IMG/VR virus record: IMGVR_UViG_3300005471_000006
Location: 1 to 47,944 of that record
DNA: 47,944 nucleotides
Source: a virus
Strand: one strand, 5' to 3'
Shown one piece after another: positions 1-47,944 of this stretch (the first letter of the stretch is position 1; each line of letters opens with the position of its first letter). Under the pieces are notes generated by a model. That model had not been told where the DNA came from. It did no database searches and saw nothing but the letters and a program-made list of their open reading frames with translations. The position numbers and the translations under genes were made by a program.

Positions 1-60
1 CCGCACGGCCTTGTGGTACAGCTCCGACAGCAGGTTCAGCCCCTTGCTCGTCCCGATGAA
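1..60. repeat. Left copy of 60-bp terminal direct repeat
   Basis: The first 60 bases are identical to positions 47885-47944. The repeat lies inside the terminase reading frame, and joining the two ends keeps that frame open. It is therefore best read as the overlap of a circular assembly, giving a unit genome of 47,884 bp. A real short terminal repeat is possible but less likely, because it would sit inside a coding gene. Confidence 0.95.
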
Positions 61-516
61 CAGCGCCCAGCCGTGCCGGTCCACCAAGCGCGGGTAGATC
101 ACCTCGCCCCACGTCTCGGGCTTCATCTGCGCCAGCTCGTCCAGCACGATGCCGTCCAGGTACAGCCCGCGCAGCGCGTCGGGGTCGTCGGCCCCGAGCA
201 TCATGATCTTGGACTCGTTCGGGAACGTGACGGTCAGGTCGCCCTCGTGCGCGACGGCGCCGGGGATGCGCAGCGCGTAGTTCTTGAGGAACGCCCACGA
301 GTTGCGCTTGGCTTGCTTGAGGAACGGCGCGAGGTAGGCGTATTGCGAGCGCGGCTTGAGCGTGCGGATCGCGGAGTCGGTGAGCAGTTGGTCCGCGAAC
401 GTCGTCTTGCCCGCGCGCGCGTGGACCACGAGCACGCTGAACCGCCGCAGCCTCGCGCGGGCCTCCGCCTGCCAGCGGCGCGGCGCGTAGCCGAGGGTGA
501 CGGTGAGGTCGGTCAC
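1..516 (-). CDS. terL: Terminase large subunit, N-terminal ATPase part (gene continues at the right end)
   Basis: Motor of DNA packaging: hydrolyses ATP to drive DNA into the prohead. Reading leftward from GTG 516, the frame is open through base 1 and continues at 47884 on the circle, for about 443 residues in all. Visible ATPase motifs are a Walker A HARAGKTT (about residues 32-39, a terminase-type P-loop), a Walker B IVLDE (about 123-127) and a coupling motif GTSKG (about 155-159). The GTG start overlaps the stop of the preceding small gene as GTGA, the pattern used throughout this genome. The C-terminal nuclease domain is at 47069-47944. The interruption is an assembly break point, not a mutation. 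The family call is firm; the packaging mode (cos, pac or terminal repeats) cannot be read from it. Confidence 0.93.
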   Translation of the reverse strand, partial: MTDLTVTLGYAPRRWQAEARARLRRFSVLVVHARAGKTTFADQLLTDSAIRTLKPRSQYAYLAPFLKQAKRNSWAFLKNYALRIPGAVAHEGDLTVTFPNESKIMMLGADDPDALRGLYLDGIVLDELAQMKPETWGEVIYPRLVDRHGWALFIGTSKGLNLLSELYHKAVR

Positions 517-656
517 GCCTGCGCCAGCGCGGCGCGCTCGGCGTCGGACAGCGTCGGCGTGTGGAACAGGCGCGTGCGGTCCAGCACCGCGCGCTCAGCG
601 TCAGACACCGGCCGCGGCGCGGGTGTGAGCGGCGGCGGGACGGGCTCGTCGGTCAC
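513..656 (-). CDS. Small hypothetical protein preceding terminase (47 aa)
   Basis: A 47-residue frame starts at GTG 656, which overlaps the stop of the gene before it, and ends in a TGA overlapping the terminase GTG. It is Pro-rich at the N-terminus (PVPPPLTPAPRP) and then predicted helical, with two similar segments, SDAERAVLD and SDAERAALA. Its place immediately before the large terminase suggests a packaging accessory role, but no small-terminase HTH is visible. It is supported mainly by coupling on both sides and absence of any other frame filling the gap. Confidence 0.6.
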   Translation of the reverse strand: MTDEPVPPPLTPAPRPVSDAERAVLDRTRLFHTPTLSDAERAALAQA

Positions 657-865
657 TTGCGTCGCCTCGGCGTGAGCATGAACCAGTCACGCTGCGGGGT
701 GGCAGAGACCGCGGCGAACACTCGCGCCACTCGCTGCATCGCCCATCGCGTGCGAGTCTCGGGCGGCGCGCCGAACTGGCACGGCAATCGGACGGGGCCA
801 TCCACCGCATCCGACGCGCGGTAGCGATCATGCTCCGCCTTCAGCCAGCGCCACTCGGCGGCCAT
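653..865 (-). CDS. Hypothetical protein (70 aa)
   Basis: Starts at ATG 865 just after the stop of the preceding gene and ends in TGA 653-655, overlapping the next GTG start. The product is basic and rich in Arg and Trp (begins MAAEWRWLKAEHDRY, ends TPRRRK), with no recognised domain. Longer frames on this strand running over the same bases into the upstream gene appear to be shadows. It sits in the run of small genes before terminase. Confidence 0.6.
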   Translation of the reverse strand: MAAEWRWLKAEHDRYRASDAVDGPVRLPCQFGAPPETRTRWAMQRVARVFAAVSATPQRDWFMLTPRRRK

Positions 866-867
866 GT

Positions 868-1221
868 TCACAGTTCCTCCAGCCACGCCGCCGCCTGCCC
901 ATCCGCCCACATCCGCACGCCGTCCGGATCGTCCGTGTGGTCGCCCGACTCGTCGTGCGCCGCGCGCAGCGTGAGCAGGTCGAACACCGACCACGCCGTC
1001 AGCGCGTCCTGCTCGGCGCGCGTGCCGGTCCACGTGCGCGTGATGGCCACCCCGCGCGTCACGCCGTCGTCGGACTCGGCGGGGTAGAACACGCTGACCA
1101 CGGGCAGGTCGTCGCGCAGCAGCGTGGCGTTCACGTAGCGCAGCGCGTCGGTGCTGTCGATCTGCGGCTGGATCTCGGCCGTCCGCACGAAGTCGCCGTC
1201 GGTGGTGGTGGTCGTGGTCAT
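868..1221 (-). CDS. Hypothetical protein (117 aa)
   Basis: ATG 1221 overlaps the preceding stop (ATGA). The N-terminus carries six consecutive Thr residues (MTTTTTTDGDF). The protein is acidic and ends WADGQAAAWLEEL. No known domain is recognised. It belongs to the late leftward unit leading to terminase, and its function is unknown. Confidence 0.7.
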   Translation of the reverse strand: MTTTTTTDGDFVRTAEIQPQIDSTDALRYVNATLLRDDLPVVSVFYPAESDDGVTRGVAITRTWTGTRAEQDALTAWSVFDLLTLRAAHDESGDHTDDPDGVRMWADGQAAAWLEEL

Positions 1222-1586
1222 GGGCGCTGACTCGCAAGCGCGGTGCGCAGCGTTCCTGTCATCAGCGAAGCCGGCAGCGATGCAAGCAGGGTGTCGTGCG
1301 CGCGGTTCAACTCGGCATAGGCGGCGAGCGACGCGCGATCAAGTAACTCGGGTCGTGGCTCACTCTCGGGCATCTTGGCTTCAATCTCAACCCATCGCTC
1401 GTTCGCGCGCACGAAGTTGATGATCGCCGCGGCCATCGCTGGGGCGGCGTTGCCAAGCCCGATGTTTTCGCATTCAGCCGGTGGCCGCGCCGGTGGCCGT
1501 GCGTCTGCGCGGATCCAACGTTCTTCCTCAAGAGCCCACGGCAGCGGATGCCGCTCAACCAGCGCAAGAAACTCGTCCGCGTTCAT
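1218..1586 (-). CDS. Hypothetical protein (122 aa)
   Basis: ATG 1586 overlaps the stop of the upstream gene, and the TGA overlaps the next ATG. The product starts MNADEFLALVERHPLPWALEEE and looks largely helical. The motif LPWxLE...WIxDA resembles many short phage proteins of unknown function, but no named family can be assigned. It is translationally coupled on both sides. Confidence 0.72.
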   Translation of the reverse strand: MNADEFLALVERHPLPWALEEERWIRADARPPARPPAECENIGLGNAAPAMAAAIINFVRANERWVEIEAKMPESEPRPELLDRASLAAYAELNRAHDTLLASLPASLMTGTLRTALASQRP

Positions 1587-1774
1587 GCGCGCGCCTCCGC
1601 AATCCGCCCAATCGCGCGCTCGGAGTCGATGCCCGCGATGTGCAGCGCCGCGCTCAGCGGCGTGGGCGCAGCTTCCAGCGCAGCGAGCACGACGCCGACC
1701 GCGTCCAGTTCGTCGCAGATCACGACGGGGATGCCCATGAAGCTCATGCTGCCGTCAGCGTGCTTCTCAATCAT
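1583..1774 (-). CDS. Hypothetical protein (63 aa)
   Basis: Start ATG 1774 has a good Shine-Dalgarno GGAGG about 8 nt upstream on the minus strand. The small acidic protein begins MIEKHADGSMSFMGIPVVI, which suggests a beta-hairpin followed by helices. No family is recognised. Its stop overlaps the next ATG. Confidence 0.7.
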   Translation of the reverse strand: MIEKHADGSMSFMGIPVVICDELDAVGVVLAALEAAPTPLSAALHIAGIDSERAIGRIAEARA

Positions 1775-1805
1775 GCCCGCATCCTCCGCTCCGCGCGCCG
1801 CGGAC

Positions 1806-2096
1806 TCAACTCAGCGCCCCCAGCCGCGCGCTCCCCGGCTCGCCCAGCTCCTCCGGCGTGCCGGTGATCACCCGCAGCGTGATCGGGCCGGTCGCGTCGA
1901 GCTTGATGTCCTTCGGCAGGCACTGCTTGAAGATGCCCGCGAAGATGTCGTCTGGCAGCGTATCGAGCCACTTCACGCCGCCGCGGTTCTGGAACGATTG
2001 CAGCACGCCAGCGCGGAGGTCAACGGGCACGCGGTTGGGCCGGCCCTTGCGAGATCCGCCAGTGAGGTTGGCGAGGCTTTGGGGCTTGACGGTCAT
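1806..2096 (-). CDS. Small DNA-packaging-associated protein candidate (96 aa)
   Basis: First gene of the leftward late unit. The N-terminus MTVKPQSLANLTGGSRKGRPN is a basic, Gly-rich segment common in short phage and prophage proteins next to terminase genes. The remainder has a helix-rich middle (LRAGVLQSFQNRGG) and a LRVITG strand. In such operons this position is often filled by the terminase small subunit, but that is positional inference only. ATG 2096 has GGTAGG at suitable spacing; ATG 2105 in the same frame is an alternative start. Confidence 0.65.
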   Translation of the reverse strand: MTVKPQSLANLTGGSRKGRPNRVPVDLRAGVLQSFQNRGGVKWLDTLPDDIFAGIFKQCLPKDIKLDATGPITLRVITGTPEELGEPGSARLGALS

Positions 2097-2214
2097 CCTC
2101 GGCATCCTACCGGCATAGTGACGATCCTACGCGCCAGCCGCCCGCAAGACGACGAGCCAACTGGCATGCGCGATAGACAATAGCTATTCTCGCGTCTTTC
2201 TTGGAGGGTGCGCG
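2097..2214. promoter_or_regulatory. Divergent intergenic region with palindrome AATAGCTATT
   Basis: 118 bp separate the leftward late genes from the rightward gene at 2215, so at least two transcripts are likely to start here. It holds a perfect 10-bp palindrome, AATAGCTATT (2179-2188), in an AT-richer patch, and two ATCCTAC repeats (2104-2110 and 2124-2130). Each strand carries only weak -10/-35 matches, so no start point is named. This would be the natural location of the late promoter. Confidence 0.45.
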
Positions 2215-2445
2215 ATGCGAAAGATCAAGGGCCACGCGCTGGTTGAGCGCAATCGAATCGTCCTCGGATGGACTGGCCACTGTCAGTGCGGGCTAGGGCT
2301 TGCCGGCGAGACGAAGGCCGAGCTGGCCGCCGCTCACCTGTTCCACCGCCGAGCAGTCAAGGATGAGCGCGAGGCGATGACAGCCAAGGTCAAGGCCAGC
2401 CGCAAGGCGTGCATCGCCGCGCGCCATGCGGCACAAAAGCCATAA
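2215..2445 (+). CDS. Hypothetical basic protein (76 aa)
   Basis: Lone rightward gene between two leftward units. A Shine-Dalgarno GGAGG (2203-2207) lies 7 nt before ATG 2215. The product is basic, with a CQCGLGL motif and a helical, Lys/Ala-rich C-terminus (VKASRKACIAARH). No domain is recognised. Being transcribed against its neighbours from its own control region, it may be a regulator or moron-like gene, but nothing in the sequence shows that. Confidence 0.72.
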   Translation: MRKIKGHALVERNRIVLGWTGHCQCGLGLAGETKAELAAAHLFHRRAVKDEREAMTAKVKASRKACIAARHAAQKP

Positions 2446-2570
2446 ACCACATACTCCCAACCCATCCCATACGGCCAAAATACCGTCGGTTCATATTCAC
2501 ACATGTGTGTGTGTTTGTAGTTATGTGGTGTGTGTAGATAAAGGAAGTATCGGCAAGGAGTTACGTCATT
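2446..2570. other. GT-rich non-coding region between convergent genes; candidate origin or transcription end
   Basis: No reading frame is evident here. The composition differs from the rest of the genome: a TG/CA-rich, AT-richer stretch with a perfect 12-bp palindrome CACACATGTGTG (2498-2509) followed by alternating TG runs. The 3' ends of the gene at 2215 and of the primase gene face each other across it. No hairpin with a T tract typical of a rho-independent terminator was found. Proximity to the primase-helicase makes a replication origin possible. Confidence 0.4.
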
Positions 2571-4943
2571 TCACAAACTACGCGCTTGTGGGTTTGTAGA
2601 TGGAATGTCCATCCTAACCCTACGCTGCGATCCTACGCCGTCGCTTTCTACGCGACACCCGGCGATGACGCGTCCGGCGAGTCTGTTGAGCACCCGCACC
2701 GCGAACACCCGGCGTCTGGCGCGGTCCGTCTTGGCTGAGTCGAGCCACCCGTAGAGGTCCATCTCGGCCGCGAGGTCGTAGATGAGGCTGGCGGCTGTCC
2801 AGCCGTGCCCGTACTTCGCGACCCACGCCAGCGCGAGGCTCCGGTGCTCCTCGCCTGAGTCGTCCGCCGTGCCGCGCCACTCGCCCATGTTGGTCAGCCA
2901 TTCGGAGTGCCCGGTGGCCCGCATGATCCCGCCCACGACGGCGGTCCAGCGCTCAAAGCCGCCGAAGCCGCCCGTAACGAGCGGACGGCCCTGAGCGCGC
3001 CAATGGGCGATGAGCCCGAGCAGCGCGCCCAGGACGCGGTAGCGGGCCGCCGTGACGTACCCCAGCAGGTCAGGGTGGCGGAAGTCCGTGCGCGTCTCAG
3101 GGGCCTCTGAGGCCGGCAGGAGCCGGATGGGGACGATGCGCTTGGCGATCTCGCCGGTCGCGTGGACGTTGTTCCCGGTGCCGACCACCGTCAGCCCGTT
3201 CGGAATCGTCGGGGCGGCAGACTGGCCGAGCAAGCGGCCTTGGTACTCGCTGCTGGTCAGGAGGCTCGCCAGCGCGGGGGAGTCGATGAAGTCGCGCAAG
3301 TTGTCGAGGTGGAGGAGCCCTTGGCCGCGGAGCAGGACGGACAGGATGCGTTTCTCGCGCTCCTCCTCACGCTCCCCAAGCTGCATGGCCGGCGTGCGAC
3401 GCCCCGCGATAGCCACGCCGAGCACGATCTCAGCCAGCTTGGTCTTGCCGGTGCGCTCGATAGACGATCCGATGAGGTGCATCGGGACTGGCTCGTCAAT
3501 GGCCGGTCGCAGGATCGGAGTCAGTAGCAGGCCGAAGAAGTTGGCTCGGTCAGCCTCAGCCTGGAACGGGAAGTCCGCGACCAGATCCTCAAGCACGGCG
3601 CGCGCCTCGTCCAGCGGCAGCGCGTCCGGAACGGACTCGCACGCGAGATAGACGCCGTGGTCCGCGTTCCAGCCGGGGTGCGCGGGTGCGAAGTCGGGCG
3701 CAAGGCACACGGGATGTGCCGCGAGGTGGATGAGGTCGCGAACACGCCCGCGCGTCTGGCCGTACTCCAGCACGACGGAGGCGTAGTCGCGATTGCACGG
3801 GCGAAAGACCACGTCAGGATCGTCGCCGGCCTTCGCGGGCGCCTTGCTGGCGACGAGGCGGACGGAGCCGTCGATGATGGTGCGCAGGCGGTGGACTGGC
3901 GTCGGGCCGAACTGTCCGTCGTGGATCTCGCCCAGCGTCGCGGCGCGTCGGTACAGCGCGCCGGGCGCGATGCTGCGCAGCACATCCTCGGCAAACTTGT
4001 GGTGTCCTTGCTCGACGTACTCGCCGCCGTCGATGATGTGCGAGCCGGGGACGAGGATGTCGGCGGCTGGCTCTGCGCTGACGCTGGTGCTCGCGCTGGC
4101 GCCGGCTGGCGCGATGCTGGAGGCATTGGCGCGGGCAGAGGCTGGCGCGCTTCGCGGGCGCTCATACCCCGCCGTCATGCCCGAGCGGATCGTCTTGGCT
4201 GCCTCGCTCTCCGGCAGACCGGCGATGGACGCCGCAGCCAGCAGCTCGGCGCGCACGGTGTCTGCGATGAGCGCGCCGCCGGCTACAAGCTGCCCGAGGT
4301 TGAACGCGGCTCGGTTGAGCGTGTCGTTGCGCGTGCCCTCGGTTGCGATCCGCACGGAGCCAACCTCGCGAACGAGCGCTGTGTTCGCGTAGCCGGCGCC
4401 GTTGGTATTGGCGCTGTTGGTGGCGCGCGACATGTCCACGGAAATGGCGCGGGCCACCGGCAGCGCATCGGCGGGGAACGGAGCGGGCTCGCCGGCTGAG
4501 ACCCAGCGGTAAGGCATGCGCTCGACCGGATGCACCGACGGCGGCACGACGGTTTGCCCACCCTCGCCGCGCACATCCACGCGCGGGGCCAGTAGCGAGA
4601 CGGAGTTGTGCGGCGCGGGAGAAGGACAGCGATAGTAGTAGTGCCTGCCGCCCGTGGGCGACTCTGCGATGAGCCCGGTCGGCGGCGCCTTGTAAGGGCC
4701 GCCGCCGTGGCGCGGCTGGTCGTCGTCGATGGCCACAAGTCCGGAGCGCGCTCCGGTGCGCACGCCGAGGTTGTAGCCAGCCTCATACCACTCGCGCACG
4801 GTGGCCTCGTCAGCGGCCGGCAGTGATTGCCACGCATCGAGAACGGGGATCTTGCCCTTCAGCGGCGTACACCACGGTCCGAGTCCAAGGCGGAACAGCA
4901 GAGAGATCGGATCGGACGGAACGTCGCTAGGGTCGTCGGCCAT
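2571..4943 (-). CDS. Bifunctional DNA primase-polymerase/helicase (790 aa)
   Basis: Replication protein expected to prime and unwind phage DNA. The N-terminal part (about residues 1-170) matches the prim-pol fold: GVRTGARSGLVAIDDD holds the metal-binding acidic cluster, followed by SPTGGRHYYYR and PSVHP motifs. A linker follows. The C-terminal ATPase (about residues 470-700) has a P-loop SIERTGKT near residues 490-500, an acidic strand LLHLDNLRDF and a sensor/arginine segment GTGNNV...RIVPIRL, as in phage and plasmid primase-helicases. The P-loop has Ser where Gly or Ala is usual. It is the last gene of the leftward replication operon. Upstream spacing is 88 bp to a tiny reading frame, and the ribosome-binding site is weak. 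Confidence 0.88.
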   Translation of the reverse strand: MADDPSDVPSDPISLLFRLGLGPWCTPLKGKIPVLDAWQSLPAADEATVREWYEAGYNLGVRTGARSGLVAIDDDQPRHGGGPYKAPPTGLIAESPTGGRHYYYRCPSPAPHNSVSLLAPRVDVRGEGGQTVVPPSVHPVERMPYRWVSAGEPAPFPADALPVARAISVDMSRATNSANTNGAGYANTALVREVGSVRIATEGTRNDTLNRAAFNLGQLVAGGALIADTVRAELLAAASIAGLPESEAAKTIRSGMTAGYERPRSAPASARANASSIAPAGASASTSVSAEPAADILVPGSHIIDGGEYVEQGHHKFAEDVLRSIAPGALYRRAATLGEIHDGQFGPTPVHRLRTIIDGSVRLVASKAPAKAGDDPDVVFRPCNRDYASVVLEYGQTRGRVRDLIHLAAHPVCLAPDFAPAHPGWNADHGVYLACESVPDALPLDEARAVLEDLVADFPFQAEADRANFFGLLLTPILRPAIDEPVPMHLIGSSIERTGKTKLAEIVLGVAIAGRRTPAMQLGEREEEREKRILSVLLRGQGLLHLDNLRDFIDSPALASLLTSSEYQGRLLGQSAAPTIPNGLTVVGTGNNVHATGEIAKRIVPIRLLPASEAPETRTDFRHPDLLGYVTAARYRVLGALLGLIAHWRAQGRPLVTGGFGGFERWTAVVGGIMRATGHSEWLTNMGEWRGTADDSGEEHRSLALAWVAKYGHGWTAASLIYDLAAEMDLYGWLDSAKTDRARRRVFAVRVLNRLAGRVIAGCRVESDGVGSQRRVRMDIPSTNPQARSL
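2578..2653. repeat. Four CTACGC direct repeats beside the non-coding region
   Basis: CTACGC occurs at 2578-2583, 2620-2625, 2633-2638 and 2648-2653, all within the 3' end of the primase gene and next to the GT-rich spacer. A related CGATCCTACGC is at 2122-2132. The clustering is iteron-like, but it could be codon-driven, since the minus strand reads GCGTAG. Confidence 0.35.
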
Positions 4944-5031
4944 GGGCGGGGATTCCCGGTAGAAGAGGCCGACCGGCCCGCCCTCCGAGCACCGGGAGCT
5001 TGCGCGGAGAGTCGGGCCGCTTGAGCGGTAG

Positions 5032-5097
5032 CTACCCGCCCGTCCGGTTCAGCGCCACGATACGCGCGCCAGCCGCGGAATCAACCGCAGCGGTCAC
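5032..5097 (-). CDS. Possible 21-aa peptide between nuclease and primase
   Basis: GTG 5097 overlaps the stop of the VRR-NUC gene as GTGA and opens a 21-codon frame ending in TAG (5032-5034). The peptide would be VTAAVDSAAGARIVALNRTG plus one residue. It is supported only by the coupling pattern seen throughout the genome. It could simply allow ribosomes to continue toward the primase. The rest of the gap (4944-5031) shows nothing clear. Confidence 0.25.
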   Translation of the reverse strand: MTAAVDSAAGARIVALNRTGG

Positions 5098-5444
5098 CCG
5101 CTGGCTGGAGTCGGCCACGCGGGCAGTGTGCCAGCGCGCTCAAGCGCGACGCGCACGTCATCGGTGCTGCGCGCGAGCACGTACAGCCCGCCGAACTTCT
5201 CGATCATCGCCTGCCAATGGCGCTGCGCGTCGCGCTGCTTGCCGGTCGGGCTCTTGCACTCGATCTCCAGCCGGCGCCCTCCGGGCAGCATGATGCCGCT
5301 GATGTCCGCTTGGCCGACGACGCCAGCGCGGATCACGCGGCCCTGCTGCGTGCGCGCGACGATCACGTTCGCGCGCCAGATGCGCAGCGACGGCAGCGCG
5401 CCGAACTCCTCAAGGATGGAATGCACGAGGTGGGATTCAGTCAC
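5094..5444 (-). CDS. VRR-NUC domain nuclease (116 aa)
   Basis: Small PD-(D/E)XK-type endonuclease of the VRR-NUC family, expected to cut branched or flap DNA during replication or recombination. Diagnostic residues are GQADISGIM (catalytic Asp), EIECKSPTGKQRDAQ (E-x-K with the GKQ..Q signature) and LYVLARS. The whole protein is one domain of normal length. GTG 5444 was chosen because it overlaps the helicase stop (GTGACTGA); an in-frame ATG at 5480 would overlap by 44 bp and is less likely. It is encoded directly after the SF2 helicase, a common phage pairing. Confidence 0.85.
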   Translation of the reverse strand: MTESHLVHSILEEFGALPSLRIWRANVIVARTQQGRVIRAGVVGQADISGIMLPGGRRLEIECKSPTGKQRDAQRHWQAMIEKFGGLYVLARSTDDVRVALERAGTLPAWPTPASG

Positions 5445-7008
5445 CGGGCTCCACGGTAAAGCCCGGATTGCTCCTGTCAATGTAGTCGAGGATGGAATCC
5501 GGGCGCGAGTCGGGTGGCGCGGTGCGCTGGGTGGAAAAGGGCGGCGCCGATGGCGGAACAGATCCCGCCGCTATCTCGCACAGACACCGCTTGCACTTCT
5601 GCACGCGCTTCCAGCCGTGCGTGACGGCCTCGAACTCGTGCCCAGCGCAGCGGTACTCCTCGCGCTCCAGCGCGTAGAGCTTCGGCCAGACGCCGTAGCG
5701 GATGCGGTAGCGATGGCGGGCGAAGCCGAGTTTGCGTTTCGTGAGCGAGGCTTGCCGGACCACCTCGCGGTAGAAGGCCTCCTTCTGTTCCAGCGAGTCC
5801 GAGCGGTTGAACTCGATCAGGGCGCCTGGATTCTCCACTTTGGGGCGGGCGGCCTCGGCGCGCCCTTCGAAGATCGCCCCGCACTCGGGACACGAGGTAG
5901 CGGCAAGCGCCACGACGGCGTAGCACTCGGGGCACGTTCTCAGCGGTGGCGGCCCTTGCTTCTTCGGCCGCGTCTCTAGGCTCCACGGGATCTCGTCGGT
6001 CACGCAACCGTGCTCATGGTGATTGCCAGCGTGGTCAAGCACGAGCACCGGCCCGGGCGGGCGCATGACGCGGCCGACCATCTGGCGGAACAGCGCGAGT
6101 GACTTCGTAGGGCGGGCGAGGATCGCGCACTGGAGTGATGGCAGGTCCCAGCCTTCCGAGAGGACCATGCAGTTCGACACCATCTCCAGCTCGCCCGACC
6201 TGAGCGCCGCCAGCGTTGCCGCGCGCGTAGTGTTCGCCGTGCCGCCGTCGATGTGCGCCGCGCGCACGCCGAGCAGGCGGAACGCCGCGACGATCCGCTC
6301 TGAGTGGTCTACGTTGACCGCGAACACGACGGTCCGCTGCCCAACGGCGCGCTCCATCCACGTCCGCGTAATCGAGCCTGTCAGGCCGCCCATGCGTTCA
6401 GCGAGCTCGGGGATCGAGTAGTCGCCCGCACGAATGCTGACGCCCTTGAGGTCAACCGGCGGGGCAAAGACCTTCGGCTCGATGAGGTGGCCTTGCTCGA
6501 TCAGCGTCCGCGTCGTCACCGGCTCCACGATGCAGCCGAAGATGTCCCCGAGCCCGCGCCCGTCGAGCCGGATCGGCGTCGCTGTGAGCCCGATGACCCA
6601 CGCGTCGGCGTAGCGGTCGAGCACGTCGGACCACGACGCGGAGACGGCGTGCGAGCACTCGTCCACGATTACGAGTTGCGCCGGCCAGTGCTTGCGCCGG
6701 ATCAGCGTCGGGATCGAGGCAACCTGGACCGGCAGGTCGCGGGCCTCGCGCTCGGCAGCAAGGATGCGCCCGGCCGGCACGCCGTACTCCGCGAGCCGGC
6801 TGACGGCTTGATCGACCAGCTCGCGGCGATGCACAAGGAAGATGCAGCGGCGCCCCTTGGCTACCGCGCTGCGGATGATCTCGGCCGCTACGGACGTCTT
6901 GCCGGAGCCTGTCGGCAGGCAGAGTAGCGGGCGATCACGAAACCGCTCGCGCAGCATCGTGATCGCCCGCTGCTGGTAATCCCTCAGCGGTGGAGGCGAG
7001 TCAGGCAC
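5437..7008 (-). CDS. SF2 DEAD/DEAH-type helicase with C-terminal zinc-binding region (523 aa)
   Basis: Superfamily 2 helicase of the phage DEAD/DECH type, probably acting in replication or recombination. Motifs in order: Q-like DYQQRA (residues 10-15), motif I LPTGSGKTS (31-39), motif II VDECSH, motif III GLTATP, motif V-like LSEGWDLP and motif VI QMVGRVMR. The C-terminal third has CPECYAVV...CPEC and a second set around CAGHEF...CKRC, indicating two zinc-binding knuckles. It begins 3 bp after the SSB-like gene and overlaps the VRR-NUC gene, so the three are co-expressed. Confidence 0.9.
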   Translation of the reverse strand: MPDSPPPLRDYQQRAITMLRERFRDRPLLCLPTGSGKTSVAAEIIRSAVAKGRRCIFLVHRRELVDQAVSRLAEYGVPAGRILAAEREARDLPVQVASIPTLIRRKHWPAQLVIVDECSHAVSASWSDVLDRYADAWVIGLTATPIRLDGRGLGDIFGCIVEPVTTRTLIEQGHLIEPKVFAPPVDLKGVSIRAGDYSIPELAERMGGLTGSITRTWMERAVGQRTVVFAVNVDHSERIVAAFRLLGVRAAHIDGGTANTTRAATLAALRSGELEMVSNCMVLSEGWDLPSLQCAILARPTKSLALFRQMVGRVMRPPGPVLVLDHAGNHHEHGCVTDEIPWSLETRPKKQGPPPLRTCPECYAVVALAATSCPECGAIFEGRAEAARPKVENPGALIEFNRSDSLEQKEAFYREVVRQASLTKRKLGFARHRYRIRYGVWPKLYALEREEYRCAGHEFEAVTHGWKRVQKCKRCLCEIAAGSVPPSAPPFSTQRTAPPDSRPDSILDYIDRSNPGFTVEPGD

Positions 7009-7011
7009 GGA

Positions 7012-7440
7012 TCAGAAGGGCGTCTCGCCCTCCAACGGCGCCTCGGTCGGCATCACGTACCCGGGCGGGATGTCACCGACCTTCTGGAGTCCGTTGAACT
7101 TGAGCCCGGCAATCTGCACCCGCAGCGAGTCCTTGCCGTTGTACGTCTGCACTTCCGTCGCGACCCACAGGCGTAGGCCGACGAGCATGAGGAGGTCAAG
7201 ATCGCCCTTGAAGTCCTCCGGGATCATCGCCTTGAGCTTCTTCTTGCCGATGGGCCAGCCGTTCCCAGCCAGCATGATGGTGTCGAACAGATGGTCGTTC
7301 CTGTCCGAGACGCGGAAGAGTTTGAGATTGATGCACGCGTCGTTCCCTTTGGACTTCCCATGCTCGGCCTTCAGGATCTCCCACAGGTCAATGCCCGGCT
7401 TGAGCACGCGGTCCGGCTGGCTCATGTCAACTTGAACCAT
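7012..7440 (-). CDS. DUF669-like putative single-stranded DNA-binding protein (142 aa)
   Basis: Likely an OB-fold ssDNA-binding protein. It resembles the DUF669 group found beside phage helicases and recombinases (KAEHGKSKGNDACINLKLFR, then a beta-rich core). Its last residues, APLEGETPF, form an acidic tail ending in Pro-Phe, like the acidic tip of bacterial SSB that recruits partner proteins. A good Shine-Dalgarno GGAGG precedes ATG 7440. It lies between a conserved unknown and the SF2 helicase in the replication operon. The family assignment is from sequence pattern; binding activity is inferred. Confidence 0.7.
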   Translation of the reverse strand: MVQVDMSQPDRVLKPGIDLWEILKAEHGKSKGNDACINLKLFRVSDRNDHLFDTIMLAGNGWPIGKKKLKAMIPEDFKGDLDLLMLVGLRLWVATEVQTYNGKDSLRVQIAGLKFNGLQKVGDIPPGYVMPTEAPLEGETPF

Positions 7441-7442
7441 GG

Positions 7443-7844
7443 TCAGCCTCCCACCGCGGTGGCGCTCGGCTCGGATGCGGCGTCGCCAGCGGCGGGCTCG
7501 GTATCCCGCACCCGGATGCAGTCCACCGTCTTGCCGAACGACTGCGCCTGGGTGGCGAAGATTGTGATGCGCTTGCCGCGCCAGCCGTCCACTTCGTTGC
7601 CGTGGATCTTGGCGATGGTCATGGCGTTTGTCTTGTTGAGCACCAGCCGCTTCTCCTTTTCAGGCGATCCGGCCTTTTCAGCCTTCGCCTTCGTTTCTTC
7701 GAAGTAGAGGATCGGCTTACGCTCCGACCCCCGATCCGTCTTGAGTTCTTCGACGACGAGCCGTCGAATCGTGAGCACGGCATCCTTGCCGTGCAGGCCC
7801 GCCGCGCCGAGGTACAGCGATGGATACAGCAGTCGTACGTCCAT
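7443..7844 (-). CDS. Conserved phage protein next to SSB and exonuclease (133 aa)
   Basis: Contains the pattern LYPSLYLGAA...KPILYFEET...LVLNKTNAM...IAKIHG...WRGKRITIFAT, which recurs in many phage recombination/replication operons without a known function. It looks beta-rich and possibly OB-like. The C-terminus is a disordered Ala/Ser/Glu tail. ATG 7844 has an adjacent CTGGAG ribosome-binding site. Position between exonuclease and SSB-like genes suggests a DNA recombination role. Confidence 0.7.
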   Translation of the reverse strand: MDVRLLYPSLYLGAAGLHGKDAVLTIRRLVVEELKTDRGSERKPILYFEETKAKAEKAGSPEKEKRLVLNKTNAMTIAKIHGNEVDGWRGKRITIFATQAQSFGKTVDCIRVRDTEPAAGDAASEPSATAVGG

Positions 7845-7890
7845 GTCAGTCTCCAGTGGTTGCAGTTGCCGGTGCCGCCGGCTCGGGTTC

Positions 7891-8718
7891 TCAGAGTTCG
7901 ATAGGAACCCCCGCCATCGTGAGTTCCGGTTCGGCCTCGACCGCCCACGCGGGCGGCACGAAGCGCGACATCATCCCGCCCGAGACGCCCGGCCAGCAGT
8001 CCGTGGCGCGGCACTCCGCAAGGCGGTCCAGACAGGTTTGGTAGAGGCGGCGGCCGGCGGCGATCGTCTCGTCACCGATGGCCAGCACGACGGCGTCGTG
8101 CGGCTGCTCGTTCTCGACGACGACCCACGCGGGCGGCTCGGACAGGGCGATGCCGTTCGCGGCGAGGCCGTCGGCGTAGAAAGCGATCTGCCCGTGGTAA
8201 GAGAGCCGCATGGCCTGCGATGCGAAGCGGACGAGGTCGCGCGTGGTCTTGAGGTCGGACAGCCGGCCGTTGAGGTGGTCGATACGGCCTCGGCACTCGA
8301 TGCCGGTGGCGCTGTCGGTCCACGTCACGAGCTGCTCGGCGTAGCCGCCCTGGATCATGGGCGCCGTGATCGGGTCGCCCGCCAGCGCGGTGCTCATGTC
8401 CTGCGCGCGGGTCCACATCTCCTGCGGCACCACGTCGCGGCCCTTGTTGTCGGCGTCCCAGCGCGCGGCGGCCTGCTTCCCGCCCGCGTAGCCCTTGGCG
8501 ATGGCCGTCTCGTCGTTCATCCCGCGGTGGTAGTTCGGCTGCGTGATGTACCGCTCGAACACGCGCTCGCGCTCGTACACCATGCAATGCACGAGCCTGC
8601 CCAGCAGCAGCGCCTCTGTGTCCTCGGTCGGGTGGGTTAGCGCCCAGCGGTAATGCTTGGGCGACGTGGCCATATGCTTGAGTGAACTCCAGTTCACTGA
8701 ATCGGTGCGCTCGATCAC
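7891..8718 (-). CDS. RecE-like PD-(D/E)XK exonuclease (275 aa)
   Basis: Exonuclease VIII/RecE-type nuclease, expected to resect double-strand ends for phage recombination. Features in order: SVNWSSLKHMATSPKHYRW (typical N-terminal helix), LGRLVHCMVYE, GRIDHLNGRLSDLKTT (catalytic Asp and the D-x-K site) and YHGQIAFYADGL (motif IV Gln/Tyr). GTG 8718 is preferred: AAAGGAG lies 8 nt upstream and it overlaps the previous stop as GTGA. A longer frame exists but reads through another gene. No obvious RecT/Beta annealing partner was recognised nearby; the SSB-like protein and the 133-aa protein are the candidates. Confidence 0.87.
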   Translation of the reverse strand: MIERTDSVNWSSLKHMATSPKHYRWALTHPTEDTEALLLGRLVHCMVYERERVFERYITQPNYHRGMNDETAIAKGYAGGKQAAARWDADNKGRDVVPQEMWTRAQDMSTALAGDPITAPMIQGGYAEQLVTWTDSATGIECRGRIDHLNGRLSDLKTTRDLVRFASQAMRLSYHGQIAFYADGLAANGIALSEPPAWVVVENEQPHDAVVLAIGDETIAAGRRLYQTCLDRLAECRATDCWPGVSGGMMSRFVPPAWAVEAEPELTMAGVPIEL

Positions 8719-8987
8719 TTGCGTTTCTCCTTTGCGCGGCATGAGTAGGAATGCGACTGGTGGCGGCACGAATCGACGTGCTCTGCGGGCGGCGGGAACG
8801 GGAGCGACCGGCAGTAGAGCACGCCGCCGCGCAGCCAGAGCAGGACGCTGCCGCGCTCGTCCCCTTCGATGTCCACGGGCATCCACTTGCCTTTCGGCGT
8901 GATCGCCCACAGGACGTTCACGTTGCAGTAGCGACACAGCTTGAGGGCCGTCACCGGGCGGGTCATGCACGGGCACTCGTCGGTCAC
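8715..8987 (-). CDS. Cys-rich putative zinc-binding protein (90 aa)
   Basis: GTG 8987 overlaps the preceding stop. The sequence has LCRYCNVNVLWAITPKGKWMP, a CxxC followed by a beta-hairpin that is common in small phage zinc-ribbon proteins. Further Cys/His residues follow near the C-terminus (CRSL...DSCRHQSHSYSC). It probably binds zinc; its role is unknown. It directly precedes the exonuclease gene. Confidence 0.68.
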   Translation of the reverse strand: MTDECPCMTRPVTALKLCRYCNVNVLWAITPKGKWMPVDIEGDERGSVLLWLRGGVLYCRSLPFPPPAEHVDSCRHQSHSYSCRAKEKRK

Positions 8988-9244
8988 GACAGGTTCCTCA
9001 CCGCCAAGTCGATATCCCCGCACCCCGCCGTCTCCGCCACGCCGCGAACTACTCGCACAGGCTCCTGCCGCAAGTCCGGTATGGGCGCGTCGTCGCTGGG
9101 CTGGACGATCCCGTACGCCGCCATGCGCGTGCGGATCGTGGACGACGTGCAGCCGAAGCGCACCGCGGCTGCGCCGATGGGCGCGCGCTCCACCTCGATC
9201 ATGTAGCGGAGGACGCCCGCGTCGCTGTGGTGCGCGCGGGTCAC
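8984..9244 (-). CDS. Small helix-turn-helix protein (86 aa)
   Basis: GTG 9244 overlaps the upstream stop. A likely HTH spans RAPIGAAAVRFGCTSSTIRTRM (about residues 20-41), in the style of resolvase/MerR-like phage proteins: hydrophobic helix, Gly-Cys turn, recognition helix STIRTRMA. The C-terminus is unstructured-looking. It may act as a local regulator of the early operon. A start further upstream would overlap the neighbouring gene. Confidence 0.6.
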   Translation of the reverse strand: MTRAHHSDAGVLRYMIEVERAPIGAAAVRFGCTSSTIRTRMAAYGIVQPSDDAPIPDLRQEPVRVVRGVAETAGCGDIDLAVRNLS

Positions 9245-9396
9245 GGCTTGCGGCGCTCCAGCACATGCCCCCGCGTCTCGAAGAACGTCAATCTCTTTCC
9301 ACAAGCGGCGCAGACCCACGTCCCCCGCGCCGGCACCAGCGCGTCGATCGTGCGGCGCTTCGCGGGGCAGGTGTAGCGGATGCGGCGGGAGGTCAC
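9241..9396 (-). CDS. Zinc-ribbon microprotein (51 aa)
   Basis: GTG 9396 overlaps the stop of the upstream gene, and the end overlaps the next GTG. CP near the N-terminus (RYTCPAKRRT) and WVCAACGKRLTF could form a zinc ribbon, though only three clear cysteines are present. Arg/Lys-rich, so nucleic-acid binding is plausible. No named family. Confidence 0.6.
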   Translation of the reverse strand: MTSRRIRYTCPAKRRTIDALVPARGTWVCAACGKRLTFFETRGHVLERRKP

Positions 9397-9749
9397 GGCT
9401 TCGGCCCCGCCCACGCCGGGAGCTTCCATGACGGGTGCGCGTATTCAGTCAGCCCGTTGGCAGCGATCCACTTGGCAACCTCGTTGGCCGACGTCAGCCC
9501 GAAGTTGCGAAGGGCGAGCGCGTCGCGCCTAGATAGTCCGATGGCATTGCCAACCGTCCGCGGAATACTGCGATCATCGCAAGCTTGCGCGAGGCCGTTG
9601 CCCGTGCGGACTGATAGCCCTTCGGTGTGCGCCAGTTGCACGTCAAGAAGCGCCGGCCGATACGGCGCCGGCTCCGCGGGCGACTTTGGCGCCGGCGCAG
9701 CAATCAGCACCACCAGCGCGCCGCAGCATGGACAACGCATGTCGCTCAC
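9393..9749 (-). CDS. Hypothetical protein with N-terminal CxxC (118 aa)
   Basis: GTG 9749 overlaps the upstream stop; an in-frame ATG (9740) giving MRCPCCGALVV is also possible. The N-terminal CPCC is followed by a Pro/Ala linker. A helical C-terminal domain (LSRRDALALRNFGLTSANEVAKWI) resembles a small DNA-binding or adaptor fold. Function unknown. Confidence 0.65.
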   Translation of the reverse strand: MSDMRCPCCGALVVLIAAPAPKSPAEPAPYRPALLDVQLAHTEGLSVRTGNGLAQACDDRSIPRTVGNAIGLSRRDALALRNFGLTSANEVAKWIAANGLTEYAHPSWKLPAWAGPKP

Positions 9750-9970
9750 TTCCCCTCCGTCCTGTCGGGCTTGGCGCCGGGGCCGGATTCGAGGGCCTGC
9801 CGATCAAGCACGGCGCGCGCCACGCTCTCGCGCTCCAGCGCGGCGACGCGAGCCGCAAGGGCCTCCTCGCGCCCCGACGGCGTTGAGATCACGACCAGCG
9901 CGAGAAAAACCGCTCCAACCGCGACCAACAGCGCGGTGCCGGCTAGGCTGAAATCGTCCCGCTCGCTCAC
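9746..9970 (-). CDS. Small single-span membrane protein (74 aa)
   Basis: GTG 9970 overlaps the upstream stop. A hydrophobic segment, LAGTALLVAVGAVFLALVVI (about residues 9-28), is followed by a charged helical, coiled-coil-like tail (EEALAARVAALERESVAR). It is likely inserted in the inner membrane. Its place in the early operon, away from the lysis-like cassette, argues for a host-takeover or exclusion role rather than lysis, but this is a guess. Confidence 0.62.
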   Translation of the reverse strand: MSERDDFSLAGTALLVAVGAVFLALVVISTPSGREEALAARVAALERESVARAVLDRQALESGPGAKPDRTEGK

Positions 9971-10218
9971 CACGGCCAGCACCTCCGCGCGACGCGGCGC
10001 CAGAGGGGCGTTTCGAGCGCGGAAAGGCGGGCGTAGACGTCGCTGGCCTGAGCGTTGACGTAGCTGCGCAGCGCGGTCAGTTGCGACTCGGCGTCGGCGC
10101 AGCGGTATGTCAGGCCCGCCACGCGCTCCGCATAGTCCGCCTGCGTGCTCGCGACCAGCGTCACCTGCTCGCGGAGCGTGAACGCCTTGCGCTTGGCCGG
10201 CTTGCGGGCGCGGGTCAT
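9967..10218 (-). CDS. Hypothetical basic helical protein (83 aa)
   Basis: ATG 10218 overlaps the stop of the regulator gene (ATGA). A Lys/Arg-rich N-terminus (MTRARKPAKRKAF) is followed by long helices (QADYAERVAGLTYRCADAES) and an Arg/Trp-rich C-terminus. No family is recognised. It is co-transcribed with the regulator. Confidence 0.62.
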   Translation of the reverse strand: MTRARKPAKRKAFTLREQVTLVASTQADYAERVAGLTYRCADAESQLTALRSYVNAQASDVYARLSALETPLWRRVARRCWPW

Positions 10219-10427
10219 GGGGCGATCTCCGAGGGGCGGCAGTCAAGCAAGCGAGCCAGCACGACCAGCGCCTTGTCGGGGATCGGGCGCAGATTCCGCT
10301 CCCAGTCGTGGACGCTGCTGACGCTGCACGGGGACACCTTCGCTCGGCGGAGGGCCACGGACAGGTCCAGCAGCGTCAGGTCGAGCGCGCGCCGCCTGCG
10401 CCTGAGGGGGCTTGGGTTCTTCTTCAT
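10215..10427 (-). CDS. Cro/CI-type helix-turn-helix regulator (70 aa)
   Basis: Small XRE-family DNA-binding protein. After a basic N-terminus (MKKNPSPLRRRRRALDL), the pattern LTLLDLSVALRRAKVSPCSVSSVHDWERNLR... matches the five-helix Cro/CI fold: helix 2 LLDLSVALRRA, recognition helix SVSSVHDWE, then IPDKALVVLARLLDC. With 70 residues it lacks a dimerisation/cleavage domain, so it is closer to Cro than to a full repressor. It is the first gene of the leftward early operon and faces a divergent operator/promoter region, where it presumably binds. ATG 10427 has GAGG about 10 nt upstream. Confidence 0.8.
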   Translation of the reverse strand: MKKNPSPLRRRRRALDLTLLDLSVALRRAKVSPCSVSSVHDWERNLRPIPDKALVVLARLLDCRPSEIAP

Positions 10428-10457
10428 GGGCGCGCATCCTCGCCCGTGCGCGGCGGG

Positions 10458-10495
10458 CTTGCAAGATGCCGCGCAAGAAATCTTGCGAATCTTGG
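10458..10495. promoter_or_regulatory. Candidate operator cluster with GCAAGA/TCTTGC half sites
   Basis: Contains the palindrome CTTGCAAG (10458-10465), the inverted repeat GCAAGA-AA-TCTTGC (10473-10486) and another half site ending CTTGG (10491-10495). The half sites lie between the regulator gene and the -35 of the rightward promoter, as expected for binding sites of the adjacent Cro/CI-type protein. Confidence 0.6.
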
Positions 10496-10505
10496 CGGGA
10501 GGGGC

Positions 10506-10534
10506 TTGACCCGCCGGCCGCGCGCTCCGATAAG
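10506..10534 (+). promoter_or_regulatory. Candidate sigma70 promoter of the plus-strand operon
   Basis: TTGACC (10506-10511) and GATAAG (10529-10534) are separated by exactly 17 bp. They match the -35 consensus at 5 of 6 positions and the -10 at 4 of 6, in an otherwise very GC-rich region. Transcription would start about 60 bp before the first gene at 10602, whose TGAGGAG ribosome-binding site is at 10586-10592. Confidence 0.6.
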
Positions 10535-10601
10535 AAGGAAGTCGAGCGCAAGCCGCGCCGACCGACGCCGGCCGAAGCCGGCACCTGAGGAGATGCAGGT
10601 C

Positions 10602-11009
10602 ATGGATACGCAGAACGAGACGACGGGGCGGCAGGCGAGCAAGGCGACGGAGCCCAGATGGGAGCTTGGGACTAACGGCCGAGACTTCCCGCGTAAGACG
10701 GTCGTGCGGCGCGTGCGCGATGGTGACGAGCACCCCGACGCGCTCCACATCGCCACCTTCAAGCTGGAGGCGGATGCGCGCTACGTCGTCGGCCTCGTCA
10801 ACCGTTCGGCCGACGCGATCAATGTCACAGCCGCCCTCCTCGCCCGCGTGGCGGAGCTGGAGGCGGCGCTGCGGGGCGTGCTGCGCCGCGCCTATGTGCC
10901 GGACGGCTCGCAGCCAAGTGCGCTTGACCCGGACGTGCACGTCATCGCGCACGCCGAGGACATCGTCGCCGCCCGCGCCGCGCTGGCGAAGGGCGCGGTG
11001 CGCCCGTGA
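10602..11009 (+). CDS. First gene of plus-strand operon, hypothetical (135 aa)
   Basis: TGAGGAG ends 9 nt before ATG 10602. The central part, DALHIATFKLEADARYVVGLVNRSADAI..AALLARVAELEAALR, resembles short phage proteins that pair a beta-strand unit with a coiled-coil helix, but no family can be named. As the first product of the operon controlled by the putative operator, it may act early. Stop overlaps the next GTG. Confidence 0.72.
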   Translation: MDTQNETTGRQASKATEPRWELGTNGRDFPRKTVVRRVRDGDEHPDALHIATFKLEADARYVVGLVNRSADAINVTAALLARVAELEAALRGVLRRAYVPDGSQPSALDPDVHVIAHAEDIVAARAALAKGAVRP

Positions 11010-11311
11010 CGACCAACCCGAATCCCGCAGCCCCGTCGCCCATCCCCTGCGACGGACATCTTCCTGCGGGCGCTGCGCTCGCGTCGCCGACTCGCACGGG
11101 CGGCGGCGCGGGCCAGCATTACCTGCTGCCGGAGCGGTGCGGCCCGTCGCACTGGGGCAACGAGACGTGCCGCGAGTGCGGCGCGATCCACACGCCGACC
11201 GAGCCGGACGGGCTGTGCGACGGCTGCCGCGAGCCGGACGAGGACGACGGCGACGATGAGGGCTGCATCTCGTGGGCGGCGTTCCTCGCGCGGAGGACGC
11301 TCCGGTGGTAA
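11006..11311 (+). CDS. Cys-rich putative zinc-ribbon protein (101 aa)
   Basis: GTG 11006 overlaps the preceding stop. TCRECGAIHTP and GLCDGCREP give a CxxC...CxxC zinc ribbon (about residues 54-74), followed by a very acidic stretch (EPDEDDGDDEG). The N-terminus is Pro-rich and probably disordered. It could bind a host protein or nucleic acid; the function is unknown. Confidence 0.65.
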   Translation: MTTNPNPAAPSPIPCDGHLPAGAALASPTRTGGGAGQHYLLPERCGPSHWGNETCRECGAIHTPTEPDGLCDGCREPDEDDGDDEGCISWAAFLARRTLRW

Positions 11312-11508
11312 TCGACGACGACAAGTACGCCGAGGTCGTGGCGCTGCTGGAGGCGATCAAGCGGCAGGGGCCGGTTGCCAAGGAAGGTGACCTGCCGGGC
11401 GTCGGCTACTCGCGCGCGCTCGGCCGCTGCAACGGCAACGCGATGCTGGCGCTGGAGAAGCTGGCGATGTGGGCCAACTACGACGCGAAGGCGAGGGTCG
11501 GCGCATGA
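11305..11508 (+). CDS. Hypothetical protein (67 aa)
   Basis: GTG 11305 lies 8 nt after GGAGG (11292-11296), better than an upstream in-frame start inside the previous gene. The product VVIDDDKYAEVVALLEAIKRQG... ends with helices AMLALEKLAMWANYDAK and has a winged-HTH flavour (GVGYSRALGRCNGN), but the assignment is weak. Stop overlaps the next ATG. Confidence 0.65.
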   Translation: MVIDDDKYAEVVALLEAIKRQGPVAKEGDLPGVGYSRALGRCNGNAMLALEKLAMWANYDAKARVGA

Positions 11509-11771
11509 TCCCCTGCTACGACATCCCCGACGTGGACGCGCGCGACCTGCTCGCGCTGGCCGAGGAACTTGAGGCCGACGCCGCGACCTGGGGCCGCGAA
11601 GCGGACCGCGAGGCGACGAACATCTACGGCGTGGTGCGCGCCGCCGTCTTCGCGGCGAAGTCCGAGACGCTGTATCAGGCGGCGGCGCTGGCGCGGGTCA
11701 GGGCGGGGCTGCTGCCAAGGGTGGAGTTGGTCAACCTCATGCAGCCGGCTCAGGCCGGCAGGGGAGAGTAA
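11505..11771 (+). CDS. Hypothetical helical protein (88 aa)
   Basis: ATG 11505 overlaps the previous stop (ATGA). Predicted all-helical (DLLALAEELEADAATWGREAD, LYQAAALARVRAGL), with an acidic N-terminal half. No family is recognised. Two bases separate it from the next gene. Confidence 0.65.
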   Translation: MIPCYDIPDVDARDLLALAEELEADAATWGREADREATNIYGVVRAAVFAAKSETLYQAAALARVRAGLLPRVELVNLMQPAQAGRGE

Positions 11772-11773
11772 CG

Positions 11774-12385
11774 ATGGGGTGCGACATTCACATGGCCGTC
11801 GAAGTGAAGCGCGGAGGCAAGTGGACCTTCGCGGACGTGCCGGTCTACGGCAACCGCAACTACGACCTATTCGGCATGCTGGCCAACGTCCATAACGGAC
11901 ATGGCTTCGCTGGCGTCGTTACCGGCGAGGGGTGGCCGGTCATCTCGGAGCCGCGCGGCTTCCCGGCTGACGCTGACCCCGAGACGCTGGAACACGCCAA
12001 TGGCGATCACTCCGCGTCGTGGCTGCTGGCTGCGGAAGTGCTGGACTACTTCAAGGCGAAGCACGCCAGCATGAAGTGCGGCGTCATCACCTACGCCGAG
12101 TGGACAGCCCGACAGGAGGCCAAGCGCGACGGGGCGCCGGATGCTTGGTGCGGCGACATCAAGGGCCCCAACATTCTCGTGCTGGATGAGCCCGATGCCA
12201 AGCGCGGCGCCACCGGCACGCACGTCCGCGTCGAGTGGAAGGCCACGGCCGCGGAGCGCGCCGAGGGGTTCATCGCGTGGATGGAAGGCGTGATCGGCTG
12301 GCAGCGCGAGCATCGCGACGGAGAGGGCGCGTGGGACTACGACAGGGCCGACGACGTGCGTCTCGTGTTCAACTTCGACTCGTGA
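11774..12385 (+). CDS. Conserved MGCDIH-family phage protein (203 aa)
   Basis: Begins MGCDIHMAVEVKRGGKW, the invariant opening of a widespread phage/bacterial protein group of unknown function. It continues with VYGNRNYDLFGMLANVHNG, also typical. It carries conserved Cys, His and Asp residues at the N-terminus that could bind a metal. GGGGAG precedes ATG 11774. It is about the usual length for the group. No biochemical role is established to my knowledge. Confidence 0.8.
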   Translation: MGCDIHMAVEVKRGGKWTFADVPVYGNRNYDLFGMLANVHNGHGFAGVVTGEGWPVISEPRGFPADADPETLEHANGDHSASWLLAAEVLDYFKAKHASMKCGVITYAEWTARQEAKRDGAPDAWCGDIKGPNILVLDEPDAKRGATGTHVRVEWKATAAERAEGFIAWMEGVIGWQREHRDGEGAWDYDRADDVRLVFNFDS

Positions 12386-12396
12386 GGATGCCGACC

Positions 12397-12681
12397 ATGT
12401 GTTACTCATCGGGCTGCATGTACCGCGACGCCGACCAACTGGCCATCACCCGCCTGCACTGGCGCACGCTGCTCCTCGCGTCGCTGCTCGCGGGCGCGGC
12501 GTGGATGCTGGCGGGGTGCTCGGATCGACCCAGCCCGCAGCTTTACAACACGGCAACAGAAGCCGTGCGGGCTGGCGCCGACAGGGACGTCGATATTCAC
12601 GGGGCGCAAACGCGCTGGATTGCCGCCCTTGAAGCCCGCGTGACCGCGCTCGAAGCGGCGGCGAAGGCTGGTGCCAAGTGA
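12397..12681 (+). CDS. Small membrane protein or lipoprotein (94 aa)
   Basis: A hydrophobic segment, RTLLLASLLAGAAWMLAGCS (about residues 22-41), ends in LAGC, a good lipobox. The signal is preceded by an unusually long 20-residue N-region containing Cys residues. The mature part would be helical, with a C-terminal coiled-coil-like WIAALEARVTALEAAAK. Either a lipoprotein or a single-span membrane protein. GAGG lies 9 nt before ATG 12397; ATG 12388 is an alternative. Confidence 0.6.
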   Translation: MCYSSGCMYRDADQLAITRLHWRTLLLASLLAGAAWMLAGCSDRPSPQLYNTATEAVRAGADRDVDIHGAQTRWIAALEARVTALEAAAKAGAK

Positions 12682-12725
12682 CCGCGCTCGCGGGCGCGGC
12701 GCTGGCGTGGAGGGCGTGGGCGTGA
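12678..12725 (+). CDS. Possible 15-aa coupled peptide
   Basis: A GTG overlapping the previous stop opens a 15-codon frame, VTALAGAALAWRAWA, whose TGA overlaps the next gene's GTG. It could be a genuine micro-peptide, a re-initiation bridge or chance. The following gene has its own GGAGGG site. Confidence 0.22.
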   Translation: MTALAGAALAWRAWA

Positions 12726-12970
12726 ATCCCGAGACTCAGGCCATCGTGGACTGCTGCGCGTCGCTCGACACGCTGACGGACGTGGAGCGCGACCGCGTGC
12801 TGGACTACCTGCGCGAGCGATACCGCGACGCCATGTCGCGCATCATCGAAAACCTCACGCTCATGCAGCCGAACCCGCCGAAGCGGTGGCCGTCGTATCA
12901 GCGTGCCGCTGGCTGCGGGCCGAACTCCGACGCGACGGTACACCTCGGCACCGCGGAGCCCCACCCATGA
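12722..12970 (+). CDS. Hypothetical protein (82 aa)
   Basis: GTG 12722 follows GGAGGG by about 8 nt. The N-terminal part (VNPETQAIVDCCASLDTLTDVERDRVLDYLRERY) is acidic and helical, resembling short phage proteins with a TDxERxRVLxYL pattern that is possibly protein-binding. The C-terminus is Pro/Gly-rich. No function assigned. Confidence 0.63.
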   Translation: MNPETQAIVDCCASLDTLTDVERDRVLDYLRERYRDAMSRIIENLTLMQPNPPKRWPSYQRAAGCGPNSDATVHLGTAEPHP

Positions 12971-13173
12971 CGCCGCCCCGCCCACCCGCCAAGCGCAAGG
13001 CCGGGAGGAAGGCGCGGAGTTGGACTCAGTGGGCCACCGTGGACTGGATCGGCCTCGTCGGAACCTACAACACGCGCACCGAGGCGGCATCCGGAACCGG
13101 CGAGGAGGACGAGGTCATCCGCGTCCGCATCACCGAAGTCCTGCCGCCCGCGCGGCGCCGGAGGCGAGCATGA
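12967..13173 (+). CDS. Hypothetical basic protein (68 aa)
   Basis: ATG 12967 overlaps the previous stop. A Lys/Arg/Pro-rich N-terminus (PRPPAKRKAGRKARSW) is followed by a beta-rich segment (TVDWIGLVGTYNTRTEA, VIRVRITEVLP) and an Arg run at the end. Charge suggests nucleic-acid contact. No family is recognised. Confidence 0.62.
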   Translation: MTPPRPPAKRKAGRKARSWTQWATVDWIGLVGTYNTRTEAASGTGEEDEVIRVRITEVLPPARRRRRA

Positions 13174-13856
13174 GTGACGTGAAGCCGTGGATGCTGGAAG
13201 CTGGCCGCGAGATCGCCATGGTGGATGTGCCGATGCCGCGCGACTCGCGTGACGTGCGGCACTTCGCGGACCTCCGCGAGACGTACCGCAAGGCCGTGGC
13301 CGGCATCATCGCCAAGCGCGCGCCGGTTGCCAGCTTCGGCATCTGCCCGAAGTGCGGCGTATGTCAGGTGTCGCCCGCCGCCGCGCCAGCGACGCGCGAG
13401 GAGGCGGCGTGGCTCATCGAGCATCCGCGGCAGCCGATGTGGCTGGGCGCGTGCGCATCGACCGGCGGCATTCGATGGGGAATGGCGAATCAGGCCGTCC
13501 GCTTCTCTCGACGCGAGGACGCAACCATGATGGCGCGCGCCCTCGACTTGCCAGAGCAGCCGAAGATCACCGAACACGGATGGGGGCTGACCATGAAGGA
13601 TGAGGACTTGGCCGACGCTGAGCTACGGCGCCGCTTGGATGCAGCGAAGGCCGCGCTGCGGGCCGTCATTGAGCGCATCGACGAAGCCGTCGATGGCAAG
13701 ATTCATACCGGGCGCATGGAGCCAATCGCGGGACTACTGTCCGAGATTCAGGATGGTGCGCGCCACGCGCTGCTCGATGCCACGGACGGCCCATGCGCAG
13801 GACGGCGCTCCGCCCGTGAAGCCGCGCAAGCCGAGCGCGGGATGGTCGATCCATGA
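13170..13856 (+). CDS. Hypothetical protein with CxxC and phage-type AxRFxRxxDA module (228 aa)
   Basis: ATG 13170 overlaps the previous stop and has GGAGGCGA upstream. A helical N-terminal region (RHFADLRETYRKAVAGII) is followed by ICPKCGVC and a segment AVRFSRREDATMMARALDL...ITEHGW. That last pattern resembles the short 'readout' domain repeated in many phage early proteins. The C-terminal half is helical (RLDAAKAALRAVIERIDEAV). Possibly zinc-binding. Function unknown. Confidence 0.65.
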   Translation: MSDVKPWMLEAGREIAMVDVPMPRDSRDVRHFADLRETYRKAVAGIIAKRAPVASFGICPKCGVCQVSPAAAPATREEAAWLIEHPRQPMWLGACASTGGIRWGMANQAVRFSRREDATMMARALDLPEQPKITEHGWGLTMKDEDLADAELRRRLDAAKAALRAVIERIDEAVDGKIHTGRMEPIAGLLSEIQDGARHALLDATDGPCAGRRSAREAAQAERGMVDP

Positions 13857-14485
13857 ATCCCAGCGACAGACTCGTCGCGCATGGCGTTGTGTCACTAGCT
13901 GCCGAGTGCTGGCTCGCCGCGGCCGATGCGCTCCAGGAGTTCGACGAGGCCGGTGGCCCGGAGCCGGACGCCGACGGCCGCTACTCGCCAGACGCGGCAC
14001 GGCAGGAACGGGCTAAGTGGGACGAGTTGCACAAGCACGAACAGGAGGCCCGCGAATCAGTGAGAAAAGCGCTGGCCGCGCTCTCGCGCCGCGAAGCGGA
14101 GTCAGCGTGCTACCCGGCGGTCAACGACCCAATCGCGGAGACTGACCTTCGCAAGCTCACGGCCCGCGATGATTCAGACCTCACGCCGAGCAAAGCATTT
14201 CGCATGGCGCGCGAACTTGCGTGGCGCCGCGCCCTGCCCGGCGGCGACGCGGGCTGGACCGTCATCACGGATGATCCGGCGACGTGGCCGCCGGATGACA
14301 AGAGCCTGTGCCTGATGCACAGGACGTGGCGCCACGAGAAGGATACGTGGGGAGAGGATATCCGGTCGTGCGAGCACGGAGCGCATGTCCGCCTCTTCGC
14401 CGATGAAGCGGCGCGCAAGAACTGGATCACGCGCTGGCTGCCGTGGCCCGCCGCCGCGCGCGGCGAGAAGGGCGGGGCGGCTTGA
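13853..14485 (+). CDS. DUF551-like phage protein (210 aa)
   Basis: ATG 13853 overlaps the previous stop. The C-terminal region (about residues 135-200) has GWTVITDDPATWPPDDKSL and ITRWLPWP, the pattern of DUF551-type domains found in phage early proteins, whose function is unknown. The N-terminal half is helical and acidic, with an Arg/Glu coiled-coil (KHEQEARESVRKALAALSRRE). Confidence 0.68.
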   Translation: MNPSDRLVAHGVVSLAAECWLAAADALQEFDEAGGPEPDADGRYSPDAARQERAKWDELHKHEQEARESVRKALAALSRREAESACYPAVNDPIAETDLRKLTARDDSDLTPSKAFRMARELAWRRALPGGDAGWTVITDDPATWPPDDKSLCLMHRTWRHEKDTWGEDIRSCEHGAHVRLFADEAARKNWITRWLPWPAAARGEKGGAA

Positions 14486-14487
14486 GC

Positions 14488-14736
14488 ATGCGCGACACGC
14501 TGGAAACGCTGGCGTGGGCCGAAGCCGAGTTCGGCTCGCTGGTGACGAATCGCGCCTGCCCCCGCCGTGACGTGCTGCGCGCCGTCGAGGCTGGATTCGC
14601 GCGTTCCATCGGAATGGTTGTGCGCGTGGACACCGATGGTTTCACGGAGTCCACCATCAACGGAACCGAGCGCCACGCCGAGGGCTTCGTGCTGACGGAA
14701 GCCGGGCGCGCTCAGATCGAGGAGCCTGCCCCATGA
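14488..14736 (+). CDS. Hypothetical protein (82 aa)
   Basis: Begins MRDTLETLAWAEAEFGSL; a TTG at 14482 overlapping the previous stop could also start it. The middle (AVEAGFARSIGMVVRVDTDG) and C-terminus (AEGFVLTEAGRAQIEE) suggest a small alpha/beta protein. No family is recognised. Stop overlaps the next ATG. Confidence 0.62.
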   Translation: MRDTLETLAWAEAEFGSLVTNRACPRRDVLRAVEAGFARSIGMVVRVDTDGFTESTINGTERHAEGFVLTEAGRAQIEEPAP

Positions 14737-15071
14737 CCGCCCCCGACGCCGTGCTGCGCGAGCTTGCCGAGGATGTCGCCGATATCGCGCTGAACGCTGT
14801 CCGCGCTGACAGCTTCCCGCAGGAGGGCGTCGATATCATGGTCGCCGAGATTACGGCCAAGATGCAGTCGGCCCTCGCGCCCCTCCTCGCCCGCGCCGCG
14901 GCCGACCGCGAGGCGCTGGCGGGGCTGGAGGCGCTGGTGGATGAGGCTGCGGACGTGGTGGACGACGTGGTGATCGTGTTCAGCGAGAAGCACGCGCTCG
15001 TCAGGGCTGCGCGGATTGATCGCTGGAAGGCTGTCGCGGCTCGGCTCCGCGCCGCTGTGGTGGCGCCATGA
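14733..15071 (+). CDS. Hypothetical acidic helical protein (112 aa)
   Basis: ATG 14733 overlaps the previous stop. Predicted entirely helical, with acidic stretches (LRELAEDVADIALNAVRAD, VDEAADVVDDVVIVF). Resembles small phage helical-bundle proteins without function. Stop overlaps the ATG of the zinc-ribbon protein that follows. Confidence 0.63.
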   Translation: MTAPDAVLRELAEDVADIALNAVRADSFPQEGVDIMVAEITAKMQSALAPLLARAAADREALAGLEALVDEAADVVDDVVIVFSEKHALVRAARIDRWKAVAARLRAAVVAP

Positions 15072-15331
15072 AAGCACTGTGGTGGCTCGTCGGCCGCGCG
15101 CTGGACCTTCGGCAGCGGTGGCGCACCCGAGGGCCGTACGCACGCCTCGGCCCGCTCGTGTGGGGTCCGTATGTGTGTCCACGCTGCCGGCGCCGCGTGA
15201 CGCACGACGACTTCACCTGCACCAACAGCGGCACCTATCCGACCGAGTGGGGCGCCGGACACTTCGCCGTCGGCACGATGACCTGCCCGCGCTGCGGCCT
15301 GATCTTCGATTGGGAGGAGTCGTCGCCGTGA
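15068..15331 (+). CDS. Zinc-ribbon protein (87 aa)
   Basis: Two clean CxxC knuckles, YVCPRCRRR and MTCPRCGLIFDWEE, separated by about 35 residues, make a zinc ribbon. The N-terminus (MKALWWLVGRALDLRQRW) is amphipathic or weakly hydrophobic. Likely nucleic-acid or protein binding. ATG overlaps the previous stop. Confidence 0.68.
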   Translation: MKALWWLVGRALDLRQRWRTRGPYARLGPLVWGPYVCPRCRRRVTHDDFTCTNSGTYPTEWGAGHFAVGTMTCPRCGLIFDWEESSP

Positions 15332-15531
15332 TGAACCCCTACGCGCATCACCATGCCTGCTATCGGTGCGACGGCGACGGCGCGATCCCGGTCTATGCCG
15401 AACACGCGACGGAGCCGGGCACCATCGAAGGCAAGATTGCCGAGGCCACAGGCTACGGCGACTGCCCTGACTGCAACGGAACCGGAGAGATCGAGTGCAG
15501 CGACCGACGCTGCGAGGAGGAGCCGCTGTGA
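15328..15531 (+). CDS. DnaJ-type CxxCxGxG zinc-binding protein (67 aa)
   Basis: CYRCDGDGAI and GDCPDCNGTGEIEC are two CxxCxGxG repeats, the signature of the DnaJ Cys-rich domain and of many small phage proteins. This protein is only that domain, without J-domain. GTG 15328 follows GGGAGGAG by 8 nt; ATG 15331 is an alternative. It may bind a host factor. Confidence 0.7.
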   Translation: MMNPYAHHHACYRCDGDGAIPVYAEHATEPGTIEGKIAEATGYGDCPDCNGTGEIECSDRRCEEEPL

Positions 15532-15734
15532 TCTTCGGGCACGAGCCGTGGTGCAACCGCATCGTCACCATCGACGGCAAGCACTACGACAGGCAGACGG
15601 GACGACGTTCGTGTGGTGCGCCGCCGGAGCCCGAGGTGCCGCCGCGGCATGTGCCGCGCGAGGACTACGGCAAGATCATCGACGCACCCAGCATCACCAT
15701 CGACATCGAGGAGGGCGACAATGGAACTTCCTGA
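15528..15734 (+). CDS. Hypothetical protein (68 aa)
   Basis: GTG 15528 overlaps the previous stop, and GGAGGAG lies just upstream. Beta-rich N-terminus (IFGHEPWCNRIVTIDGKHYD) with single Cys/His residues, then an acidic C-terminus ending IDIEEGDNGTS. No family is recognised. It overlaps the next gene by 14 bp. Confidence 0.6.
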   Translation: MIFGHEPWCNRIVTIDGKHYDRQTGRRSCGAPPEPEVPPRHVPREDYGKIIDAPSITIDIEEGDNGTS

Positions 15735-16071
15735 TTGGTGCGAGCGAGCGATGAGCCCGCTGCGCTGGAATCACTCGCATCTCCCCGTGCTGGACACGGC
15801 CGCGTGGAATCGGATCTGCGAGGCCGTCATGGCGCTGGGCGACGAGCGGCGCGGGCTCGCGCTGACCACGGCGATCCGCGAGAGCCTTGCGCGTGCTGCT
15901 ATCGACGGCGGGCCGCCGGCCGACCTGATCCCGTTCAACGTCCGTCGCGCATCGGACGGGCGCATCACGATCTGGCGCCCCGGCCGCGTGGCCATGGACG
16001 AGGCGCGGATGATCGGTGAGGGAGCCACGCTCGCCGCCGCACTGGCCGCCGCGGGGAGGGGGGCGAGGTGA
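15721..16071 (+). CDS. Hypothetical protein (116 aa)
   Basis: ATG 15721 with GAGGAGGG nearby; begins MELPDWCERAMSPLRWN. The centre is helical (AAWNRICEAVMALGDERRG), then a beta unit RITIWRPGRVAM and a helical end. Longer frames upstream are shadows. No function. Confidence 0.63.
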   Translation: MELPDWCERAMSPLRWNHSHLPVLDTAAWNRICEAVMALGDERRGLALTTAIRESLARAAIDGGPPADLIPFNVRRASDGRITIWRPGRVAMDEARMIGEGATLAAALAAAGRGAR

Positions 16072-16286
16072 GCTGCATGACGACATCGCATCACCCGACG
16101 TGCCTGAATCCGGACTGTCGCGTGATGCTGCGGCCAGGCGCCCTCGTGATGCCGGTGAGGTTGTACCTCGTCACGGACAACGGGTTCTTTGCGCCCGCGA
16201 GTGGAGGCCCGCCGATGGAAGCCTACGGCACATGCTCGCGTGCCTGCGCGCTGGCCGTGCTTGAGCGCGTCTGGCGGGCGACGTGA
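16068..16286 (+). CDS. Cys-rich small protein (72 aa)
   Basis: GTG 16068 overlaps the previous stop. CLNPDCRVML and GTCSRACALAV give four cysteines in a possible treble-clef or ribbon. Hydrophobic beta strands (LVMPVRLYLVTD) lie between them. Probably zinc-binding; role unknown. Confidence 0.63.
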   Translation: MSCMTTSHHPTCLNPDCRVMLRPGALVMPVRLYLVTDNGFFAPASGGPPMEAYGTCSRACALAVLERVWRAT

Positions 16287-16576
16287 GCCACGACACGGAA
16301 CCGGCGAGCGTGGACAACATCCTCAGCGACGCCGACATCGACGCGACCTATCTGCGCGGCGGGCCGACGCACGCCGAGTTGCTGCGCGACCGCAGGGGGC
16401 GCCAGCTTCTACTTGACGAGGCCATCGACGCACTTGAGGACGCGCTGAGCGCGTTCTCGGGACACGCCGGCAAGGTGAGCGGCAAGCGCATTGACCGATG
16501 GCGCGGCATTCTTGAACGACTGCGCGATCCCCGCCGCGCGCAGGCAACCCCGGAGGATGAACGTGGAGATCGGTGA
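16283..16576 (+). CDS. Hypothetical helical protein (97 aa)
   Basis: GTG 16283 overlaps the previous stop. Acidic N-terminus (DNILSDADIDATYLRG) followed by helices (LLLDEAIDALEDALSAF) and an Arg-rich end. No family. It overlaps the following gene by 14 bp. Confidence 0.62.
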   Translation: MSHDTEPASVDNILSDADIDATYLRGGPTHAELLRDRRGRQLLLDEAIDALEDALSAFSGHAGKVSGKRIDRWRGILERLRDPRRAQATPEDERGDR

Positions 16577-17630
16577 GGAGCGCATGGGGCCGAAGCAGTG
16601 CAAGCCGCCGACGCTCACGCCGGCCTACGTTGCGCTGTACCCGCATCTGTGCGAGGTAGCCCGGCAGCACGGGTACGCGCTGGCCATCCACGGCAGCGTC
16701 GCGCGAGACATGGACCTGGTGGCCGTGCCGTGGACCGATGAAGCGTCCGATTCGTGGACGTTGCGGGACGCCATCGTGGCGCGGCTGCGCATCGCCAATC
16801 CGCACGACCGCAACGTCATCGGCGCGACCGAGCAGAGCTGCAAGCCACACGGCCGCATCGCTTGGGCGATCACGCTTGGCAACGGCGCAGTGCTGGACCT
16901 GTCGGTGGCCACGTTCATTCACGCCAAGCCCGCCACCCCGCCCGCCGCGCCCATCGCCGCGCAGCACGAGTTCTGCCAACACGTCGAGTCAGCTGGCCGC
17001 AACGTCATCGGCGCCAAGGTGTGCGGCAAGCCGATGCCGTGCTGGATGCACGGCAAGGCCATCGCCGCGCAGCACGAGGCGCGGGAGGGCTGTGACGAGG
17101 CTGACGCGCTGGCCGTCGCGCTGTTCCACCCCGACAACGATGCAGCTTGCGACAAGGCGCTGCGCGGCATTGATCTCGTCTGCCACCACGGGCCGGGCTG
17201 CGTGCATCCGGAGATTGCCGGGCCGCATCGGGCGAGGGCGATGTCCCGTGCGGTGCTGCGCAATCGCGTGGCCGTCGCAGTCCGCAAGGCCGTCCGCGCA
17301 GCCGAGGAGCGCGTGCGGGCGGAGTGCGAGGCGGAGAAGTCGAAGGCCGTGGCCGATCAGTGCGCCCTCTGCGACGGCCATGTGGACGAGATGCGGGCCG
17401 AGCGCGACTCGTGGCGCAGGACGTGCGAGAAGCTGACCGGCGAGCGCGACTCCGCCACGGCCGAGCTTGCGCGCGCGCTGCTGGCGCTGGCCGAGGCGGC
17501 GCGGGCCGCATGCGAGGCCGTGGACCGCTGCACCCTCTACGGCCCAGCCGACCAAGCCCGCGAGAAGCTGGCGGCCCTGCGCGCGCTCGTCGCTACCCTA
17601 GACCCACCCACACCGGAGACATCCCCATGA
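16563..17630 (+). CDS. Conserved phage protein with nucleotidyltransferase-like N-terminus (355 aa)
   Basis: The N-terminal ~110 residues contain YALAIHGSVARDMDLVAVPW, a GSxxRDxD pattern reminiscent of the nucleotidyltransferase (MNT) active site and conserved in many phage proteins. The middle has several Cys/His clusters (EFCQHVE, VCGKPMPCWMH, VCHHGPGCVH). The C-terminal third is a long coiled coil (RAAEERVRAECEAEKSK... to about residue 320). The start is uncertain: GTG 16563 has GGAGG 6 nt upstream, while ATG 16557 and 16584 are alternatives. The enzymatic reading is inference; a degenerate, non-catalytic domain is equally possible. Confidence 0.7.
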   Translation: MEIGEERMGPKQCKPPTLTPAYVALYPHLCEVARQHGYALAIHGSVARDMDLVAVPWTDEASDSWTLRDAIVARLRIANPHDRNVIGATEQSCKPHGRIAWAITLGNGAVLDLSVATFIHAKPATPPAAPIAAQHEFCQHVESAGRNVIGAKVCGKPMPCWMHGKAIAAQHEAREGCDEADALAVALFHPDNDAACDKALRGIDLVCHHGPGCVHPEIAGPHRARAMSRAVLRNRVAVAVRKAVRAAEERVRAECEAEKSKAVADQCALCDGHVDEMRAERDSWRRTCEKLTGERDSATAELARALLALAEAARAACEAVDRCTLYGPADQAREKLAALRALVATLDPPTPETSP

Positions 17631-18523
17631 TCGTCGTCAGCAATCACAACGCGAAGTGGCGCGCCCATTTCGAGGCGCAGGTCACGAACGGCCCGGCGCC
17701 CGGCCGCGCCATCCTCGCGTCCATGGGCAAGTATTGGGCGCACCAGAAGGCCACCGTCGCGGCCGACCTGCTCGACTGCCGCGCGAAGTGCCAGACGGCG
17801 TTCATCTGGTTCCGGCCGGAGAAGGAGGACTTCACCAACGGGCTCACGATGGCGGCGCTGCCGAACGATCCGGCCATCAAGGAACTCAACGCGCTGCTGG
17901 CCGTCCACGGCGCGCCGGTCGTGCTGCACCTGCTGTCCGAGTTCGCGCAGTACAAGTCCTACGCGAACGCGACCGGCGCGGAGTTCTGCACGGCGTTCGA
18001 CGCCATCGCGGCGCAGATGCCGAACAACGTCATTTGCGAGGCGAGCATTGAGGGCAACCAGACGGTGGGCATGAAGATCCCGATCTGGGACTTGCCGTCG
18101 TGGCTCCCGAGCAAGGCGCGGCTGGTGGGTGTGGACGCCTTCGCGAAGGGCATGGAGCCGAACACGGCGGCGTACACGCTGAATACCGCCTGGGCGGATC
18201 TGGGCGCCGAGCGCGGGCTGCCGTGCGGGATCGCGGAGTCGGGGTTCAACCACGGCGACGTGACGGACCCGGCGCAGTTCAAGCCGGTCGTGTCGCGCGT
18301 GCTGAAGCTCGCGACGCGGATCAACGCGACGTACCTGACGTTCCTCAACAACGACTGGGGCGGCTACCCAGCGTGGGACTCGGGGCTGTTCACGTCGGAT
18401 CTGCCGGCGTGGGCCGGCTGCCCCGAGGGCGTCACGATGCTGCGCGACAAGCTCACCAAGAGCGGGGCGATGATGACGGCGCCAGCGGTCATTGGTGGGG
18501 TGAAGCCGCTGGTGACGCCATGA
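17627..18523 (+). CDS. GH26-like TIM-barrel glycosidase-like protein (298 aa)
   Basis: ATG 17627 overlaps the previous stop (ATGA). The pattern fits a clan-A (beta/alpha)8 glycosidase near GH26. Strand 4 reads VVLHLLSEFAQY with Glu105 as candidate acid/base, strand 6 LVGVDAFA, and strand 7 LPCGIAESGF with Glu204 as candidate nucleophile; then LTFLNNDWGGYPAWD near the C-terminus. The length suits a single barrel. No signal peptide is visible. A similar arrangement occurs inside the tail-tube B protein (33152-38329). Possible roles: capsule or cell-wall polysaccharide cleavage, an unusual endolysin, or sugar modification inside the cell. Fold call moderate, substrate unknown. Confidence 0.6.
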   Translation: MIVVSNHNAKWRAHFEAQVTNGPAPGRAILASMGKYWAHQKATVAADLLDCRAKCQTAFIWFRPEKEDFTNGLTMAALPNDPAIKELNALLAVHGAPVVLHLLSEFAQYKSYANATGAEFCTAFDAIAAQMPNNVICEASIEGNQTVGMKIPIWDLPSWLPSKARLVGVDAFAKGMEPNTAAYTLNTAWADLGAERGLPCGIAESGFNHGDVTDPAQFKPVVSRVLKLATRINATYLTFLNNDWGGYPAWDSGLFTSDLPAWAGCPEGVTMLRDKLTKSGAMMTAPAVIGGVKPLVTP

Positions 18524-18864
18524 GCGACACCAAGATCGAAGTCGAGTGGACCCTCGACTGCCAAGGCAAGCAGGACTACGACGCCGACATCGTGCGTCTC
18601 AGCAGCCGCTACTACCCGCGCGGCGGTGGCTTCAGCGTGTTCGATACAGGCACCGGCGAGTGGACGGAGAACAGCGCGCACCCCGAGATCCAACCCTGCG
18701 CCTACTCGTCCATCCTTGTCGGCGATGAAGAGGTGGCCGCTAGCGGCCGCGTGGAAGGCGAGACGGAAGCCGATGTCAAGGTCAAGGTCGAAGCATGGGC
18801 GCGCGAGAAGATGGCTGTCGTCATCGCTGCCGTGCGGACTGCGCTCGCGGAGCCAAAGCCATGA
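18520..18864 (+). CDS. Hypothetical protein (114 aa)
   Basis: ATG 18520 overlaps the previous stop. Beta-rich start (IEVEWTLDCQGKQDYDADIVRLSSRYYPRGG split by short loops), an acidic middle (VEGETEADVKVKVEAW) and a helical end. No family is recognised. It lies between the glycosidase-like gene and a small membrane protein gene. Confidence 0.65.
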   Translation: MSDTKIEVEWTLDCQGKQDYDADIVRLSSRYYPRGGGFSVFDTGTGEWTENSAHPEIQPCAYSSILVGDEEVAASGRVEGETEADVKVKVEAWAREKMAVVIAAVRTALAEPKP

Positions 18865-19100
18865 GCAAGCTGACCGCCCTGTGCCTCGGGCTGCTCGTGA
18901 CGCTCGCCGTGCTTGCCGAACACGAGCGCCGCGCCGACCTCGCCAAGATGTACCAGTGGCCGGTCCCGCCGGTTGTGCCCGCCGTCGTGTGGCCGCCGCC
19001 GGACGTGCCGCCGGTCGTGCCGGAGGTGCCGTACATCCCGCGGGAGTATTACGAGCTGGACCCGGTGCATGTGCCGTTCCACGCGGATGAGATGCGATGA
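18861..19100 (+). CDS. Small Pro-rich secreted or membrane-anchored protein (79 aa)
   Basis: ATG 18861 overlaps the previous stop. A hydrophobic N-terminus (LTALCLGLLVTLAVLA) is a signal peptide or anchor. It is followed by a strikingly Pro/Val-rich stretch (PVPPVVPAVVWPPPDVPPVV) and an acidic tail. Such a layout recalls spanin or cell-envelope proteins, but no lipobox is present. Its neighbours are the two putative carbohydrate-active genes. Confidence 0.62.
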   Translation: MSKLTALCLGLLVTLAVLAEHERRADLAKMYQWPVPPVVPAVVWPPPDVPPVVPEVPYIPREYYELDPVHVPFHADEMR

Positions 19101-20143
19101 GCAACCAGTCTCAAGCCTTCGTGCATTCCTACCTCGGCCCGTCTGCTGACTGCCCGCCGACCGACGCCGTGCGCAAGCGCATGCGCGACATCGTGCTCGG
19201 CAAGGCCATCCCGAATCCGCTGGACGCTGGCGCGCAGTCCTCGCCCCGCAACGTACCGGGCAAGTGGCCGCACGCCTACGCGCTTGTCCACGGCGTGGTC
19301 ACGGCCAGCGAGATCGCGGACCGCTTCGGTGAGTGGGTCACGTTCGAGCGCGACAAGCGCGGGCTCGGCAGCGGCGGCCTCTACGCCAGCCCGCTCACGC
19401 ACGTCTACAAATGCACGCATTTCACCGTGACGCAGCACTGGATGATCGGCGCGCTGTCCACGCATCCAGGCGAGCCGGTCCTCTCGCGCACACAGGCGAT
19501 GGAACTCCGGCACCTGATCCTCGGGGACAGCGTGATGGAGCCCGGCTTCGTCGGACCGTCGCGTGCGCTCGGGTGGAGCGGCGACGGGCTCATACTCGAC
19601 TACCTCGCGACGCAGGACCCCGACGCGGCCTCGGCTGCGACGGTGCTGGCGATGCGGCTCTCGCCCGATGGCTGCGATGTGGGCGTGCCGTGGAGCTGGA
19701 AGAACCCGAACGCCGTGAAGGACCCGAACCACCTGTACGAGTGCTCGGCGTGGATGGACGGCACCAACCTGCGGCCGGCCTCCGCGCTCTACAGGCTCAC
19801 CGGCGACGCCGCGATCCGTGACCGGCTCATCCATCTGCTGGCGTGCCTCGCGTACTGCCAGAAGGACGATGGCGGGTTCCACGACGACTGGCAGCCCGGC
19901 AAGCCCGGTGTGTTCCACGACGCGCCCGGCGAGAGCACGGAGCTGTTCATCTGGCCGGGGCTGCACGAGGCGAAGGCCGCGCTGGACGACGAGTGGCCGG
20001 CGTGGGCGGAGACCATGCTCAACGGATGCAAGGGACGGTACATGGCGCTCAACCGCTTCCGGCCAGGCGACACGGGCTTTACCGACTTCACGACGATGGG
20101 GATCGCCATCGCGTGCGCGCCGGCTTGGGGCTGGCGCAGCTAG
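19097..20143 (+). CDS. Large protein of unknown function, helical-hairpin repeats (348 aa)
   Basis: Last gene of the plus-strand operon; its start overlaps the previous stop. Long helical pairs with aromatic loops (GLILDYLATQDPDAASAATVL, IRDRLIHLLACLAYCQKDDG, ELFIWPGLHEAKAALDDEWP) and conserved-looking HxxxxxY, WMDG and DDGGFHDDW motifs suggest an alpha/alpha-toroid such as polysaccharide lyases or hydrolases use. I do not recognise a named family. Together with the TIM-barrel protein three genes upstream it could form a saccharide-processing set. Its TAG shares a CTAG palindrome with the stop of the convergent gene. Confidence 0.75.
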   Translation: MSNQSQAFVHSYLGPSADCPPTDAVRKRMRDIVLGKAIPNPLDAGAQSSPRNVPGKWPHAYALVHGVVTASEIADRFGEWVTFERDKRGLGSGGLYASPLTHVYKCTHFTVTQHWMIGALSTHPGEPVLSRTQAMELRHLILGDSVMEPGFVGPSRALGWSGDGLILDYLATQDPDAASAATVLAMRLSPDGCDVGVPWSWKNPNAVKDPNHLYECSAWMDGTNLRPASALYRLTGDAAIRDRLIHLLACLAYCQKDDGGFHDDWQPGKPGVFHDAPGESTELFIWPGLHEAKAALDDEWPAWAETMLNGCKGRYMALNRFRPGDTGFTDFTTMGIAIACAPAWGWRS

Positions 20144-20307
20144 GCGCTCGCGCTGCCGCTGAACGAGGAGATGAGCAGGATGGCGGCGTAGAGCACGTCC
20201 AGCGCGCCGACGACGATGCGGACGCTGGCGTACTTAGGCGGCAACAGCAGCACGCCGAGGGAGAGGCAGGCCAGCACTGCAAACGCGTTGTCCAAGACAA
20301 GCTTCAT
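20140..20307 (-). CDS. Holin-like two-span membrane protein (55 aa)
   Basis: Starts at ATG 20307 with GGAGA upstream. It has two hydrophobic segments, AFAVLACLSLGVLLL and IVVGALDVLYAAILLI, joined by a short charged turn (PPKYASVR). It is the last gene of the late leftward unit. Size, topology and position fit a small holin or pinholin, but many tiny phage membrane proteins look like this. Confidence 0.6.
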   Translation of the reverse strand: MKLVLDNAFAVLACLSLGVLLLPPKYASVRIVVGALDVLYAAILLISSFSGSASA

Positions 20308-20324
20308 GGCGGTCTCCGTAAAAG

Positions 20325-20370
20325 GCTGCCGGGCCTGACGGGGGAGAGGGTGCCCATCATACCCGGCAGC
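20325..20370 (-). terminator. Hairpin followed by TTTT on the minus strand
   Basis: Perfect 9-bp arms GCTGCCGGG (20325-20333) and CCCGGCAGC (20362-20370) enclose 28 nt. Read on the minus strand the hairpin is followed by CTTTTA (T's at 20321-20323 and adjacent), just before the ribosome-binding site of the holin-like gene. It may act as a weak terminator or attenuator between this gene and those upstream. The long loop and short T tract limit confidence. Confidence 0.45.
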
Positions 20371-20375
20371 GGCGG

Positions 20376-20762
20376 TCAGCGACCCTTGCGAGCGGACTCG
20401 GTCGGGGGCGCAGGCGGATAGCTGGCGGCGACGGCCTCCAGCGCGGTTGCGGACTCTGTGATCTGCGTCTTGAACTCCGCCCACTGTTCCGCGGACGGTG
20501 CGTCTCCAGCCGCAGCAATCGCCGCCTTGAGGTCGTTGGCGATCTCGGTCGTGGCGGTGTTGATGCGGCCGAGCTCGGTCTTGAGGTCGTCGAGGTTGGT
20601 CATGATGCGGGACTCCATGGCGATGATGTCTGCGAGCGTGGCGAGGCGCCGACCATTGGGCTTGCGCTTCTTCGGCTTGCAGCGGGAATGCTTGTGCTTA
20701 ACCATGCCGACAACGTAGCGGGCAACCGCCGCCGCGCTCTTGGGTTGCTTCCCTACCCTCAC
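20376..20762 (-). CDS. Hypothetical basic/coiled-coil protein (128 aa)
   Basis: GTG 20762 overlaps the preceding stop; ATG 20705 (109 aa) is an alternative without a clear ribosome site. A Lys/Arg-rich stretch (KHKHSRCKPKKRKPNGRR) is followed by a coiled coil (MTNLDDLKTELGRINTATT...) and a Pro-rich tail. No domain is recognised. It is part of the membrane-protein cassette at the end of the late unit. Confidence 0.6.
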   Translation of the reverse strand: MRVGKQPKSAAAVARYVVGMVKHKHSRCKPKKRKPNGRRLATLADIIAMESRIMTNLDDLKTELGRINTATTEIANDLKAAIAAAGDAPSAEQWAEFKTQITESATALEAVAASYPPAPPTESARKGR

Positions 20763-21199
20763 GGCCCCGACGCCTTCGACGCGAAGTAGGCCGCCACGGC
20801 CAAGGCCACCGGAATGAGCCCGATGAGCAGGGCCACAGTGGCGCTGATCCCGCTGCTGCGGCCGGCGTTGCGTTCGATTTGCGCGGTAGCCGAGGCCAGC
20901 GTTTTCTCCAGCCCGTCCATGCGCGCGGAGAGTTCGGCCTTGAGCCCGCTTACGAGCAGATGCACCTCGTCGCGGCGGGCCAAGCTGGCCTGCTGGTCCG
21001 TGAGCGCGCCGCGCAGCTCGTTCAGGCCTTCCAGCCGGCGATCTGTCGCGGTCTCGGCCTTGAGCACCGCCGTCGTCGCGTTCTTGAGCGCGGTGTCGCT
21101 GGCCTGCGCGAGAGCCTGAAACCGCTGCTCGTACTTGTCCTCGCGCTCGTTGATGACGGCGAGGAGGAAGTCCTTGAGCGGGACGTCGTCAGATGTCAC
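20759..21199 (-). CDS. Coiled-coil protein with C-terminal membrane span (146 aa)
   Basis: A long heptad-rich coiled coil (about residues 18-110, for example KAETATDRRLEGLNELRGAL) ends in a single hydrophobic segment ATVALLIGLIPVALAVAAYF (about 121-140). Tail-anchored topology with a long rod resembles proteins encoded near phage holins and spanins. GTG 21199. Function inferred only from topology and location. Confidence 0.65.
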   Translation of the reverse strand: MTSDDVPLKDFLLAVINEREDKYEQRFQALAQASDTALKNATTAVLKAETATDRRLEGLNELRGALTDQQASLARRDEVHLLVSGLKAELSARMDGLEKTLASATAQIERNAGRSSGISATVALLIGLIPVALAVAAYFASKASGP

Positions 21200-21683
21200 G
21201 GGCTTTCGGCCTCGTCCGCGGCGACTCCCGCACGGCGCCGATCATCCGCGGCGCCGCGAGCAGCACGTCCGCCACGGCGTTCTTCGCGGCTGGCGCGTCG
21301 CCCTTGGCCGCCGCCCCGATGAGCCGCGGCAGGCCCATGAGGAACGCGACTACTTGCGCGCGCCACCGCGGCATGAGCAGCAGCGCCACGCCGGCCGCCA
21401 GCGCGACCCACACCAGCGCGTGGTCGATCCTGTCGCCCCAGCGCGCGAAGAACCCGAGGCTCGTCACGAGCCCCGTGGCGGTATGCACAGCGTCCGCAGC
21501 CGCCTCGTCCCCCGTCTTGGCGCGGTTGAACAGGTGCACGACTCCAGCGCCGCCAGCCGCCCCCAGCGGTCCGCCCAGCAGCGCGCCAGCGCCAGCAGCG
21601 GCCGCCTCGGTCATCGTGTCCATGGCCGTGGTGCCGCCCGACGCGCAGCCACACAGCGCCAGCGCGAGCAGGGCCGCCCTCAC
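21189..21683 (-). CDS. Membrane protein with possible lipoprotein signal (164 aa)
   Basis: GTG 21683 overlaps the previous stop. The N-terminus VRAALLALALCGCASGG resembles a lipoprotein signal (Cys in LALC or LCGC). A Gly/Ala-rich segment (AGALLGGPLGAAGGAGVV) and a strong span (ALVWVALAAGVALLLMPRW, about residues 90-108) follow. It overlaps the next gene by 11 bp. Could be a holin-like or envelope-disrupting protein in the lysis-type cassette. Confidence 0.62.
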   Translation of the reverse strand: MRAALLALALCGCASGGTTAMDTMTEAAAAGAGALLGGPLGAAGGAGVVHLFNRAKTGDEAAADAVHTATGLVTSLGFFARWGDRIDHALVWVALAAGVALLLMPRWRAQVVAFLMGLPRLIGAAAKGDAPAAKNAVADVLLAAPRMIGAVRESPRTRPKARDI

Positions 21684-21865
21684 GGCTTGTTCCTCGTGTC
21701 GGGGAGCAACAGTTTCAGACACTGCACGGCGGCGCGGAAGTCCTCGTCGCACTCGGCCGGCCGCTCGCCCGCCGGGCAATCGACGTACAGCGTGAACTTC
21801 GTCCGCACGCTGCGCCGCGAGGCGGCGTGGTCGTGGTGCTCGGGGGGCTTGCGCTTGCCGACCAT
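21680..21865 (-). CDS. Hypothetical small protein (61 aa)
   Basis: ATG 21865. Basic, His-rich start (MVGKRKPPEHHDHAASRRS), then TLYVDCPAGERPAECDEDF with paired cysteines and a helical tail. It shares the CPAG motif and Cys spacing style with the 58-aa protein encoded just upstream (21869-22045), so the two may be related. Confidence 0.6.
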   Translation of the reverse strand: MVGKRKPPEHHDHAASRRSVRTKFTLYVDCPAGERPAECDEDFRAAVQCLKLLLPDTRNKP

Positions 21866-21868
21866 CGC

Positions 21869-22045
21869 TCAGTCCGGCGGGTGGAGTTCCTTCAGCGTGA
21901 CCACGTCGTCGTTGAACGTCTCCTCGCAATCGTCCATGCAGGCTTGGTGTCCGGCGCCTGCCGGGCAGTTGCAGGTGACGCTGTATCCGTACCGCTTGCC
22001 GCCGCTGATCCAGGTCGCACGAAAGTCTGGGGGATCTTCAGGCAT
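21869..22045 (-). CDS. Small Cys-rich protein (58 aa)
   Basis: Short frame starting at ATG 22045 with a strong GGAGGT ribosome-binding site 6 nt upstream. It begins MPEDPPDFRATWISGGKRY and contains TCNCPAGAGHQACMDDCEE, five cysteines and a CPAG motif. Possibly disulfide-bonded or metal-binding. Three bases separate it from the gene before and after, filling the only gap in this cassette. Confidence 0.65.
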   Translation of the reverse strand: MPEDPPDFRATWISGGKRYGYSVTCNCPAGAGHQACMDDCEETFNDDVVTLKELHPPD

Positions 22046-22048
22046 GAC

Positions 22049-22360
22049 TTACCTCCGGGGATGTTCCCTCTCGCGCTCCGCCACATCGGAGTCGAAGCGT
22101 GAGAAGAAGATGTCTCGCGGTTCGTTCACTTCGCTGGTGGCCTCGACGTGGACGTTCTCGCCGTCGCGGCAGATCCAGTCCACCCAGATCGTGCGCGTGG
22201 CGCGCGTGGCGTCGCGCTGCACGATGTCGCGGATCTCGTCCTGCCCGCTCTTGATCGAGAGCATCCCGACGTACCCGAGGGCTAGCATGCACGCGCAGAT
22301 GACAGCCGCCGCCGTTGCCGGCTGCACCCTGCCGCGCGGGCGATCATTGCCTTCCGTCAT
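22049..22360 (-). CDS. Single-span membrane protein (103 aa)
   Basis: ATG 22360 overlaps the preceding stop. A span AAAVICACMLALGYVGML (about residues 17-34) follows a basic N-terminus (type II topology), then a charged soluble part (DEIRDIVQRDATRATRTIW...). Topology fits an inner-membrane spanin-like or holin-accessory protein, although it lacks a typical long coiled coil. Confidence 0.62.
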   Translation of the reverse strand: MTEGNDRPRGRVQPATAAAVICACMLALGYVGMLSIKSGQDEIRDIVQRDATRATRTIWVDWICRDGENVHVEATSEVNEPRDIFFSRFDSDVAEREREHPRR

Positions 22361-22746
22361 CGACCTGTTCCGTCACCGGCAGTCACCCGGCTTGCCGGCG
22401 GCCACGGGGGCACTTGGATTGTGGGGTTGAGGCGCGAGAAGTCCGACCAGAAACGCCCGATCTCCGACCACAGGAAGCGCATGTCCGTGCCGGTCCAGCG
22501 GTCGGCGAGAGACGCGTTCACGTCGTAGCGCATGGCGCGCATGTCGTCGGCCACCTGCGTGAGCTTGTCGGTGGCCTTGACGACGGCGGCCTCGTTGGTC
22601 TCCAGCCGCGCGGCAATCTCGTGCTGCCCCGACGTGACGCTGAAGTAGATCCCGGCCGCCGAGACAGCCATCACCGCCACGCCGGCCAGCACGGCCCACG
22701 AGAACCATTGGCGGCCTCCCTTGACGAGAATGTCGGAGTCACCCAT
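22357..22746 (-). CDS. Single-span membrane protein with coiled coil (129 aa)
   Basis: Starts MGDSDILVKGGRQWFSWAVL. The span SWAVLAGVAVMAVSAAGIYF (about residues 16-35) is followed by a helical/coiled-coil periplasmic part (HEIAARLETNEAAVVKATDK) and an aromatic, Pro-rich end. This N-in, C-out rod is the layout expected of an i-spanin. Paired with the next gene it could form part of the lysis cassette; homology is not shown. Confidence 0.62.
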   Translation of the reverse strand: MGDSDILVKGGRQWFSWAVLAGVAVMAVSAAGIYFSVTSGQHEIAARLETNEAAVVKATDKLTQVADDMRAMRYDVNASLADRWTGTDMRFLWSEIGRFWSDFSRLNPTIQVPPWPPASRVTAGDGTGR

Positions 22747-22791
22747 GTCTACAGCGCGCGGGGCGCCCTCCACCGGACGTGGATTTCTTGA

Positions 22792-23439
22792 TTACTCAAG
22801 ATCGCACTCGATCTCGACCCACATCGCGGCCGGCGCGAACAGCGGCGTGGTGCCGGCCGGCGACACGACGGCGAGCGCGAGGCCGCACAGCGGCGGGACC
22901 AGCACCGATCCGCCGAGCAGGCGGTTTTCGAGGAACGTGGACGAGGCGAAGGCCGTCACGTTCGGGCCGGGGTTGCTCGCCAGCGTGAACCAGTTGGGCG
23001 CGGCCGGAGCCGTCACGGTCACGGACGCCTTGAGGATCGTGGCCGAGGCGCCCGAGCCGATGGACGCGCTGGAGATCGACGAGCCCGTGTACGTCGCGCC
23101 GACCGACGCCGGGAGCGTGAACAGCGCGGCGAGCAGGATGCCGCCGACACCGGGCGTGCCCGACGTGAGGTACATGGCGACCTGCTCCATGGCGAGCGTG
23201 CGGGTCGTGGACGGGTTCCAGATGACCCACTGCGCGCCCGTAGTCGGAAGCGCCTGCACGGGCGCGATGCCGGTGATGGCGGCCGAGTTGCCGAGGATGA
23301 AGCGGCGGCCGGCGCGGCTCATCTCGAAGTTGGGCGGCTCGACCTGCGCGCCCGCGACGGAGCCGAGAGCGGTCGCGCGCTGGCTGACCTGCCCGCTCTG
23401 CTTGGTGGTGAACTTGCCTGCGACGTTTTCGGAGAGCAT
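22792..23439 (-). CDS. Probable virion protein, beta-rich (215 aa)
   Basis: Rich in Ala, Gly, Ser, Thr and Val with alternating patterns (GASATILKASVTVTAPAAPN), typical of beta-sandwich virion or fibre proteins. N-terminus MLSENVAGKFTTKQSGQVSQ, C-terminus AAMWVEIECDLE. No enzyme motif. It lies downstream of the ejection proteins, where phages often encode fibres or receptor-binding parts. Confidence 0.65.
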   Translation of the reverse strand: MLSENVAGKFTTKQSGQVSQRATALGSVAGAQVEPPNFEMSRAGRRFILGNSAAITGIAPVQALPTTGAQWVIWNPSTTRTLAMEQVAMYLTSGTPGVGGILLAALFTLPASVGATYTGSSISSASIGSGASATILKASVTVTAPAAPNWFTLASNPGPNVTAFASSTFLENRLLGGSVLVPPLCGLALAVVSPAGTTPLFAPAAMWVEIECDLE

Positions 23440-23475
23440 CGGACTACCTCAGGGTTGGGTGGATTGTAGGACGGC

Positions 23476-24066
23476 TCACGAGCTGAACCGATAGTAAAGA
23501 GCCGGAATCGGCAGGGCCTGAATCATGGCCCCGCCCGCCGTGAACGTGGCCGGCAGCGCCGCGAAGGCGTAGGCGACGGAGAGGCCCACGTTGAGCGTCG
23601 CGCCGAAGGTGTTGTCCGCGCCGAGCAGATGGGTCGTGTTCGGCACGTTGAGGCCGCGGATGGTGGACGCCACGTCGCTCACCATCGCGATCCAGTAGAG
23701 CCGGCCGGGCACGAGGCTGGCCGAGATCGTGGCCGTTTTCACGGCGGCGCTGTTGGCGATGGCGCCCGTGTCCGTGCCGCTCACCAGCGACGACGGGTAG
23801 ATGTTGCTATCCGACGTGCTGTTGTAGAGCCCGATCCTGGTGCTGCCGGCGACGCTGACCGTGATGACGTAGCCGAGCCGGTCCAGCGTGCCGCCGCGCT
23901 TGGGCGCGATGAACGGCATGGCGCGCATGACGTTCGCGGTGGGTGCGCCAGTCGTGGGCGCAAACTGGTTGGAACAGTTGGCGATGTACCAGATTTCGAG
24001 GCTCGCGCCGCCGATGTGCGCGAAGTCCGAGATGCTGCCGCCGACGGGTCTACCGACGTTGCTCAT
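23476..24066 (-). CDS. Probable virion surface protein, beta-rich (196 aa)
   Basis: ATG 24066 overlaps the stop of the preceding gene. Composition and patterns (LDRLGYVITVSVAGSTRIGLYN, GRLYWIAMVSD) resemble beta-sandwich domains of tail fibres or carbohydrate-binding modules: one compact jelly-roll-like domain of about 150 residues. It may contact the host surface. Family not recognised. Confidence 0.65.
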   Translation of the reverse strand: MSNVGRPVGGSISDFAHIGGASLEIWYIANCSNQFAPTTGAPTANVMRAMPFIAPKRGGTLDRLGYVITVSVAGSTRIGLYNSTSDSNIYPSSLVSGTDTGAIANSAAVKTATISASLVPGRLYWIAMVSDVASTIRGLNVPNTTHLLGADNTFGATLNVGLSVAYAFAALPATFTAGGAMIQALPIPALYYRFSS

Positions 24067-24908
24067 GTGACCGCGTTCACAAAGACCGAGCCGGAGAGCG
24101 GCGCGATGCCGGCGTGCTTGATCCACAGGCTGCGCGTCTCGACCAAGTTGGCCTCGCGCAGCGGCACGTCCCATGAGGAGTAGGCCGGCACGTAGCCGTG
24201 CGCGTTGCCGCCGTCCGCGCTGTAGATGACGGCTTGGTCGGTGGCGTTGAGGACGGTGATGATCTTGGCCGGCGCGGTGAGCGCCAGCACGAGCGTGAAC
24301 GTGGACGCGACCGAGCCGAATGCGAGCGTGCCAGCGCCGTAGCCGCACTGGACCGCATCCGGCAAGCTAACGCGCCCCTGCACCGTGACCGGCACGCCCT
24401 TGTCCACGCCCTCGATGGGCAGGCCGCCCTTGCCGCCCAGCTTGTCCGGCAACTGGTCGCTGTACGTCTTGGCCTTGCCGCTGACGGCGACGGTGCCGCT
24501 GATCTGCGGCGTGCCGGCCAGCGCGACGACGCCCGTGATGGCCGGCATGCTCGTCACGCCCACGGACGCGCCGGCAGCGAGTGCGACGGGATCGGTGAGC
24601 CCGACCTTGCCCATGACGGTGACGGGCACGCCGCGATCCACGCCCTCGATCTGCATGCCGCCGCCCGGGCCGAGGGTGGCCGGCAACTGCTCACTGCTGA
24701 CCGTGTTGCCCACGTCCTCCGTCAGCGTCACCGGAACCGGCTCGCCCGTGGACGAGCCCTCGATCACGATGCCGGACCCCCGCCCGCGCGCCGTGTCGAT
24801 GCGCTCCGTCGCCTCGGCCGTCCGGCGCGTGTTCCGCTCGATCGGGTCGAAGCGGTTGCGCCAGAACTCCATCGCCTTCTTCGTGAACTGGAGGAGGGAG
24901 TTGGTCAT
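24063..24908 (-). CDS. Probable fibre/decoration protein with internal repeats (281 aa)
   Basis: ATG 24908 overlaps the stop of the giant ejection protein. The helical N-terminus (MTNSLLQFTKKAMEFWRN) may attach to the virion. The middle contains two diverged copies of IEGVDxGVPVTVxGxV with preceding QLPxxLG (encoded at 24615-24689 and 24381-24454), and a third partial copy EPVPVTL. The C-terminal ~100 residues form a beta domain (TLVLALTAPAKIITVLNATDQ). The build resembles baseplate or fibre proteins. Confidence 0.66.
   Translation of the reverse strand: MTNSLLQFTKKAMEFWRNRFDPIERNTRRTAEATERIDTARGRGSGIVIEGSSTGEPVPVTLTEDVGNTVSSEQLPATLGPGGGMQIEGVDRGVPVTVMGKVGLTDPVALAAGASVGVTSMPAITGVVALAGTPQISGTVAVSGKAKTYSDQLPDKLGGKGGLPIEGVDKGVPVTVQGRVSLPDAVQCGYGAGTLAFGSVASTFTLVLALTAPAKIITVLNATDQAVIYSADGGNAHGYVPAYSSWDVPLREANLVETRSLWIKHAGIAPLSGSVFVNAVT
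24381..24454. repeat. Imperfect repeat, copy A (pair with 24615-24689)
   Basis: About 74 bp coding for QLPDKLGGKGGLPIEGVDKG and following residues is closely similar to 24615-24689, which encodes QLPATLGPGGGMQIEGVDRG. The similarity is both nucleotide and protein level, indicating internal duplication within the fibre-like gene. Confidence 0.6.
24615..24689. repeat. Imperfect repeat, copy B (pair with 24381-24454)
   Basis: Second copy of the duplicated module in the fibre-like gene. Shared blocks include CACGCCCTCGAT and GGCAACTG. Divergence is mostly in the linker around Gly-rich residues. Confidence 0.6.
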
Positions 24909-27900
24909 CGGATGCGCCTCGGCGGGCCGGTCACGATCGCCGCCGGACTTGCGCGGCCCTCCATCGCGCGCTCCAAGCCGCGCCACATCTCGATCGCCTG
25001 CGCCGTGGGCAGCCACGCGACCGTGCCGACGAGCGACGTCATCGCCTGCAAGTCGCGCTCGCTGATCTGCCCATCGTCGATGCCACGGACCGCGTGCCCG
25101 AAGTCACCGATCACCGACAGGCTGCCGGGCCCGCCGTAGTTGTCGTACCGCGCTGCCGCCACAAGGTCGCGCGCCCACGCCACGCCGCCCGCGAGGTTCG
25201 CCGCCGCGTCCTTCGCCGTGGACCACCAGAACGGATCGGTATTGTCGTCGTCGCGGACGAAGCGGTTGTACGCCTGCTGCACGGCCGCCGGCACGCCGAA
25301 CAGGATCACGGCCGTCGCGCCCAGCCGCACGAGGCCGGCCGCGCTCTTGTCGGTCATGTTCGCGCGGCGCACGCCGAGGTTGATCGTGCGATTGAGGAAG
25401 CCCATGAACAGGGTCATGTACTTGTGGTCGCGCATGATCGCCGGCACGTCGGCGGGGAAGCCCGATCCCTGATAGTCCTTGACCGCCTGCTCCGCGATGC
25501 GGACGGCGTCCACGGCGGAGTGCCCCTCGGCCAGCGCCTTGCGCTTGGCGACGCGGTAGGTCGGCAGGTCCACCCACAACTGGACCGCCGCCATCGGCAT
25601 CATCGGCAACTCGCGCAGCTTGCCGGTGTCGAATCGCTTGTTGAGCGTGGCGCGGATGTCGATCTGCTCGCGGCTGGCGGCCACGCCGCGCGTCTCCATC
25701 GTTGACGACTCGGCCCACATCTCGCGCACGGCGGCACCGAAGCCGGACGGGTCGAGCGAGAGTTGCGCGGCTTCCTTCAGGACTTCGGGGCCCAGCCCCT
25801 CGACGCTGTTGGCGAGGCCGGTTGCGTTGAGCACCTGCGTCCCGACCTTGAAGCCGAGCTTGGCGATGATCGTGCCGGTGCGGAGGTAGTTGGCGAGTTG
25901 CTCGCCGCTGGACTGGCGCTTGAGGTGCCCGCCCGCGAGCGCGGCCATCGCGTCCTTGAACTGGTCGTAGACTTCCTGCCCGTGGCGCTCAATGATGGCC
26001 TTCTGCACGGCGCTCTGGCGCAGGACGTAGTTGATGTCGTACAGCCGCTCGGTCAGAGCCAGCGCCGTCGCGGCCTCGCCAGCGCCCTCCATGACGACGC
26101 CGAAGTCGTAGCGAAGCTCCCGCGTCACGTTCTGCTGCCGCTCGAATCGAGCGCCGAGACGGACCGTGGAGCGGACGGCGGCGCCGCGCGCTAGGTCGCC
26201 AGCGATCTCCTCAACCGTCTGCTGGGCCGCGCGCTCACCGAAGTGCTTGATCTTGGAGTAGCCGCCCGACAGGTCCAGCGTCTCGCCGGCATCGGTCGTG
26301 ATCGTGAACGGCAGCGCCTCGACCTTCGGCGGGACCACGCCGTAGTTGCGCTGCATGTGGTCCTTCAACTCGGGCCACGACTCGTTGCTGAACCGCCACG
26401 TCTCGTTCAGCCAGTGCGCGTCGGCGGCCGTCATCGTGCGCTTGATGGCGTCGATCTCGGACTCGCTGAACGTGTTGCGGTTCTGCTGCCGGCCGCTCTC
26501 GTGCCCTTCGTACAGCACGACCATCAAGCGGTTCTCGTGCGACAGCGGGCGCGAGACGCCCTTCACGGGCTGCTTGCTGCCCATCGTGGCCTTCTCGCGC
26601 GCGCTGAACTCCGCGAAGGCCGGCTTCCACGACTTGTTCATCGCCACGCGGCGCTGCTCAAGATCGGCCTCGCCTTCGTTGCGCGGGAACAGGATGGCCT
26701 TCGCCAGCGGCCCGCCAGGCCCGCCGTCGATCTCGAACACGTAGCGGTCGATGGGCGAATGCTCGGCGGCGAACTTCTGCGGCCACGTCGGCTTGCCTTG
26801 GAACTCGCGGTCCGGCTTCGGGTGGCTGGCCTCGACCTGCGCCGTGACGGTCGCGGCGCGGTCCAGCAGGTTGTCCGTCGCGCCCTTCGCGTGCGCGTTG
26901 CTGCGGTCGCGGCCGATCTCGTACATGGACTCAACCGAGACGCGGAGGTCGTGGAGTTGGTCGCCGGTGAGCTTGGTCCAGTCGTTCGCGCGCTCGGCCT
27001 TGATCCACTCGGCCACGAAGGGGATGAACACGTTGCCGTCCGTGCCGGCTTGCTTTTCGAGGTCCGCGAGCCAGTCGGCAATCGGCTTGGTCTCGGCCGC
27101 CTCGTCGGGCCGGATGGAGCCGAGTCCGAAGCGCGCGGCGAGCATGTTGACCTGATTGCGCCACTCGCCGCCGGCCTTGCCGAGCGCAACCTGCCGGCCC
27201 TCGGACCGCGGGGCGATGATGGCGCGCGTGTCCTTACCCGCCTGCGTCACCGTGCGGACCGCCTCGCGGTGGATCTCGCTTTGCACGAGCGCGTTGCCGA
27301 GCGCCTGCGCGGCCTCAAGGTGGTCGCCAACGCGCGCGCGGTCGCGTGCCATGGTGCGGGCCTTGCGCTCGGCCTGCCGGTACTTGTACGGCTTGATCTC
27401 GCCCACGGGCATGGCTGCGATCTTGTCGTCGGCGACGGTGCGGGCCTCGGCCTGCGTGGGGATGGCGTCGTAGGCGGCGCGGCGCTGGGCCTCCTCGGCG
27501 GCGGCCTTGACCTTCTCGGCGCCCACGGCTGCCTTGACCGCCGGCTGCGCCTTGCGGTCCAGCCCCTTGAGCGCCTTGATCTCCGCTTCCGTGATCTTGC
27601 CGCGATCCGTCTCGGCCACGGCGCGGCGGGCCTCGGCGCGCTTGCGCTCGGGGTCGAGGTAGAGGTCGGGGTGCTCGGTCGCGAGCCGGCGGCGCGCGGC
27701 AGCGTCGATGACTTCCTCGCGTCCGGCGGTGAGCGTGTTGAGCAAGTCGCCCGCGGACGGGAAGCCGAACACCTCGGCGGCGGCCTGCGCGGACAGGCCC
27801 TCGTCGGCCACGACGCCGGACTTCTCCAGCGCGGCGACGGTGTCCTTGTCGTACTCCGCGGCCAGCGTGGCGCGGTCGAGCTTGATGTCATCGTGCAACC

Positions 27901-30900
27901 GCGCCCACGCGACGCCGGCCGGCGACTCGTCATAGCGGCGGGCTTCCTCGGCGGTGAGGTTGGCCAGCGTGGCGGCCTTGCGCTCGCGCTGCTCGCTCTT
28001 GAGGTCGGCCATGACCTTGCGGGTCATCTTCTCGCGCGCCGCGTCGCCGGCCTCCGCGATGAGCTTCTGGTTCGCGTCCCACAGCGCGAGCGCGGCGTGG
28101 TCGTTCTTCGTCTCGGCTGCGACTTCCTCGCGCGTCATCACGGGCTGCCCGCCGTGCTCCGCTTCGGCGGCGGCGATCTCCGCGTCGGTGGCGAGCATGC
28201 GGTCGAAGACATCGCGCAACTCGGGATTGAGCTTGTCCACGCCGATGTGCGCGCGGATCGCCTCGTATACGCGGAGCATGATGTCGCGCATCGTCGCGAA
28301 GGCGCGCCGCAGCGCGGGACTCGGCGCCTCACCCTTGAACAGGTAGGCGACGAAGGCGTCCGCGATGTCCTCGTGCCGCCCGATAGTCAGGTCTGAGGCA
28401 TACTTGTCAGCGCCCGTCGCCTGCTTCAGGTCGGCCCACATTTGGCGCAGCCCTTCGGGGGCCTCCTTGTCAGCAGCGAGTGTGCGGATGACATCGACCA
28501 TCCAGTGAGCCGACTCGTGCAGCGCCGTTGTCGCGTTCGCCGTCTCGAACATGTGGGCCACGCGGTGCAGGAGCGAATAGGCCCCATGCTCGCCCTGCCG
28601 CATCGCGCCGGCGGGCGCCGCCGACTTGGCAAACCTCACCATGAGCGCGTCCCACTTCGCCGCCGGCACCTCGGGGAAGCGGGCCTTCATCGTCTGCACG
28701 AAGCCGGACAGGATGCGGGCGACGGCGCGGGCTTCCTTGGCCGGCCGGCCGGCTGACCTGACCGCAGCTTCCAGCTTGGCCGTCAGCTTCGCCGTCTCGG
28801 TCTGGCTGCCGGCCTGCCGGTCGCGGATGTCGGCCAGCTCGCGTAGCGTCGCCGCGGTGCCGGCGGGGTCGCGGGCGGCGGACTGAGCAAGCGGCTCGGT
28901 GATGGCAGCGAGGACAGGTGCGCTACCACCACCGGCCGGCGCGTTGGGCGCTCCAGTCGCCCTCTCGGGCGGCGGGCTCAGGATACCCCGCACCGCCTCC
29001 GCAGCGGGAGCCGCTTCCTTGCCCAGCAGCCGCCCGACCACGCCGGGGGCGGCGGGGGCGGCCTCGATGGCGTCGGCAACGGCGCGGAGGGTGTCGCCGG
29101 GCTGTGACCCAGCGGTGATTTTCTGATCATTCTCCGATGATCCCGGCTTCGCTTCCTCAGCCGGCGCCGCTTCACCCTCCGGGCGCGCCGCCTGAAACAG
29201 CAGGTCCGCCCCCTCGGGCACGCCGAGCTTGGCGGTCAGCACGGCCGCCCGAGACTCGTCCTCCGCCGCCTGCACGGGGTCCGGCTCGGCCACCGGCTCG
29301 GCAGCCGCGGCTTCCTCAGCCGCCTTCTGGCGGGCCTTGGCCGACTCCTGCGCCTCGGTCAGCGTCAGCCCGCCCGGCCGGACCGTCGCGTGCTCCAGTA
29401 GGGCGTCCGCGATGGGGTCGTCCGGCAGGACCGCCATGGCCCGCTCGTACGGCACCTCCACCACGCCCGTCCGTGCGGCCTCCTCGTAGGCTCTGCGGCC
29501 TCCGGACAGCCGCTCGGCCTCCACGGCCGGCACGCGCCCGGCGCCCACCACAGCCGCGTCAAAGCCCTCCCGGTTGATGTAGACCGTCGGCACCTCGGCG
29601 CCCTCGGCCTGCGAGCGGACCAGCGCCTCGAACCGCTCCTGGTTCCGCGTCCGTACCTTGGTCTCGCCGGCCGCCTTGACGGCCTCGGTCAGTTGGGCGT
29701 GGTCGGCCACGGCCAGCACCTCGGCCATGCGGGCCTCGTGCTCCACGAACCGGGCCGCCTCGGCGTGCTGGGCCGCCCCGACCGCCCCGTGGACCACGAA
29801 CGGCAGCGCCGCGCCGGCCGCACCGGCGATCTCGGACCCGATCTCGGCCCCCGTCGGCAGCTTGCCCGTGGCCGTGGCCGTCCCGGCGAGGTTCGCCGCC
29901 GCCATGGCGCCAGTCTGGACGGCCATCTCCTTGGCCGCCGCGCCGACCGTCACGCCGCCGGCCTTCTCGAACGCCGCCCCCGGCGGGAACAGCCCTTGCA
30001 GCGCCATGAGGACGCCCGCGTTGACCGCGCCGCCCTTGAAGGCCGCCGCCCGGACGCGGGCCACCTTCTCGGGGTCGCGGAGGAACGCCGCCACAGCCTT
30101 GGGGTCGGTCAGGTCCACTTCGGACCCCAGCAGGCTGCTCGCCAGCCCGCCCGCGCTCGTGATCCCCAGCCCCGTGAACAGGCCCAGCCGGGCCCCAACC
30201 ACCGCCGCGTGCGCCTCGACCAGCCCGCCCGCCGTCCCGAACACCGGCGCCAGCGGGCCCGAGACGGCCGCCAGCCCCTCCAGTGTGCCGGCCAGCGGCG
30301 CCCCCGCCGCGGCGCCCGTCGCCCCGCCAGCGAACGAGCCCGCGATGGCCGGCGCGATGCCGACCAGCCCGCGCGTCGCGTCGAAGGCGTAGCCCTTGAT
30401 GCCCTCCGGCCGCAGCCCGCCCACGGCACGGCGGGCCTTCTCGGCGGTCGTGATCCCGTCCGCCGCCCAGTCCGGCGGCTGGTTGAGCACGATGGCCGCC
30501 AGCACGCGCGTGCCCACGTCGGCATCCATCACGCCCGCAGCGATGCCGGGCCCGAGGATCGCTTGGCGGGCTTCCTTGTGCCCGCCGATGGCCCGCTCGA
30601 CCGCCGCGAGCCGGCTCACGTCGTCGTGCGCGATGGCCGCGTTGTGCGGGTCGGTGAGCCACGCCGGCAGGTGCCGCGTCTGGCGCAGCGCCACGTCGGC
30701 GCCGTTGGCCACGTCCGTCGCCTGCTGCGGGCGGGCCCGGAGCGCAGCCGCGGCGGCTTCCGGAGCGGTGCCGAGCTTGTCGGCCAGCTTGAGCGCGGTC
30801 GCGTGCTGGTCGGGGTTCGTGGTCCCCATGACGCCGATGGCCGCGCTCGCACGGGCGCGCGCGATGGCCAGCGGATCGTCGATGTTGTCAGTGCCCGGCA

Positions 30901-30901
30901 T
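24905..30901 (-). CDS. Giant internal virion/ejection protein, T7 gp16-like position, with HExxH motif (1998 aa)
   Basis: Third of three consecutive genes that match the T7 internal core order (gp14, gp15, gp16). Likely released into the cell at infection. The N-terminal ~330 residues include long Gly/Ala-rich hydrophobic segments (FAGGATGAAAGAPLAG and others) that could cross membranes. Around residues 525-720 there is an Ala/Pro/Glu-rich linker. LHESAHWMVDVI at residues 794-805 gives an HExxH zinc-protease motif (H795, E796, H799). Long charged coiled coils follow to about 1300, then a segment with SRPLSHENRLMVVL and EGHESGRQQNRNTFS, and a conserved-looking helical C-terminus. This resembles large polyvalent proteins of phages. 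No lytic transglycosylase motif was identified. ATG 30901 overlaps the preceding stop by 14 bp. Confidence 0.78.
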   Translation of the reverse strand: MPGTDNIDDPLAIARARASAAIGVMGTTNPDQHATALKLADKLGTAPEAAAAALRARPQQATDVANGADVALRQTRHLPAWLTDPHNAAIAHDDVSRLAAVERAIGGHKEARQAILGPGIAAGVMDADVGTRVLAAIVLNQPPDWAADGITTAEKARRAVGGLRPEGIKGYAFDATRGLVGIAPAIAGSFAGGATGAAAGAPLAGTLEGLAAVSGPLAPVFGTAGGLVEAHAAVVGARLGLFTGLGITSAGGLASSLLGSEVDLTDPKAVAAFLRDPEKVARVRAAAFKGGAVNAGVLMALQGLFPPGAAFEKAGGVTVGAAAKEMAVQTGAMAAANLAGTATATGKLPTGAEIGSEIAGAAGAALPFVVHGAVGAAQHAEAARFVEHEARMAEVLAVADHAQLTEAVKAAGETKVRTRNQERFEALVRSQAEGAEVPTVYINREGFDAAVVGAGRVPAVEAERLSGGRRAYEEAARTGVVEVPYERAMAVLPDDPIADALLEHATVRPGGLTLTEAQESAKARQKAAEEAAAAEPVAEPDPVQAAEDESRAAVLTAKLGVPEGADLLFQAARPEGEAAPAEEAKPGSSENDQKITAGSQPGDTLRAVADAIEAAPAAPGVVGRLLGKEAAPAAEAVRGILSPPPERATGAPNAPAGGGSAPVLAAITEPLAQSAARDPAGTAATLRELADIRDRQAGSQTETAKLTAKLEAAVRSAGRPAKEARAVARILSGFVQTMKARFPEVPAAKWDALMVRFAKSAAPAGAMRQGEHGAYSLLHRVAHMFETANATTALHESAHWMVDVIRTLAADKEAPEGLRQMWADLKQATGADKYASDLTIGRHEDIADAFVAYLFKGEAPSPALRRAFATMRDIMLRVYEAIRAHIGVDKLNPELRDVFDRMLATDAEIAAAEAEHGGQPVMTREEVAAETKNDHAALALWDANQKLIAEAGDAAREKMTRKVMADLKSEQRERKAATLANLTAEEARRYDESPAGVAWARLHDDIKLDRATLAAEYDKDTVAALEKSGVVADEGLSAQAAAEVFGFPSAGDLLNTLTAGREEVIDAAARRRLATEHPDLYLDPERKRAEARRAVAETDRGKITEAEIKALKGLDRKAQPAVKAAVGAEKVKAAAEEAQRRAAYDAIPTQAEARTVADDKIAAMPVGEIKPYKYRQAERKARTMARDRARVGDHLEAAQALGNALVQSEIHREAVRTVTQAGKDTRAIIAPRSEGRQVALGKAGGEWRNQVNMLAARFGLGSIRPDEAAETKPIADWLADLEKQAGTDGNVFIPFVAEWIKAERANDWTKLTGDQLHDLRVSVESMYEIGRDRSNAHAKGATDNLLDRAATVTAQVEASHPKPDREFQGKPTWPQKFAAEHSPIDRYVFEIDGGPGGPLAKAILFPRNEGEADLEQRRVAMNKSWKPAFAEFSAREKATMGSKQPVKGVSRPLSHENRLMVVLYEGHESGRQQNRNTFSESEIDAIKRTMTAADAHWLNETWRFSNESWPELKDHMQRNYGVVPPKVEALPFTITTDAGETLDLSGGYSKIKHFGERAAQQTVEEIAGDLARGAAVRSTVRLGARFERQQNVTRELRYDFGVVMEGAGEAATALALTERLYDINYVLRQSAVQKAIIERHGQEVYDQFKDAMAALAGGHLKRQSSGEQLANYLRTGTIIAKLGFKVGTQVLNATGLANSVEGLGPEVLKEAAQLSLDPSGFGAAVREMWAESSTMETRGVAASREQIDIRATLNKRFDTGKLRELPMMPMAAVQLWVDLPTYRVAKRKALAEGHSAVDAVRIAEQAVKDYQGSGFPADVPAIMRDHKYMTLFMGFLNRTINLGVRRANMTDKSAAGLVRLGATAVILFGVPAAVQQAYNRFVRDDDNTDPFWWSTAKDAAANLAGGVAWARDLVAAARYDNYGGPGSLSVIGDFGHAVRGIDDGQISERDLQAMTSLVGTVAWLPTAQAIEMWRGLERAMEGRASPAAIVTGPPRRIR

Positions 30902-32678
30902 CTGGCAGCCAGTCCTCGGTCGTCAGCTTGAACGCGTATCGCCGCAGCACTTCCTCGCGCGTCACCGGAGCGCCCGCGCGCTGGATCTGGTCCACGATGC
31001 CCACGAGGTCGGCCGGCGGGATCACGCCGCCCATCTCGGTCGAGAGGTCAACCGCCGTTCCGAACTTGCTCTTGTCGCGCCACGCGGACGGGTCCATGAG
31101 CACGGACGCGCTCAACTCGTCGGCGATCTTCTTCGCCTGATCCGTCGTCACCGGATTCTTCTGCTGGCTTTGCGCCCAGCGGATCGCGTCGTCGTACGCG
31201 CGCTTGAACTTGCCCGACTTCTTGCTGCGCTCGTCGTCGTCGCTGACGGTGTCCTTGCTGTAGAGCACGCTGGCCGCCTGCGACCCGATCTCGTCCGGCG
31301 ACAGCGTGCCCACGCCGAGCTTCTGCTTGCTCTTGATCTTCTCGGCCAGCACCTCGGCCGACTTCGCGGACAGCCCCGAGCCGACCTTGGTCCGCGGGTC
31401 GATCTGCCCGACTTCCTCGGGCGTGGCCTTGCTGATCGCGTTGTCCACCTCGTCGTAGACCGCATCATCGGTCACGGCGAGGTCGATGCGGTTGTTCGCG
31501 ATGCCCTTGAGGCCGCGAGCCTTGTCCGGGTGATTGTCCTCAAGCCACTGGAACGTGGCGTCCTTCGTCATGTCGGTCGCGTTGCCGCCTTGCTGGAGGT
31601 ACGTGTCCCATGCGTCGAACACGTCGCCGGCCGTCTTATTGTCCGTCGCTCGCGCGCCATCGCCCATGTCGTCGATGATGCCGGACGCCCGCGCGCGTTC
31701 CTTGTCCGAAAGTCCCTTCGGCAGCGCGGCCTTCGCGGCAGCGACTCGCGCGCTGATCGTGTCGCCCTTGGCGAACGTCCACGCCGTCGCCGTCGCGCGC
31801 TGGCTGGTGCCGATGGAGTAGGCGTTCTCAACCTTCGGCCCCAAGTCCTCGATATCGTCCGCGGACAGGCCAGCCTTGTGCTTCTCGAAATACGCCTTGG
31901 CAGTCTGGTCGTCGCTGCGCGCCAGCAGGCCCTTGATGACCGACGCGTTCGCGTCCTCGTTCCAGATGGCATCGGCGTGGGCGACGTAACTCGCCTGATC
32001 GGTGTCCAACTTGTCCGGATGCGCCTCGGCAAACTTCACATTCGCTGCGTGTGCCGCGTCGCGGTAGGGCTGGATCACGCGCTCGTCAAGGATGTACGGC
32101 GCGTCGCTGCCGGTGTCGCCGCCGGAGATTCCAACGACTCCAGCCGGCAGGCTCGGCGTCTGGCTCGCGCTCACACCACCGTTGGACACGGCCAGCGTGA
32201 TGCTCTTGTTGAACGATCCGAGGAGCCGCTGGTTGGCTTCGACCGACCGCTTCCAGATGAGCGGCTCAACGTGGTCCGTCGCCTGCCGCGCGAGGTTCGC
32301 CTTGATCTGCCGCGCGTTCTGCTCCGCAGCGGTCCGCGCTTCGGGCGATGTGATGCGCGACAGCCGCTCGGACACGGCCTCGTCGTAGGCCGGAAGCAAC
32401 TGCTCGTAAGCCTGCTGCGCCGCCGGACCGTCCTTGGAATGGAGATCCTGGTACAGCCCGTCCGCGAAGTCATTGATGTCGGCCGTGGCCTCGAACTCGG
32501 ACGCTTGATCCGCCTGCTTCTTCGCCTTGATCGCCTCGTCCGCCAGCACGCCCCCGATGCTTGACACGCCCGCCGCCACGCCGCCGCCCTGCGACAGCGC
32601 GGACACGTCGGCGGACTGGTACGGCGCCGCGAGCGGCTGGGCGGCGACCTGCTGCGACTTCAGGACGGGCACTTGCAC
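30888..32678 (-). CDS. Internal virion/ejection protein, T7 gp15-like (596 aa)
   Basis: Long, mainly helical protein. The N-terminus MQVPVLKSQQVAAQPLAAPY is typical of podovirus internal core proteins, followed by ASxxGGVLADEAIKAKKQADQ and repeated helical blocks with many Asp/Lys/Ala. Positioned between a gp14-like and a gp16-like gene with 2-bp and overlapping junctions. Predicted to form part of the channel through which DNA is ejected. Sequence similarity to gp15 itself is weak; the assignment rests on order, size and composition. Confidence 0.72.
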   Translation of the reverse strand: MQVPVLKSQQVAAQPLAAPYQSADVSALSQGGGVAAGVSSIGGVLADEAIKAKKQADQASEFEATADINDFADGLYQDLHSKDGPAAQQAYEQLLPAYDEAVSERLSRITSPEARTAAEQNARQIKANLARQATDHVEPLIWKRSVEANQRLLGSFNKSITLAVSNGGVSASQTPSLPAGVVGISGGDTGSDAPYILDERVIQPYRDAAHAANVKFAEAHPDKLDTDQASYVAHADAIWNEDANASVIKGLLARSDDQTAKAYFEKHKAGLSADDIEDLGPKVENAYSIGTSQRATATAWTFAKGDTISARVAAAKAALPKGLSDKERARASGIIDDMGDGARATDNKTAGDVFDAWDTYLQQGGNATDMTKDATFQWLEDNHPDKARGLKGIANNRIDLAVTDDAVYDEVDNAISKATPEEVGQIDPRTKVGSGLSAKSAEVLAEKIKSKQKLGVGTLSPDEIGSQAASVLYSKDTVSDDDERSKKSGKFKRAYDDAIRWAQSQQKNPVTTDQAKKIADELSASVLMDPSAWRDKSKFGTAVDLSTEMGGVIPPADLVGIVDQIQRAGAPVTREEVLRRYAFKLTTEDWLPDAGH

Positions 32679-32680
32679 TG

Positions 32681-33151
32681 TCAGTACCCTCCGGAGAACG
32701 TGCCGTAAGCCTGCCCCGCCTCGCCGAGCAAGCTGCCCAGCGCCGCCTGCGTGCCGGACTTCTTCGCAAGGTCCGACTGGTACTCGAACGCCTGCGCCCG
32801 CTGCCGGTAGCCGAACACCTCGTTCGCCGTGTTGACCCTGATCTGCGCCACGTCCAGCGCGCCGATCCGCGCGGTGTCAGCCGCTACCTCGGCCGGCGTG
32901 CCCGAGTCCAGCGCCAGCCCCGCGCCCGCGTACGCCGCGCGCTGGCTGCCAATGATCTGCCCGATGTGCTGCTTCAACTGCTGCTCGTCGATGGCGCCCC
33001 GCCGCTGCGCGTCATTCGCCTGATACCGCGCCATCTGGGCGTTGTTCGCCTCGATGGCCGCGTTCGCCTCGCCCGCCTGCTTGGCAGCCCCCGCGCCCAG
33101 CAGACTGCCAGCCACCTGCGCGCCCAGCGCCAGCTCCAAGCCGGTACACAT
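32681..33151 (-). CDS. Internal virion protein, T7 gp14-like (156 aa)
   Basis: Begins MCTGLELALGAQVAGSLLGAGAA, a Gly/Ala-rich hydrophobic N-terminus after MC. A long Gln/Ala helix follows (NAQMARYQANDAQRRGAIDE), then SQRAAYAGAGLALDSGTPAE, a block found in gp14-type core proteins across podoviruses. The length is slightly short of T7 gp14. It is ejected into the host outer membrane in T7; the same role is inferred here. Confidence 0.8.
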   Translation of the reverse strand: MCTGLELALGAQVAGSLLGAGAAKQAGEANAAIEANNAQMARYQANDAQRRGAIDEQQLKQHIGQIIGSQRAAYAGAGLALDSGTPAEVAADTARIGALDVAQIRVNTANEVFGYRQRAQAFEYQSDLAKKSGTQAALGSLLGEAGQAYGTFSGGY

Positions 33152-36100
33152 CTACACCTCCGCCCTCGGGTACAGGCCCTCCACCAGCATCGGCAGCGGG
33201 TCCGTCTGCCGGATCACGATAGACGACTTCAGCTTGCTGCTGCTCCGCATCTTGCACGTCGCCTTGCCCGAGAACAGCGCCACCGGGTCGCTCGTCAGCA
33301 CCGGCGTCTCGCGCATCGGCACCAGCACGCCCCCGTCGCTCGGGCCGAACTTCGCCCCGCGCGTCCGGTGGACGATGGCCGTCACCTCCGCAGGCCGCAC
33401 CATCTTGCCCGCGATCTTGCCGTCGGGCACGTCGAGGTCCAGCGTCTCGATCTCGGCCGAGATGTAGATGCCGAACTGGATGATTCCGAGCGGCTTCTGG
33501 AAGAACACCGCCCCGTTCGCCACCGCCACAGTCGGCTGCCGGATGCCGTCGCCCAGCACGTTGAGGATGCGGCCCTCCAGCCGCGACAGGCCGGTGTAGG
33601 TCCGGACCATCTTGGTCCAGACCGTCGCCGCGATGCCCGCCGCCAGCCGGTCGGTGCAGTCCTGCTGGAACTCGACCGTCACCTGCGACGTGCTCGTGAA
33701 GCCGGTCACGAACACCTCGACCGTGTCGCCCGTCACGGGGTCCGTGAGCCGGTAGCCCGTCAGGCCCACGTCCACCGCCGCGCTCGTGAACAGCGCGAGG
33801 TGTGCGTTGGTCGCCAGCGTGGCGCTCGTGCCCGCGAGGTACGTGCTGCCGCCCGTGAGCGTCAGCGTGATGTCCAGTGCCGGGTCGATGATCGGATGCA
33901 GCCACTCCGGGTGCTCGCTGTTCCGCCCGTCCCACGTCAGGCCCGAGTCCACGAAGAACGAATCCAGCGACTCGTCGTAGTCCGTCTCCTCGCCGGCCTT
34001 GCGCGGGCGCATGCGCTCGATGTTGCGCACCGTCGTCGGCCCCGTCGTCTCGGCCGACAGCCCCTGATTCGTGCGCCAGTCTTTGAGCAGCGAGAGCCCG
34101 TCGGCCGTGAGCCAGTGCCCCTCGCGCACGAACGCCAGCCACTTCGCGAGGAAGAACTTGTTGCTGCCGAGGTAGGCGTTGAGCCAGAACGTCGGGCTGC
34201 CCGCGTAGCCCGTGAAGCTGTAGTCGTAGCCGAGGTAGCGGACCATCTTCACGATGGGGTAGCGGGCGAGGAAGTCCAGCCACGGCCCCATCCAGATGCG
34301 CCACATGTTCGCGGCGCTGGCCTCGGCCAGATCATCGTCCTCGCCGCCGTTGTCCTCGTCCGGCAGCAGGTCGGGGATCTGCGAGCCGGCAGCGACCGTC
34401 TCACCGAAAAACACCGGCTTGTTGCGGCCCTCCGCGAACTCCAGCAGCGACACGAGCGAGAGGTTCTTCGGAGTGCCCTCTTGGAACTCCGCGGCGTCGA
34501 ACGGGTCGATGCCGATCCAGTCCACCGACGCGTCGCCCGGATACCAGAGCGACCAGTCCGTGACGGTCGGGGACGGCAGCACGCTCCAGCACGTCGCGAC
34601 CTTGTTGAAGCTGCTGGCCGTCTGCGCGTTGGCGATGGACCGGACGTAGAGCCGCGCCGCCGCGAAAGCCGCGGGGAAGTCGTCGCGGTGGTAGCCCTGC
34701 GAGACGAGGTTCGCTTCGCCCGCGAACAGCAGCATCACGGGCTTGTTGTACTTGCCCAGCGCCACGCCCAGCGCCGCGAGCTGCGCGAGGATGCCCGCGT
34801 ACTGGTCGGCCGGCGCCGCGTCCGCGATGATCGTGTCCACGCCGACGTTCGGGAACTGCACTTGGTCGATGAGCGTCGCGTGCATCTGCGCAAGCTGGCC
34901 GTTCGCGTCGGACGCCTGCAAGTCCGCCAGAATCTCCGCCTCGGACAGCGTCATCGACCAGTAGTTGATATCGCCCGTCACGACGGTGAAGTCCATGATC
35001 TGGCTGGCCGGCACCGTGATCGTGGACGTGCCCTGCAACTGGAACGAGACGCCCGCGACCACGTTGATGGCCGTGAAGACCTTGGCCTCCAGCGTCGCCT
35101 CGAACGTCGCTTGCACAGCGCCGGCCGTCTTGGTGACGTCCACCACGAGGATCTTCGTGCCGCTCGCCGGGGGCGTCGCGGTCGTGACGAGGATGTTCAG
35201 GTTGGCGCCGCCCACGCCAGCCCCCGCGCCGCCAGAGAGCGCCTTGTCGAAGTACGCCGTGCCCAGCGTGCCGGGCCATGACGGCAGCGTGCCGCGGCGG
35301 CGGAAGTCCGCCTGCTGCGTCGCCGGCACGGTGATGCCCGACGTGCCGGCCAGCGTGAACGATACGCCCGCGTTCTCGGTCGCGACGAGGTAGAAGTGGC
35401 CCTCAAGCAGCGCCTCGAACACCAAGTCCGGTGCCCCCGCGCTCGGGTCCACGTCGATGATCTCGATCCACGAGCCGACGGGGTAGGTCGTCGCGCTCGT
35501 GATGGTGATGTTGACGCCCGCGCCGCCGGACAGCGCTTTGTTCAGGATGGTCGTGCCCGGCGCACCGTAGGCCGGCTCGCCGTGCGACGCCGACGTGGCG
35601 CCGATGTTCAGGATCGCGCCCGCCGTGGCCGGCGCGCTCACGATGTTGCCGGCCTTGATGAAGACAGGCCGGTGAGTCGCCGGCACCGTGATCCCGCTCG
35701 TGCTGGCGAGCTCGAAGTGCTGGCTCGCCTTGCCCGTCACCGTGAACGTCTGGCCGAGCAACGCATCCCTGAAGACGCCGTTCGGCTGCGTCGCGCCGGT
35801 CATCACACCGTTCAGCGCCGTGCCGATGAAGCCGTCGGCGTTGGCCACCCAGACGTTCGTGCAGACGACGGAGTCGCCGTTCTCGACCGCCGGCAGGAAC
35901 GAGTTGACCTGCACGTTGCCGCTGCCCGACGCGGTGGTCGCGTCCGCCGTGGACGGGATGAACGCGTGGATGCTGTTCTGGTGCAGCGCGCGGATGGCCA
36001 GGTTATCGGCCGCGAAGTACCCGAGGCCCATCATCACGTAGCCGTCCGGCGGCTCGTACTTCGCGGCGTACTTGTAGACCGGGTTGATCGTGCGGTTCAC

Positions 36101-38329
36101 GACGGCGTACAGCGCGTCACCGTCCGGCCCGGACTCCACGGCCACGGACTCGAACCCCGCGTCGTCGCCGGTGTAGAAGCTCTTGCCCGTGTCGTGCGTA
36201 TGCCACGCGGCGATCTCCTGCTCGCGCACGTAGGTGTTGGCGATGAGGATGCCGTCGCTGCGCACGGCCCAGAGGATGCTGTGCGGGAGGCGCTGGTAGG
36301 CCCACTGCGTCAGGCTGAAGCCGTCCACGAGCGCCGGGGCGTAGGTGGTGAGGTCGCGGCCCTTCTGGAACTCCACGAGGTCGGAGCGGAAGTCGCGCAC
36401 CGTCGCGCAGCGGCTCTGCACGAACAGCGCCGCGTCGTCGATCACGATGGGCGTGACGCCGGCCGACCCCACGCGCCCGCGCAGCTTGGCGCGCACCTGC
36501 TGCGGGATCAGCGTGCCGTCCGCGTCGCCCTCGATGAAGTAGAAGGCGTGATTGGACATCGCCACCAGCGCGTCGCCAATGGTCAGCAGGTGCCGAAGCT
36601 CCTGCGCCCCAACGATGGTGCCCGTGATCGAGTCGTCGTCCTTGAAGGGCGAGCTGTGCGTGAAGTTGAGGAAGTCCCCGACCTTGGACATCCAGAAGTC
36701 GGCGGGCTTCTCATTCGTGGCGGCGAACGCGAGGCGCTGGTCGTGCAGCCCGACCGCCGCAGGGAACTTGTCCGTCCCGCGGAACGGGTTGTAGTAGCGC
36801 GGGGGCGTGTCGGACGTGTCGGCGCCGTCGCCCACCACGCTGGTGACGTTCGGGTCGCTCCACGTCACGAGGCCGCTGGTCGCGTCCACCTCTGTGACCG
36901 TCGCGACGTAGCCGAACACGCCGTTCGACTTCCTGTAGACGTAGTATTTCTCGGCTTCGGGAACGACGTCCCACGTCAGGTTGACCGTGGGCGACGTCGT
37001 ACCGTGGTTGATCGTGACGGCCGTCGCCGTGAAGTAGATCGTCCCGACGTCCGTGGTCCAGTTGATGCCGTCGCTGTTGTCGAGGTGGAACGAGTTGGCC
37101 CCGACCACCGAGACGGTGTAGGTCTTGCCGACGATGGCGGCGAACGCCTCGGCCGTGGTCGTGGACGTGGCGAACACGATGAGGATCTCGTCGCCTGTCG
37201 TGAGCCCGTGCGCGGTCGCGCCGATGAGCGCGTCATCGGCCGCCGTGCCCGTCGTTGTGCCCGAGTCGAGCGTGCTGGACAGCGCCACGAAGTCGGCCGC
37301 GTAGCCCGCCGGCACGGTGATCCCGGTCGTGCCCGACAGGTCGAACGTGTTGGCCGTCACCACCGACAGCGTGAACGCTTTGTTCAGCAGCGCCGCCTCG
37401 AACGTCGGGTTGAGCGAGCCCGTCAGCGGGTAGACGCGAATGCAGATGATCGTCGTGCCGTTGGAAATGCCGTAGGCCGTGGACGTGATGCGCACGTCCG
37501 AGCCAGAGCCGCCGGTGATCGTGCCGGTGCTATTGGTCGTCGCCGCGACGCCGCCCGGCAGCGACTCCTCGAACGTGTCGCGCTTGACCGCCGTGACCTT
37601 GTAGGCGTCGATGGTGCCGGTGCCCGTGCCGCCCTTGGTCGCCGCCAGGTTCAGCGGCCCGTCGATGGGCGGCGCGAAGTCGATGGCCTTCATGGTCCAC
37701 GTCGTCGCAGCCGTGCGCCGCAGCTCGTAGGGCGGGTGCGTCGGGTGCGCGCACCACGTCACGTCGCCGGACTGCGCGAAGCGCACGTCGAACACCTCCG
37801 TCGTGCGGTACGGCGAAGGGATCTCGAAGATGCCCGCCGCGTCGGCCGCAGGCGTGGTGACGACGCCTTCCAGCGCCAGCCACGTCACGGGATTCGTCGG
37901 CACGAGCGGCGGCGTGCCCACCTGCGCGATGCAGCAGTAGTAGACCAGCGTGACACCGGAGTCCGTCTCCCGCACGAGATCGCCCACGTTGTAGAACTTC
38001 GTGATGTCCCACTGGGCCGTGAGCCCGTCCGTCACAATCCGCCCGCCGTCCTGCCAGAGCCGGATGTAGAAGTCGCCCAGCTCCATGATGTAGCGGTCGT
38101 CGTCGTCGAACGACCACTCCGCGAGCCGCGGGGGCTTGGTCGAGTCCTTGACCGTGCCGAGGTACTCGAACCCGCTGCGGTTCGCGGCGGCGCCGGAGCG
38201 CATCACGAAGACGTTGTTCAGCTTGCGGGCGCTGATGAAGTAGCGCTCGGTGTCGCTGCGCGCGTCGAGCACGGCCGACAGCACGCCGCCCGCGAAGCTG
38301 TGGACGGTGAGGTCGAGAGGCTTACCCAT
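33152..38329 (-). CDS. Tail tube B (nozzle) protein with inserted GH26-like glycosidase domain (1725 aa)
   Basis: Tail nozzle homologue by order (after tail tube A, before gp14-like) and by its N-terminus LTVHSFAGGVLSAVLDARSD and FVMRSGAAANRSGFEYLG, which is usual for podovirus tubular B proteins. It is about twice the T7 gp12 length. Extra parts: about five beta modules with xxFxLxGTSGITVPA-like motifs, and a domain at about residues 1120-1400 with the layout of a GH26-type barrel. That domain shows MLLFAGEANLV (Glu1205, candidate acid/base), YHRDDFPAAFAAARLYVRSI, VDWIGIDPFDA and KPVFFGETVAAG (Glu1310, candidate nucleophile). It probably degrades surface polysaccharide during adsorption. Catalysis is inferred, not shown. 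Overlaps the previous stop by 8 bp. Confidence 0.82.
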   Translation of the reverse strand: MGKPLDLTVHSFAGGVLSAVLDARSDTERYFISARKLNNVFVMRSGAAANRSGFEYLGTVKDSTKPPRLAEWSFDDDDRYIMELGDFYIRLWQDGGRIVTDGLTAQWDITKFYNVGDLVRETDSGVTLVYYCCIAQVGTPPLVPTNPVTWLALEGVVTTPAADAAGIFEIPSPYRTTEVFDVRFAQSGDVTWCAHPTHPPYELRRTAATTWTMKAIDFAPPIDGPLNLAATKGGTGTGTIDAYKVTAVKRDTFEESLPGGVAATTNSTGTITGGSGSDVRITSTAYGISNGTTIICIRVYPLTGSLNPTFEAALLNKAFTLSVVTANTFDLSGTTGITVPAGYAADFVALSSTLDSGTTTGTAADDALIGATAHGLTTGDEILIVFATSTTTAEAFAAIVGKTYTVSVVGANSFHLDNSDGINWTTDVGTIYFTATAVTINHGTTSPTVNLTWDVVPEAEKYYVYRKSNGVFGYVATVTEVDATSGLVTWSDPNVTSVVGDGADTSDTPPRYYNPFRGTDKFPAAVGLHDQRLAFAATNEKPADFWMSKVGDFLNFTHSSPFKDDDSITGTIVGAQELRHLLTIGDALVAMSNHAFYFIEGDADGTLIPQQVRAKLRGRVGSAGVTPIVIDDAALFVQSRCATVRDFRSDLVEFQKGRDLTTYAPALVDGFSLTQWAYQRLPHSILWAVRSDGILIANTYVREQEIAAWHTHDTGKSFYTGDDAGFESVAVESGPDGDALYAVVNRTINPVYKYAAKYEPPDGYVMMGLGYFAADNLAIRALHQNSIHAFIPSTADATTASGSGNVQVNSFLPAVENGDSVVCTNVWVANADGFIGTALNGVMTGATQPNGVFRDALLGQTFTVTGKASQHFELASTSGITVPATHRPVFIKAGNIVSAPATAGAILNIGATSASHGEPAYGAPGTTILNKALSGGAGVNITITSATTYPVGSWIEIIDVDPSAGAPDLVFEALLEGHFYLVATENAGVSFTLAGTSGITVPATQQADFRRRGTLPSWPGTLGTAYFDKALSGGAGAGVGGANLNILVTTATPPASGTKILVVDVTKTAGAVQATFEATLEAKVFTAINVVAGVSFQLQGTSTITVPASQIMDFTVVTGDINYWSMTLSEAEILADLQASDANGQLAQMHATLIDQVQFPNVGVDTIIADAAPADQYAGILAQLAALGVALGKYNKPVMLLFAGEANLVSQGYHRDDFPAAFAAARLYVRSIANAQTASSFNKVATCWSVLPSPTVTDWSLWYPGDASVDWIGIDPFDAAEFQEGTPKNLSLVSLLEFAEGRNKPVFFGETVAAGSQIPDLLPDEDNGGEDDDLAEASAANMWRIWMGPWLDFLARYPIVKMVRYLGYDYSFTGYAGSPTFWLNAYLGSNKFFLAKWLAFVREGHWLTADGLSLLKDWRTNQGLSAETTGPTTVRNIERMRPRKAGEETDYDESLDSFFVDSGLTWDGRNSEHPEWLHPIIDPALDITLTLTGGSTYLAGTSATLATNAHLALFTSAAVDVGLTGYRLTDPVTGDTVEVFVTGFTSTSQVTVEFQQDCTDRLAAGIAATVWTKMVRTYTGLSRLEGRILNVLGDGIRQPTVAVANGAVFFQKPLGIIQFGIYISAEIETLDLDVPDGKIAGKMVRPAEVTAIVHRTRGAKFGPSDGGVLVPMRETPVLTSDPVALFSGKATCKMRSSSKLKSSIVIRQTDPLPMLVEGLYPRAEV

Positions 38330-38996
38330 TCCGATGCGCCGTCACGAACGAATCGTCCGGGACCTCGTCACGCGCGTCCTCGTTCGCGTCCGAGCGCTGC
38401 GCACTCAGCAACTCAGCCCGGTACGCCTGCCACGCGTTCCCCTGCTTGCTCGCGTCCGCCCCGAGCCCCGGCGCCATCTCGAACGCCAGCAGCCACGCGA
38501 AGGCCGAGACGAACTTCGGATCGTCGCTGTAGAGCAGCGCGTTCGTGGCGTTGAACGTGTATTCCGCGATGGCCCCGCCGTCTTCGTCCACCGCGACGTT
38601 CGTGTAGATCGCGCGGTCGGCCGCGAACTGCTGAATCTCGAACGTGTTGGGCTTCGGGTTGTCGCGCGCCTCGCCCGGCAGCCGGACCGCGCGGATCAGC
38701 AGCGCGTCCGTCGGGTAGAGGTATTGATACCGCCAGCGGCCCGACCACACCTGGGTTCCGTCGTCCGTGTCGCGCAGGGTCATCTCGGCCATCTTCATCG
38801 CGAAGCCCCACGGGTAGTCCCGCAGCGCTCGCTCGCGGCACGGCGTGTAGAACGTCGTGACCTGCTGGCCCTCGATGCTGAACCTGTCCGAGTCGATGGT
38901 CGGGATGCCGCCGATGGTCGTGGTGCCCGAGATCGCGTTGGTGTTCCCCAGCCGCGCGAGGGCCATGTTCGCGATCTGGATCTCGGTCAGTGCCAT
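38322..38996 (-). CDS. Tail tube A (gatekeeper/adaptor) protein (224 aa)
   Basis: Typical start MALTEIQIANMALARLGNTN, then FYTPCRERALRDYPWGFA and YQYLYPTDALLIRAVRLPG, the core pattern of podovirus tail tubular protein A (T7 gp11 class). It sits between portal and nozzle in the assembled tail. Length is close to the family norm. It lies directly upstream of the nozzle gene and downstream of capsid genes, in the expected order. Confidence 0.88.
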   Translation of the reverse strand: MALTEIQIANMALARLGNTNAISGTTTIGGIPTIDSDRFSIEGQQVTTFYTPCRERALRDYPWGFAMKMAEMTLRDTDDGTQVWSGRWRYQYLYPTDALLIRAVRLPGEARDNPKPNTFEIQQFAADRAIYTNVAVDEDGGAIAEYTFNATNALLYSDDPKFVSAFAWLLAFEMAPGLGADASKQGNAWQAYRAELLSAQRSDANEDARDEVPDDSFVTAHRNG

Positions 38997-39014
38997 GTGG
39001 TCCTCAAATCACAA

Positions 39015-39049
39015 GGCCCCGGCAACCGGGATCGCCGGGCACCGGGGCC
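39015..39049 (-). terminator. Intergenic GC-rich hairpin upstream of tail tube A
   Basis: Perfect arms GGCCCCGG (39015-39022) and CCGGGGCC (39042-39049) with a 19-nt loop that itself holds a smaller inverted repeat. On the minus strand it is followed by TTGTGATTTG, a poor T tract. It may be a processing or attenuation site separating capsid from tail expression rather than a full terminator. Confidence 0.4.
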
Positions 39050-39071
39050 AAGTCAAGGAGAGCAGCGACGG

Positions 39072-39446
39072 TCAGGAATGGCGTGCGGTATGGGGAACTT
39101 CGGGTGCGGCGCCGGCGACGCGCGGCTTGACGGGCTTGGGCGCGGTCGGAACTTCGTACTCCTCGACGACGTCAGCCCACGTCGGCAACTCGCGGTCGCA
39201 CGCCTCGCGCAGCGGCTTGCCGTCCTTCCAGAGCTGCTTGCCGTCTGGCCCGCGCACCTTGCGCGTGGTCGGCTGGAGCAGAAGGAAGAACGTGTCTCCG
39301 GTGAACACGAGGTCCGTGCCGGTCCACGCGCCCTCCTTCGGGCAGCGCGCGTTGGCCATGAACTTGTAGTAGTGGTCGCGCGGCTTCTCGCCGGCCTTGG
39401 GCTCGGCCAGCGCGTGGGCGGCGTGCGGCTGTTCTGCGGTGGGCAT
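39072..39446 (-). CDS. Hypothetical protein between capsid cement and tail tube genes (124 aa)
   Basis: Starts MPTAEQPHAAHALAEPKAGE, a disordered N-terminus. The core DHYYKFMANARCPKEGAWTGTD...TFFLLLQPTTRKVRG is a compact beta-rich domain. Pro/Val-rich C-terminal tail. No family is recognised. Location suggests a virion-related role. Confidence 0.68.
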   Translation of the reverse strand: MPTAEQPHAAHALAEPKAGEKPRDHYYKFMANARCPKEGAWTGTDLVFTGDTFFLLLQPTTRKVRGPDGKQLWKDGKPLREACDRELPTWADVVEEYEVPTAPKPVKPRVAGAAPEVPHTARHS

Positions 39447-39461
39447 GGGTCAGACTCCGAA

Positions 39462-39968
39462 TCAGCCGATGGCCGGGGCGATGGCGGGCGAGGTGTAGCC
39501 GGACGCGTTGTAAGTGCGCATGTCGATGGCCTGCGCCAGACCCGAGGTCACGATGCCAGCCGTCGCGTCGCCCACGGTCGTGATGTAGAGGCCGAGGTAG
39601 CGCTTGTAGACGCCGCCCGTGGACTGGATGCCGGGGTTGTACGTGCCGTTGGGCATATAGATGACCGTCGGTGCGAGGCCCGATCCGATGCCGGCCGCCG
39701 CGTAGCTGGCCTGCGGGATGATGCCCGTGGACCAGTGGATCGTCGGGGACGACGTGAGGTCCGTGGACGACGCCGACGAGCGCAGGTCGATGCGCACGGA
39801 CGTGCCCACCGGCGTGCCAGTCCAGAAGAAGTAGAGCAGCATCGGATTCGTCGTGCCGAACATCTTGGGCGTCGCCGCCAGATCCACGAGGTTCGTGGAC
39901 TGGAGCGTGGTGTTGTTCGGCAGCGCGAGCGCCGAGGCGAAGAGAAGCTGGGCGTCGAGGACGGGCAT
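39462..39968 (-). CDS. Bbp16-like capsid cement protein (168 aa)
   Basis: MPVLDAQLLFASALALPNNT and the following LVDLAATPKMFGT... resemble the capsid cement (decoration) protein Bbp16 of Bordetella phage BPP-1 and relatives, a beta-sandwich that stabilises HK97-type capsids. It lies directly downstream of the major capsid gene, as in those phages. AAGGAA precedes ATG 39968. Assigned from memory of the family pattern, so moderately firm. Confidence 0.75.
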   Translation of the reverse strand: MPVLDAQLLFASALALPNNTTLQSTNLVDLAATPKMFGTTNPMLLYFFWTGTPVGTSVRIDLRSSASSTDLTSSPTIHWSTGIIPQASYAAAGIGSGLAPTVIYMPNGTYNPGIQSTGGVYKRYLGLYITTVGDATAGIVTSGLAQAIDMRTYNASGYTSPAIAPAIG

Positions 39969-39996
39969 TGGGTTGTTTCCTTGTTCGTCCGGAGGA

Positions 39997-41040
39997 TCAG
40001 ATGCTGACCGTGCCGGTGGTCACGGGCGTGGCTTCGGTCGTGAGCTGATCCACGGTGCGGACCGGGATGCCGAGGAACATCGTCACGGGCTTGCCCGCGA
40101 CGGTCTCCACGGTGAGCTGCGAGCTGGCCTTGTTGAGCGCCATGATGTGCAGCGCGTACGCGATGGTGCGGTTGCAGTAGTAGGCGAGCCGCACGCCCGA
40201 CGTGTTCTTCGGAAGCTTGTGGAACGCCAGCACCATCATGTTGAGCAGGAACGTGCTGTAGTCGGTGAGTTCCTGGTCGCCCGTGAGGCCCACGGCGTCG
40301 GCCTTGCTGATGTTGGCGATGCGGATCGCGTAGCGCCAGTCGCGCACGCTCAGGCCGCAGGTCCACTCGTACCACTCGATGTAGGCGCGCAGGGCCGAGG
40401 TCGATGCGCCGAGCGTGGTGCTCGTCTGCCACATCTTCTCGCCCTTGTCCTCGACGACTAGGCCCGCCTGCCCGCCCTTCATGTAGATGCCTGCGACGGC
40501 GCGGGGGCCGTGGCCGATCAGCCACATGCTGAAGTTGTCTGTGCTCGACCCACCCGCGTCGATCATCGACGGGCCGGTGAGGCCGTCGAGGTCGTTGTAG
40601 CGCGGCGACAGGCCGGTGAAGTCCGACGGCGTGGTGATCGAGTTGCCGTAGAAGAACAGGTTGGTGAACTTCTGGCCGAACGCCTCCATGAAGGCGGCGC
40701 GCTCGTTCATGCGGTAGCCGGCCGGGTTCGGGGCCGACTCGACCAGCACCTTGTCGATCACCGAGTACGCCTCAAGGATGGCGCAGCTATCGGTGAACTG
40801 ATCGGTCGTGCTCTTGCCGGGCGTGACGCCAGCATTGAGCTGGCGGCTCGTGACCGTCGGCAGCGACGTGCGCACCGTGGTGCGGTGGCCGGTCGGGAGG
40901 TTGCCCAGCTCCCAATACACGTCCGGGATCAGCTCGTTGGCCTGATTCAGCATCTCGATGGGCGTGGCCTGAGTGCCATCGGGATTCGTCTGGCTGTTGA
41001 GGTCCAGAAGGGTCGGTACGCCAGCGGCGAGAACGGCCAT
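39997..41040 (-). CDS. Major capsid protein, HK97-fold, BPP-1-like (347 aa)
   Basis: Begins MAVLAAGVPTLLDLNSQTNP. Features such as LGNLPTGHRTTVRTSLPTV, AFMEAFGQKFTNLFFYGN and VVEDKGEKMW are usual for the major capsid protein group of BPP-1-like podoviruses, which build T=7 shells with an HK97 fold. The length is right and there is no separate delta domain, in keeping with a separate scaffold gene upstream. GGAG lies about 9 nt before ATG 41040. Confidence 0.87.
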   Translation of the reverse strand: MAVLAAGVPTLLDLNSQTNPDGTQATPIEMLNQANELIPDVYWELGNLPTGHRTTVRTSLPTVTSRQLNAGVTPGKSTTDQFTDSCAILEAYSVIDKVLVESAPNPAGYRMNERAAFMEAFGQKFTNLFFYGNSITTPSDFTGLSPRYNDLDGLTGPSMIDAGGSSTDNFSMWLIGHGPRAVAGIYMKGGQAGLVVEDKGEKMWQTSTTLGASTSALRAYIEWYEWTCGLSVRDWRYAIRIANISKADAVGLTGDQELTDYSTFLLNMMVLAFHKLPKNTSGVRLAYYCNRTIAYALHIMALNKASSQLTVETVAGKPVTMFLGIPVRTVDQLTTEATPVTTGTVSI

Positions 41041-41060
41041 GTCGGTTTACTCCGGTGCGA

Positions 41061-41654
41061 TCAAATGCCGGGGGTCCGCTCGTGAGCGGGCCACAGGGCG
41101 GGGGAGTTGGGGAACTCGCGCTTGGCAAGGGATGGCGTGACGGGTGTCGCCGGGCCGGTGCGCGCCATGGGCGCCTCGCGGCCCGCCTTGGCGAGCTTCG
41201 CGAAGCCATCGAACACGTTGCGGTCGAAGATCACGCCCGTGGACTTCATCCACTCCGCGACCTTGTCTCCGAACGTCTGGCGCACGAACGAAGTCACCGA
41301 GACATCCAGATCGTGCAGCGTGTCGGGCGTGTACGCCGCGCGCAGGTTGGACAGCGCGGTCTCGCGCCACGAAGCGAACTCGGCCTTCTCGGCGGCGGCG
41401 CGCTGCGCGTCACGCGCGAGCACGGCCTGCGCAGCCTCGGGCGAGACCTTGTTGGTGCGCGCCCACTCCACCGTGGCCTCGACGTGCTTGTCGTCGATGC
41501 CCTCGGGAGCGGTCAGCTTGTATTCGGCTGGAGCCACCGGCGCGGGCGCGGCCGGAGCCGGCGTGCCGAGCAGGGTGTCAGGCGCGGGCGCAGCGGGAGC
41601 TGGCGCTTCGGCCGCAGGAGCGGCGGGCGCAGCAGGAGTCACAGCCTTGGTCAT
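41061..41654 (-). CDS. Capsid scaffolding protein (197 aa)
   Basis: Ala/Pro-rich flexible N-terminus (AAPAAPAAEAPAPAAP...), a middle with VEATVEWARTNKVSPEAAQAV and helical WRETALSNLRAAYTP, and a conserved-looking end. This is the standard composition of phage scaffolds that assist prohead assembly and then leave. Located just before the major capsid gene. Its ribosome-binding site GGAGG (41661-41665) adjoins a strong hairpin (41664-41686). Confidence 0.8.
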   Translation of the reverse strand: MTKAVTPAAPAAPAAEAPAPAAPAPDTLLGTPAPAAPAPVAPAEYKLTAPEGIDDKHVEATVEWARTNKVSPEAAQAVLARDAQRAAAEKAEFASWRETALSNLRAAYTPDTLHDLDVSVTSFVRQTFGDKVAEWMKSTGVIFDRNVFDGFAKLAKAGREAPMARTGPATPVTPSLAKREFPNSPALWPAHERTPGI

Positions 41655-41660
41655 CGGGCA

Positions 41661-41686
41661 CCTCCGCGCGGTTCTTTCCCGCGCGG
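41661..41686 (-). promoter_or_regulatory. Scaffold ribosome-binding site abutting an 8-bp hairpin
   Basis: CCGCGCGG (41664-41671) and CCGCGCGG (41679-41686) are self-complementary arms around a 7-nt loop. On the minus-strand mRNA the 3' arm overlaps the first two bases of GGAGG (complement 41661-41665) for the scaffold start at 41654. Folding could restrict ribosome access and tune scaffold yield. Confidence 0.5.
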
Positions 41687-41708
41687 GCGCCCCTTGAAGC
41701 GATTTCGG

Positions 41709-41927
41709 CTAGTCCTGCAAGGCCCGCAGCAGAAGATTTCGCAGAAATCCGGGCGCGGTCACGTTCTCGCTGGCGGCCTTGGTCTGGAGTTCGTGCATCT
41801 GCGCGGCCGTGAGTCGCACGGTCACGAGCGCACCCAGCTTCTCGGGACGCTCGTCGCCGTGCCGCACGCGCTGGTAGCCGCCGTCGGCAGCCGGCGGCAT
41901 GAGCGTGGTTTTCTCGCGCTCGCTCAC
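41709..41927 (-). CDS. Ribbon-helix-helix-like small protein (72 aa)
   Basis: GTG 41927 overlaps the previous stop. The C-terminal part ALVTVRLTAAQMHELQTKAA then VTAPGFLRNLLLRAL matches a ribbon-helix-helix fold: one strand, helix A, turn, helix B. Such proteins bind DNA as dimers. It lies in the virion gene block just before the scaffold and might regulate late genes, or be a structural remnant. Confidence 0.62.
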   Translation of the reverse strand: MSEREKTTLMPPAADGGYQRVRHGDERPEKLGALVTVRLTAAQMHELQTKAASENVTAPGFLRNLLLRALQD

Positions 41928-42277
41928 GGAAGTTGCGCGGCCTGCGCGGCCATCATCTTGGCCCGCTGTTGGGTTTCGGCGTCCGCGCGGTCGAGTGTCA
42001 TTTCGGCCACCAACCCAGCATAGAGCGCCGGGTCGGCGGCGTCGCACAGGGACTTGAAGGCGATCCCGATGCTGCGCTGGCCCTCGCGCTGGGGTGAGTC
42101 CGACGCACCCTCCAAGTCGGCCCAGAACATGAGCCACTTGAGGAAGTGCCGGCCGACTGCGTCGGCGCCAAGCCGCCGCACCGAGTCCTCGTCGCGGAGT
42201 TGCGTGAGGTCAGCGGCTGCGTGGCCGTTGTCCTCGGCGGCGATGGGAGTCGGTGGTGCTGCTGGGATCAATCCCAC
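41924..42277 (-). CDS. Hypothetical virion-region protein (117 aa)
   Basis: Helical C-terminal part (FKSLCDAADPALYAGLVAEMTLDRADAETQ) and Trp-rich middle (FLKWLMFWADLEGA). The start is uncertain: GTG 42277 or TTG 42271, the latter overlapping the previous stop as TTGA. Longer frames upstream are shadows. No family is recognised. It sits between a beta-rich virion protein and the RHH protein. Confidence 0.6.
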   Translation of the reverse strand: MGLIPAAPPTPIAAEDNGHAAADLTQLRDEDSVRRLGADAVGRHFLKWLMFWADLEGASDSPQREGQRSIGIAFKSLCDAADPALYAGLVAEMTLDRADAETQQRAKMMAAQAAQLP

Positions 42278-42708
42278 GTCCAAACAAGGAGCACGTTCAG
42301 GCTCAGAATCGTAGCGCTCGTGGCCGCGCTCTCGCCGCTGATCAGCAGCACCGAACCGGCGGCTAGCGCATCCTTGCCGGCATTGACCACGGTGGTGCTC
42401 GACCACGGCGTCAGCCCGACGCCGGTGGCGGTGGCAGCGCTCGTGGCCGTCATGATCTCGCTGCCGGCGGTTTGGTTCGTCTTCCACGCCGTCACGCTCA
42501 CCGTCGGCGTGCCGACCTGCACCGAGCAGTGGCCGGCGCAGTAGATGCCGATGAGGTGCGCGGCGAACGGCATCGCCAGCCCGACCGTCGCGGTCACGGC
42601 CGAGCCGATCAGCCACACCTTCGTGGCCGTCAGCGCCTGCGATGGCACGTTGATCGGGTACATCCCGACCGTCCCGCTTCGCTGAGAGAGTAGCCCGCTG
42701 CCGCTCAT
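42268..42708 (-). CDS. Probable small virion protein, beta-rich (146 aa)
   Basis: Ser/Thr/Val/Ala-rich with strand patterns (VQVGTPTVSVTAWKTN, AGSVLLISGESAATSATIL) resembling the two neighbouring proteins at 42713 and 43334. All look like single beta-sandwich domains. It could be a head fibre or decoration protein. No enzyme motif. Confidence 0.65.
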   Translation of the reverse strand: MSGSGLLSQRSGTVGMYPINVPSQALTATKVWLIGSAVTATVGLAMPFAAHLIGIYCAGHCSVQVGTPTVSVTAWKTNQTAGSEIMTATSAATATGVGLTPWSSTTVVNAGKDALAAGSVLLISGESAATSATILSLNVLLVWTWD

Positions 42709-42712
42709 GGGA

Positions 42713-43039
42713 TTACCCCAGCGCCGAGACGAGGAGCTTCGTGCTGGCCGTTGGCGTCGTGCCGCCGGCTAGCTTGCGCACGTACAGCGTCGTGTTGATG
42801 AAGCCGGCCGAGAAGTCGAGGACTGCCGTGTGCGGCGTGCCCATCCAGTAGAACGCCGCCGTATTTCCCGTCCCGGCGACGAAGCCGAACTCCAGGTCCT
42901 GATCGCACGTCGATTCGATCAGGAGCTTCAGGACGGGCTGTGCGTCCGTCCCGGCGATGGTGGCAACCCACGTCGTGCCGGAGAACGACGAGCAGTCGGC
43001 GTTGCGGTAGGGCGTGATGATGTCGGGGGCGCGGGCCAT
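42713..43039 (-). CDS. Probable small virion protein (108 aa)
   Basis: Starts MARAPDIITPYRNADCSSFS with AGGAG upstream. Beta-rich (DLEFGFVAGTGNTAAFYWMG, HTAVLDFSAGFINTTLYV), similar in character to its neighbours. Probably a virion surface protein; family unknown. Confidence 0.65.
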   Translation of the reverse strand: MARAPDIITPYRNADCSSFSGTTWVATIAGTDAQPVLKLLIESTCDQDLEFGFVAGTGNTAAFYWMGTPHTAVLDFSAGFINTTLYVRKLAGGTTPTASTKLLVSALG

Positions 43040-43050
43040 GGATCAGGCTC

Positions 43051-43263
43051 CTAGAGCGCGGCGAAGATGCCGGTCATCTCAACCAGCGCGGTCTTCTCCG
43101 CGGCGATGGCGGTCAGCGTGTTGTCGATGAGGTCCTTTGTGTCCTGTGACGCGGCGCTCATCTGCACGCGCAGCGTGTGCCAGAAGACGCGCTTGTCTTC
43201 GAGGCCGTGAATCGCAACCGCCAAGGCGAGCTTGGCATCGGCAAGACTGAGGTCCGGGTTCAT
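43051..43263 (-). CDS. Small helical protein in capsid block (70 aa)
   Basis: ATG 43263 with GGGAG just upstream. Helical hairpin: DLSLADAKLALAVAIHGLED and a second helix DLIDNTLTAIAAEKTALVE. No family is recognised. Perhaps a head-associated or chaperone-like protein. Confidence 0.65.
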   Translation of the reverse strand: MNPDLSLADAKLALAVAIHGLEDKRVFWHTLRVQMSAASQDTKDLIDNTLTAIAAEKTALVEMTGIFAAL

Positions 43264-43268
43264 GCTCC

Positions 43269-43337
43269 CTATCTCCCTGCGCCAGCGGTGGCCAGCGCGT
43301 CCAGTGCGGTCCGGTTTGTGGCAGTTGGTGTTGTCAC
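43269..43337 (-). CDS. 22-aa peptide resembling the portal C-terminus
   Basis: GTG 43337 overlaps the stop of the preceding gene, and the frame ends at TAG (43269-43271). Its last residues RTALDALATAGAGR match the portal end SALDALAQAGAGG at 9 of 11 aligned positions in the core, with related codons. Either a translated micro-gene or the remnant of a local duplication. Confidence 0.4.
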   Translation of the reverse strand: MTTPTATNRTALDALATAGAGR

Positions 43338-43762
43338 GACCTGAACACTAGCCCCCATACCTGCGCGGTGATGATCAGCGTGCCAGCCGCGGCGGTGAGC
43401 GTCGCGCTCATGGTTAGGAACTTCGCGGCCGAGATGCAGTCGATGTCGTATGGCGCAGAGATGTAGCCAGTCTCAACGCGCGTGAGGGCGTCCGTGATGA
43501 CCAGCGCGCCGAACTGAGCGGCGAGACTGGTTCCACCCTCGGAGAGAAATACGGTTGCAGTGTCGCCTGCGCCGGCAAAGTTGTCGGATCGCACGCAGAT
43601 GTATTTCACGCGCGCGATGTACCCCGTAGGCAAATAGGCCCGCTGGGACGTGTCGCCGGGGCCGGGCGTTGTGAGCGCAGTCGTTGCGTTCTGCGCGCAC
43701 GACGCCCCGAAGCTGGCGATCAGCGCCATGTGGTCGAACGTCTCGGGCGGGAATACGGTCAC
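43334..43762 (-). CDS. Probable small virion protein, beta-rich (142 aa)
   Basis: GTG 43762 has GGAGG 5 nt upstream, inside the end of the portal gene. Beta pattern (GYIARVKYICVRSDNF, ATVFLSEGGTSLAAQ, TLIITAQVWGLVF). Similar in build to the proteins at 42268 and 42713, so it may belong to a small paralogous set. Likely head decoration or fibre; family unknown. Confidence 0.66.
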   Translation of the reverse strand: MTVFPPETFDHMALIASFGASCAQNATTALTTPGPGDTSQRAYLPTGYIARVKYICVRSDNFAGAGDTATVFLSEGGTSLAAQFGALVITDALTRVETGYISAPYDIDCISAAKFLTMSATLTAAAGTLIITAQVWGLVFRS

Positions 43763-43763
43763 G

Positions 43764-45551
43764 TCAGCCTCCAGCGCCGGCCTGCGCCAGCGCGTCGAGT
43801 GCGGAATCCTGATTCAGTTTGGTTTCGGACAGCTTCTTCGCGGCGTCGGCCATCTGCGGCGCGGCGGCTGCGGCCTGCTGGGCTGCCATCTGCTGCGCGC
43901 GCGCGTCGCGCACCTGCGCGGTCTCTTCGGGCGAGCGCGTGCCCTTGGGCGGCACACCAGTCGCCTGCGCATGCTCGCGGATCACCTCGTCGGCGTCCGT
44001 GTTGTCGAGCGCCGGCTGGCCGTACATGCCGGCCATCTGCCCGACGAACAGCATGTGTCGCTCAAGCGCCGTGACGCCGATGGACTTCTGGGCCTGCGCC
44101 ATCGTCGAGATGAGCTGCACGCGCAGCGCCCTGCCCTGCAACTCGGGCGGCGGCGCCGGCAGCAACTCGGAGTCGCGGCCGACCGCCCAATCCGCCGCGG
44201 AGCGCCGAGCCATGATGCCGAAGATGCGGTCAATGGCCGGCACATGGAAGTCGTCCGACTGCCGCGTGACGACGGGGCCGAGCATGCCGTACTGCTCGTC
44301 GCGCGTCTGGTAAATCTCAGCAGCGGTCGCGCGCTGATTGCGCTCGTCGGACAGGATCGGCGCCATGATGTCCGCATAGAAACCCTGCCGGATGCGCCAG
44401 CGGATCTGCTCCATCTTGGCCTCGATCTGGTCGAAGCGCACGCGCACCTCGTTCATCGGTTGGAGCGATGGCTTCTGTCCGGCTTGGACGCCGTCCTCGA
44501 CGTTGACCGCGCCCGGTGTCGCGTACACGGTCTTGTTGCGCCACGACGGTCCGCCGACCAGCGTGGGCGAGACTTCCTTGCGGTAGGCGTTGAGCGTCTG
44601 CCGCTCCATCTCCTGGAGCATGAGCGCGTCGCCCAGCGTAGCGAAGCCGGGCGCGCAGTTGCCCCACACCTCGCCCGCCGCGAGCGGACCCCAACGCGGC
44701 GCCGCGACGGGGAAGTCGTCGTATCCGCCCTCGCGCAGCAGTTGCTTGTCGTCCAGCGGGCTGGACGGTTCCCAATAGCACTCGGCAAAACGCTTCTTCG
44801 TCGCGTCGTACTCGGAGCGCTGCGTGTCCCAGCCGTCATTCGGGTAGATCATGTGGCGCACGGTGAACTTCGCCGTCTCGTTCTTGTCCGTGATCGCCCG
44901 CTTGGCCTGCGCGGAAAGCTGGTCGTACCCGAACGCTTCCGCGAGGTTGCCGGCCGTATCCTGCCACTCGCGCGCGAAGTGGTTGACGCGCCGCCGGCTG
45001 TCCTGCGCGATGGCGTAGGAGCCGATGGCGTGCGTCTCGCAGCGGATGACGGTCTCGGCGTCCTCCTCGATGGACATGGCCGCCGTGGCGAACAGCCCGC
45101 AGTCCCAATACAGCGTCTCGGCCTCGGTGTAGAAGTTGGACCGCTCCATCACCATGAGCACGGCGTCGCGCACGTCGGACAGCCAGCGCTTCACGGACGC
45201 CATGCCGTCCAGCGTCGCGTCCATCGTCGTCAGCGCGAACCACTGGCTGTAGGGCGACGACAGCTTGGACATGAAGCCCGCCGCCATCGTGCGGCTCGCG
45301 CGGAACGCCTCGTTGTCGAGGATCGCGCCGAAGGCGGGCGCGGGCTGGCTGGTCACGCACCACTTCGGCCGCGACGGGAGCACGGTCTGCCCGATGAGCG
45401 CCCACTTCGTGCGCAGCGGGGACATCTCCTGCCACAGCGCGCCGTGGAGCTTGTCGAGCCGCTGACGCTTGCTCAGTCCCGACGTATCGGGCGGCTTCTT
45501 GCCGGTGCCGTTCGACGCGGCGGTGCTCGGCTCGGCGTAGGCTGTCGCCAC
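43764..45551 (-). CDS. Portal (head-tail connecting) protein, T7-type (595 aa)
   Basis: Twelve-subunit ring at the capsid vertex through which DNA enters and leaves. Features of the podovirus head-tail connecting family: SRTMAAGFMSKLSSPYSQWFAL, YWDCGLFATAAMSIEED, CETHAIGSYAIAQDSRRRV, HMIYPNDGW, and NEVRVRFDQIEAKMEQIRWR (near residue 390), plus a long Gln/Ala-rich C-terminal helix. Length is in the family range. Start chosen at GTG 45551 (AAGG 6 nt upstream); TTG 45557 or a longer frame to 45629 would be alternatives, but the latter crosses a hairpin region. Confidence 0.9.
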   Translation of the reverse strand: MATAYAEPSTAASNGTGKKPPDTSGLSKRQRLDKLHGALWQEMSPLRTKWALIGQTVLPSRPKWCVTSQPAPAFGAILDNEAFRASRTMAAGFMSKLSSPYSQWFALTTMDATLDGMASVKRWLSDVRDAVLMVMERSNFYTEAETLYWDCGLFATAAMSIEEDAETVIRCETHAIGSYAIAQDSRRRVNHFAREWQDTAGNLAEAFGYDQLSAQAKRAITDKNETAKFTVRHMIYPNDGWDTQRSEYDATKKRFAECYWEPSSPLDDKQLLREGGYDDFPVAAPRWGPLAAGEVWGNCAPGFATLGDALMLQEMERQTLNAYRKEVSPTLVGGPSWRNKTVYATPGAVNVEDGVQAGQKPSLQPMNEVRVRFDQIEAKMEQIRWRIRQGFYADIMAPILSDERNQRATAAEIYQTRDEQYGMLGPVVTRQSDDFHVPAIDRIFGIMARRSAADWAVGRDSELLPAPPPELQGRALRVQLISTMAQAQKSIGVTALERHMLFVGQMAGMYGQPALDNTDADEVIREHAQATGVPPKGTRSPEETAQVRDARAQQMAAQQAAAAAPQMADAAKKLSETKLNQDSALDALAQAGAGG

Positions 45552-45595
45552 CGCCAACCTTGAAACGATTTCTTCGCCCAGCGCAAGCGAAAAGC

Positions 45596-45627
45596 GGCCC
45601 GCGCGTGCCGGGCAGACACCGCGGGCC
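45596..45627 (-). terminator. Terminator-like hairpin before the portal gene
   Basis: Arms GGCCCGCG (45596-45603) and CGCGGGCC (45620-45627) around 16 nt. On the minus strand the hairpin is followed by GCTTTTCGC. It lies in the 141-bp gap between the gene at 45693 and the portal start, and no gene was found there. This may reduce read-through or mark an mRNA processing site in the late unit. Confidence 0.5.
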
Positions 45628-45692
45628 ATGGCACGGCGGCGGGCGATACCGGGAAAGGGGAAGTGCCGCAGGCTCGCGCGTGCGGTCTTAGG

Positions 45693-45980
45693 CTAACCCG
45701 ACGAGCCGATTAGCTTCCAAAGGTTCTTCGGGCCGGCGCTGCCAAGTCCTTTTCCGCCCGTCAGCATCGTGTCGCTCGCCCCGTACGCGCCGATGGCCGC
45801 CTCCTTCGCGTGCTGCGCGGCGAGGCTGATATCCACGCTGGGGTCAGGCACCACCGGCGGCTTCTTCAGGCGCGGGAACTTCGGTGCGTCGGGCTGGATG
45901 TGCTTGAGCGGGTCCTTCACGTTCTTGATGAGCGCGGGCAGGCTCAAGTAGCCCTTGGCGGCGCCGGCTGGGTCGCACAT
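45693..45980 (-). CDS. Hypothetical MCDP-type protein upstream of portal (95 aa)
   Basis: Starts at ATG 45980 (MCDPAGAAKGYLSLPALIKN) with GGAGG 4 nt upstream. A Pro/Lys-rich middle (DAPKFPRLKKPPVVPDPSV) precedes a conserved-looking C-terminus, GAYGASDTMLTGGKGLGSAG. The TMLTGG.GLGSAG tail is seen in small proteins near portal genes of podoviruses, function unknown to me. Confidence 0.66.
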   Translation of the reverse strand: MCDPAGAAKGYLSLPALIKNVKDPLKHIQPDAPKFPRLKKPPVVPDPSVDISLAAQHAKEAAIGAYGASDTMLTGGKGLGSAGPKNLWKLIGSSG

Positions 45981-45993
45981 ATGGCCTCCGACG

Positions 45994-46467
45994 CTACGCC
46001 ACGGGCGCCGGCACTTCAAGGCGCTTCCGGTAGCACCGGCCCACTTCGACCCACCCAGCGCGCGTGTACGTCACGCAGGCGGCCTCGGACGGGTCACCGA
46101 GGCTCGTGCCGGACGTGAAGCTCCGCGCCCCTGCGTCGCGCGCGTGGGCCTCGGCAACGGCCAGCAGGCGGGACGAGTGCCCAGCGCCGCGGTACTCCGG
46201 CGCGACGTACAGCGCCAGTTCGCTCGCGGTCGGCACGCCGCTCCACGAGTCGGGCGCCACGAGGTAGGCCATGAAGCCCGCCACCGCGCCGCCCTCGATG
46301 TCCACCACCAGCAGCGTCCCGGCCGCGACCAGCCGGTAGGCCACAGTCGCCACCCGCTCGGCGTCCAGCGGCACGTCGCGCAGGGCGGGGGCGGCGGACC
46401 ACATGCGCTGGGCAAGGCGCAGCACGGGGGCGATGTCGGCGTCGGTCGCGCGGCGGATGATCGTCAC
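45994..46467 (-). CDS. GNAT-family N-acetyltransferase (157 aa)
   Basis: Acetyl-CoA-dependent acetyltransferase fold. Motif A is LALYVAPEYRGAGHSSRLLAV (about residues 75-95) with the RGxG pyrophosphate loop; the N-terminal strand is TIIRRATDADIAPVLRLA, and motif B is near YTRAGWVEVGRCYRKRL. Full-length single domain. GTG 46467 overlaps the previous stop. Similar genes occur next to portal genes in several podoviruses; the substrate is unknown, perhaps a virion or host protein. Confidence 0.82.
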   Translation of the reverse strand: MTIIRRATDADIAPVLRLAQRMWSAAPALRDVPLDAERVATVAYRLVAAGTLLVVDIEGGAVAGFMAYLVAPDSWSGVPTASELALYVAPEYRGAGHSSRLLAVAEAHARDAGARSFTSGTSLGDPSEAACVTYTRAGWVEVGRCYRKRLEVPAPVA

Positions 46468-46916
46468 GTCGCCGGCTCCGCCGCGTGCCCGTTGGCCGGC
46501 GGCTCGTCCTCCAGCAGCCGCAAGCCCTGCGGCGGCCGATCCGGCGTGTCGAAGTCCGGGATCTTGTCCGCCTCGCTCGTCACCGCAGGCTGGCTGCGCT
46601 TCAAGATCGTGCGCAGCTCCGCCTGCGCGCGCGCCAGCACGCGACCCACCGCGCACACCTGCACGTCCGCCGGGTTCGGCGGCGCGAGCGCGACAGCAGC
46701 CTCCCAGCGGTCGATCTGCCCGCCGAGGTCCGGCAGGCCCTCCATGACGCCCATGTTCGCGATGGCCACGCCCGCGTGCAGGATCTGCATGTTGAGCGGC
46801 GGCATCTGCTGCTGCGGGGGCGGCACGGGCTGGACCGGCAGCGGGGCGCCGTTGCGGGCGGCCTCGGCCGCTTGCGCGAGGTGCTCGAAGCGGTGATTGC
46901 TGAAGTGATTCGTCAC
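46464..46916 (-). CDS. Hypothetical protein between terminase and acetyltransferase (150 aa)
   Basis: GTG 46916 has GGAGG 7 nt upstream. Pro/Gln-rich N-terminal region (LPVQPVPPPQQQMPPLNMQ), a helical centre (QIDRWEAAVALAPPN, VLARAQAELRTILKR) and an acidic tail. No family is recognised. Likely late-expressed and packaging or head associated by position. Confidence 0.66.
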   Translation of the reverse strand: MTNHFSNHRFEHLAQAAEAARNGAPLPVQPVPPPQQQMPPLNMQILHAGVAIANMGVMEGLPDLGGQIDRWEAAVALAPPNPADVQVCAVGRVLARAQAELRTILKRSQPAVTSEADKIPDFDTPDRPPQGLRLLEDEPPANGHAAEPAT

Positions 46917-46940
46917 GCGTTTCCTCCGTCGCAAACAAGG

Positions 46941-47072
46941 TCATACCAAGATTCCTTCACGGCCAGCCATCCGCTGGCCCACGCCCGCCGCCACCGCGCC
47001 GCTATCGAACGCGTTCCGGTGCGCGCGCCGCTCCGCCGCCAGCCCCTCCGGGATCGGCAGCACGCGGCTCAC
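46941..47072 (-). CDS. Small protein coupled to terminase (43 aa)
   Basis: GTG 47072 overlaps the terminase stop (GTGA), opening a 43-codon frame that ends at 46941. The product begins VSRVLPIPEGLAAERRAHRN and is basic. Supported by coupling and by filling the otherwise empty 152-bp gap after terminase. No function known. Confidence 0.5.
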   Translation of the reverse strand: MSRVLPIPEGLAAERRAHRNAFDSGAVAAGVGQRMAGREGILV

Positions 47073-47944
47073 CGACCGAGCCACGGCGGCGCGTCCTCCA
47101 TCACAGCAACCTGCGGCCTGCTGCTGTGCCGCGCCATCGGATTCTCCCGCGGCGCCACCGGGAAGGCAAACGTTAGCGCCAGCGCATCCGCGAGGTCCGG
47201 GGAGCGCATGCCCCTCGCGCGGAGTTCATCCTTGCTCTCCATCTGCATCCGGCTGTCGGCCTTGCTGTAGCTGTACGTCGGCGTGCACAGGTCCGCCTTC
47301 AGTTCCTCGTTGTTCGGCAGCGCCGCGCCAGACTCCAGCCAGTCGCGCATCGCGCTCCACATCTCGGCCTTGCGGTTGATGAAGTGCGGCGAGCTGGCCT
47401 TGCCGCCGAAGTCCACGCCCAGCGGGCTGTAGTTCAACTGCCGCAGCCGGTCGATCACGCCCTCGCCGCGCCCCGCGTCCACGAAGCACGCGTCCGCGCC
47501 CCACTCGTCGATCTCGCGCGCCACCTCCGCCGCGAGGCTCATGTTGTCGATGCTGCGGTAGATCTTGGGGTGGAACGACGCCAGCCCCTGCCGGCGGAAG
47601 ATCACGCTGCGGTCCCCGCCGAAGCGCGCCACGTCCACGCCCAGCACCTTGGCGGCGCTGCTGTAGTCCTCGTCGCGCAGGTGCTTGCCGGACGCGCGCA
47701 GCACCACGTCCATCGGGATCAACTGGCTGTCGGACTCGGCCGTGAAGTCGTTGAGCATCTCCTGCCGGAACTGAGCGTCCGTCATGTTCTCGCGCATCTT
47801 CGCGATGATCTCGGGCGTGAACACGCCCGTGTCCATGACGGTGTACATGAGCCCGACCCACTCGGCGGCCGGCGCGTCATTCTGCCGCACGGCCTTGTGG
47901 TACAGCTCCGACAGCAGGTTCAGCCCCTTGCTCGTCCCGATGAA
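47069..47944 (-). CDS. terL: Terminase large subunit, C-terminal nuclease part (gene continues at left end)
   Basis: Continuation of the reading frame at 1-516 across the circular junction; bases 47885-47944 repeat 1-60. This part carries the RNase H-like nuclease that cuts concatemers: LGVDVARFGGDRSVIFRR (Asp256 of the joined protein as first metal ligand), then ACFVDAGRGEGVIDRL (second acidic site) and SPDLADALALTFAF (third acidic region). All three are typical of phage TerL. A GTG at 47890 is an internal codon, not a start. The stop overlaps the next GTG. Confidence 0.93.
   Translation of the reverse strand, partial: FIGTSKGLNLLSELYHKAVRQNDAPAAEWVGLMYTVMDTGVFTPEIIAKMRENMTDAQFRQEMLNDFTAESDSQLIPMDVVLRASGKHLRDEDYSSAAKVLGVDVARFGGDRSVIFRRQGLASFHPKIYRSIDNMSLAAEVAREIDEWGADACFVDAGRGEGVIDRLRQLNYSPLGVDFGGKASSPHFINRKAEMWSAMRDWLESGAALPNNEELKADLCTPTYSYSKADSRMQMESKDELRARGMRSPDLADALALTFAFPVAPRENPMARHSSRPQVAVMEDAPPWLGR
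47885..47944. repeat. Right copy of 60-bp terminal direct repeat
   Basis: Exact copy of positions 1-60, keeping the terminase frame. It should be removed once when circularising. Confidence 0.95.

Follow-up and report, generated by a model that had tools for sequence, protein, structure and literature searches.

A predicted divergent GH26-like glycosidase encoded by a free-standing orphan gene in a phage with a GH26-like tail domain

For most phage genes, no function has been assigned. The locus described here raises two questions about such a gene: (i) is its 298-aa product, encoded in a plus-strand operon, a glycosidase of the GH26 type and (ii) how is it related to a GH26-like domain carried by the tail protein of the same phage. 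GH26 enzymes include β-mannanases, lichenases and β-1,3-xylanases. The DNA examined, referred to here as the window, is one virus record of 47,944 bases.

The free-standing gene and its operon

The gene at positions 17627–18523 (plus strand), whose product we refer to as P0001, is genuine. Its ORF runs for 298 codons from an ATG; it shares the four bases ATGA (17627–17630) with the end of the upstream gene and a second ATGA (18520–18523) with the start of the downstream gene. In this frame the G+C content of third codon positions is 0.85, computed on the longer ORF 17324–18523, and no other plus-strand gene has a coding score as high as its 141. The landmarks named in the original prediction all fall at the positions claimed in the translation: LLSEF at residues 102–106 (containing Glu105), VGVDAFA at 167 and GIAESG at 201–206 (containing Glu204). 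No hydrophobic leader or membrane helix is found in P0001, where hydropathy peaks at 1.52 at residue 89.

The coupled upstream gene (16563–17630, plus strand; longest ORF 16491–17630) encodes 355 aa, with an N-terminal part matching phrog_35913, a family of unknown function, and a charged, probably coiled C-terminal part with a weak match to phrog_4565. Downstream, the coupled gene at 18520–18864 (plus strand) encodes 114 aa with no family found in the family search, and 18861–19100 (plus strand) encodes a 79-aa protein whose N-terminal part includes a hydrophobic stretch and whose tail is rich in Pro. The next gene, 19097–20143 (plus strand), encodes a 348-aa orphan that weakly resembles the GH127 catalytic domain. 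Its Pfam match to GH127 is sub-threshold (E 0.32), and against a nine-member GH127 profile it scores 31.3 by HHalign over 64 columns, a helical-hairpin signal, compared with control maxima of 22.2 (60 shuffles) and 21.7 (100 ORFs). A GH88 identity was rejected for this product, as its score of 16.6 is noise. Judged from these matches, the product of 19097–20143 may be another soluble carbohydrate-active enzyme, the second in this operon, with an α/α barrel.

Ordinary searches leave P0001 an orphan. No Pfam family matches at E up to 10, the PF02156 (GH26) cut-off is not reached, NCBIfam gives no match and the sole PHROGs match is at 0.17; no glycosidase match appears in any of the three collections. 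None of the PADLOC anti-phage defence models matches at E up to 0.1, and a defence-protein identity was rejected on this basis. Searches by tblastn found no homologue in 50,697 phage records or in 72,556 plasmids, the latter with two traN matches (E 0.8) put down to chance. Peptide-pattern scans of IMG/VR and GTDB contigs recovered no relatives, and the seven IMG/VR loci with the VGVDAFAK codon pattern are all unrelated to P0001. Among portal-related viral records (44 of 80 covered) there was one match, to a capsid gene, and the genomes of 50 of 80 portal-bearing bacterial loci gave four matches with E > 0.01; all were judged to be chance. No homologue was found in 398 Pseudomonadota genomes or in 300 genomes of one order, and an alignment search with the tail domain as query returned none either.

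The tail-borne domain and its relation to P0001

The tail protein (33152–38329, minus strand; 1725 aa) matches phage tail protein families (phrog_376, E 6.9e-138) and is matched by 136 phage records. In the best of these matches the aligned pieces extend from residue 1–11 to the C-terminus and cover only about half of the protein, which carries a long insertion between parts common to phage tail proteins. It is far longer than its annotated relatives (e.g. 2013–2403 bases), and the extra part contains, besides the GH26-like domain, what look by eye to be repeated β-rich segments. This extra part may replace a separate tail fibre.

That the tail protein contains a GH26-like domain, as originally proposed, is borne out. 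Residues 1119–1410 (34100–34975, minus strand) match the solved GH26 β-1,3-xylanase 2ddx (E 2.8e-9), resemble many viral GH26 proteins by phmmer and score 86.1 by HHalign against a 44-member GH26 profile. The landmarks are FAGEA (Glu1205), WIGIDPF from residue 1271 and FFGET (Glu1310). This domain is also without a Pfam match at E up to 10, and the PF02156 model therefore misses this branch. No relatives of the domain were found in the phage records or in 44 portal-related viral records. Four of 299 genomes searched give matches. One match is clearly to a GH26 relative; that at locus L178 looks like chance.

The tail domain and P0001 share the order of their landmarks, a spacing of about 100 residues between the two Glu (99 in P0001 versus 105 in the tail domain, in line with the original prediction) and the lack of a His before the acid/base Glu. 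They differ in that the tail domain is recognizable from its sequence and is inserted in a tail protein, whereas neither applies to P0001. The alignment of P0001 to the tail region is non-significant by BLAST and by single-sequence HHalign, and Smith–Waterman scores under five scoring schemes lie within the shuffle range. The resemblance of the motifs is by itself not beyond chance, and exceeds chance only against a deep GH26 profile. We reject the idea that P0001 is a duplicate of the tail domain, as pairwise similarity is absent. Of the proposal that the phage carries two copies of a rare fold, the GH26-like tail domain and a probable remote GH26-like P0001 stand, but 'copies' does not, for want of detectable mutual similarity, and 'rare' is overstated because one IMG/VR scan alone returned 35 GH26-encoding viral loci. 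None of the 35 stretches around those loci carries two GH26 ORFs.

Profile comparisons, residues and predicted structure

A deep profile was assembled from bacterial GH26 domains, collected via PF02156 (11 of 249 genomes) together with the domain from locus L177, and from viral domains at the 35 IMG/VR loci. Four of the 35 viral domains (L207, L213, L216 and L229) and three of the 16 bacterial domains (L181, L189 and L192) were left out before profile building, and the remaining 44 (31 viral, 13 bacterial) were iteratively aligned, with neither P0001 nor the tail domain included. As a single sequence, P0001 scores 31.2 against this profile by HHalign (P 3.6e-4), over 137 columns and residues 76–221, with an HHalign probability of only 37%. 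This score is reached by none of 150 shuffles (maximum 21.2) and by none of 823 natural ORFs (150 + 673; maximum 22.6), the latter being stop-to-stop frames of 260–420 aa with non-coding frames included. In the HHalign register, the 'hE' motif pairs its E with Glu105 and 'KP..I.E' pairs its last E with Glu204. By hmmsearch, P0001 scores 8.1 bits, and the top score in 1000 shuffles (803 reported) is 7.4. The phage-only profile of 31 members gives a score of 31.7 (at most 21.2 in 100 shuffles), and the bacterial-only profile of 13 members gives 17.5, which is within noise.

These scores bear on whether P0001 is a glycosidase at all. It might be an orphan α/β protein in which the order of motifs is coincidental, and the lack of any homologue, the non-significant pairwise scores and the failure of an earlier 17-sequence GH26 profile (−2.0 bits, inside the shuffle range) are what would be expected of such a protein. 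Against this stands a profile score above all 973 controls, extending over 137 columns in one register, and we regard a coincidence of this kind as distinctly unlikely.

The specificity of the signal can be judged from related and unrelated barrels. P0001 scores 17.6 against a GH5 profile (shuffles up to 20.7) and 11.1 against a GH25 profile (shuffles up to 18.1), both of which are noise, and a GH25-type lysozyme identity was rejected on the latter value. Conversely, none of 30 GH25 proteins exceeds 16.4 on the GH26 profile. As far as such profile scores can tell, the P0001 signal is not a generic barrel signal. GH5 belongs to the same clan as GH26, and two of 28 GH5 proteins score at least 30 on the GH26 profile (34.1 and 30.2); clan membership of P0001 is for this reason firmer than family membership. 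P0001 could then be a glycosidase with a clan GH-A barrel of another family, GH5-like or undescribed, rather than one that is specifically GH26-like. The two GH5 scores imply that the GH26 score is as much a sign of the clan as of the family, and the GH26 His–Glu pair is missing in P0001, but its own score on the GH5 profile is noise, and we consider this assignment unlikely. On the profile evidence, P0001 is likely a remote member of clan GH-A, and nearest to GH26 among the three families tested.

Residue-level comparison was made in an alignment of 28 rows, comprising P0001, the tail domain and 26 viral GH26 domains (from 26 of the 35 loci). Glu105 (codon 17939–17941, plus strand) faces the invariant acid/base Glu of GH26, with Glu in 27 of the 27 other rows, and Glu204 (codon 18236–18238, plus strand) faces the nucleophile Glu, present in 26 of 27. 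Four MAFFT strategies give the same register for both. When controls are aligned by MAFFT with GH26 proteins, however, 5 of 150 shuffles and 3 of 89 unrelated ORFs also place both Glu on the catalytic columns, and the MAFFT register is therefore weak evidence by itself. Beyond the two Glu, Pro161 of P0001 is invariant in the alignment, Gly168, Asp170 and the aromatic residue at 172 are as in the family and Pro199 is kept.

Differences occur around the acid/base Glu. A His directly before this residue is a hallmark of the GH26 family. P0001 has Ser104 at this position, where His is commonest (15 of the 27 other rows) and the tail domain has Gly. Four residues before the Glu, P0001 has His101 where Arg is commonest, and the W-x-W that follows the acid/base Glu in the family is missing. 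The likeness to GH26 thus consists of profile similarity, both Glu in register, a modelled barrel, Pro161, the G-x-D-x-aromatic motif and the Pro before the nucleophile strand; the departures are Ser for His, His for Arg, no W-x-W, no Pfam or NCBIfam match and no homologue found. Because the His is missing and a family match is absent, P0001 is not assigned to GH26 as a member on its sequence. The same altered neighbors of the catalytic site (Ser104, His101 and the missing W-x-W) would suit a protein that keeps a GH26-like fold but is no longer an enzyme, serving instead in glycan binding or as a structural component. We think this improbable, since P0001 retains both Glu and the Gly-x-Asp-x-aromatic motif and the tail domain likewise lacks the His.

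Structure prediction is compatible with the remote relationship. From the single sequence, AlphaFold gives an uninformative model with a pLDDT of 42.9 and a pTM of 0.36, for which a fold search returned unrelated chains. With the 28-row, GH26-seeded alignment the pLDDT rises to 70.4 and the pTM to 0.76, and strands alternate with helices in the resulting model. Its strands lie at 27–32, 58–63, 98–102, 135–140, 166–170 and 200–204, so that Glu204 ends a predicted strand; residues 244–264 and 280–298 have pLDDT < 50. The PDB chains closest to the model are GH26 enzymes, with 2ddx on top (Z 23.4, rmsd 3.2, 267 residues). The same entry is thus nearest to P0001 by model and to the tail domain by sequence. 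A Foldseek comparison of the model with viral models returned weak glycoside hydrolase matches. An alignment of GH26 proteins pushes the prediction toward that fold, and the seeded model is therefore not proof of it; it shows that the P0001 sequence tolerates a GH26 barrel, rather than that the barrel is proven.

Function and comparison with other viral enzymes

The existence of the gene, the remote relation to GH26 and the register of both Glu are supported by computation, and the barrel is modelled from an alignment biased toward it. Taking these together, we favor, with reasonable but by no means full confidence, the interpretation that P0001 is a free-standing, leaderless GH26-type (clan GH-A) (β/α)8 glycosidase, diverged beyond ordinary sequence recognition, with the following catalytic roles and an action at lysis. 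Glu105 follows strand 4 and would serve as acid/base, and Glu204 closes strand 7 and would be the nucleophile of a retaining mechanism acting on a β-linked polysaccharide. The lack of a leader and translation from an accessory plus-strand operon lead us to propose that P0001 would accumulate in the cytoplasm of the infected cell and, once freed at lysis, would act on host exopolysaccharide, with the tail-borne GH26-like domain presumably acting on a surface glycan at entry. The putative intracellular location suggested in the original prediction fits the missing hydrophobic leader, and the division of labor that it envisaged between tail-borne and free-standing enzymes is plausible; the release and superinfection control that it named are candidate functions. 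If the activity is borne out, one phage would carry two glycosidases of the same fold class, one bound to the tail and one soluble, and the roles in entry and dispersal would be separable by deletion of each gene.

Other gene products are candidates for cutting the cell wall, since a weak Rz-like spanin match (22357–22746, minus strand) and an endolysin-like virion protein of 596 aa (30888–32678, minus strand), which matches endolysins only weakly (phrog_10475, E 4e-7), are encoded nearby. The latter gene sits where relatives have their structural lysozyme. Also on the minus strand, 24905–30901 encodes a 1998-aa virion-region protein with an N-terminal Pfam LPD22 domain and, in the middle part, the sequence HESAH, which by eye resembles an HExxH motif, and a GNAT acetyltransferase gene (45994–46467) lies between the portal and terminase genes; a GNAT acetyltransferase adjoining the terminase is also annotated in the phage isolate ctQRb9.

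An extension of the proposed lysis-time action would have three enzymes attack one host glycan: the tail GH26-like domain at entry, and the soluble GH26-like barrel and the (α/α)-barrel enzyme of 19097–20143 freed at lysis, stripping that same glycan from debris and neighboring cells so that progeny spread. This arrangement is speculative, and we would not expect it to hold. Were it correct, P0001 would found an undescribed glycosidase family.

The main functional rival is an auxiliary metabolic role, in which P0001 would be a glycosidase that aids use of environmental polysaccharide by the host or from the lysate, rather than acting on the envelope. Soil viruses do encode glycoside hydrolases: a viral GH5 endomannanase is reported to be active in vitro (PMC6786970), and a GH26 mannanase is listed among viral CAZymes of mangrove soil (PMC6460857). 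Two features argue against this role, namely that P0001 lacks a secretion leader and that the phage also has a GH26-like domain on its tail, which suggests an envelope glycan as the target. We regard an auxiliary metabolic role as doubtful, and retain release at lysis as the preferred reading.

The case shows how a motif order read by eye can lead to a relation that is missed by the Pfam, NCBIfam and PHROG models and recovered by a custom profile. If the activity is borne out, a distant branch would be added to the GH26-type enzymes, and soluble glycosidases in phage accessory operons would appear to be under-counted. GH26 is also listed among viral CAZymes in a further report (PMC11656804), and no report of a phage with both tail-borne and free-standing GH26 forms was found in the open literature searched. 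A further comparison is with the glycoside hydrolases treated as viral auxiliary metabolic genes, which include, besides the GH5 endomannanase, a chitosanase with measured activity (PMC9485262). Those enzymes are reported to have been recognized from sequence and shown to be active (PMC6786970 and PMC9485262), whereas P0001 is a prediction to which neither applies; what unites them is the presence of glycoside hydrolase genes on viral contigs.

Follow-up and report, generated by a model that had tools for sequence, protein, structure and literature searches.

A split GH26-type barrel predicted inside the T7-type tail nozzle protein of a short-tailed phage

Tail nozzles of the T7 type, such as gp12 of T7 and that of Cobetia phage Carin1, a marine podovirus (solved as PDB 8ck1), combine platform, propeller and fibre-dock parts, have a tail adaptor and an internal virion protein as neighbours, and carry no enzyme. 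In T7 the fibre dock sits externally and bridges the propeller end and the platform, and the axial tip arises from an insertion into a different blade, blade 3 (PMC6702177). For the SU10 nozzle, the accessible part of the published account describes additional beta domains placed between blades 2 and 3 of the propeller, with a fibre-dock loop that extends blade 1, and mentions no catalytic domain (PMC9509320).

Virion depolymerases are usually sought in tailspikes and fibres. Carin1, the closest solved relative of the nozzle studied here, is itself reported to possess a separate tailspike depolymerase, Dpo31, which the accessible portion of the report presents as a spike protein of another fold, outside the nozzle chain (PMC13317679). 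Sugar hydrolysis has also been claimed for a tail-tube protein, the 'dual-function' tail tubular protein A of KP32, KP34 and phiYeO3-12; these proteins are adaptors, and the accessible parts of the papers report no GH26-type domain in them (PMC5440376, PMC5741709, PMC7060351). A literature search covering mainly papers outside subscription journals found no precedent for a nozzle or a tail terminator with a built-in glycosidase domain.

The window analysed here is the whole 47,944-nucleotide stretch of IMG/VR record IMGVR_UViG_3300005471_000006; its source is a virus record, and it may therefore be a genome fragment. It encodes a nozzle that resembles those of T7 and Carin1 in its three structural parts and in its gene neighbours, and differs from them by about 680 extra residues at one turn. 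The extra residues contain a predicted GH26-type barrel, similar to the bacterial enzymes Xyl4 (2ddx) and AlXyn26A (7xjr/7xs3) in fold (Z 30), in the catalytic Glu pair and in the WYPGxxxVDW region. Xyl4 and AlXyn26A are secreted proteins with an unbroken barrel, whereas the barrel of the window is split, lies within a virion protein and has lost the Arg four residues before the first catalytic Glu. A tailspike depolymerase is a separate spike with an N-terminal anchor; here the putative enzyme is a TIM barrel within the nozzle chain, and the purpose it presumably shares with Dpo31 is virion-borne cutting of polysaccharide. Virion-borne depolymerases are already known as a type; what is new is the location in the nozzle and the nested architecture of a predicted enzyme. 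Taken as a whole, the locus is probably best explained as a hexamer-forming T7-type nozzle with an inserted, split GH26 glycoside hydrolase acting on host surface polysaccharide.

The nozzle gene and its insertion site

The nozzle gene, its neighbours and its two structural parts are as follows.

33152-38329, minus strand: tail nozzle gene (tail tubular protein B) with the embedded putative glycosidase, a single open frame of 1725 aa, assigned in PHROGs to phrog_376, a tail protein (E 7e-138), and matched in the PDB by the Carin1 nozzle 8ck1 (E 7e-72)
38322-38996, minus strand: tail adaptor (tail tubular protein A), phrog_394, upstream neighbour of the nozzle gene
32681-33151, minus strand: internal virion protein, phrog_418, downstream neighbour of the nozzle gene
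36080-38329, minus strand: N-terminal part and propeller of the nozzle, residues 1-750
33152-34033, minus strand: C-terminal fibre-dock and platform part of the nozzle, residues 1433-1725

The genes follow the order of a short-tailed phage: partial terminase, portal, major head protein, tail adaptor, the 1725-aa frame, internal virion proteins and a protein of 1998 aa. The last of these (24905-30901, minus strand; phrog_9880) carries an LPD22 domain and adjoins the internal virion proteins. No candidate for a large tailspike turned up in the genes that follow the internal virion proteins, in a record that may be incomplete. Homology to both platform and propeller, together with the position between adaptor and internal virion proteins, identifies the 1725-aa product as a predicted T7-type tail nozzle. 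Complete nozzle relatives in viral contigs measure 599-1058 aa, in agreement with a first-pass annotation of this DNA, which had described the tail-tube B protein as about twice the usual size. In Xanthomonas phage CP2 (L002, 1480-4583) and Pseudomonas phage UFJF_PfDIW6 (L007, 480-2949) the annotation divides the nozzle between two neighbouring frames.

The additional length is concentrated at a single point. The alignment to 8ck1 stops at chain residue 553 (residue 749 of the window protein) and resumes at 556 (residue 1433). Usual nozzles read YxxVxRTING-xTKRYIERM...FFVDCGLTYDGR across this point, that is, RTIN-G-xTKRYIERM without an insert; in the window protein RTIN is followed by about 680 residues (750-1430) and then by TTVRNIERM...FFVDSGLTWDGR. 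Propeller end and platform start lie 827 aa apart, against 20-235 aa in 149 relatives, all of them nozzles of viral contigs in which both ends could be read. None of the 149 has an insert of comparable size at the same site, their longest distances being 193-235 aa. By sequence comparison, one beta-turn between the propeller and the fibre-dock/platform part is replaced by an insert of about 680 aa, and the insertion point would be the turn of the hairpin at the propeller end.

The corresponding region of T7 is external (PMC6702177), so the suggestion of the first-pass annotation that polysaccharide is cut on the tail axis is not supported. By analogy with T7, the GH26 insert would face outward on the nozzle.

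The predicted split barrel and its presumed catalytic residues

The insert and the repeats related to it comprise the following features.

35948-36061, minus strand: strand 1 and helix 1 of the GH26 barrel, residues 757-794 (KYEPPDGYVMMG...), aligned with the start of free-standing relatives and with two viral relatives, L090 and L248
34979-35947, minus strand: beta-repeats I1-I3, residues 795-1117, located between helix 1 and strand 2 of the barrel, which they interrupt, and homologous to T1-T2
34034-34978, minus strand: strands 2-8 of the GH26 barrel, residues 1118-1432
34715-34717, minus strand: codon of Glu1205, presumed acid/base at the end of strand 4, present in 27/27 relatives and aligned with the Glu of WAYE in 2ddx
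34400-34402, minus strand: codon of Glu1310, presumed nucleophile at the end of strand 7, present in 27/27 relatives and aligned with AlXyn26A Glu243
37010-37546, minus strand: beta-repeats T1-T2 of about 90 aa each, residues 262-440, in the nozzle-tip region, seen by self-comparison and corresponding to a gap in other nozzles

Several lines of evidence point to the GH26 family. A phmmer search of the PDB with the whole protein retrieved the GH26 beta-1,3-xylanase 2ddx (E 1.7e-8); with the domain alone it retrieved 2ddx, Vibrio Xyl4, at E 3.4e-9 and the MLXase AlXyn26A (7xjr) at E 0.0016. A profile built from 11 bacterial relatives scored 101.9 bits over residues 1183-1409. In the AlphaFold2 model of residues 735-1495, confidence is high over most of the barrel and low over most of 788-1124. 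GH26 structures ranked highest in a Foldseek search with this model, and its structural alignment to AlXyn26A covers 292 residues at 2.5 A with Z 30.4, strands 1-2 relying on alignment guidance. The sequence similarity, the predicted (beta/alpha)8 barrel and the Glu residues at strands 4 and 7 are those of CAZy GH26, in its beta-1,3-xylanase/MLXase group, and the insert is accordingly assigned as a predicted GH26-type barrel closest to Xyl4 and AlXyn26A.

Standard profile searches did not flag the nozzle enzyme. Scanning the insert against Pfam, NCBIfam and PHROGs yielded no glycoside hydrolase assignment, and the Pfam GH26 model PF02156 stays below its cut-off on the nozzle protein while exceeding it on the relatives. 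A tblastn search of 50,697 phage records with the domain gave no match, plain-sequence scans of viral contigs found no copy of it, and a fold search of BFVD gave no match at E <= 0.001. Enzymes located in nozzles or tail terminators can likewise escape searches aimed at spikes.

The barrel appears to begin well before strands 2-8. A second AlphaFold2 model, made without alignment guidance over strands 1-2, kept the GH26 match and did not build these two strands; in it, residues 1125-1409 cover only AlXyn26A 72-326, and the equivalent of AlXyn26A 27-71 must therefore come from elsewhere. The approximately 45 missing residues correspond to strands 1 and 2 together with helix 1. Free-standing relatives start with a motif such as LLEPPDGYVYHG, and a similar motif, KYEPPDGYVMMG, stands at residue 757, the very start of the insert; only 6 of 2000 protein shuffles matched the start of the free-standing enzymes as well as residues 757-768 do. 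The first AlphaFold2 model places a strand at 765-772 and a helix at 777-790. This segment (YEPPDGYVMMG) lies some 330 residues upstream of the remaining barrel, and the intervening space is taken up by I1-I3, each of about 90 aa and up to 48% identical to T1-T2. The repeats have no counterpart in the free-standing relatives and end at MDFTVVTGD, just ahead of the position expected for strand 2. A complete (beta/alpha)8 barrel, split by three beta-repeats into 757-794 and 1118-1432, is thus the probable arrangement, judged from sequence and models.

L090 and the repeat boundary in L248 place strand 2 at about 1118-1125. The position 902-908 given by the first AlphaFold2 model was rejected as a probable alignment artefact, MAFFT having placed the strand 2 of the relatives there. 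The nozzle of a related Vibrio phage is annotated as 'FCCH domain', and the repeat of about 90 aa is common to the nozzle-tip region and the enzyme interior.

The claim that had motivated this work, a podovirus tail nozzle with an embedded GH26-type (beta/alpha)8 domain, is supported by the phmmer, profile and fold results, including the predicted TIM barrel with its two Glu at strands 4 and 7. The landmarks FAGEAN (Glu1205), WIGIDPFD and FFGETV (Glu1310) were found where the first-pass annotation had placed them, and the two Glu residues, proposed there as acid/base and nucleophile, align with the GH26 catalytic pair. The proposed limits of about 1120-1400 fall within strands 2-8 and are incomplete because the barrel is split, the first beta-alpha unit being at 757-794. 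Comparison with GH26 profiles is favourable for the profile of bacterial relatives and not for the Pfam model.

AlXyn26A Glu243, the counterpart of Glu1310, is the residue mutated in structure 7xs3. In the comparison with the 27 relatives, Trp1248, WYPGD, VDW, Phe1277, Pro1305 and Trp1346 prove conserved as well. The Arg at Glu1205-4, found in 27/27 relatives, is replaced by Leu in the window protein and by Ala in L090, and residues 1204, 1208, 1211 and 1370 deviate as well. Given these changes, the enzyme may be altered or weak. Both catalytic Glu are retained in the distant phage relative L090; because the pair survives in two divergent phage proteins, we take the loss of Arg to indicate altered specificity of the putative enzyme rather than loss of activity. 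Capsule or exopolysaccharide is a reasonable putative substrate.

Related arrangements and nested modules

L090 (IMGVR_UViG_3300044464_000110), an IMG/VR contig of an unrelated phage, encodes a fusion of 1917 aa based on a different tail protein. Its tail-terminator domains (phrog_179, 139.7 bits; Pfam PF13554, 63.6 bits) are followed by YEPPTGMVLYG, then by about 830 aa, and then by GH26 strands 2-8. The YEPP motif thus directly follows a structural domain, as it does in the window and in L248, and the barrel is split at the same place; the interrupting insert is a PcRGLX-like module, without the beta-repeats of the window. Within the fusion (L090 3051-8801), an N-terminal region reads like an alpha/beta-hydrolase (GGGSSAGG), and 'P22 coat protein 5' annotations are matched over short stretches. 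It reads like a structural protein with several enzyme-like modules.

Two further contigs, L248 and L263, were found through a DNA pattern for the YEPP motif. Both encode orthologous nozzles, 41% identical to that of the window over residues 8-1032, with an identical RTINP-Y-YEPP junction and with repeats I1 and I2; both contigs are truncated and end before the remaining barrel. In L248 repeat I3 contains a module of 835 aa that passes the Pfam threshold for the central domain of PcRGLX, an exo-rhamnogalacturonan-lyase-like family. The rest of I3 after the module is 63% identical to the window, where the corresponding site is empty:

35204-35227, minus strand: GAGVGGAN, residues 1035-1042 of I3, the site of the 835-aa PcRGLX-like module in L248, with no module here

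The L248 module and the module inside the L090 barrel are 65% identical over 837 columns. This lies far above the identity between the nozzles of the window and L248, and is hard to explain without a fairly recent transfer of the module between nozzle and tail terminator. The site, empty in the window and filled in L248, with the same module present in L090, provides a natural series of nested insertions useful for studying the movement of catalytic modules between phage structural proteins. It seems to us an even call whether the split GH26-type barrel is a cassette that travels between unrelated tail structural proteins, the podovirus nozzle and the tail terminator of long-tailed phages. Such a cassette would take up further modules in the loop between helix 1 and strand 2, so that enzymes become nested (in L248, nozzle, then GH26, then beta-repeat, then PcRGLX-like lyase), and depolymerases would be built and swapped in tail-tube proteins without tailspikes. 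The motif YEPPTGMVWNG also occurs near the end of a 508-aa protein of another viral contig (L260, 549-2072, minus strand) without a GH26 match, by chance or in another use of the motif.

Alternative readings and the proposed mechanism

The retained residues bear most directly on whether the barrel is an enzyme at all. A GH26 fold that keeps its cleft while serving as an inactive receptor- or glycan-binding arm on the nozzle would account for the substitution of the otherwise invariant Arg and the four other deviating positions, and the insertion lies close to where fibres dock in T7 (PMC6702177). We nevertheless consider it unlikely, as both catalytic Glu and the six further conserved elements listed above are in place, and both Glu also persist in L090. 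Even less probable is an enzyme limited to residues 1118-1432, a barrel without strand 1 preceded by an unrelated linker at 757-794: strand 1 was indeed not built by the unguided AlphaFold2 run, but the segment aligns with the N-terminal end of complete enzymes, recurs in both L090 and L248, and its omission leaves the fold short of about 45 AlXyn26A residues.

The origin and use of the gene admit other readings too. GH26 genes are listed among the metabolic genes of soil viruses (PMC6460857, PMC10127799), and the enzyme might be carried for the breakdown of host biomass and not for entry; this is very improbable for a domain placed inside an essential virion protein without an obvious secretion signal, which would reach the host as a component of the virion. 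To an assembly or frame artefact joining a nozzle to a host glycosidase gene we give next to no credence. The full arrangement has been seen once, in a single metagenomic record; against this, the junction is identical in two other contigs, base composition is uniform over all parts of the gene (GC3 0.95-0.98), and the nozzle sequence resumes in frame at the homologous residue after the insert, which makes an assembly chimera unlikely.

Under the preferred reading of a nozzle with an active split GH26 hydrolase, six copies of the barrel would surround the nozzle exterior of each virion, about where T7 fibres dock. They would hydrolyse host surface polysaccharide by a retaining two-Glu mechanism during the approach to the membrane, and the nozzle enzyme would do the job of a tailspike. 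The relatives suggest that phages may pass the enzyme cassette between unrelated tail proteins and nest further modules inside it. The system offers a direct test of a tail tube doing the work of a tailspike.

Two other frames of the window touch on glycosidases. A 348-aa frame at 19097-20140 (plus strand), without clear relatives and with no phage match, shows a below-threshold hint of GH127. A 298-aa frame at 17627-18520 (plus strand), with no match in the PDB, Pfam or phages, carries a second, very weak GH26-like pattern (6.6 bits) in which LLSEF and GIAESGF align with the two catalytic Glu, and is possibly a second glycosidase of the same phage.
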